From positions 1 through 26,749 of the IMG/VR virus record IMGVR_UViG_3300033149_003597: a stretch of DNA of 26,749 nucleotides; one strand, written 5' to 3'. The position numbers and the translations under genes were made by a program. The notes below the pieces were generated by a model that did no database searches, had not been told where the DNA came from, and saw only the letters and a list, made by a program, of their open reading frames with translations. The DNA is from a virus. This document shows, piece by piece, positions 1-26,749 of the stretch (its first letter is position 1; each line of letters opens with the position of its first letter).

Positions 1-279
1 CCAGGGCAGAAGGCCTCCCCCGCTCCAAGGTTCATGGGGGAAGACGCCGCCCGGTTGTCCGCCGATCATTCTAAGGTCATCTCTCAAGCTAAATCGAAGT
101 TGGCGGGCCTGGGCGAGGTGGTGGTCGAATTGGGGTTTACTGCCTACTATGCGGTGTTCGTTCACGAGACGAATAAGAATTACCGCAAAGGGAGTTGGAA
201 GTATTTGGAAAAAGCCCTGTCCCGGACTAACGCCATTCGTCGCATAATCGTGACCCGGATGAAGGGAGGTCTCGGATGA
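1..279 (+). CDS. HK97 gp10-like neck / minor tail protein (5' partial)
   Basis: The reading frame is open from the first base of the window to the stop at 277-279, so the gene almost certainly begins upstream; the first internal ATG is at 34. The visible C-terminal part (about 92 residues) contains a stretch reading YYAVFVHE, followed by a GSWKYLEKAL-type helix. That pattern is characteristic of the HK97 gp10 / phage minor tail completion family, in which the protein sits at the head-tail joint. Its position directly before a tail terminator-like gene and the tail tube fits. The stop overlaps the next start (ATGA). The assignment rests on remembered family patterns and gene order, not on a search. 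Confidence 0.7.
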   Translation, partial: PGQKASPAPRFMGEDAARLSADHSKVISQAKSKLAGLGEVVVELGFTAYYAVFVHETNKNYRKGSWKYLEKALSRTNAIRRIIVTRMKGGLG

Positions 280-668
280 ACCCGCCTTCTGAAGACATAA
301 AGGACATCCTGGAACAGAGTTCAGTGGGTGTGGGGACTTTCGGAACTGATCTATTTATCGGCCGAGAGCCGGACTCACCGAACGACTGTGTGACGATATA
401 TGATACGGGCGGCCAAGAACCCGTAATGAACTATACTTACGACTATCCTACGGTTCAGATCCGGGTCCGGGGAAGTCGGATGGGGTATAAGGCGGCGTGG
501 ACCAAGGCAAACAGTATCAAGGAAGCCCTAAATGGTCTCACGAATGAGACTTGGAATTCGACAAGGTACATCCAGATCGAGGCTATGGGAGACCCCCTCT
601 TTCTGGGATATGATAAGGAACAGAGGCCGGTTTTTGTGATAAACTTTTCAATCCAAAGAACAGCATAG
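276..668 (+). CDS. Tail terminator / minor capsid-like protein
   Basis: This 130-residue protein starts at an ATG overlapping the previous stop by four bases, with GGGAGG eight bases upstream. The core (residues about 40-65) has the form of a beta-rich segment, YTYDYPTVQIRVRG, followed by a helix reading AAWTKANSIKEAL and a closing strand ending FSIQR. This is the usual layout of small phage terminator or minor capsid proteins, where a short domain forms a ring at the top of the tail. Its position between the gp10-like gene and the tail tube is exactly where a siphovirus tail terminator is encoded. Exact family membership is not certain. Confidence 0.65.
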   Translation: MNPPSEDIKDILEQSSVGVGTFGTDLFIGREPDSPNDCVTIYDTGGQEPVMNYTYDYPTVQIRVRGSRMGYKAAWTKANSIKEALNGLTNETWNSTRYIQIEAMGDPLFLGYDKEQRPVFVINFSIQRTA

Positions 669-684
669 AAGGGAGGAACTGATT

Positions 685-1087
685 ATGAGCAATGCTTTTT
701 CTGGCGTAGGAGCCGAATTCAAGTAACGAGAGCTTCACGGTTATTGCGGAAATCAACTCCATCGATGGTCCCAACAAATCGAGAGACACCATTGACGTGA
801 CCAATCTCGATTCCAGTGGAGGGTACCGGGAGTTTATCGCTGGATTTCGGGATGGGGGCGAGGTGTCCTTGACCATGAACTTCACCAAAACTGGGTTCGA
901 TGACATGAACACGGACTTTGAGTCGGACTCTTCGGTCAACTACCAGATCGTTCTGCCCGACACAGGGAATACCACCTTTGATTTCGCGGCCTATGTGACC
1001 AGCTTAGGTATGTCTGTGCCCACCGATGACAAGGTCACGGCTTCGGTAACTCTTAAAATCACCGGCCAAGTGACGATGTCTAGCTAA
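685..1087 (+). CDS. Major tail tube protein, interrupted by an apparent frameshift near 710-724
   Basis: A good ribosome site (GGGAGG) precedes ATG 685, which opens with MSNAFSGVGAEFK and then hits TAA at 724-726. From 710 on, the frame one base over is open to 1087 and reads ESFTVIAEINSI, then SRDTIDVTNLDS, GYREFIAGFRDGGEV and LTMNFTKTGF. This is the classic signature of the lambda/HK97-type tail tube protein, whose hollow rings form the tail. The two pieces join smoothly into one protein of about 134 residues, a normal family length. The downstream frame has only a GTG at 797 as a plausible separate start, which would remove conserved sequence. Either one base is extra here, or recoding occurs. 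The function is confident; the integrity of the gene is not. Confidence 0.8.
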
Positions 1088-1110
1088 CTGATGTGCAAAG
1101 GAGGAATGAC

Positions 1111-1509
1111 ATGAGCGAAGACATGAAGGTCCTAACCAGGGATGATATTCTTAGTGGATCTGCGGAAGAAGTGAAGATTGAGAAGGTCTGGGTCCCAGAG
1201 TGGAATGGGTATGTGTATGTTAAGGAGATGACGGCGAGAGAGTTGGAAGAATTTGAGGAGGCCATCGCAGGAGACAGGCGGGGGGAAGGGCTTGTACGGG
1301 CGGCCCTGGTCGCGGCTTCGGTCGTGGATGAAAAGGGCAAACGCCTCTTCTCCCAGGATGACGTGGCTGAGCTTGCGAATCGCAAAGGGAAGGCGCTGAG
1401 TCGAATCTTCATCGTTTCCCAGAGACTCAATAGTATGGGGGAAGAGGCGGAACGGACCTTCATTGAAAATTTCGACGAAGGCCAGGGCGAAGATTCCTCT
1501 TCCGTCTAG
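1111..1509 (+). CDS. Tail assembly chaperone, gpG-like
   Basis: The start at 1111 was chosen because AAAGGAGG lies seven bases upstream; an in-frame ATG at 1093 has no such site. The product is 132 residues, acidic and mostly helical, with a conserved-looking segment VWVPEWNGYVYVKEMTARELEEFE near residues 25-50, typical of short tail chaperones in siphoviruses. It lies between the tail tube and the tape measure gene, the invariant place for gpG/gpGT pairs. These proteins coat the tape measure during tail assembly and are absent from the mature virion. A slippery heptamer at 1467-1473 near its end should divert a fraction of ribosomes into the next frame. Confidence 0.8.
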   Translation: MSEDMKVLTRDDILSGSAEEVKIEKVWVPEWNGYVYVKEMTARELEEFEEAIAGDRRGEGLVRAALVAASVVDEKGKRLFSQDDVAELANRKGKALSRIFIVSQRLNSMGEEAERTFIENFDEGQGEDSSSV

Positions 1510-1808
1510 CTCTGGCCCTCGGAAAGACGGTGGATGAATTATTGTCGAGTATTTCGGCGAGGGAACTCTTAGAGTGGAGGGCGTACAGTATGGTGGAGCC
1601 TTTTGGGATGGAGGAACATTACCGAAGGACAGGGATCATCGCTTCTATCCTCGCTAACGTCTACAGGAAGAGGGGCTCCTCGCCGTTTAAGGTCGATGAT
1701 TTTGTGCCCGAGCGTTACAAATACCCTTCCACTAAGAAACAGAAACTACAGGAAATAAAATCTATTCTTTCCTCGTTGGCGACGAGAAAGGTCAAACGGA
1801 ATGCTTGA
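1111..1808 (+). CDS. Tail assembly chaperone gpGT fusion made by -1 frameshift
   Basis: The frame that ends at 1808 has no credible start of its own. Its GTG at 1530 lacks a clear ribosome site and would cut off the conserved beginning FLFRLALALGKTVDELL, which continues into SISARELLEWRAYSMVEPFG, the hallmark of the T-domain tail chaperones (DUF4035-like). Reading back, this frame is open and continuous with a -1 shift at A AAT TTC (1467-1473) in the gpG gene. The product would be about 119 residues of gpG joined to roughly 112 residues of T domain. In lambda, the T domain recruits the tape measure to the tail tube. The stop at 1806-1808 overlaps the tape measure start. Confidence 0.8.
1467..1473 (+). 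promoter_or_regulatory. Programmed -1 ribosomal frameshift slippery site
   Basis: In the gpG frame the codons GAA AAT TTC place A AAT TTC at 1467-1473, a perfect X XXY YYZ heptamer (AAA, TTT, C). Slipping back one base allows re-pairing of both tRNAs and leads into a frame that stays open to 1808. The gpG stop TAG is at 1507-1509, leaving 34 bases after the heptamer. I did not identify a clear stimulatory hairpin or upstream Shine-Dalgarno-like stimulator. Confidence 0.75.
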
Positions 1809-4083
1809 TCTTGGCAATATCGTAGCACACCTCGTCGGGGACTCCTCCAAGCTAGAGGTTGCCTTGCGGGGGTACGAAAGGGCGGCAGATTCTTCCCTTG
1901 GAAAATCTAGCCGAGCCTTTTCTTCCTTGGGCCGCTCAGTGACCAAGGGAGCAAAGACCGCCGCCTCCGCCGCACGGACCTTTAAGACGGCCATGGTCAA
2001 ATTCGACACCACTGCCCATTCCATGGCGCGGACGGTGGGGCGGTCCTTCGGCAAGGTGTCCGCAGAGGCCAGTGCTCTCCAGGGACGCCTTTTGGGTCTT
2101 CAAGGGACCGTGCTCCTATTGGCGGGTGGGTATGGGGTGACCAGGCTCGCCTCGGGATTCCTCGACACAGCCACGTCCTTCGAACAAATGCGTTTAAAGT
2201 TGGATGCGCTCACTAAGGGCAAGGGCCTGGAGACTTTGGAAGCCCTTAATGCGTGGGCTTTACGAATGCCTGTCAATACTCAGAAGGCTGTGAATACGTT
2301 TGTTATGATGAAGGCTATGGGCCTGGATCCCAATATTAAATCCATGCAGACCTTAGTCGACGTCTCTGTTCTTTTTGGCGAAGAGGCTATGCCGAGAGTG
2401 GCTCGTGCTTTGGGACAGATGAAAACTTTGGGCAAGCTGTCTGCCGAAGAGCTCAACCAATTGTCCGAAGTTGGTATTGATGCGCGGAAGTATCTTACTG
2501 AGGCCTTTGGGATGACAGTGGAAGAGATTCAGAAGGCCGGCATCTCCATCGACCGAGTCATAAAGGCCATAATGCGGGGATTAGATAAGGATTTCGGGGG
2601 TGCCGCTGAACGGGCCATGAACAATTGGCAAGGGCTGACGGCCACCTTCCAAAGTTACGTCACCGAGATCCAAAGGGAGGTCATGTCCGCAGGGGTATTC
2701 AGGGCCCTGAAGGACGAGTTATCTAGCATCAACACCGAGTTGTCTAACTGGCTCGAAAACAATCGCGAACTAATCCGCCAGAAGGTCCCCGAATATGTAA
2801 AGAATGTGAGAGAACAAATCAAAGATACTTGGAATTTCATCAAGGCTAACGAGTCCATGCTGGAGTATGGCTTGGTGGGCCTAGCCTTACTGGGGCGTAA
2901 GGGTTTGCTGGTTGGCGCGGCAATAGGCAAATTCAACGACTATCTCAAATCTACCATCGGACAACGGGGAACCGAGTTTGAGGCTCTGGGCGAAGCCAAA
3001 CGCCACCTAGCCGATCTTCGGATGGAGCTGAGTGACCTGGATGATGAGATGAGTCCAGAGGCCCTTTCCGACGATCCAGCGAGAAGGGTTCAGATCATCA
3101 AAGACATTGAGTTGTGGACTGCCCGACTCAATACCGCGCAGGCAGCCTTGGAAGGCTTTAAGACCCAAGCCAAGGCCATCAAGGATCTTACCGCTCTTCA
3201 ATCCGCAATGATGGAAGAATCGGATTATATTACGAAGGGTTTGTCCCCCGGCTCGACGATGGGCCAAGAGGAGGGGAAGGAAAAGAAGAAAAAGAAACCG
3301 ACGCCCTTGGAAGATTGGTGGCCTGCTTATATGAATCAGAAAAAACAAGAATATCAAACCTTGCGCGACCAACTCTATGCCTTCCATGAGGTGGAACTTG
3401 CTGAGAAGCAGAAACATATGGAGGAAATGTCTCAGATAGATCTTCAGGCGTTGGAACAGAATGAGCAACATCTACAGACTATGCTCGATAATGCCCATAA
3501 ATTCTACGGAAATTTGGAAGACGCGAACCGTCAGTACAACAATACCGTGACTAGTATGGACAAGAAGATGGCGGACAAGAAGAAAGAGCTGTCCAAAGAC
3601 GCATACAACAACGCCGTCTACTTCCTCAACCAAATGGGCAAACACAGTAAATTCGCCTTTAAGATGAGCAAGGCAATAGCCATAGCCGACGCCACTATCA
3701 AAGGCATTCAAGCTACCATTGACGCTTGGGAATGGGGCATGAGGCTAGGCGGTCCTTGGCTGGCAGTAGCTTTTGCGGCTGCATCAGCGGCTAAAACCGC
3801 CGCGGACATCGACAAAATCAGGAGCATAGATGTCGGCTCTTCTACCGGAGTCAATTCCTCGGGGGCTGGAATGCCTGCGGCCTCTGGGGGTGGGTACGCG
3901 GCCGAAGGGGAGACCTTCGACGAAGGCGAAAAGAGGGGCAACTTGATCATAACGGTCCATGGCGATTTCATCGGGGACGAGGCCTACATCGAGAAGATGG
4001 CCGAAAAGATTAGCGAAGCAGTGGAAAACAGGAACGTCACCTTGGTAGCTAGTCACGCCGTGACTGCCGAAGAGGTTCAATAA
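1801..4083 (+). CDS. Tail length tape measure protein
   Basis: At 760 residues this is among the longest proteins in the tail block, and it lies directly after the chaperones, as expected for the tape measure. Residues about 1-35 (MLDLGNIVAHLVGDSS) match the usual tape measure start. The region around residues 120-300 contains the tape-measure core pattern, including FEQMRLKLDALTKG and LSAEELNQLSEVGIDARKYL. Hydrophobic stretches occur near 96-115 and 350-375. The middle (about 480-610) is charged and coiled-coil-like, and the C-terminal part has an Ala-rich helix (AFAAASAAKTAADIDKIRSI) common in this family. At about 0.15 nm per residue, a general tape measure rule, the tail would be roughly 110 nm. 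Its start overlaps the preceding stop. Confidence 0.92.
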   Translation: MLDLGNIVAHLVGDSSKLEVALRGYERAADSSLGKSSRAFSSLGRSVTKGAKTAASAARTFKTAMVKFDTTAHSMARTVGRSFGKVSAEASALQGRLLGLQGTVLLLAGGYGVTRLASGFLDTATSFEQMRLKLDALTKGKGLETLEALNAWALRMPVNTQKAVNTFVMMKAMGLDPNIKSMQTLVDVSVLFGEEAMPRVARALGQMKTLGKLSAEELNQLSEVGIDARKYLTEAFGMTVEEIQKAGISIDRVIKAIMRGLDKDFGGAAERAMNNWQGLTATFQSYVTEIQREVMSAGVFRALKDELSSINTELSNWLENNRELIRQKVPEYVKNVREQIKDTWNFIKANESMLEYGLVGLALLGRKGLLVGAAIGKFNDYLKSTIGQRGTEFEALGEAKRHLADLRMELSDLDDEMSPEALSDDPARRVQIIKDIELWTARLNTAQAALEGFKTQAKAIKDLTALQSAMMEESDYITKGLSPGSTMGQEEGKEKKKKKPTPLEDWWPAYMNQKKQEYQTLRDQLYAFHEVELAEKQKHMEEMSQIDLQALEQNEQHLQTMLDNAHKFYGNLEDANRQYNNTVTSMDKKMADKKKELSKDAYNNAVYFLNQMGKHSKFAFKMSKAIAIADATIKGIQATIDAWEWGMRLGGPWLAVAFAAASAAKTAADIDKIRSIDVGSSTGVNSSGAGMPAASGGGYAAEGETFDEGEKRGNLIITVHGDFIGDEAYIEKMAEKISEAVENRNVTLVASHAVTAEEVQ

Positions 4084-4674
4084 ATGGCACTGGCAAAGAT
4101 TGTGTATAATAGCAAGACGATTAACTTTGGAATCAAGCCCGATTCGTTGCGGTTGAATATGTCAGAAGACATGAGCCAGAGACAGACCGGATCGGGGAAG
4201 ACTGTCACTTCTGCTCGATTCCATGCCATTGAATTTGATGTGAGGGGGATTGCCCCTGAATCGCAAATGTATGATCTTATCGGTTGGTGGTCTTGGGCTA
4301 GACAGGGCAAAACGTTTTCGTTCGCCGTTGATGGGGATGAGGCATCGGATACCGATCTTTCCTCAGCAGCTTCCTCCGGACAAAAGGATCTGTTGGTTGA
4401 TTCAGTGAGTGGGTTTTCTGTAGGGGACTTGGTTTTGGTGAGGGCGGAGGATAATGATGATGAGTTTGAAGTGATAGAGATAGATTCGATAACCGCCGAT
4501 CCTGCTACGTTGACCGCCACCGAAAACTTGGTGTTTTCCTATTCTATTGATGATACGGTCAGGCATTTGTTTTATCTACCCTCAGCCGTTGCCATCATGA
4601 AAAAATTCAGTCCTCGGCGGATGGCTAATACTAGTTATTATTCGTTTAGTCTTTCGGTGAGGGAGGCTCTGTAA
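4084..4674 (+). CDS. Tail protein, possibly distal tail protein
   Basis: This 196-residue protein begins immediately after the tape measure stop. It is beta-rich, with an SFSLSVREAL-like C-terminal strand and a central segment GFSVGDLVLVRAED...FEVIEIDSI that resembles the small beta-barrel insertion seen in phage tail proteins. The position directly after the tape measure is where siphoviruses usually encode the distal tail protein, which joins the tube to the tip. I do not recognise a specific family, so the role is inferred from position. The start uses ATG 4084 with a purine-rich GAAGAGG upstream. Its stop overlaps the next start (TAATG). Confidence 0.6.
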   Translation: MALAKIVYNSKTINFGIKPDSLRLNMSEDMSQRQTGSGKTVTSARFHAIEFDVRGIAPESQMYDLIGWWSWARQGKTFSFAVDGDEASDTDLSSAASSGQKDLLVDSVSGFSVGDLVLVRAEDNDDEFEVIEIDSITADPATLTATENLVFSYSIDDTVRHLFYLPSAVAIMKKFSPRRMANTSYYSFSLSVREAL

Positions 4675-6134
4675 TGAGAGCGTCCAATGCTACATACGAC
4701 ACTAACGCTGCCTATGACTACCAACGTGTTGTGTATTTGATCCACTTCGATGGTGAATCAACCGATTATGTGAATCGAAAGATTGGATCTCCGACCAATA
4801 CCCTTAAACAATATCTTATGAAACTCACCGGACTTTCACAGTCGGTTGTTCCGGAGGAAGGACGCGCGTCAATAGGCAACGTTGTTGCTACCATTGCAGA
4901 TGTGGACGATGAAATAACCGCCTTGTTGGCTACCGATAGTTATTACTTTCACAGGCGGAAAACCACGGTTAAGGTTGGTTATGTAGGCATGAACGAATCG
5001 GACATGCTTATTATTATGACCGGATGGGTCACCGGTCTGAAAATGACAAAGGATTTGGATGCCTGGGAATTTACGATAACCGACCCCCAACGGTGGATGC
5101 AGCGTAAAATCTTCCGTGGTGCCGAAGATACTTCTGTTTCAATTCAGGGAAACCCTTTGAATCTCTTGCTGGCATTGTTGACCTCTACCGGCAACGGTAC
5201 GAACGGGGATTACGACTGGTATGAGTCTTCGGTTGGACTTGGAATGAGCACCGACTATATTGATGTTACTGATATTGAATCGGTTAGGGATAATTGGTTC
5301 CCCGGTGATTCAAACTATATGAAATTTACCATCACAAAAAGAGAAGTTGCCTTGAAATGGTTTCAACGTGAGATATTTAAGCCATTGAACATTTACCCTG
5401 CCATTACTGGTGAGGGGAAGTTTACGGTTAAACCATTGAAACCGCCTATCCCAGCCATTCAAACGGTCCAGTCGTTTTCAGATTCAGATATGATTGGGCT
5501 CCCTTCTTATGACATGAACCTCGATGCCATGATAAACGAGGTTGAGTTTTTTTATGATCATGACGGTGATGATTACCAAACACAAAAGTTTGATGTAGAC
5601 GGCACCAGTTTGAACAATAGGGGGCCCGGCTCGAAGGTATTGCAGATAAAGAGTAAGGGGTATCATAGCAGCGATCCACATACCACGGATGCGGTAAGCA
5701 ATAGAATCGCACATGTTTTGGAAAGGTGGTCTACGCCACCCCTTGCCGTATCGTTTAAGACGACTTTTGATAAGTGGTTGTCGGAACCGGGCGACGTGGT
5801 GCCCATTACCCATTCGATGTTGCCTGACGTTGAGGCCGGGACAAAAGGTCTGTCCGACTATTATATGGAGATAATCAATAGGAGCGTTGACTGGCACAAT
5901 AACCTGGTAACGATGAAGTTATTAGGTACCGGATTCGATAGGGGGTCATATGGCGCCATATCGCCAATAATGATCATCACGTCAGGAAGTTCCGGAACCT
6001 CTTGGAGCGTCTCGGTTGCGGATGCTGCTAAGTACGAGGAAGGTTGGGAAGTCAACATCTACGATTCCGCCATGAGGAAAAAGGCCACTAGAAACGCCAC
6101 AAGCTGGATGGGTGGTTTCTTTTGCGGATTATAG
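4674..6134 (+). CDS. Tail tip / baseplate hub-like protein, C-terminus probably frameshifted
   Basis: This 486-residue protein begins at a TAATG overlap with GGGAGG upstream. The first half is beta-rich (SIGNVVATIADVDDE, VKVGYVG, IIMTGWVTGLKMTKDLDAWEFTITD), a style found in hub and tip proteins of siphoviruses. The second half includes AVSNRIAHVLERW and FDKWLSEPGDVVPITHSMLPD, which resembles tail proteins that bind the distal tail protein. The final residues after NIYDSAMRKKATRNAT look unnatural and stop at 6132-6134. In the next frame an open stretch continues from 6076 to TAA 6211-6213 and reads FADYSSCTDEQKRWGFVF, which looks like a genuine protein end. An indel between 6076 and 6131 is suspected. 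The function is inferred from gene order and style. Confidence 0.65.
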   Translation: MRASNATYDTNAAYDYQRVVYLIHFDGESTDYVNRKIGSPTNTLKQYLMKLTGLSQSVVPEEGRASIGNVVATIADVDDEITALLATDSYYFHRRKTTVKVGYVGMNESDMLIIMTGWVTGLKMTKDLDAWEFTITDPQRWMQRKIFRGAEDTSVSIQGNPLNLLLALLTSTGNGTNGDYDWYESSVGLGMSTDYIDVTDIESVRDNWFPGDSNYMKFTITKREVALKWFQREIFKPLNIYPAITGEGKFTVKPLKPPIPAIQTVQSFSDSDMIGLPSYDMNLDAMINEVEFFYDHDGDDYQTQKFDVDGTSLNNRGPGSKVLQIKSKGYHSSDPHTTDAVSNRIAHVLERWSTPPLAVSFKTTFDKWLSEPGDVVPITHSMLPDVEAGTKGLSDYYMEIINRSVDWHNNLVTMKLLGTGFDRGSYGAISPIMIITSGSSGTSWSVSVADAAKYEEGWEVNIYDSAMRKKATRNATSWMGGFFCGL

Positions 6135-6213
6135 CAGTTGCACGGATGAACAGAAACGATGGGGATTTGTTTTTACGGCAGGGATGGCTCAATCGTCCCT
6201 CATCATACCATAA
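6076..6213 (+). other. Probable displaced C-terminus of the hub-like gene
   Basis: In the frame one base after that of the 4674 gene there is no stop from 6076 to 6211-6213. The stretch WVVSFADYSSCTDEQKRWG followed by FVFTAGMAQSSLIIP has the composition of real phage tail protein. It ends at a TAA that abuts the AAGGAG ribosome site of the next gene, the tight packing used throughout this block. The original gene probably ended at 6213 rather than 6134. Confidence 0.55.
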
Positions 6214-6225
6214 AGGAGAAGCGCA

Positions 6226-7038
6226 ATGTCCTTTTGGTCAGGTTTATCGCAACTTAGAACTATACTAGATACGGAAACGGATGGTGAGAGCCCCCTTAGC
6301 CAGGCACTTATGGATCAGTTCCGTGAGAATATCGAAGTGTTGTTTCAGCTTCTGCTCGATACTGGTGAAGGGGGGTCGGCAACCTCCGACCCTTCCAACG
6401 ACACGAACGGATATTTCTACGACACCGCTGGCGGCTGGTCTGACGATGAACATAATGGTAGAACTTTGCTCATCATTTCCGGAGCCGCCAAAGGCAACAT
6501 GTACACCATCGACGATACGGACGACGCCAATGATCGTCTTGTGTGTACTGGGGACAATCTGTACGCCGATGGCGTTCGCAGTGGCGACTCTTATAGAATC
6601 CTCTTCGACGTCAAGAACAATATTTGGGGGCATGACCATGACGGCGTGAACAGTAGGGAGGTGGTACTGCCCGACGGCACGGTGTCGGCTTGGTCGGATG
6701 AACGCGAGGTCTCTGGTTCACAAACGGGCTACGACACGACTAATGCCAAACATATTCGTATTTTTTATCCTGGCACATTTACACATTTGAAATTCTCCGC
6801 AGAAATTAAAGCCGATTCAGGTGATACCGCCTATTGCCGGCTTTCGGATGGATCAAACGACTCATCGGAGGTATCTCGTGGAAGCACCACTTATGGATGG
6901 CAAGATTCTTCATCATGGGACATTAGCGGATTAGGTTGGACCCCCAACTCATGGCAAAGTTTATATGTTCAGGGTAAGTGTTATGCAGGAGGGGGCTGGT
7001 GGATTCGCGGAGTCAACATTGTGTGGGCCAATAGCTAA
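6226..7038 (+). CDS. Tail fibre / receptor-binding-like structural protein
   Basis: The 270-residue protein is preceded by AAAGGAG at 6212-6218. Residues about 12-47 form a helical segment (LDTETDGESPLSQALMDQFREN), typical of the base of a tail appendage. A beta-rich domain follows, then the motif GHDHDGVNS at about residues 136-144, which I know from tail and baseplate proteins. The C-terminal part is rich in Trp, Gly and Ser with many short strands (TPNSWQSLYVQGKCYAGGGW), consistent with a carbohydrate- or receptor-binding tip. It lies after the hub gene, where fibre genes are usual. The specific receptor cannot be read from the sequence. Confidence 0.55.
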   Translation: MSFWSGLSQLRTILDTETDGESPLSQALMDQFRENIEVLFQLLLDTGEGGSATSDPSNDTNGYFYDTAGGWSDDEHNGRTLLIISGAAKGNMYTIDDTDDANDRLVCTGDNLYADGVRSGDSYRILFDVKNNIWGHDHDGVNSREVVLPDGTVSAWSDEREVSGSQTGYDTTNAKHIRIFYPGTFTHLKFSAEIKADSGDTAYCRLSDGSNDSSEVSRGSTTYGWQDSSSWDISGLGWTPNSWQSLYVQGKCYAGGGWWIRGVNIVWANS

Positions 7039-7051
7039 ATGGAGGTAAATC

Positions 7052-7351
7052 ATGATTAACAATACTGCGGTTTTTGTATTATGTCAGATGGTTGGGGACA
7101 GCACCACCATTAAAGGATTGTTCACCTCCGAAGAGCAGGCCAAATCCGCAATACTTGACGGCAACTGGTTGATTGTCCCAGTCAAAGTAAACCAATTGGT
7201 GGATGTTGTTCTGTCAGACAAAGCCCCCGGGGCCTTACTAATAGAAAAAACCAAAGAAGAATCACTTAAGGAACTGGATGATAAATATAAGGCCTTGGAG
7301 GCGCGCGTAGCCGCTATTGAAAAGGCGAAGTCTGATCTCGGAGGAACGTAG
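7052..7351 (+). CDS. Small protein with C-terminal coiled coil
   Basis: The 99-residue product starts at ATG 7052 with GGAGG nine bases upstream. Residues 1-65 look like a small alpha/beta domain (AVFVLCQMVG, GNWLIVPVKVNQLVDVVL). Residues about 67-95 are a charged heptad-like helix (KEESLKELDDKYKALEARVAAIEKAK), probably a coiled coil that could trimerise. It closes the tail block, so it may accompany the fibre as a small structural or chaperone protein. I do not recognise a family. Confidence 0.5.
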   Translation: MINNTAVFVLCQMVGDSTTIKGLFTSEEQAKSAILDGNWLIVPVKVNQLVDVVLSDKAPGALLIEKTKEESLKELDDKYKALEARVAAIEKAKSDLGGT

Positions 7352-7365
7352 TTAGAGGACACGTG

Positions 7366-7404
7366 AGCCCCTTTGGTGATAGTATAATATAAGAAAAAGG
7401 GGCT
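7366..7404 (+). promoter_or_regulatory. Inverted repeat with TATAAT in the loop, covering a ribosome site
   Basis: AGCCCCTTT (7366-7374) and AAAGGGGCT (7396-7404) are perfect 9-base inverted repeats separated by 21 bases. The loop contains TATAAT (7383-7388). The right arm includes AGGGG, the likely ribosome site of the gene starting at 7413, so a folded RNA would hide it. There is no T-run after the stem, so it is not a standard terminator. As a promoter it lacks a good -35 box at the right spacing. Confidence 0.45.
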
Positions 7405-7412
7405 AGAAGAAC

Positions 7413-7658
7413 ATGAAAACTGATTTCAGTACTGATACCAAAATGAGAGCAATTAACCTTGCCGATGAACACTGGGAATACATTAGCGGCGTGATAGAAA
7501 GGGAGCATCCCAAGTTGTCCGAGACTTCCCCCGAGGCGTTGGCATCGTACCTGGAGGCAATTGAGTACCACTTTAAAACCGCATTCGTTCATGGGTACAA
7601 GCACGCTATGGAAGATCTGTCCGGTCCATTTCCGCCTAAGGCGAACAAGAAGAAATAG
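7413..7658 (+). CDS. Small conserved-style phage protein
   Basis: This 81-residue protein has a helical middle and the pattern IEYHFKTAFVHGYKHAMED near residues 50-68, which resembles a recurring phage and bacterial hypothetical family with an FxHGYKHG motif. No function is known to me for that family. The lysine-rich tail (KANKKK) may be disordered. Its start is 8-12 bases after the AGGGG within the inverted repeat, so its translation may be controlled by that hairpin. It is the first gene of the accessory block. Confidence 0.55.
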   Translation: MKTDFSTDTKMRAINLADEHWEYISGVIEREHPKLSETSPEALASYLEAIEYHFKTAFVHGYKHAMEDLSGPFPPKANKKK

Positions 7659-7668
7659 GGGGACACTC

Positions 7669-8046
7669 ATGAGAAATTCAAAAGCCAAGAAACTGAGGAA
7701 AATGATATACGGGGACAAATCAAACAGAAGCACTAAGTATCGGATTCACGTCGTTGATGGTCACATCACGGCTGACGGTACGCGTCGCCTATACAGGAAA
7801 GCGAAGCAGCCCGGCGCGATAATCTTCTTAGATGAGAAAGGCGACCTCCGTGTTTTCTTTCCCAAAAACGTGACCAAGACCAAGAATGACGTCAAAACAG
7901 CTGTAAATATCGTAAATAGGAAAATAAGGTCCTTGCGAAGACAAAGGAAGCAACTCAAAGAGGAAAAGTGCGGCATTTCTCACAAGATTTTGTTGGATTT
8001 TATCGAGAAGAGGAAAGAATATTATCGAACGAACAAGATTGCTTAG
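7669..8046 (+). CDS. Basic protein of unknown function
   Basis: The start at ATG 7669 follows an AGGGGGA ribosome site; upstream in-frame starts overlap the previous gene. The 125-residue product is very basic. Its beginning (RNSKAKKLRKMIYGD, then TKYRI...GTRRLYRKAKQ) matches a pattern I associate with small phage and archaeal hypotheticals of the KALRKxxYGD type. The C-terminal half has a KIRSLRRQRKQLKEEK-type helix. A nucleic-acid-binding role would fit the charge but is only inference. Confidence 0.5.
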   Translation: MRNSKAKKLRKMIYGDKSNRSTKYRIHVVDGHITADGTRRLYRKAKQPGAIIFLDEKGDLRVFFPKNVTKTKNDVKTAVNIVNRKIRSLRRQRKQLKEEKCGISHKILLDFIEKRKEYYRTNKIA

Positions 8047-8065
8047 AGGAGTCAGAAAACGACAC

Positions 8066-8284
8066 ATGGGAATAGCAGCAAAAACCAAGAAAAAAGGATG
8101 GGTCAGACTTGTGTTGGTTGATATTAGTGGCTACGCAATTTCAATCGAGCGAGATCCGGAGAATCTACAAGGGGCGATAATTTCCACATCCGATTGTGAA
8201 AATGGGCTGCGGTTGCCTGCTGAAAGACTAACTAACATCATTGATGCTCTGGAGAAGTTGAAAGAAGACTGCTTAAGTGGATGA
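8066..8284 (+). CDS. Small hypothetical protein
   Basis: I chose ATG 8066 (72 residues, MGIAAKTKKKGW). A TTG at 8039 would extend the protein into the previous gene, and the nearest Shine-Dalgarno-like GAGGA at 8046-8050 lies rather far from 8066. The protein has beta strands (WVRLVLVDISGYAISIE), then a short helix (RLTNIIDALEKLKED). I do not recognise a family. Confidence 0.4.
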   Translation: MGIAAKTKKKGWVRLVLVDISGYAISIERDPENLQGAIISTSDCENGLRLPAERLTNIIDALEKLKEDCLSG

Positions 8285-8306
8285 TTGCCCCAAATAATAA
8301 ACACCT

Positions 8307-8687
8307 ATGTCGCATATGGAAAAATTAGCCAAAATAAAATCTAATACTCAAGGGGCTATTATCTTCGCGGCGCTTCTGTTTGTTTGCGCCTTGCTTATAG
8401 TCACGAGTCTTTTTTGGCTCAGTAGGATGATTTCTTCGCAGGATGAGGGAGCCCGATCCTATTACCAAGTCAAGATCCTGGCCCCCGAGGAGCCCACAGA
8501 AGAAAACATAAACAGATGGCTAAAGAACCACCCAGGATGGGAGCCTATCTACATCAATTGGGGATCATATGTTGTGCCCCACTTCTGGGTGAAGAAAGAG
8601 TTTATTAACCACCGGCGTAAGAAAGGGTTGAAAAAGTGTTTCAGTGAAATAGGTGAGCCACAAGGTCGCGCGCCCTCCCCTCACTAA
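8307..8687 (+). CDS. Single-pass membrane protein of unknown function
   Basis: The 126-residue product has one clear membrane segment at about residues 16-38 (GAIIFAALLFVCALLIVTSLF), preceded by lysines, so the N-terminus is probably cytoplasmic. The rest would face the periplasm or outside and contains EENINRWLKNHPGWEPIYI, followed by a basic tail. No good ribosome site precedes ATG 8307, and a second ATG lies at 8316. Its stop codon falls in the loop of the terminator at 8673-8712. The role is unknown. Confidence 0.5.
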   Translation: MSHMEKLAKIKSNTQGAIIFAALLFVCALLIVTSLFWLSRMISSQDEGARSYYQVKILAPEEPTEENINRWLKNHPGWEPIYINWGSYVVPHFWVKKEFINHRRKKGLKKCFSEIGEPQGRAPSPH

Positions 8688-8712
8688 GGCCGGGGGAGGG
8701 GAGGGTATTTTT
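8673..8712 (+). terminator. Rho-independent terminator
   Basis: CCCTCCCCTC (8673-8682) pairs with GAGGGGAGGG (8696-8705), a ten-base GC-rich stem with a 13-base loop, followed directly by TATTTTT. The stop codon of the membrane protein gene lies in the loop. It divides the small-gene block into two transcription segments. Confidence 0.8.
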
Positions 8713-8741
8713 AACCAAGGAAGAGAAGCGAGGGACAACGT

Positions 8742-8982
8742 GTTGTCTAAGAAGAAAAAGAAAGATTGGTTAATCGTCTGTCATATGTGGTTCGTTCATG
8801 ACATAGGATTCGTCAGTGAAATATTCATGGACGCAACACAAGAAGAGGCGGAAGAAGAAGCAATTCTATTCGCACATAGGCACGAAACACCATTTCGAAA
8901 AGCAAAAGCAAAGGCATTTGAACTGCCGGGTGACCTCAACAAGACAAGAGAGGGGGCCTCGGCGGCTCTGACCCATTTTTGA
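8742..8982 (+). CDS. Small acidic/basic hypothetical protein
   Basis: The likely start is TTG 8742 (MSKKKKKDWLIVCHMWFVHD, 79 residues), because upstream GTG 8653 would place the start inside the preceding gene and the terminator; AGGGA lies upstream. The product has a beta-like beginning (WLIVCHMWFVHDIG) and an acidic helix (ATQEEAEEEAILFAHR), then a lysine- and alanine-rich stretch. I do not recognise it. It is the first gene after the terminator, and no strong promoter was seen for it. Confidence 0.45.
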
Positions 8983-9003
8983 ACCAAGAAAAGGAAGCCC
9001 AAG

Positions 9004-9369
9004 ATGATCAAATCACTGGTAGGAGTTTTCAGGGAAATCGTAACCGGCGAACGTTTCCGTCAAAACGAATGCGGCCGATGTAGGCGTTGTAAGAAAAGGT
9101 GGTTTGAATCAGAACCCCACGTTACTATGGTGAATCGTTACCAGGGCTATTTTGCTATCTGCGAAAAATGTTGGCAGGAACTGGGCACCTTTGGAAAACG
9201 GCTACCTTATTATAGAATGTTGTTAGATGAATGGAATAGGAGCGGGGTGCCATGCGGCTCCTCATATAAGAAGTCTCTCATGAAGGCTCTGGCTAAAGAG
9301 TCGTGTGAGGATTATCTGAAGAAGTTAGATAAGGAAAAGGAAGAAATGGTTGCGTCTCTGTTTTCTTGA
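9004..9369 (+). CDS. Cys-rich putative zinc-binding protein
   Basis: This 121-residue protein has C23-x2-C26-x2-C29 followed by C53-x2-C56, an arrangement able to bind one zinc ion in a ribbon. A helical C-terminal part rich in Lys and Glu follows. An AAGGAAG purine run precedes ATG 9004. It is the first of several CxxC proteins in this block. Such proteins in phages are often nucleic-acid binding or act on host regulators, but no specific role can be claimed. Confidence 0.5.
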   Translation: MIKSLVGVFREIVTGERFRQNECGRCRRCKKRWFESEPHVTMVNRYQGYFAICEKCWQELGTFGKRLPYYRMLLDEWNRSGVPCGSSYKKSLMKALAKESCEDYLKKLDKEKEEMVASLFS

Positions 9370-9410
9370 GATTCTTACTTCCTATGACTGAAAGAGATGA
9401 GGGAAGGGCC

Positions 9411-9629
9411 ATGGCTTGCAAGTGCCATGAATGTGGAGGCTATTATAAGATAGATATACTTGTCTCGGACAATATATGGGAGAAGATCAAGCCGAGTGGC
9501 GTGGGACGGGAAGCTGGTTTATTATGCCCTGTTTGTATCGCCCATAAAATATGTACTGTTATTCAAGACGAAATTGGGTATGCCGCTTTTAGATTGGAAC
9601 GCGCAGACAACCAAGAAAAAGGAGAATAG
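9411..9629 (+). CDS. Small zinc-binding-like phage protein
   Basis: ATG 9411 was chosen because GGGAAGGG precedes it; earlier in-frame starts overlap the upstream gene. The 72-residue product has C3, C5, C8 and C39-x2-C42, with VSDNIWEKIKP between them and GLLCPVCI after. This resembles a widespread small phage family with a two-knuckle zinc site and the pattern WEKIxP...GLLCPxCI. Its function is not known to me. Confidence 0.55.
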   Translation: MACKCHECGGYYKIDILVSDNIWEKIKPSGVGREAGLLCPVCIAHKICTVIQDEIGYAAFRLERADNQEKGE

Positions 9630-9631
9630 CA

Positions 9632-9937
9632 ATGAATGAACTTGATAAGATAATAGAATTGGATAAGGGGTATATTGAAGAAGATGGTTGTTTGTGTATT
9701 TACGCCAATAATTTTGCTAACGAAGGCTTTCCTGTTAGACAGGCGTGCCGGTTTTATGGCAACACGCAAATCTTAGCATGCTCTTGTGATCACAACTGCT
9801 CACAGTTTCATGAGCCGCATTTGATAATCACAAAAGATGGCCAACGTATTATTCGGCTTCGTTTGTGCCGGACGACTTGGTATTTCCACGAGTCTGATTT
9901 CGAAGACCGCAGGAAAAATAAACCGCAGGAAAAATAA
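9632..9937 (+). CDS. Cys-rich hypothetical protein
   Basis: AAGGAG lies eight bases before ATG 9632. The 101-residue product carries several cysteines and histidines in its centre (CDHNCSQFHEPH near residues 52-63), and a basic tail. It could bind a metal. No family is recognised. It follows the previous gene by two bases and is probably co-translated. Confidence 0.45.
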   Translation: MNELDKIIELDKGYIEEDGCLCIYANNFANEGFPVRQACRFYGNTQILACSCDHNCSQFHEPHLIITKDGQRIIRLRLCRTTWYFHESDFEDRRKNKPQEK

Positions 9938-10028
9938 GAAGAACAAAAAGTTTGCGTCGAATGTAATCAAGCCACATGGACCGCACGTGGAGGTCCGCAC
10001 TTTGTCTAGGATGAGGAGTAATTATTAT

Positions 10029-10196
10029 ATGGCACGGGGACCGTTTCTTTCTGAGTACAAGATCAGCAGGATAAAAGAGATGGCGAAGGAGGGGTATGAC
10101 CGACGCACCATAGCGGAGAGGCTAGGAATTTCATATCGGTCAGTAGCAAACTACGATGGCCGAAAGAAACCGCGTGACGGAGGCTCTAAGAAATGA
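10029..10196 (+). CDS. Small helix-turn-helix protein
   Basis: GAGGAG at 10014-10019 sits well before ATG 10029, giving a 55-residue protein; ATG 10011 is possible. The core ISRIKEMAKEGYDRRTIAERLGISYRSVANYDG is a clear homeodomain/resolvase-type helix-turn-helix with the recognition helix around SYRSVANY. This suggests a DNA-binding regulator or a lone DNA-binding module. Its stop overlaps the next start (ATGA). Confidence 0.6.
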   Translation: MARGPFLSEYKISRIKEMAKEGYDRRTIAERLGISYRSVANYDGRKKPRDGGSKK

Positions 10197-10606
10197 AACT
10201 AACAGCTTGTGATTATTGTGGGAAGGTAGGGGAGGATGTCCGTGCTCACTGTTTTGTACATGATAGAAGCCTAGATCCATCGGGGAATGGGTACGAGGAT
10301 ATTACCATTTCTTTCGATGCTTGCTCAAGTTGTTATGCCGAGATTTTGTATGATGCCTTACGTGATGCTATGGTCAATGGCGTCGTAAAGCGTCGTGCCG
10401 ACAACAAAAAGCAAATTGAATATGCAATAGGCGAGCGGATAAGAAGGGCGGTGGCCAAGAAGGAAAAGGCAAAGTCAAAAAATTCCACTTCATCTCTTTC
10501 GATAAAGATAGAAAAGATAGATCCTGTGAGTCTTTTTGAGGATGAGGTATTCTTGGACAGATTAATCCAGAGGATAAAAGACAGTATGAAGAGCGATTTC
10601 GATTAG
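10193..10606 (+). CDS. Putative zinc-finger protein
   Basis: The 137-residue product has C6-x2-C9 at its beginning (ACDYCGKVGED) and a second CSSC pair near residues 44-47, likely forming one zinc site. A long charged helix follows, then an acidic-helical tail (FEDEVFLDRLIQRIKDSM). It is translationally coupled to the helix-turn-helix gene by an ATGA overlap, so they may act together. No family is recognised. Confidence 0.5.
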   Translation: MKLTACDYCGKVGEDVRAHCFVHDRSLDPSGNGYEDITISFDACSSCYAEILYDALRDAMVNGVVKRRADNKKQIEYAIGERIRRAVAKKEKAKSKNSTSSLSIKIEKIDPVSLFEDEVFLDRLIQRIKDSMKSDFD

Positions 10607-10616
10607 GAGTAAGAAA

Positions 10617-11147
10617 ATGCATGTAGTCGATCCCAGCGCCATTGTTCCTGTATCCGTTTCCCAGGTCCTGTTAGCATCGTTGGTGGTTTTGTGTGGTTTG
10701 TCCCTGCTAACCGTGGGACTCATAAAATTCATCTTGGGTAAGATCATCAAGGACGTTGAATCCGAAGAGCGCGTCACCAGCGATATGATGAAGTCGATAA
10801 AAGAAAGCATAGATGTTTTGGGTAGATCATTCGTCGAGTATAAGGATTCGTGGCCACAAAGGCGCGAAGCATTGTTGGAAACCTTTGATCATATATGCGA
10901 TAGAAAACAAGAGGCGTGCTCGAAACTAATGGAACAACGGATAACCAATTCCGAGCTTTCGATGCAGACAACACTGGCGTCAATACAGAGTAACCAGGAG
11001 CACTTATGCGGCATGGTAGAGGGGATGAGAAAGGAAATCGACGCCAAGTGGAAAGAGATCGAAAGAAACCGGCGTGAGTTGTCGGACAGGATAGACAAAC
11101 TGGTGTTATCTAATAGGCAGAGTGAGCGGGAATTTGGTGCGATATGA
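10617..11147 (+). CDS. Membrane-anchored coiled-coil protein of the lysis region
   Basis: This 176-residue protein starts after AGGAG. It has one hydrophobic segment at about residues 17-40 (VLLASLVVLCGLSLLTVGLI) and then a long, charged helical region, with heptad-like segments near 100-165 (SIQSNQEHLCGMVEGMRKEI, WKEIERNRRELSDRIDKLV). The shape is that of an anchored coiled coil. It lies just before a second such protein and the endolysin gene, so a role in holin accessory function or envelope disruption is possible. That is inference from context only. Confidence 0.5.
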   Translation: MHVVDPSAIVPVSVSQVLLASLVVLCGLSLLTVGLIKFILGKIIKDVESEERVTSDMMKSIKESIDVLGRSFVEYKDSWPQRREALLETFDHICDRKQEACSKLMEQRITNSELSMQTTLASIQSNQEHLCGMVEGMRKEIDAKWKEIERNRRELSDRIDKLVLSNRQSEREFGAI

Positions 11148-11148
11148 A

Positions 11149-11553
11149 ATGCCTTATTATAGATGGGGTCATGCAGTGAATATGGCATTCCGAAAAATAA
11201 CACTGGTAACGTCTGCCGTTTTGGGAATAGGCGGTGTTATCAGTTTAGGTGCCGCGGTGGATGAGAGGCACACTCACCAAGATGTTACGCGCCCCGAGTT
11301 TATAACTGTCTGCAAGAACGTAACCTCTTTAATGGTTTGGCGTGAACAACAAAATCTTTTCAGTGCTCGTGAGAACATCCAAAGGCAGATTTGGAACTTG
11401 CAGGATCGTTGGCGTGGTAAGGAAATGCCCCAATCTGCTATTGATGATCTAAGATCGTTGAAGCAGCAGAAGAGTGACATAGACAGAGAGTTGGATGAAG
11501 TTATACGCAAGATAAAGAAAGAGGCTGGTGGCGCCACATACAAAACGAGGTAA
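11149..11553 (+). CDS. Spanin-like membrane/coiled-coil protein
   Basis: The product (134 residues from ATG 11149; ATG 11179 is also possible, with GGGG upstream) has one N-terminal membrane segment at about residues 17-37 (ITLVTSAVLGIGGVISLGAAV). A periplasm-like domain with a C-terminal coiled coil (LRSLKQQKSDIDRELDEVIRKI) follows. This topology, next to the endolysin and holin, is what inner-membrane spanins (Rz-like) look like. No separate Rz1-type lipoprotein gene was found, so the spanin label is an inference. The start overlaps the previous gene's end region. Confidence 0.45.
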   Translation: MPYYRWGHAVNMAFRKITLVTSAVLGIGGVISLGAAVDERHTHQDVTRPEFITVCKNVTSLMVWREQQNLFSARENIQRQIWNLQDRWRGKEMPQSAIDDLRSLKQQKSDIDRELDEVIRKIKKEAGGATYKTR

Positions 11554-11559
11554 AAGACC

Positions 11560-12006
11560 ATGTCAATTTCATGGGATAAAGTGCCGCATTTCACCAGGGA
11601 AGAATTCGACGATCCTCTTTACCCAGGATCGGGAGATCTTATTGACGGCGTGTTGTTGCATCTCTTGGTCAAGACGCGACTCGAAACTGGTTGGTTCATG
11701 ATAACACACGCTGCAGTTGGTGGCTGCGTGGACGTTGATGGCAAGCACGGGCACAGCCCCCATTCTTATCATCGTAAAGATATGGGATGTAAAGCCTGTG
11801 ATTTTCACTTCAAGACCAAGGTTTCGCCGAGAGAACAATTTTATGTTTTGATGCGTATGGGGTTTACTGGCATCGGGGTTTATTTTGACTGGCATTGGGG
11901 TGGTAAGCTCCTGCCTATCGGATTTCACGTTGATACCAGGCCGCGCATTTGTTGTCAGGTATGGACCCGCAGGAATGGGAAATACATTTATTTATTGGAG
12001 GGTTGA
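11560..12006 (+). CDS. Endolysin, M15-type peptidase
   Basis: The 148-residue product is a stand-alone peptidase M15 (D-Ala-D-Ala carboxypeptidase / L-Ala-D-Glu endopeptidase fold). Zinc-site residues follow the family pattern: SYH71, then CDFH with D81, and GFHVD with H123; D125 is next to it. The segments GFTGIGVYFD, GFHVDTR and a Trp-containing end are also typical. It would cut peptidoglycan peptide cross-links after the holin opens the inner membrane. It has no signal peptide, so it depends on the holin encoded next. GAGG lies upstream of ATG 11560. Confidence 0.8.
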   Translation: MSISWDKVPHFTREEFDDPLYPGSGDLIDGVLLHLLVKTRLETGWFMITHAAVGGCVDVDGKHGHSPHSYHRKDMGCKACDFHFKTKVSPREQFYVLMRMGFTGIGVYFDWHWGGKLLPIGFHVDTRPRICCQVWTRRNGKYIYLLEG

Positions 12007-12009
12007 TTT

Positions 12010-12537
12010 ATGGACTGGAAAGATGTTGGCCGATCTATTTTGAGTTTTGCGCCCGCTATAGGTGGGGCTTTATTGGGCCCGCCTGGTGCCGCTGTAGGCG
12101 CGGGGGTGTCAGCTTTGGCGAAAGCGCTGGGTGATGATGAAACCGGCATAACACCAGAGAAGGTACTTAGTAAACTACGCACCGAACCCGAGGAGACCGC
12201 CCGGGCCATCACCCAGGCGGACCTCGAATATGAACGCGAATTGACCAAGCGGTTGGATATTGTTAACCGCACCATGCGCGTGGAGGCGAAGTCGGAACAC
12301 TGGCCGCAGTATTCGTGGCGCCCCTTTTGTGGGTTCCTGTGGCCTTTGGCGGTCCTGGGGATCTACGTGATCCTGCCGCTTGCGGAAAAGACCGTGCCTA
12401 ACGTCCCTCAATGGATCTGGCTGGGCTGGGCGTCCATCCTGGGAGTGTCCGCATGGCACAGGGGCAGGGAGAAACGTGTCCAGGCAGGAGACGTCGAGGG
12501 GGTTCTGGGTAGCGTGATCAAGGCGATAAGGGGGTAG
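12010..12537 (+). CDS. Holin, GTA-type with three membrane segments
   Basis: The 175-residue product has a hydrophobic Gly/Ala-rich beginning (FAPAIGGALLGPPGAAVGAG) and then a helix reading LEYERELTKRL. Two more membrane segments are at about residues 105-125 (FCGFLWPLAVLGIYVILPL) and 135-148 (WIWLGWASILGVSAW), ending with HRGREKR. The SEHWPQYSWRPFCG entry into the membrane region is typical of the GTA_holin_3TM family. It would form lesions in the inner membrane to release the endolysin. It directly follows the endolysin gene, with GGAGG upstream. Confidence 0.8.
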   Translation: MDWKDVGRSILSFAPAIGGALLGPPGAAVGAGVSALAKALGDDETGITPEKVLSKLRTEPEETARAITQADLEYERELTKRLDIVNRTMRVEAKSEHWPQYSWRPFCGFLWPLAVLGIYVILPLAEKTVPNVPQWIWLGWASILGVSAWHRGREKRVQAGDVEGVLGSVIKAIRG

Positions 12538-12543
12538 GCAGTG

Positions 12544-13194
12544 ATGTTTTATTTCGTAACAGGACACCAAAGAGCAGGCACTCATACTTTTGCCGAGAAG
12601 CTGGCCCAAGACCTGGGCTTACCCTACTTGGATGAGCGTATCATCGGGCTGGATGATTGGGAAGGGCTGCAACAACTTCTCAATGGCAAGATTCTGAAGT
12701 GGGGGGCCAATGGCAAAAAACAATGGATCGACAAGCCCGAGTTGAGGAATGGGTTCGTTCTACAGTGTCCTTTCCTTGCCCATAAGACCCTTGAGCTTGC
12801 AAAGATAGGGAGGGTGTACTGGTGCACAAGGGATCATTTTGACATAGCAGCCAGCAAGGCACACTGGAATTTCGACGAGCTTCTATGGAAGATCATGAAT
12901 GCCTTTCACGACGAATTTCCAGATGATCCGGTATGGGAAACCCTGAAATATGAGGGTCGCGAGGACGTACACGCTAAGTTTGCGGGCTATGCCTACCTGG
13001 TTTGCAAGGTCAAGCGCTACTTTTACCAGACCAAATTTAAGCCGGTAGTGTTCCAGCGGGTGGTTTTGGAAGAACAACCTTACTATGATCCGGCCTCAAC
13101 GGCGGCGAAACAATTCCCCCTGAAACCCGGCATGGCAAAGCAGATCCAGAGGATGGAGGCGCTCAATGAAAGTATATGCCTTCGTGAAAATTAG
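12544..13194 (+). CDS. Sulfotransferase-like P-loop protein
   Basis: The 216-residue product (from ATG 12544; GTG 12541 is directly adjacent) begins FVTGHQRAGTHTFAEKLAQDLG, a P-loop of the sulfotransferase type (GxxRxGTxT) rather than the GKS/T form of kinases. VYWCTRDHFDIAASKAHWNF, near residues 90-110, resembles the sulfotransferase segment VxRDxxDIxASxxR. Such proteins use PAPS to sulfate sugars or proteins, and related forms occur in phage genomes. It lies just before a CxxC protein and the Ser-rich beta-helix protein and could act in decorating the virion. The substrate is unknown. Confidence 0.6.
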   Translation: MFYFVTGHQRAGTHTFAEKLAQDLGLPYLDERIIGLDDWEGLQQLLNGKILKWGANGKKQWIDKPELRNGFVLQCPFLAHKTLELAKIGRVYWCTRDHFDIAASKAHWNFDELLWKIMNAFHDEFPDDPVWETLKYEGREDVHAKFAGYAYLVCKVKRYFYQTKFKPVVFQRVVLEEQPYYDPASTAAKQFPLKPGMAKQIQRMEALNESICLREN

Positions 13195-13627
13195 ACATCA
13201 TCCCCAAGAACCTGATGGACCGGGGGTTCACTATGGGGATATTGTGAGCTTCCATCGGGTGGAATCCAAGCGCTCAGAAGAGGAGCTTAAGTTTTTCTTG
13301 CCCGTCCTGGTTGATATCAACATCCCCTGTGGTGACAAGTATGACCGTGAGATGCGCGGCAAATGCGGTAAGTGTAAATGGAATGACCCAGAAGTCTGCG
13401 ATGTTCAAAAGTACTGTCGGGGGGAGTGGTCGGAGGGGACCCTGTTTGAGCCTCCGACACTGACAAAAAAGAGACGATACAAGCTTGATCTCAAGTCTAT
13501 CCTTCCCAGCGATAAACTGTCGCTGGCGGAGAAAGAAGAAAAGACCGAAAAAGACAGGCTTGCGGTCCTGGACTATGCAAGCAAAAATGAAATAAGCCCG
13601 AGTCTTATTGTGGATAAGGTGAAGTAA
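13166..13627 (+). CDS. CxxC-containing conserved-style phage protein
   Basis: This 153-residue protein overlaps the end of the sulfotransferase-like gene by 29 bases, with GGAGG upstream of ATG 13166. It has VDINIPCG at residues 50-56, then a Cys cluster GKCGKCKWND (C67, C70), C78 and C84 in CDVQKYCRGEW. The layout resembles phage proteins that bind zinc and sit near structural genes. A similar CxxCKWND motif occurs in the early protein at 20406. No function is known to me. Confidence 0.55.
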   Translation: MKVYAFVKIRHHPQEPDGPGVHYGDIVSFHRVESKRSEEELKFFLPVLVDINIPCGDKYDREMRGKCGKCKWNDPEVCDVQKYCRGEWSEGTLFEPPTLTKKRRYKLDLKSILPSDKLSLAEKEEKTEKDRLAVLDYASKNEISPSLIVDKVK

Positions 13628-15945
13628 TGGCCTGGTACGCGGACAAACTAGTTGCCCCCAGTGGAGGAGATTACACCAAACTCTCTGACTTTGAGGCTGC
13701 TTATGATGGTGTTGACATCAGCGGCACCGATGGGGTACGTGCCAGGCTTCAGGGGACAGATGGGACAACGACCACCAATATTTATTGGAATGGCTGGCAA
13801 GCCGGACAGTCGTCGTCCTGCAAAATAGTCGTCGAGGCGGATTCTGGCTATGAAACAGATGGAACTGACGGGGATGGTGTTGATAACGCTCGAATCAGCA
13901 AGCAGTTTTATTTGACTGGAAGCTCCTCCGGAGCTCTGTATGTTGAGATCCATGGCATAGAGTTCTACGGTGGAGACGTACCAATCAGCAGTGGAAATAC
14001 TTTTGTTGGTGGAGACCTTGAAGTCACTAAATGCTTGATTCGCGATAGTAGCGCGGCTAGCGGAAGAGGTATGTATTTTACTGATACTGCTGCCCTGACT
14101 GTAAAGGTGGGTGGATGCCTAATTAAAGGTTTTACCGGCACATACGGAAATGCGATTCGAACAAATGATGCTGATGTAACTCTCACGGTTATAAATACAA
14201 CTTGTGCAGAGTGCAATCTCAAGGGGATCAACAACTCAGCCGGATCTATTACCTTGACTAATGTTGCGGTCGTAAATTGTGGGGATGACCTAAACGGAAC
14301 CATTACCGAAAACTATGTGTTGACAGAAGATGACGGAGAACTAACTAACAACGACGCTGATGATTTCACCGCTCCCAGCACCGATGACTACACAGTATAT
14401 GACACCAACTCGGCGCTCTATCACGCAGGGACGACTGTAAGCGATAGTTGGTTCACGAGCCGCTGCTCCACGGATTTTGACGGCACGACTTGGGATGCCA
14501 GTACACCGTCAGTGGGAGCGTGGGAGTATGCTGCTTCTTCTAGCAGTTCAAGCACTTCTTCTAGCCACAGTTCATCATCGTCTAGTACCAGCTCCAGCAC
14601 AAGCTCGTCTAATAGTTCGTCGAGTTCAAGCAATAGCAGTTCGACCTCATCCAGTAATTCAAGTTCATCCAGTTCCACCAGTTCAAGCACCAGTACCAGT
14701 TCGAGTTCTTCATCTGAGTCAGTATCGTCTAGCACAAGTGTGTCCAGTAGTTCATCGAGCACCAGCAGTTCGGAGTCGGTTTCATCAAGCTCAAGTAGCA
14801 CGAGTTCGAGCAACAGCTCGTCTAATAGCAGTAGTTCATCGTCCGAATCGGTTAGCAGTTCAACATCATCAAGCAGTAGTTCGCCTAGCTCGTCTAGCAG
14901 TTCAAGCACCAGTTCGTCAACTTCGAGTTCAAGCTCCAGCAGTTCATCTAGTACAAGTAACAGCTCAAGTACATCATCGAGCAGTTCCAGTACCAGTTCA
15001 AGCTCGTCGAGTTCCCCCAGCTCGTCTAGCAGTTCAAGTACCAGTAGTTCATCGTCCTCCGAGTCTAGCAGTAGTTCAATATCATGCGCGGCTCTGACCG
15101 AGGACGATTTTGATGATAATACAACGGCGGATTGGTGGATATGGAGTCCAGGGACGGGCGGTAGCCACGTTGAAGAAAATCAGGTCCACAAAATAACTGC
15201 CGGGAGCGGGGATGATGGATCACGTTCAACGGCAACCAGGTTGTACCAATGTGGTGTTGATGGTGAATTTGATTGGCAGATAGATTGCAGTTTCGTAGAC
15301 ATAGACGAGGGCGATCGTTATGGTATAATGTTTTGGTCAACCCTGCCCGCTGGTAACCACATTCAATTGAATAGGGGTAAGATTGGATCTGACCAGGTAA
15401 TTCAATACACCACATCTGATCTTGGCGATAAAGGCGAGGTTGTTCTTCCATCAAACGATACGGTAACGTTGCGGATGAAGAGAGACACCGATGGGTATTT
15501 CTCTCTCTATTATAAGATGCCCGGAGGTTCGTGGAATACATTGCTGGCGCAGTCTTCGGGCACCCTGACTGGTGATGGCGAGCTTGGTATGTTTGCCAAG
15601 TATTTTTCAGTGCAGTTCACAGTAGAATTTGATAATTGGGAACAATATTCAAGTTCATCCAGCTCCACCAGTTCATCCAGTTCTTCATCCTCTACCAGCA
15701 CAAGTTCGTCCACTAGCAGTTCATCGTCCAGCACCAGTTCCTCTAGCAGTAGTTCCTCATCGAGCTCTGAGTCAAGTTCTAGCAGTAGTTCGGAATCGGT
15801 TTCTAGCAGCAGTTCATCCTCGTCGTTGTCTTCATCATCGCTGTCTTCCAGCTCATCATCTTATAGCAGTTCGAGCAGCAGTTCAATATCAACAACAGTT
15901 GTAGGGGAGGTGGGAGTTCTTTTTCAACCAAAAGAGTTGGCGTAA
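13627..15945 (+). CDS. Large beta-helix virion protein with two Ser/Thr-rich linkers
   Basis: The 772-residue product has four parts. Residues 1-303 look like a right-handed beta-helix, with short strand repeats (LEVTKCLIRDSS, LTVKVGGCLIKGF, VTLTVINTTC). Residues about 304-486 are almost only Ser with Thr, Asn and Glu. Residues 487-674 form a compact beta domain resembling lectin/LamG sandwiches (DWQIDCSFVDIDEGDRYGIMFW, TVTLRMKRDTDGYFSLYYK). A second Ser tract covers about 675-755, and a short tail (VGEVGVLFQPKELA) closes it. The Ser codons are mixed (AGC, AGT, TCA, TCG, TCC, TCT), so selection seems to act on the protein. It is followed by transferase genes, so the tracts may be glycosylated. 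The start is at a TAATG overlap. Confidence 0.75.
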   Translation: MAWYADKLVAPSGGDYTKLSDFEAAYDGVDISGTDGVRARLQGTDGTTTTNIYWNGWQAGQSSSCKIVVEADSGYETDGTDGDGVDNARISKQFYLTGSSSGALYVEIHGIEFYGGDVPISSGNTFVGGDLEVTKCLIRDSSAASGRGMYFTDTAALTVKVGGCLIKGFTGTYGNAIRTNDADVTLTVINTTCAECNLKGINNSAGSITLTNVAVVNCGDDLNGTITENYVLTEDDGELTNNDADDFTAPSTDDYTVYDTNSALYHAGTTVSDSWFTSRCSTDFDGTTWDASTPSVGAWEYAASSSSSSTSSSHSSSSSSTSSSTSSSNSSSSSSNSSSTSSSNSSSSSSTSSSTSTSSSSSSESVSSSTSVSSSSSSTSSSESVSSSSSSTSSSNSSSNSSSSSSESVSSSTSSSSSSPSSSSSSSTSSSTSSSSSSSSSSTSNSSSTSSSSSSTSSSSSSSPSSSSSSSTSSSSSSESSSSSISCAALTEDDFDDNTTADWWIWSPGTGGSHVEENQVHKITAGSGDDGSRSTATRLYQCGVDGEFDWQIDCSFVDIDEGDRYGIMFWSTLPAGNHIQLNRGKIGSDQVIQYTTSDLGDKGEVVLPSNDTVTLRMKRDTDGYFSLYYKMPGGSWNTLLAQSSGTLTGDGELGMFAKYFSVQFTVEFDNWEQYSSSSSSTSSSSSSSSTSTSSSTSSSSSSTSSSSSSSSSSSESSSSSSSESVSSSSSSSSLSSSSLSSSSSSYSSSSSSSISTTVVGEVGVLFQPKELA
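14536..15084 (+). repeat. First Ser-rich low-complexity tract
   Basis: About 183 codons encode runs of Ser with scattered Thr, Asn, Glu and Val. The DNA is built from variants of AGT-TCA and AGC-AGT blocks using all six Ser codons. The encoded segment is likely extended and unstructured and is a candidate O-glycosylation region. It ends SSSSSIS before Cys 487. Confidence 0.85.
15649..15891 (+). repeat. Second Ser-rich low-complexity tract
   Basis: About 81 codons are almost entirely Ser with Thr, Glu, Val, Leu and Tyr. It has the same codon mixture as the first tract and also ends with SSSIS before the last 14 residues. It separates the lectin-like domain from the short C-terminal tail. Confidence 0.85.
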
Positions 15946-15978
15946 CCATCGCCAAGAAACAAGTGGGGGCAGGATTCG

Positions 15979-16554
15979 ATGTATGATATAGAATATTATG
16001 AAAAGATGCTGAGGGAATACTCTTCAACGGCTCATGAGATATCACGCATCCGTTGGGAGTGGATTTTGGATCACTGCGGAAAAGTAAAAACCGTCCTTGA
16101 CTATGGAAGCGGCGTCGGGTGGTTTCGTGCCTGGCGTCCGAAAGGGGTAGACGTCTATTCATATGACATCGGCCCTTACCCACAAACAGGTATTCCATTG
16201 ATGATGTTCGACGTCCTGTGTTTTTGGGACGTCCTGGAACACATACCGAACTTTGATCATATACAACCAGTGATTTCTTTGGCTAAGAACATTGCTGTCA
16301 CCGTGCCCTTATTCACGGGCGGGGACATAACAAAGTGGAAGCATTTTAAGCCCAAGGAGCACCTTCATTATTTCACTAAGGAAACGCTGACCAGTTTGTT
16401 TCCTGGATTTAAGCACGTCTATATGGCGTGGCCGGAGTGCCCACCTAGGGAAGACGTTGCTAGTTTTATGTTTATGAAGACGCCATCCAGAACAGAAAAG
16501 ACCGGCGTTAAGAGGTACGACAATTATAAGGTGGAGGTCGTGGATGAAGGATGA
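15979..16554 (+). CDS. Class I SAM-dependent methyltransferase
   Basis: The 191-residue product has the SAM-binding motif I TVLDYGSGVGWF near residues 38-49, followed by GVDVYSYDI (motif II) and LCFWDVLEHIP (residues 80-90), in the pattern of Methyltransf_23-type enzymes. Such enzymes methylate sugars, lipids or small molecules, and are frequent in surface-polysaccharide clusters. Its place after the Ser-rich protein and before two glycosyltransferases suggests sugar or glycan O-methylation. A GGGGGCAGG purine run precedes the start. The last residues overlap the next gene (ATGA). Confidence 0.75.
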   Translation: MYDIEYYEKMLREYSSTAHEISRIRWEWILDHCGKVKTVLDYGSGVGWFRAWRPKGVDVYSYDIGPYPQTGIPLMMFDVLCFWDVLEHIPNFDHIQPVISLAKNIAVTVPLFTGGDITKWKHFKPKEHLHYFTKETLTSLFPGFKHVYMAWPECPPREDVASFMFMKTPSRTEKTGVKRYDNYKVEVVDEG

Positions 16555-17468
16555 AGACGCGAAAGATAATACTGAGGCAGGGGCAGAGCCCGGGCGATAT
16601 ATTGACCATGTCGAGAGCGGTAGCGGATCTGAAATTGACGTTTCCTTCTTGGCAGATAGACGTTCGGACCCCGTGCCCGGCAATATGGGAAAATAACCCC
16701 CACCTGACAAGGCTGAGCAGGACCGACTCTTCGGTAGAAGAGGTTGATGTTAGGTACGATGAGATTAACCAGTCCGGTTGGCGTGGGCATCATTTTACGG
16801 ATGCCTTCCGGCATGATATTGAGAAAAAGTTAGGTGTCAAGATAAAAAAGACCGGCATTAAACCGGAAATCTATTTATCAGAGGAAGAGAAAAGCTGGGT
16901 TAACCAAGTGGAAGTTGAGTTCGGATGGAAAGGGGCCTTTTGGCTTATCAATGCCGGATATAAGCCCGACAACGAGTTGAAATTTTATCCTAGGTGGCAG
17001 GAGGTAGTGGATGCATTCAACGAGTATTTCAAAGGTGCCATTCGTTTGGTTCAAGTGGGTCACGTCAACCACCGCCATCCAAGGCTCAAAGGCGTCTATG
17101 ATCTGGTGGGAAGAACTGATTTGCGACAGCTTATTCGCCTAGCTTGGTGGGCACATGGGACTATTGGGCCGTTGAGCTTTCAATTTGTGTTGTCCGCCGC
17201 CTATGAACAACCACACGTAGTTGTGGCAGCCGGGAAGGAGGGCGTTCGTTGGCACATATACCCACACGGGCGGTACCTCTATACAAACGGCGCGTTGAAT
17301 TGCTGTCTGTGGGATGGATGTTGGAAGGGTGGAGAGAAAGGGAAATGCGTTGATTTAGTGCCTGGATCGGGGCCACGTTGTTTTGAGTTGATTCGTCCAT
17401 ATATGATCGTAGACGCGGTTAAGATGTACTATGAAGGTGGAAGGCTTGACCTAACCAGAGGGAAATGA
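16551..17468 (+). CDS. GT9-like glycosyltransferase
   Basis: The 305-residue product begins IILRQGQSPGDILTMSRAVADLKLTFP, matching the N-terminal signature of family 9 (heptosyltransferase-like) glycosyltransferases, which have a GT-B fold. Residues about 125-215 form a second Rossmann-like half (GAFWLINAGYK, IRLVQVGHVNHRHPRL, VYDLVGRTDLRQLIRLAWWA). GPLSFQFVLSAAY and a late Cys cluster (ALNCCLWDGCWKGGEKGKC) follow. GT9 enzymes transfer heptose or similar sugars to an acceptor. In a phage it could glycosylate virion or host surface components. The start overlaps the previous stop and the stop overlaps the next start. Confidence 0.75.
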   Translation: MKTRKIILRQGQSPGDILTMSRAVADLKLTFPSWQIDVRTPCPAIWENNPHLTRLSRTDSSVEEVDVRYDEINQSGWRGHHFTDAFRHDIEKKLGVKIKKTGIKPEIYLSEEEKSWVNQVEVEFGWKGAFWLINAGYKPDNELKFYPRWQEVVDAFNEYFKGAIRLVQVGHVNHRHPRLKGVYDLVGRTDLRQLIRLAWWAHGTIGPLSFQFVLSAAYEQPHVVVAAGKEGVRWHIYPHGRYLYTNGALNCCLWDGCWKGGEKGKCVDLVPGSGPRCFELIRPYMIVDAVKMYYEGGRLDLTRGK

Positions 17469-17479
17469 GGGGGATTGTC

Positions 17480-18907
17480 ATGGAGAAGTTGGCATTTAAC
17501 AACGGCGCAATCAGTTTGTCCGACTGGGAAGGGATCGAACAGTTCATTGACGATCATGCCATTATGGACGTTCTGGAGTTTGGCTCAGGAATGTCCACTA
17601 TCTGTTTTTTGCGGAAGGGCCTGCGTGTCGATTCATATGAAACCAACATTAAATGGATGGATAAGGTAGCAGACCAAGCCCGCGCCGAGGGTTTAAAAGG
17701 TTGGACTATCTCTTTGTGGGACAATAAAAACACGCCCGAGGGTTTATCCGATGGGTATGATTTGGGGTTCATCGACGGCAAGGAACCGCGCGACGCTCAA
17801 TTGGTTATTGCTATGTCCAATTGTAAGTATATTCTAATCCATGATGGTATGCGGAAACAGGAAAAGAAAATCATTGATGCCCTTTTGTTGCCTGACCTGT
17901 CATGGCACGAAGTGGAAGTCAAAGGCAGGTGTAGGGCATTTGCTGCATTTGCTAAAGAAAGGACTGCTTATATTAAGGAAACCGAAAAACCAATGGCGGC
18001 GCAACAAAGTAAGCCTAAAGGCAGGTCCCCTTATTCCATTGTTACTTCATTCACGCCGAACTATACCCAGTACCTGGTGGCGTTGTTGAATAGCCTGGAT
18101 TACCACAGGCATGATGATGTGGATGTCCATGTTCTGGCCGTTGATCCCAACGAGAAAATACTGCAAAAAATCATGGCCGTCGATTGGTGTTTTAATCTCA
18201 TGATCATACCCTCATATGAGTTTGTTGATTTCTCGGATACGCGGTACGAAAGCCTTGCTATGACCGCCAAAAAATCACGGTATTCTTTCTTGCAAGGGAT
18301 AATGAACAATACCACATATGATGCGCTTCTGTTCATGGATTGTGACATGTTCTTCACTGCCAACGTTACCAGGTTTTTTGAAATGGTGCAGGGCACGGAC
18401 ATTTTATTAGGGTGTAACGAGCGATTTAAATGGAACATGAATCGTTTCATGTATAAGGGGCAGGAGTTGAAAGATGTGACGATGCGCTGGATGGTGTGTA
18501 ATGCGCCTTTGTTTTTCTGTCCTTCGAGAAACAAGAAATTGGTATTCTGGATGAATGAGATGGCGAAACACCTTTCGAATATTTCTGACGGCAAGCGTCC
18601 CAGCGATCTATATACTATGAATGTGGCCATTGGAATCAGCGGCAAAGACAAGGACGTTATCAGTCTGCCCGACTATTCGTGGACAGGGGTTCATAGCAGT
18701 TATCTGCATTGGTTGACGCGCGCCGTTCTTATCAATACTCATTCCGGACTTGATGAAATGTTTTCCTTGACAGGTGAAATGGATGAGGACGTGAAAATGT
18801 CACTCAGAGCGGCATCGCAAAGAAGCATCACAGACATCAAGAAGGCATGGAATTTCTACACCACGCAACACAAACTTTCTTTGGCTGATATAGGGGTTTT
18901 AAAATGA
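17480..18907 (+). CDS. Methyltransferase-glycosyltransferase fusion protein
   Basis: ATG 17480 is preceded by GAGGGGG at the right distance; ATG 17465 overlaps the preceding stop and is an alternative. Of the 475 residues, about 1-160 form a class I methyltransferase-like Rossmann domain (MDVLEFGSGMSTICFL near 29-44; DLGFIDG near 94-100; YILIHDG near 117-123). A linker near 165-183 leads to a GT-A type glycosyltransferase domain starting YSIVTSFTPNYTQYLVALLNS, with the DxD motif at LLFMDCDMFF (D287 and D289), which binds the metal-nucleotide sugar. The two activities on one chain suggest making and capping of one glycan. The acceptor is unknown. Confidence 0.75.
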   Translation: MEKLAFNNGAISLSDWEGIEQFIDDHAIMDVLEFGSGMSTICFLRKGLRVDSYETNIKWMDKVADQARAEGLKGWTISLWDNKNTPEGLSDGYDLGFIDGKEPRDAQLVIAMSNCKYILIHDGMRKQEKKIIDALLLPDLSWHEVEVKGRCRAFAAFAKERTAYIKETEKPMAAQQSKPKGRSPYSIVTSFTPNYTQYLVALLNSLDYHRHDDVDVHVLAVDPNEKILQKIMAVDWCFNLMIIPSYEFVDFSDTRYESLAMTAKKSRYSFLQGIMNNTTYDALLFMDCDMFFTANVTRFFEMVQGTDILLGCNERFKWNMNRFMYKGQELKDVTMRWMVCNAPLFFCPSRNKKLVFWMNEMAKHLSNISDGKRPSDLYTMNVAIGISGKDKDVISLPDYSWTGVHSSYLHWLTRAVLINTHSGLDEMFSLTGEMDEDVKMSLRAASQRSITDIKKAWNFYTTQHKLSLADIGVLK

Positions 18908-19278
18908 CTGTCACTACCTACGAAACCGACGCATTTCCCGAAAAAGGAACGGTTGGCATAGAAATCTCATTTACCGATGAAAACGGGAACGCCGTCACGC
19001 CCGATTCTATCACATGGACGTTGACTAATATGCCTGCATCTTACACGGAAACGCCGACTGTCATAAATAACAGGGAGGATGTATCGGTCACGCCTGATTC
19101 GACTGTCACGGTTGTGTTAAAGGGGGATGATTTGTCGCTCTTATCTACGGAACTGGATGAGTCTTTCGTGGATAGGGTGCTTTCCTTGGAATATACCTAT
19201 ACGAGCAGTTATGGGTCAGGGCTGCCGGGAAAGGCACAATACATCTTTACCGTCGAGAATATGTACTACAATAACTGA
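18904..19278 (+). CDS. Small Ig-like beta-sandwich protein
   Basis: The 124-residue protein is beta-rich and lacks Cys and a signal peptide. EISFTDENGNAVTPDSITWTLTN and VTPDSTVTVVLKGDDLSLLS resemble Ig-like or bacterial adhesion-type folds common in phage head decoration and tail proteins. It is translationally coupled to the fusion enzyme by an ATGA overlap. It may be a decoration protein or an acceptor of the glycans. I have no family name for it. Confidence 0.5.
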   Translation: MTVTTYETDAFPEKGTVGIEISFTDENGNAVTPDSITWTLTNMPASYTETPTVINNREDVSVTPDSTVTVVLKGDDLSLLSTELDESFVDRVLSLEYTYTSSYGSGLPGKAQYIFTVENMYYNN

Positions 19279-19285
19279 GGACGGG

Positions 19286-19540
19286 ATGAATTACGCATAT
19301 TATCGGTCGAGATTTCCCTTGCCTGTCTATCGCGGACCAAACCCCCCGGAGGGGGAATGGATGACAGTATCCGAAGCAGCCGAGCATTTCGGGGTCAGTC
19401 CCCAGACAATCCGTCTCTGGACCCTTGTGTGGAGCAAGTGCAAGAAGCAATCCGCGCCCCTGCCCTCCTATATTGAGATCGCCGATTGCGTCCGTTGGAT
19501 AAAACCAGGCCAGAAAAGGGGAAAAATTTTGGTCAGGTAA
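19286..19540 (+). CDS. MerR-like / excisionase-type helix-turn-helix protein
   Basis: ATG 19286, preceded by GAGGACGGG, gives 84 residues. The segment WMTVSEAAEHFGVSPQTIRLW is a textbook MerR/excisionase-type helix-turn-helix, with the recognition helix around SPQTIRLW. The rest is short and basic at the end. It is the last gene before the terminator and the early promoter, so it is well placed to regulate that junction. Because family members include regulators, excisionases and terminase-like subunits, the exact role stays open. Confidence 0.6.
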   Translation: MNYAYYRSRFPLPVYRGPNPPEGEWMTVSEAAEHFGVSPQTIRLWTLVWSKCKKQSAPLPSYIEIADCVRWIKPGQKRGKILVR

Positions 19541-19647
19541 AAAATTTTCGAATTTTTTTGTGAGATCAGCGAAATCAGGAGCTTTTTCGAGAAAATCGGA
19601 GAATTTCTTTAATTTTTTTAGGTAATCCGGCGTAATCATCGAACAGG
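19541..19647. other. AT-rich non-coding stretch before the terminator
   Basis: This stretch has many A and T runs (TTTTTTTG, AATTTTTTTA) and no credible gene in either strand. It begins the 391-base gap between the late and early blocks. The rest of the gap holds the terminator, promoter and leader listed next. Confidence 0.6.
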
Positions 19648-19691
19648 TCCGATATTCCCTTTAAACCGGGGTATATCGGATTTTGTTTTTT
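19648..19691 (+). terminator. Rho-independent terminator at the end of the late block
   Basis: TCCGATAT (19648-19655) pairs with ATATCGGA (19673-19680). CCC (19657-19659) also pairs with GGG (19669-19671) after one T-T mismatch, leaving a short loop. The stem is followed by TTTTGTTTTTT. It probably ends rightward late transcription after the MerR-like gene. Confidence 0.75.
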
Positions 19692-19710
19692 GCACTTCTT
19701 CATATATAAT
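19683..19710 (+). promoter_or_regulatory. Probable sigma70-type early promoter
   Basis: TTGTTT (19683-19688) and a perfect TATAAT (19705-19710) are separated by 16 bases. The -35 box lies inside the T-tail of the terminator, so the two elements overlap. Transcription would start near 19717 and run into the early genes. Confidence 0.6.
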
Positions 19711-19932
19711 ATGAGCGTGTTTTCGGGTAAGGGGTTCTTTTAAAACTGAAGAAAGTTGAAAGTTGCCGGACAGGGAAGCCGAAGGGTTGGGCAGGGAGCG
19801 GGACGTTGGGAAGCTCCCGAGACAGGCGGCGAGACCTAGGGCGCAGATCAACTCTTGATCCTGTCTATTACGATGACGTAGTAGGCAGAGATGAGGGGTT
19901 GATTACTAACCTTAAGATGAAGGAGGAACAAA
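19711..19932 (+). promoter_or_regulatory. Structured RNA leader of the early operon
   Basis: The stretch of about 215 bases between the promoter and the first early gene has several strong stems: GGGAGC/GCTCCC (19794-19799 with 19813-19818) and GATCAA-CTC-TTGATC (19846-19860). Two copies of GACAGG (19769-19774 and 19821-19826) can each pair with CCTGTC (19860-19865). Competing pairings suggest a switching or antitermination leader. I see no known riboswitch and no gene in it. Confidence 0.4.
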
Positions 19933-20139
19933 ATGGAAAGGACTTACGAAATAGAGGCTAAAAACAGGTGGCACGCGGCCGCCATCGTAGACCACATCCT
20001 CTGCCAGGGCAAGGCTTTTGGCCTCGGCGATGCTTACCATCGCGGGGCCACGGTTATCCTCACCTGCGTGGGGGAACCTCGCCGCAAAGACCGGTTTCAC
20101 TTCCTCGCGGGCCTGTTTCGCGAGGACTTCACCCAATAA
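19933..20139 (+). CDS. Small early protein
   Basis: AAGGAGG before ATG 19933 is a near-perfect ribosome site. The 68-residue protein has a helical beginning (YEIEAKNRWHAAAIVDHIL), a short beta region (GATVILTCVGEP) and a basic-aromatic end. It is the first gene after the structured leader and would be made early in infection. No family is recognised, so it may be a host-takeover protein, but that is only position-based inference. Confidence 0.5.
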   Translation: MERTYEIEAKNRWHAAAIVDHILCQGKAFGLGDAYHRGATVILTCVGEPRRKDRFHFLAGLFREDFTQ

Positions 20140-20146
20140 CTGCAAC

Positions 20147-20164
20147 GAGGGGCCTCGGCCCCTC
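20147..20164 (+). promoter_or_regulatory. GC-rich hairpin in the intergenic gap
   Basis: GAGGGGC (20147-20153) and GCCCCTC (20158-20164) form a seven-base stem with a four-base CTCG loop. No T-run follows, so it is more likely an RNA processing or stability hairpin than a terminator. A second stem, CCTCGCG/CGCGAGG (20103-20109 with 20119-20125), lies just before it in the gene end. Confidence 0.4.
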
Positions 20165-20211
20165 CTACACCAGGGACGAAGGGATTATGCGATTCAAGAA
20201 GGAGGACTAAC

Positions 20212-20409
20212 ATGTTCTATCCGATCATTTATCGAAGAAAGGATGGCACCATTGACGCCCTCGCGGCCCGGACAAAGAGGGCGGCCGTAGGGCGGAAGCG
20301 GATGCTCGAAAGAAACCCCGACGTGGAAGTCGCGCGGATTTTGCCCAAAGGCAATTACCGCTATTCGGAATTGATCTGTATGGATCCGAGAAAGGAGGAA
20401 ACGGCATGA
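20212..20409 (+). CDS. Small basic early protein
   Basis: The ribosome site AAGGAGG precedes ATG 20212 by six bases. The 65-residue product is basic and short, with strand-like YPIIYRRKDGTIDAL and a KRMLERNPDVEV helix. Its stop overlaps the next start (ATGA), so translation of the following gene is coupled. No family is recognised. Confidence 0.5.
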   Translation: MFYPIIYRRKDGTIDALAARTKRAAVGRKRMLERNPDVEVARILPKGNYRYSELICMDPRKEETA

Positions 20410-21152
20410 CAGCAACAAAAGCCCATTATCGCAGGCTTGAAAGCATCATCAACTCCCTTCGAGATTCGACTTATCTTAGCGTTTCTCTGAAGGGAGAAAC
20501 CGTATTTTTTAATGGACTCAACAGCCCCTATTCGTCCCATTGCTCCGTCCAGGTAGAACAGGGCCACGGTTTCAGCCGACTCGCCGTTTTTCGGAACCGC
20601 CGGGCCGTCCTGGCCATCACCCCTCGGTTCCCCGGCGGCAAGTTCGAGGGAGCGTTTCAAACCCTCGACCTGCCGGCATACCACCTTTTCCCGCTCTTCC
20701 ATTTCCCCCTTACCAGACCGGATTGGGTGAGGGATCTAATTAAAGTAACGTTTTTGGACACCTTCTCCCGCTTCGACGACGACGGAAAAGTGATCCAAAA
20801 ACCTCTCCACGAACAATACCTGCTCTACAAAGAAGAAGAGGATGGACTGGACTTAGTAATTGTCCCCAAGCTGGAGTACCACAGCCACAAGATCGGCTGC
20901 AAGGAAATCCGGTATTATCCCCGAAAGAAAATAATCTTTGTGGGAGATAGGGAAATCCACCTCGGAGAAGAATTTGAATACAAAATACCCTACCAATACG
21001 ACGAGGAGGTAGAAGAAATGCTCCACTCGTGGGGTTTGATGTTTGCGCACAATTGTCCTGACCCATGTCCCGGTGACAAGGATGATCAGGCATGCCTCAC
21101 GTGTAAGTGGAACGACAAGCACGTAATTGTTAAGCAGGAGGAAACGAGATGA
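20406..21152 (+). CDS. Early protein with C-terminal Cys cluster
   Basis: This 248-residue protein of unknown function is mostly beta and alpha/beta in character (TYLSVSLKGETVFFNG, LAVFRNRRAVLAITPRF). It ends with four cysteines at C217, C221, C230 and C233, in the arrangement CPDPCPGDKDDQACLTCKWND, which could bind a metal ion. The CxxCKWND motif also occurs in the unrelated-looking late protein at 13166. Translation is coupled to the previous gene, and its last bases overlap the next gene's start region. No enzyme motif is seen. Confidence 0.5.
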   Translation: MTATKAHYRRLESIINSLRDSTYLSVSLKGETVFFNGLNSPYSSHCSVQVEQGHGFSRLAVFRNRRAVLAITPRFPGGKFEGAFQTLDLPAYHLFPLFHFPLTRPDWVRDLIKVTFLDTFSRFDDDGKVIQKPLHEQYLLYKEEEDGLDLVIVPKLEYHSHKIGCKEIRYYPRKKIIFVGDREIHLGEEFEYKIPYQYDEEVEEMLHSWGLMFAHNCPDPCPGDKDDQACLTCKWNDKHVIVKQEETR

Positions 21153-21398
21153 AAGTATTTCGACCGACTCGACAATGGGTAGAGGCTCCGGCCCGTGGTG
21201 GACATTTTCGCCCGGGGCGACGACATCCAGGGGCGGGCATTCGTGTGCTATTACACGAAATTCTCCGACTGCTCAAGGATCTCCGGCAGCGCCAAGGAGG
21301 GTGAACTGGTCATGTCCATTCCTGCTGTCAGCGAATACCGCACCTCGTGGCAGGTGCCGGACGAGGCCATAACCGAAGATATAGAGGAGGCATTCTGA
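21149..21398 (+). CDS. Small early protein split by an apparent frameshift
   Basis: AGGAGG lies before ATG 21149, which starts MKVFRPTRQWVE; in that frame the sequence then turns Arg/His/Leu-rich and stops at 21302-21304. The frame one base later is open from 21183 to the stop at 21396-21398 and reads LRPVVDIFARGDDIQGRAFVCYY and then SEYRTSWQVPDEA, which has the look of a real protein. The joined version is about 82 residues. One extra base near 21183-21194 would explain it. A GTG at 21195 could start the second part alone, but it lacks a ribosome site. The function is unknown. Confidence 0.55.
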
Positions 21399-21601
21399 TG
21401 AGATGCGTCTTATGTAGCCAGCCCGAAAGGGCCTTCAACTCGCTTCGCCTCCGCAAGGTCGAGGCAAAGCACCCAGCCAGGGAGAAGTACCGCCCGCTCC
21501 AGGCTATCGTATGCGGACGGTGCATTCAGGATCTTCTACGGGAAACGGCGGACATCCCATGGGAGGGGATGCAGATTGTAAGAAGGAGGAGGACCCGATG
21601 A
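21398..21601 (+). CDS. Small zinc-finger-like protein
   Basis: ATG 21398 overlaps the previous stop (TGATG), with AGGAGG upstream. The 67-residue protein has C3-x2-C6 and C39-x2-C42, a single zinc-ribbon layout (MRCVLCSQ...AIVCGRC), and a very basic end (RRRRTR). Its stop overlaps the start of the sigma-like gene by ATGA. It may bind nucleic acid or RNA polymerase, but that is inference from its neighbours and charge. Confidence 0.55.
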   Translation: MRCVLCSQPERAFNSLRLRKVEAKHPAREKYRPLQAIVCGRCIQDLLRETADIPWEGMQIVRRRRTR

Positions 21602-22092
21602 CCAGCGAAGTATTCGAAAAGTTTTCTGACATGGTACGAAAGTTGGCCTGGAGCGCCTCCCGAGCCTCAGGCCTTGACTACGAGGAACTGTTTGCGGAAG
21701 CGTGCCTGGGGTTGATAGAGGCTTGGCCCCGGTACGATCCGGAGCGAGGGGCTGCGTCAACCTTTATATGGTGCGCGGTCCGCAATCACCTCAACACCTA
21801 TCTATCTAAGGAGACAAAGCAGGCTCGGTATGAGCTCCCCGCTTCAAATCCTTCCCGCGTCGAGTCCACTTCGAAGGCAGCGCACATGATAGGAAAGCTG
21901 AGCAAGGAGGCTCGGGAGGTGGTGTTGGCCTTGTTCGAGGCCCCGGGCGAAGTGTTCGAAATCGTTGCCGACGACACGCCCCGGACCATCCGCAGGAAGA
22001 TAAAGGACGCCTTGAGACGTGTGTATCCGGCAAAGAAGGCCGAAGATGTTTTCAAGGAGATCAAGGCGGCCGTTCGCGACCATCTTGGATAA
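21598..22092 (+). CDS. Phage-encoded sigma factor-like protein
   Basis: The 164-residue product starts with AGGAGGAGG upstream. Residues about 24-66 match sigma70 region 2: DYEELFAEACLGLIEAWPRYDPERGAASTFIWCAVRNHLNTYL. The part near 97-140 (LSKEAREVVLALFEAPGEV, RTIRRKIKDALRRV) resembles a degenerate region 4-like helix-turn-helix. A protein like this could direct host RNA polymerase to phage promoters at a stage switch. Sigma-like proteins with weak region 4 occur in many siphoviruses, and whether this one is active is unknown. It is coupled to the zinc-finger gene by an ATGA overlap. Confidence 0.6.
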   Translation: MTSEVFEKFSDMVRKLAWSASRASGLDYEELFAEACLGLIEAWPRYDPERGAASTFIWCAVRNHLNTYLSKETKQARYELPASNPSRVESTSKAAHMIGKLSKEAREVVLALFEAPGEVFEIVADDTPRTIRRKIKDALRRVYPAKKAEDVFKEIKAAVRDHLG

Positions 22093-22106
22093 GAGGAGGA
22101 CAAAAG

Positions 22107-22421
22107 ATGACTGAAAAAACCGACAAGGTGACCAGTCTATTGGAAAAGGATGAATATGTGGTGGGGGCCCTCATGAGGCTCTATTCGTTTCAGACACAAG
22201 ACGAAAGAATGTCTCAAGGAACTCATTGGCAGAATTCAATGGGTTTCAACGCGATAGATGCCCCCTTTCTGACCTCTCTTGCGCACCAGTACGAAGCGAA
22301 GGGGTTCCTAACCGACCGGCAGATTCACGCCTGTCGCAAGGCCCTCAGCCGCTCAGGAACAAGCCCAAGACTCTCATTCCCAAGGAAGGCCATCAAGGGC
22401 CTGCTCGGTCCGCCGTCATAA
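22107..22421 (+). CDS. N-terminal module ahead of the SNF2 helicase
   Basis: This 104-residue frame starts after AGAGGAGG. It reads MRLYSFQTQDERM...GTHWQNSMGFNAIDAPFLTSLA...KGFLTDRQIHACRKAL, the kind of small helical domain commonly found next to or fused with phage helicases. After residue 80 the sequence turns unlike a protein (RSGTSPRLSFPRKA), whereas the frame used by the SNF2 gene reads LRNKPKTLIPKEGHQG at the same place. I infer that this and the next gene were one, joined by a -1 or +2 shift near 22350. Confidence 0.6.
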   Translation: MTEKTDKVTSLLEKDEYVVGALMRLYSFQTQDERMSQGTHWQNSMGFNAIDAPFLTSLAHQYEAKGFLTDRQIHACRKALSRSGTSPRLSFPRKAIKGLLGPPS

Positions 22422-23965
22422 TCCAGATCAAGGGGGAAACCCCCCGTCCCGGGATCAAGATCACCTTCCCCTACGATCCTCAAGACGTAGCCCGTGTCAA
22501 ATCCCTGGAGGGGCGCCGATATCACAACGATGGGCCTCGGGACAAGTATTGGACAGCCCCTTTGACCGAGGAGAACTTGGCTAAGTTGAAAGAGTGGGGG
22601 TTTGAGATCGACCCCCGCCTGGAGGAGTGGGAAAAGGCGAGGAACGCCCCCGCCCCCTCCATCGACGAAATCCCTGGGCTTAGGAGGCCTCTTTACCCTT
22701 TCCAGAAGGAGGGGGTGGCTTTTGTGGAAAAGAGGCAGGGGCGGGCTTTAATAGCGGATTCGATGGGCCTCGGGAAAACGGCTCAGGCCCTCGCTTGGCT
22801 CCAGCTCCATCCCGACCGTAGGCCCGCGCTGGTGGTAGTGCCCGCCTCGCTCAAACTCAATTGGAAGCGGGAAGCGGAAATGTGGATGAGCGATCCGAAG
22901 GTCCAGATCCTTTCCGGCAAGAAGCCCGACCGCCCCATCCATGGGGACATCATAGTGATCAACTATGATATCCTCCCCTCCTGGGTTGGGCGGCTCCAGG
23001 AGTGTCGGCCCGAGGTTGTGATCGCAGACGAGATCCATTATATCAAGAACAGATCCGCGAAACGTACTAAGGCTTTCAAGGCCCTGGTCAAGGGGGTCCC
23101 TTACGTCATCGGGCTTTCGGGCACCCCTATTGTAAATAGGCCCGTGGAGGCCTTCAATGCGCTAAGCATCATCGAACCCACCCTCTTCCCTTCCTTTTGG
23201 AAATACGCGCAACGCTACTGCGGTGCCCGGCACAACGGATTCGGTTGGGATTTCACCGGAGCCTCAAACACGGAGGAATTGAACAAGAAACTCTCCCGCG
23301 TCATGATCCGGAGGCGCAAGGAAGACGTTCTCAAGGAACTGCCCGCCAAGACGATCTCCATCGTCCCCATGCCCCTGGATAATGAGCGGGAATATTACAA
23401 GGTGGAGGAGGACTTCATCGGGTGGCTCCAGGCCATCGACCCTGACAAGGCCGCCCGGGCACAGAACGCCGAAGCCCTCGCCAAGATCGAAGCCCTCAAG
23501 CAACTCGCCATCAAGGGCAAGATCAAAATGGCCATTCAGTGGATCCGGGACTATTTGGATTCGGACGGCAAGCTGGTAGTGTTCTGCACCCATCGCTCTA
23601 CGGTAGACAGCCTGATGGAGGAGTTCGGGGACGTCGCGGTCAAAGTGGACGGCTCAGTGAGCGGCAAGGCCCGGGACGAGGCTGTCCAAGCATTCCAGAC
23701 CCGCCCGGACATCCGCCTATTCGTAGGCAATATGAATTCCTCGGCGGTCTTCCTCGAACTGGGCTGGGGCCCCGGAGACCACACCCAGGCCGAAGATCGC
23801 ATCCATCGTATCGGGCAAGAGGCGGATGCGGTCAACATTTACTATTTGATCGCGGAGGGGACCATCGAGGAACAGATCATGGGCCTCATTGACAAGAAGC
23901 GGCTCGTTTTGGATCAGGTCTTGGACGGGAAGGAGACGGACGAGTCTTCGCTTCTGTCCGCATAA
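22226..23965 (+). CDS. SNF2-family DNA helicase (SMARCAL1-like), motif V apparently missing
   Basis: The first in-frame start is TTG 22226, but resemblance to the family begins near 22418 (IIQIKGETP), so the true N-terminus is probably fused to the previous frame. A HARP-like region (ITFPYDPQDVARVKSLEG, DKYWTAPLTEENLAKL) comes first. Helicase motifs follow: I (ADSMGLGKTAQAL), II (IADEIHYIKN), III (IGLSGTP) and VI (TQAEDRIHRIGQ). Motif V is unusual: FVGNMNSSAVFLELGW lacks the roughly ten residues of the GxGLTLT type that normally follow FVGN. Such proteins translocate on DNA and remodel forks or anneal strands. In phages they accompany replication genes, as here. Activity is doubtful if motif V is really missing. 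Confidence 0.8.
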   Translation: MAEFNGFQRDRCPLSDLSCAPVRSEGVPNRPADSRLSQGPQPLRNKPKTLIPKEGHQGPARSAVIIQIKGETPRPGIKITFPYDPQDVARVKSLEGRRYHNDGPRDKYWTAPLTEENLAKLKEWGFEIDPRLEEWEKARNAPAPSIDEIPGLRRPLYPFQKEGVAFVEKRQGRALIADSMGLGKTAQALAWLQLHPDRRPALVVVPASLKLNWKREAEMWMSDPKVQILSGKKPDRPIHGDIIVINYDILPSWVGRLQECRPEVVIADEIHYIKNRSAKRTKAFKALVKGVPYVIGLSGTPIVNRPVEAFNALSIIEPTLFPSFWKYAQRYCGARHNGFGWDFTGASNTEELNKKLSRVMIRRRKEDVLKELPAKTISIVPMPLDNEREYYKVEEDFIGWLQAIDPDKAARAQNAEALAKIEALKQLAIKGKIKMAIQWIRDYLDSDGKLVVFCTHRSTVDSLMEEFGDVAVKVDGSVSGKARDEAVQAFQTRPDIRLFVGNMNSSAVFLELGWGPGDHTQAEDRIHRIGQEADAVNIYYLIAEGTIEEQIMGLIDKKRLVLDQVLDGKETDESSLLSA

Positions 23966-23983
23966 TAAAGTGAGGAGGACAAA

Positions 23984-24769
23984 ATGTACTATCCAAAAGT
24001 AGGTGAGTACGACGTATTCTGGGGAAAGAGCGGGGCCAATCTGAGATCGATTCGAGGGGCGGCCCCTCGGCACAAGATAATCGCGGATCGGGAGACGGGA
24101 ACGGCCTTCGCCGTGGTGTCCAAGACCTATCAGTTGGTTCGCCATGAGGAGGCCCTGGATCTGGTAGAGGAAGCTATCGCCCGCAATCCCGAGTTTGGGT
24201 CTCCTACAAGGAACATCTCTCTGTCCCCGGACGGGGCGCGGATGTGGGCAAAATACCGTTTCCCTCAGACCGAGTATGATATCGGAGGCGGAGACCTGAT
24301 CAACCCCACCATCAATGTCCAGAATAGCTATGACACGGGATGGGCCTTCTCCATCCATTTCGGAGCTTACCGCCTGGTATGCTCCAACGGGCTGAGGGTG
24401 GGGAAGACCTTTGTCCATTACCACCATCGCCATACGCGGGGTCTCGACCCTCGGAGGATCCAGAGGATCCTCATCGAAGGTATGGAGAAATACTCTTACC
24501 AAGTCGATTTGTGGAGATCCTGGGTCTCCCGCGTCACCCAACCCCAAGACTACGAACGGGTGATGGGGAGGATGGGGTTCCGCAAAGGGGAAGCCAACCA
24601 AATTCACGAGGAGGTGGAAAGGTCTTCGGACATCACCTTGGACGATATCAAGACCCGGACCCTGTCCTATTGGATCTTCTACAATATCGTGACTCAGTAC
24701 ATCACTCACCGAGTCACGGATATGGTCCGCCGCGCGGATCTCATGTCCCGCGTCCAGCGAGCCTTCTAA
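23984..24769 (+). CDS. DUF932-family protein
   Basis: The 261-residue product follows GAGGAGG. Its sequence (FAVVSKTYQLVRHEEALDLVEEAI, LSPDGARMWAKYRFP, NPTINVQNSYDTGWAFSIHFGAYRLVCSNGL) is the typical DUF932 pattern, seen in phages and plasmids, usually near recombination or replication genes. The biochemical role of this family is not established; an ssDNA- or recombination-associated role has been suggested from context only. Here it sits between a helicase and a primase, which fits that idea. Confidence 0.8.
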   Translation: MYYPKVGEYDVFWGKSGANLRSIRGAAPRHKIIADRETGTAFAVVSKTYQLVRHEEALDLVEEAIARNPEFGSPTRNISLSPDGARMWAKYRFPQTEYDIGGGDLINPTINVQNSYDTGWAFSIHFGAYRLVCSNGLRVGKTFVHYHHRHTRGLDPRRIQRILIEGMEKYSYQVDLWRSWVSRVTQPQDYERVMGRMGFRKGEANQIHEEVERSSDITLDDIKTRTLSYWIFYNIVTQYITHRVTDMVRRADLMSRVQRAF

Positions 24770-24772
24770 GGA

Positions 24773-24867
24773 GGGGGCTAAAAAGGGGGCGATCCTGTGG
24801 CGGAATTCAAAAGATTTACGGGCGAATTTCGAAGATCTTCTTTTTCGAGTACCGAAGCCTAGCCCCC
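24773..24867 (+). promoter_or_regulatory. Long-range inverted repeat between the DUF932 and primase genes
   Basis: GGGGGCTA (24773-24780) can pair with TAGCCCCC (24860-24867) across the gap. A second GGGGGC (24786-24791) could compete for the same right arm. A 10-base palindrome, GAAGATCTTC, lies in between. The right arm ends about ten bases before the primase start, which lacks a purine-rich ribosome site, so folding may control primase translation. Confidence 0.35.
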
Positions 24868-24878
24868 GATAGAAACTC

Positions 24879-25787
24879 ATGGACATCATTCGTTTCTACG
24901 ATACGCACCATATCCCCTACTACACTCATGGGAAGAATGTGTCCCCCGGCTGGGTCAACATCCAGTGCCCTATGCCCGGTTGTGGGGACCATTCGAACCA
25001 TCTTGGATTCAATCTCAAGACGGGAGCGTTCCACTGTTGGCGATGCGGAGGACATAGTAAGGTAGAGGTGATCTGCGCCCTTTTGAAATGCTCCAAGTCC
25101 CGCGCCCTCCAGATCATCCATGAATTCGGGGGGAGAGCCCGGAGGCCACTGCCCGGTCCGGAACCGGTGCGGAGACGAGCCTTCCGGTACCCCTCTTCCA
25201 CAGGACCCCTACAAAATCGTCATCGCCGTTATTTGGAGCGCAGGGGGTTCGATCCGGACAGGTTGGAGAGGGAGTGGGGCCTGCTAGGGACAGGCCCCGT
25301 TGCGTTATTGGACGGGAAAGATTACAAACATCGTATCATCGTCCCCATTCGGTACCAAGGCAAAGTGGTATCGTTCCAAGGGCGGGACATCACGGGCAGG
25401 AGCGGCATAAGATACAAGGCCTGTCCCCGAGATCGTGAGCTTGTGTCCCACCAACGCCTGTTGTACGGAATCGACAAAGCGGTCGGGGGGCGAGTAGTGG
25501 TGACGGAGGGGGTGACGGATGTTTGGCGGCTAGGGCCAGGAGCCGTGGCCACATTCGGAATCGCCTTCACGGACCGCCAAATCACCTTATTGACCCGGTT
25601 CGACAGGGTGTTCCTACTCTTCGACCAGGAGCCTCAGGCCCAGGCCCGCGCAAAGAAACTCCGGGCGGAGCTACTGGCCGAGGGGGTTCGGGCGGAGATC
25701 TTATCCGGGGTACTGGACGGAGGGGACCCTGCGGAAATGACACAAGATGATGCCGATAACCTAATGAAATCCTTAATGAATCCATAA
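24879..25787 (+). CDS. DNA primase (CHC2 zinc finger plus Toprim)
   Basis: The 302-residue protein has a CHC2-type zinc site (C30, C35 and H38, then C53 and C56 in FHCWRCGG) near its N-terminus, a bridging basic region, and a Toprim domain with E210 in VVVTEGVTDVWRLG and D249/E251 in FLLFDQEPQAQ. These are the metal-binding residues of the Toprim catalytic centre. It makes RNA primers for phage DNA synthesis and probably works with a helicase. It is shorter than bacterial DnaG and lacks a recognisable helicase-interaction domain, as in many phages. The start has no good ribosome site. An in-frame, earlier start was not seen. Confidence 0.85.
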   Translation: MDIIRFYDTHHIPYYTHGKNVSPGWVNIQCPMPGCGDHSNHLGFNLKTGAFHCWRCGGHSKVEVICALLKCSKSRALQIIHEFGGRARRPLPGPEPVRRRAFRYPSSTGPLQNRHRRYLERRGFDPDRLEREWGLLGTGPVALLDGKDYKHRIIVPIRYQGKVVSFQGRDITGRSGIRYKACPRDRELVSHQRLLYGIDKAVGGRVVVTEGVTDVWRLGPGAVATFGIAFTDRQITLLTRFDRVFLLFDQEPQAQARAKKLRAELLAEGVRAEILSGVLDGGDPAEMTQDDADNLMKSLMNP

Positions 25788-25790
25788 AAT

Positions 25791-25819
25791 TTGACCTTCC
25801 CCTGAATTTTTATTATAAT
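25791..25819 (+). promoter_or_regulatory. Near-consensus sigma70 promoter
   Basis: TTGACC (25791-25796) and TATAAT (25814-25819) are separated by exactly 17 bases. The -35 box has one mismatch to TTGACA and the -10 is perfect. Transcription would begin near 25826 and run to the replication genes at 26139 and 26570. Confidence 0.8.
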
Positions 25820-26067
25820 ATATGGGTCGTGGGAGATCTAGGATAGGCAAGGGGATAAGGGGATATGAAGGTACAATTATATTATGAATATAAATGATTT
25901 TAGTAAATTCGTCCTTGGTTTCTGGGTTCGGCAAGGCCTCCTTGAAGGCGACATTCATGATAGATTGTGCCATCGTCCTATCCCTCGTCTTTTCTTCGGC
26001 CTTTCTGGACTCCCACGACACCCAGAAATCCTCCGAACCCAGAAATCAAGAACGAATCAATTCAGTC
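25820..26067 (+). other. Untranslated leader with GGATA repeats
   Basis: The stretch between the promoter and the terminator hairpin contains GGATA at 25841, 25853 and 25861, and an AT-rich segment at 25874-25895. An in-frame ATG at 25894 opens a reading frame of 82 codons with one hydrophobic stretch, ending at the next gene's start, but it lacks a ribosome site and contains the terminator. I treat it as leader with a possible small coding sequence. Confidence 0.4.
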
Positions 26068-26113
26068 AAAAAGCGTATCGAACGAGTGAAATGGCCTCGC
26101 GATACGCTTTTTT
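26068..26113. terminator. Symmetrical terminator / attenuator hairpin
   Basis: AAAAAGCGTATCG (26068-26080) pairs with CGATACGCTTTTT (26100-26112). A further CGAG/CTCG pair (26083-26086 with 26096-26099) extends the stem inside the loop. The A-run and T-run make it a terminator in both directions. It lies about 240 bases after the strong promoter and before the ribosome site of the next gene, so it could attenuate that transcript. Confidence 0.75.
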
Positions 26114-26138
26114 GTTTCCCAAACAAGGAGGACAGAAG

Positions 26139-26561
26139 ATGAGAAGAACAAGATTGCCTGATTCCATAAACTGTAGCATATCGAAGAATCTCACTCAGGT
26201 TTCTAACCGCCTGCTCAGAAACCCTGGTATTACTCACAAAGCCAAAGGTGTCCTTTATCTCCTCCTCTCAAATAAGGAAGGGTGGACCCCTTGTATAACT
26301 TCTCTCTGCGAAATGTCCAAGGAAGGCGAATCGGCTATTCGATCCGCACTGAGAGAATTGGAAGAACACGGGTATCTACTAAGACTGAAATATCGAGACA
26401 GAAACAAACGATGGGCTGGGTCCTTTTGGGCGTACACGGATACCCCTTGGAAATTCTATTTACAAGAAGATCACGTCACTACGTTGGAAAGGATGGGATT
26501 TCAACTAGACCCGGACCCCTTTCTGAACATCGGGGATCCACCAAAAAAAGGAATGAAATAG
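26139..26561 (+). CDS. Winged-helix replication/regulation protein
   Basis: AAGGAGG before ATG 26139 gives 140 residues. The core SNRLLRNPGITHKAKGVLYLLLSNKEGWTPCITSLCEMSKEGESAIRSALRELEEHGYLLRLKYRD is a winged helix-turn-helix typical of phage replication initiators and DnaD-like or Rep-type proteins; the wing lies near LLRLKYRDRNKRW. It follows the strong promoter and terminator and precedes a second replication-like gene. A DNA-binding role in replication start or its control is likely but not proven. Confidence 0.65.
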   Translation: MRRTRLPDSINCSISKNLTQVSNRLLRNPGITHKAKGVLYLLLSNKEGWTPCITSLCEMSKEGESAIRSALRELEEHGYLLRLKYRDRNKRWAGSFWAYTDTPWKFYLQEDHVTTLERMGFQLDPDPFLNIGDPPKKGMK

Positions 26562-26569
26562 GAGGCACC

Positions 26570-26749
26570 ATGAGCACTTCTAATTCTACCTTTCTACTCC
26601 ATGAAGCTTTCAAATCCACGGGTTATTTGATAGTAAACAAAACCCTTCTCAAGAAGTTTGAGCTTTCTCTCGCTGTACAGCTTTGTTACTATATCGACCG
26701 ATCACTCTATTTCTACCAGAAATGCCCCAAAAACAGAGGTTGGTTTTTC
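26570..26749 (+). CDS. Probable replication protein with helix-turn-helix beginning (3' partial)
   Basis: AGGAGG precedes ATG 26570. The 60 visible residues stay open to the window end. They include YLIVNKTLLKKFELSLAVQLCYYIDRSLYFYQ, a pattern like the N-terminal domain of phage helix-turn-helix replication proteins (fxxVNKxLxKxxGLxxAxLLxxL). The gene is probably the partner of the winged-helix gene at 26139. Its full domain content cannot be seen. Confidence 0.5.
   Translation, partial: MSTSNSTFLLHEAFKSTGYLIVNKTLLKKFELSLAVQLCYYIDRSLYFYQKCPKNRGWFF

Follow-up and report, generated by a model that had tools for sequence, protein, structure and literature searches.

A tailed-phage gene cassette with a heptosyltransferase-type fold that may O-glycosylate its own serine-tract protein

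Genes of the locus

The window analysed here (the whole 26,749-nucleotide stretch of the IMG/VR virus record IMGVR_UViG_3300033149_003597) is a tailed-phage contig that holds, at positions 12541–19278, a genuine operon encoding a Ser-tract protein, a methyltransferase, a GT9-fold enzyme, a fusion protein and an Ig-like protein (Table 1). Successive genes overlap by 4 bp from the methyltransferase gene through the three that follow it.

Table 1. Features of the operon, with positions in the window and, for parts of the Ser-tract protein, in residues
Feature	Position	Residues	Strand	Basis or comment
P-loop protein	12541..13194		+	No significant family; probably outside the conserved cassette
Small protein overlapping both neighbours	13166..13627		+	ORF only
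Ser-tract protein, proposed glycan acceptor	13627..15945	772 aa	+	Composition; no family match
N-terminal domain of Ser-tract protein		1-310
Ser tract 1	14569-15084	315-486	+	139 Ser
Globular middle domain of Ser-tract protein		about 487-674		Followed by tract 2 and a short C terminus
Ser tract 2	15649-15891	675-755	+	69 Ser
Class I SAM-dependent methyltransferase (cluster c2), conserved GT9 partner	15979..16554		+	PF13489
GT9-fold glycosyltransferase (cluster c0), proposed Ser O-heptosyltransferase-like enzyme	16551..17468		+	Model, fold match, alignments
Fusion protein, C-terminal half GT8-like, proposed glycan extension	17465..18907		+	Model, Foldseek, homologues
Ig-like/beta-rich small protein, last of the overlapping set	18904..19278	124 aa	+	4-bp overlap with 17465-18907

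Serine makes up 33% of the Ser-tract protein, as against 6.9% of nine other proteins of the window, and 208 Ser residues lie within its two tracts. As the tracts are encoded with all six Ser codons and no DNA tandem repeat was found across them, we consider them a feature of the protein and rule out replication slippage or a DNA repeat artefact as their origin. The N-terminal 310 residues matched no Pfam or PHROG family and no viral homologue, and no autotransporter domain was recognised in the protein. A preliminary description had presented it as a beta-helix protein with Ser tracts; the tracts were borne out, and the beta-helix, with neither family nor homologue, was not. The protein is presumably a virion component, a status that no homologue of its own proves.

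The same description named a methyltransferase beside the Ser-tract gene and a GT9-like glycosyltransferase, both of which we recover: the methyltransferase matched PF13489 above the cut-off (E 9e-11) and has homologues (40–62% identical) that adjoin or stand near GT9 in other phages, and the glycosyltransferase is modelled with a GT9 fold (see below). For the supposed methyltransferase–glycosyltransferase fusion, homologues of which occur in GT9 cassettes, only the second half of the assignment was upheld. Its C-terminal half (about residues 187–440) is confidently modelled as a GT-A fold of GT8 type that matched glycogenin (E 2e-9), LgtC and LARGE1 in Foldseek; the Pfam GT8 match of the protein (E 0.004) was below the cut-off and the profile comparison of this half with Escherichia coli WaaO was not significant. 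The N-terminal half was poorly modelled (pLDDT mostly 30–50) and had no profile match, leaving a Rossmann-like 'VLEFGSGMSTICFL' stretch and homologous ORFs. In the last protein of the set, the Pfam Big_1 match was not significant (E 0.07).

Upstream, the P-loop protein had been called sulfotransferase-like, a resemblance that lies in motifs seen by eye ('GHQRAGTHT' and 'WCTRDHFDIAASKAHW'). No sulfotransferase profile in Pfam, PHROGs or NCBIfam matched it, its top profile was Cytidylate_kin2, a match that fell short of the cut-off (E 0.044), no homologue was found in viral contigs, and related cassettes have no counterpart. With this gene unconserved and its assignment at the level of motifs, we do not retain the earlier proposal of sulfated sugars.

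The GT9-fold enzyme and its donor

The 305-residue GT9 enzyme was modelled with a pLDDT of 92, and its closest structures (VIA) were 3tov (Z 24.3), WaaF (Z 21.4), the protein-Ser heptosyltransferase TibC (Z 21.1) and WaaC (Z 19.4). Matches to 3tov, 1psw, TibC and WaaC extended over 241–270 residues at Z 19–24, and unrelated glycosyltransferases and epimerases reached Z values of about 12 and below (VIA); in Foldseek, TibC chains fell on the model with TMq mostly 0.63–0.69. Judged by its modelled whole-chain GT-B fold, the enzyme is probably a GT9 of the heptosyltransferase type. Its putative catalytic residue D16 (that is, the Asp of G15-D16) is kept in 33 of 36 homologues and lines up with the GD motif of WaaF, WaaC and the bacterial autotransporter heptosyltransferases (BAHT); K144 is invariant in the family, and both residues are in register with D110 and K230 of TibC. 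Sequence searches gave less: Pfam had no significant match to the window enzyme, the NCBIfam profile RfaQ (LPS heptosyltransferase) matched seven of nine family members (best E 4e-5) and not the window protein, and WaaF was the only plausible match when PDB sequences were searched with GT9 profiles (E 0.06–0.6), so that the GT9 assignment rests on structure and context. The family also has a Cys knuckle (C251/C252-C257-C266-C277 in the window enzyme) that is invariant or nearly so. The four-Cys motif is missing from E. coli K-12 WaaC, WaaF and WaaU and from the part of WaaQ compared.

The fold itself can fix neither the donor sugar nor the acceptor, and the genes around GT9 in other phages bear on the donor. 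Beside GT9 in one contig (L015), the best matches are to heptose-1-phosphate adenylyltransferase, heptose-7-phosphate kinase and heptose epimerase, and the relatives of this contig have homologues of these genes. The adenylyltransferase was strong in 6 of 24 GT9 contigs (L015–L020), against 0 of 26 random contigs; the heptose-synthesis-like genes occur in one lineage only and mostly score below equivalog cut-offs. Outside the genes of that lineage, the link to heptose rests on the modelled GT9 fold. In the presumed host bin, HldE domains I and II were found above the cut-off. An alternative is that virions are glycosylated with a sugar other than heptose and that the heptose-like genes of L015–L020 serve another step. 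Besides the latitude that the fold leaves, this reading draws on the lack of an adenylyltransferase gene in most GT9 contigs and on W305 of TibC, a heptose-contacting residue that was unmatched in the alignment with the window enzyme. We nonetheless find it rather unlikely, since the top glycosyltransferase neighbours by structure are all heptosyltransferase-type GT9s and heptose-synthesis-like genes directly adjoin GT9 in one lineage. The attached sugar is quite possibly the seven-carbon sugar heptose, and the acceptor presumably the Ser tract. The heptosyltransferase fold and the heptose-synthesis-like genes in sister cassettes, both absent from the preliminary description, are the most informative findings of the analysis.

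Association of GT9 with Ser tracts

The GT9 family was found in uncultured phages that otherwise differ; no homologue was present among 50,697 sequenced phage records, and relatives of the host genome gave only generic or partial GT9 matches. A Ser tract on the same strand was found in 12 of 21 GT9 phage loci, compared with 2 of the 120 viral loci taken at random (Fisher p 3e-10), rising to 16 of the 21 phages once the rest of each contig was counted; the other five lacked a Ser tract within the sequence examined. For an independent sample in the reverse direction, phage contigs were drawn by their Ser-codon DNA and then searched for GT9, which turned up in 8 of the 76 contigs with a Ser tract; five of these eight have it at most one gene away from the tract. 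None of the 92 controls had it (0/42 pattern-matched contigs that lacked a poly-Ser ORF and 0/50 random contigs). The association between GT9 and Ser tracts exceeds chance in both search directions. Ser tracts can also exist without GT9, given that 68 of the 76 Ser-tract viral contigs, several of them longer than 90 kb, had no such enzyme.

The proteins that carry these tracts beside the GT9 and methyltransferase pair are non-homologous and belong to phages with different capsid families. In L018 and L019 the Ser tail is borne by capsid cement proteins (PF09956), in L027 and L033 the Ser genes adjoin major capsid genes of different families, and in L103 a LamG lectin-like domain accompanies the tract. 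Simple packing of functionally unrelated genes, the cassette and the Ser-tract gene, into a late accessory region would agree with the gathering of phage accessory genes near tail and lysis genes, and the shared ancestry of related phages means that the cases of association are not independent; a strong two-way association that holds across Ser proteins without homology and across different capsid families leaves this explanation very improbable in our judgement. We give even less credence to hypermodification of phage DNA by the glycosyltransferases and methyltransferases: DNA-glycosylating phage glycosyltransferases are well known (discussed in PMC12619734), but we recognised no gene for nucleotide hypermodification in the window, and the recurring neighbour is a Ser-tract virion protein rather than a DNA-modifying enzyme.

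The transferases might instead act on the LPS or core of the infected host, excluding superinfection for example, with the Ser tracts acting only as flexible linkers. GT9 members do include LPS heptosyltransferases, the tracts part globular domains, lectin-like in relatives (LamG in L103), and most Ser-tract phages lack this GT9. Yet the cassette recurs by late structural genes and Ser-tract proteins in otherwise different phages, and the listed ORFs beside the window cassette include none recognised as flippase-like, so we hold a host-surface target to be unlikely.

Proposed model

We slightly favour the view that the cassette O-glycosylates the phage's own Ser-tract virion protein, with heptose attached first and extension and methylation following. 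The glycan would be built ahead of assembly. In the manner of a protein O-heptosyltransferase, the GT9-fold enzyme would transfer ADP-activated heptose (or a close sugar) to serines of the tracts, the activated donor in the window phage being supplied by the HldE pathway of the host; the GT8-like half of the fusion protein would then add more sugar, and the methyltransferase (or methyltransferases) would O-methylate the glycan. On a capsid or tail decoration protein, the resulting glycans may form a sugar coat shaped like a bottle brush. We infer both the succession of these reactions and the biological purpose that the cassette serves. The idea that a cassette decorates a Ser-tract virion protein with glycans, already put forward in the preliminary description, gains from its recurrence and loses its sulfation component: a search for the gene set in other phages recovers the GT9 and methyltransferase pair and not the P-loop gene. 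The label of fibre becomes uncertain, as the Ser tail of several relatives lies on capsid cement or beside the major capsid gene.

More tentatively, we can envision a family of uncultured tailed phages with protein O-heptosylation of their own, in which a compact, barrel-less GT9 modifies poly-Ser tails on capsid cement or tail proteins, some phages have a private ADP-heptose supply, and methylation and extension follow. Should this less probable, broader scenario be true, viruses would heptosylate proteins, and poly-Ser tails would have arisen repeatedly to carry glycans. If the proposal is right, some otherwise puzzling poly-Ser tracts of environmental phages would acquire a function, the combination of GT9, methyltransferase and Ser tract would be a signature that predicts glycosylated virions, and protein O-heptosylation, known in bacterial autotransporters, would reach viruses. 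Sugar-coated capsids are relevant to phage stability and recognition, and a three-gene set with a single acceptor is compact enough for a cheap direct test.

Comparison with known systems

Our literature search found no paper on phage heptosyltransferases that act on virions. In BFVD, GT9 folds of uncultured Caudovirales resemble the window enzyme (E 1e-15 and 3e-8); their names (RfaF, Aah/TibC) are automatic only, and no system or acceptor is described for them. Mycobacteriophages carry glycans on the C termini of capsid and tail-tube subunits (Freeman et al. 2023, as related in PMC12619734), and neither long poly-Ser carriers nor a heptosyltransferase-type enzyme is described in the text consulted. 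In the serine-rich repeat glycoproteins of Gram-positive bacteria, long Ser-rich tracts are O-glycosylated in the cytoplasm (PMC7948813, PMC6973325). These proteins leave by the accessory Sec system, whereas the window has a GT9, GT8 and methyltransferase set in a phage context. Poly-Ser linkers also join globular, often carbohydrate-binding domains, for example in cellulases of some marine bacteria, and we know of no dedicated adjacent glycosyltransferase for such linkers of modular enzymes. Such linkers occur in modular polysaccharide-degrading enzymes of Teredinibacter and its relatives; polyserine is mentioned in PMC2699552.

The closest comparison is with BAHT, represented by TibC and AAH, of which TibA and AIDA-I are the substrates (PMC4358343). 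Membership of the window enzyme in this family is rejected: TIGR04414, the BAHT profile, matched none of nine GT9 family members at E values up to 1, and the N-terminal beta-barrel of BAHT (about 97 residues) is absent, such that residues 1–302 of the model correspond to 91–393 of TibC. The genome of L035 encodes a true BAHT elsewhere (502 bits on TIGR04414), and a profile–profile comparison of the window enzyme with true BAHT gave a partial, weak match (probability 7.7%). The four-Cys motif near the C terminus lies in the same place as the iron finger of BAHT; similar motifs occur in generic bacterial GT9s, and we dropped the knuckle as a BAHT-specific mark. BAHT neighbours an autotransporter and the window enzyme a phage Ser-tract protein, and unlike BAHT the latter enzyme is partnered with a methyltransferase and a GT8-like enzyme and leaves W305 of TibC unmatched. 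The two nevertheless share a GT9/GT-B fold (VIA Z 21), a catalytic Asp and a phosphate-binding Lys in register, a gene that adjoins a presumed Ser-bearing acceptor and a plausible heptose donor, and the window enzyme may work like BAHT despite standing outside that family.

The serine-rich protein and its operon

The contig, present in its entirety as C217 of genome bin G000 (26,749 bases; the bin comprises 5.06 Mb in 418 contigs), belongs to a tailed phage according to its recognised genes (major tail protein (PHROG 158), tape measure protein (TMP_3), GTA-type holin, helicase and primase); a tRNA search of the window found none. The cassette operon sits after the holin gene. As the preliminary description stated, it contains a methyltransferase and a Ser-rich protein with two long tracts, which together hold 208 Ser (the whole protein is 33% Ser, compared with 6.9% for nine other proteins of the window); the beta-helix attributed to this protein was not confirmed, and the upstream 'sulfotransferase' is a P-loop protein with a motif resemblance only. 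Because the gene draws on every one of the six Ser codons (50, 25, 37, 30, 54 and 62 occurrences) and no repeat in the Ser-tract DNA was reported by Tandem Repeats Finder, the tract is maintained at the protein level. A gap of 33 bp separates the Ser gene from a run headed by the methyltransferase gene, in which the four consecutive genes up to the small Ig-like protein overlap at start and stop by 4 bp. In structure comparison of its model, the GT8-like half of the fusion protein matched the folds of glycogenin, LgtC and LARGE1.

The G+C content is approximately 43–50% across positions 4001–12000 and 13001–20000, intervals that take in most of the tail genes, small genes and cassette, and 53–57% in the replication region (20001–26749), a difference that suggests a mosaic origin.

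Positions and assignments of features in the window and in related loci
Feature	Position	Assignment or remark
Tandem duplication	window 9906-9937	ACCGCAGGAAAAATAA, 16 bp, perfect; end of ORF 9632-9937, within overlapping ORF 9837-10196
P-loop protein	window 12541-13194
Ser protein	window 13627-15945 (+)	772 aa; tracts aa 315-486 and 675-755
Methyltransferase (cluster c2)	window 15979-16554	PF13489, E 9e-11 (Pfam)
GT9	window 16551-17468
Fusion protein	window 17465-18907
Ig-like protein	window 18904-19278
ORF of cluster c10	L015:2-2359	785 aa; apparent intein-like insertion, ~'CMNGKTELIV' to 'VLANGIITSN'
Cupin protein	L015:8190-8828	'YDYDGVVS' motif in C-terminal part
Nucleotidyltransferase fused to methyltransferase	L015	best NCBIfam match heptose-1-P adenylyltransferase, 172 bits (cut-off 181.5)
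PfkB kinase	L015	NCBIfam heptose-7-P kinase, 188 bits (cut-off 345)
Epimerase	L015	NCBIfam ADP-heptose 6-epimerase, 204 bits (cut-off 274.6)
GT9 and Pro/Ser-tract genes	L035:9953-13526	Caballeronia telluris
GT9 and Pro/Ser-tract genes	L036:8780-13618	Nitrospira MAG

The GT9 enzyme

The GT9-like glycosyltransferase of the preliminary description was not visible with Pfam and is clearly assignable from its predicted structure. The AlphaFold2 model (mean pLDDT 92, pTM 0.90), built on an alignment of 30 sequences, the window enzyme among them and the rest drawn from phage and bacterial loci, was closest among solved structures in VIA-align to 3tov (GT9; Z 24.3), Escherichia coli WaaF (21.4), TibC (21.1) and WaaC (19.4), followed by plant NDH supercomplex subunits (Z ~17), with other glycosyltransferases and epimerases at only Z ~12 or less; TibC chains superposed on it in Foldseek with TMq mostly 0.63–0.69. 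The LPS heptosyltransferase family RfaQ (NCBIfam) was matched by seven of nine GT9 family members (best E 4e-5) and not by the window enzyme itself. D16 (33 of 36 GT9 sequences) aligns with the catalytic D110 of TibC, and K144 (invariant among the 30) with its phosphate-binding K230; TibC W305 has no counterpart in the alignment with the window enzyme. The TibC iron-finger position is occupied by C251/C252, C257, C266 and C277. Four Cys at this position are also seen in several ordinary GT9s of the host's relatives, and we therefore rejected this set as a mark specific to bacterial autotransporter heptosyltransferases.

Association of GT9 with Ser tracts

Pattern-plus-tblastn scans recovered 24 viral and 13 genome loci with the enzyme. 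Close homologues are 55–76% identical while their flanking genes differ. The gene set recurs in part: most of the loci with close homologues have the c2 methyltransferase immediately before GT9 or close by, and GT-A type enzymes downstream, with no counterpart of the 'sulfotransferase'. In 12 of 21 non-redundant GT9 phage loci (length-scaled expectation 0.75) an ORF on the same strand reaches 70% Ser or more over 20 aa, which is the case in 2 of 120 control loci drawn by an arbitrary 14-mer (Fisher p 3e-10; here and in the reverse test, common ancestry means that the counts are less independent than these p values imply). Extension along the same contigs (L016, L022, L026, L030 and the cut end of L015) gave 16 of 21, a figure without matched control.

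The reverse test took as its starting point DNA that fits a Ser-codon pattern, in which 77 loci encode a true poly-Ser tract; 76 were used, as one shared a contig with a control locus, and L161 was excluded from the controls because its contig also bears poly-Ser locus L103. The GT9 profile matched at E <1e-20 in 8 of 76 poly-Ser contigs, but in none of 42 pattern-matched contigs lacking a poly-Ser ORF (Fisher p 0.026; two gave weak partial matches, E ~1e-7) and not in any of 50 random contigs (Fisher p 0.0014 against all 92). In five of the eight contigs (41–436 kb in length), GT9 lies at most one gene from the tract (G047, G087, G045 and the mutually similar G074 and G100). At loci L174, L182, L055 and L178 (contigs G074, G100, G047 and G045) a long Ser-tract ORF adjoins GT9 or is one gene off; the two are divergent in G074 and G100, and G045 has two GT9 copies ~73 kb apart.

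Most long Ser proteins are mutually non-homologous in blastp clustering, apart from two cases: the L018/L019-group cement proteins, and a pair found in L025 and L027. The window tracts are interspersed with Thr, Glu and Asn, unlike those of L021, L025, L027 and L034, where Cys or Phe recurs every few residues (SSSCSSSF pattern) and could serve disulfide cross-linking or as a sequon.

Carriers and proposed glycan

By family match and gene neighbourhood, the carriers in related phages are virion proteins. A protein matching phage cement family PF09956 (slightly below the cut-off in L018 and slightly above it in L019) ends in the Ser tail in these two loci, near a major capsid gene of Mu gpT type, a Pfam identification made in the relative L015; Ser-protein genes follow a Phage_cap_E-type capsid gene in L027 and a Phage_capsid_3 gene in L033, and L012 has the order Ser protein, PHROG 399 head structural protein, methyltransferase, GT9. 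On the basis of these neighbourhoods, one enzyme type accompanies Ser tails near several differing capsid types. Some Ser proteins bear lectin-like domains (LamG in L103). The apparent c10 insertion of L015 is absent at the same place in L019.

What the analysis shows directly is the folds, the enzyme families, the order of the genes and the association of GT9 with Ser tracts. From these we infer that GT9 would attach heptose, or a sugar related to it, to Ser of the tract, that the GT8-like half of the fusion would then extend the glycan and that the methyltransferases would cap or modify it; the glycan may confer protease protection, adsorption, masking or colloidal stability. Between its capsid gene and GT9, L015 encodes a methyltransferase–nucleotidyltransferase fusion, a PfkB kinase, a cupin protein and an epimerase, most with homologues in L016–L020. 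The C-terminal part of the cupin protein may be a HAD-type phosphatase, and a GmhB-like role is possible. Whole-contig scans gave a strong adenylyltransferase match in 6 of 24 GT9 contigs (L015–L020; L017 above cut-off at 184.4), a weak one in one more and no strong match in 26 random contigs; the heptose-like genes of the phages come essentially from a single lineage. In the host bin, genes for heptose kinase and adenylyltransferase score above cut-off, but none for ADP-heptose epimerase does. No epimerase is needed for ADP-D,D-heptose. This sugar nucleotide is the donor used by TibC, a protein-Ser heptosyltransferase (PMC4358343).

Relation to known systems

Bacterial GT9s with 42–43% identity occur in L035 and L036, where no phage context was recognised. 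Each is convergent with a Pro/Ser-tract protein gene, the two ends being 16–25 bp apart, which hints that the family accompanies Ser tracts more generally; these loci may represent a non-phage counterpart of the enzyme–substrate pair. Two giant proteins (~1,200 aa, no recognised family) follow the Pro/Ser-tract gene in both. A GT9 search of 50,697 sequenced phage records gave no match, and structural neighbours among viral predictions include uncultured-phage proteins to which automatic annotation gave the names RfaF and Aah/TibC. Glycosylation of phage virions is in itself already known from mycobacteriophages, as treated in PMC12619734.
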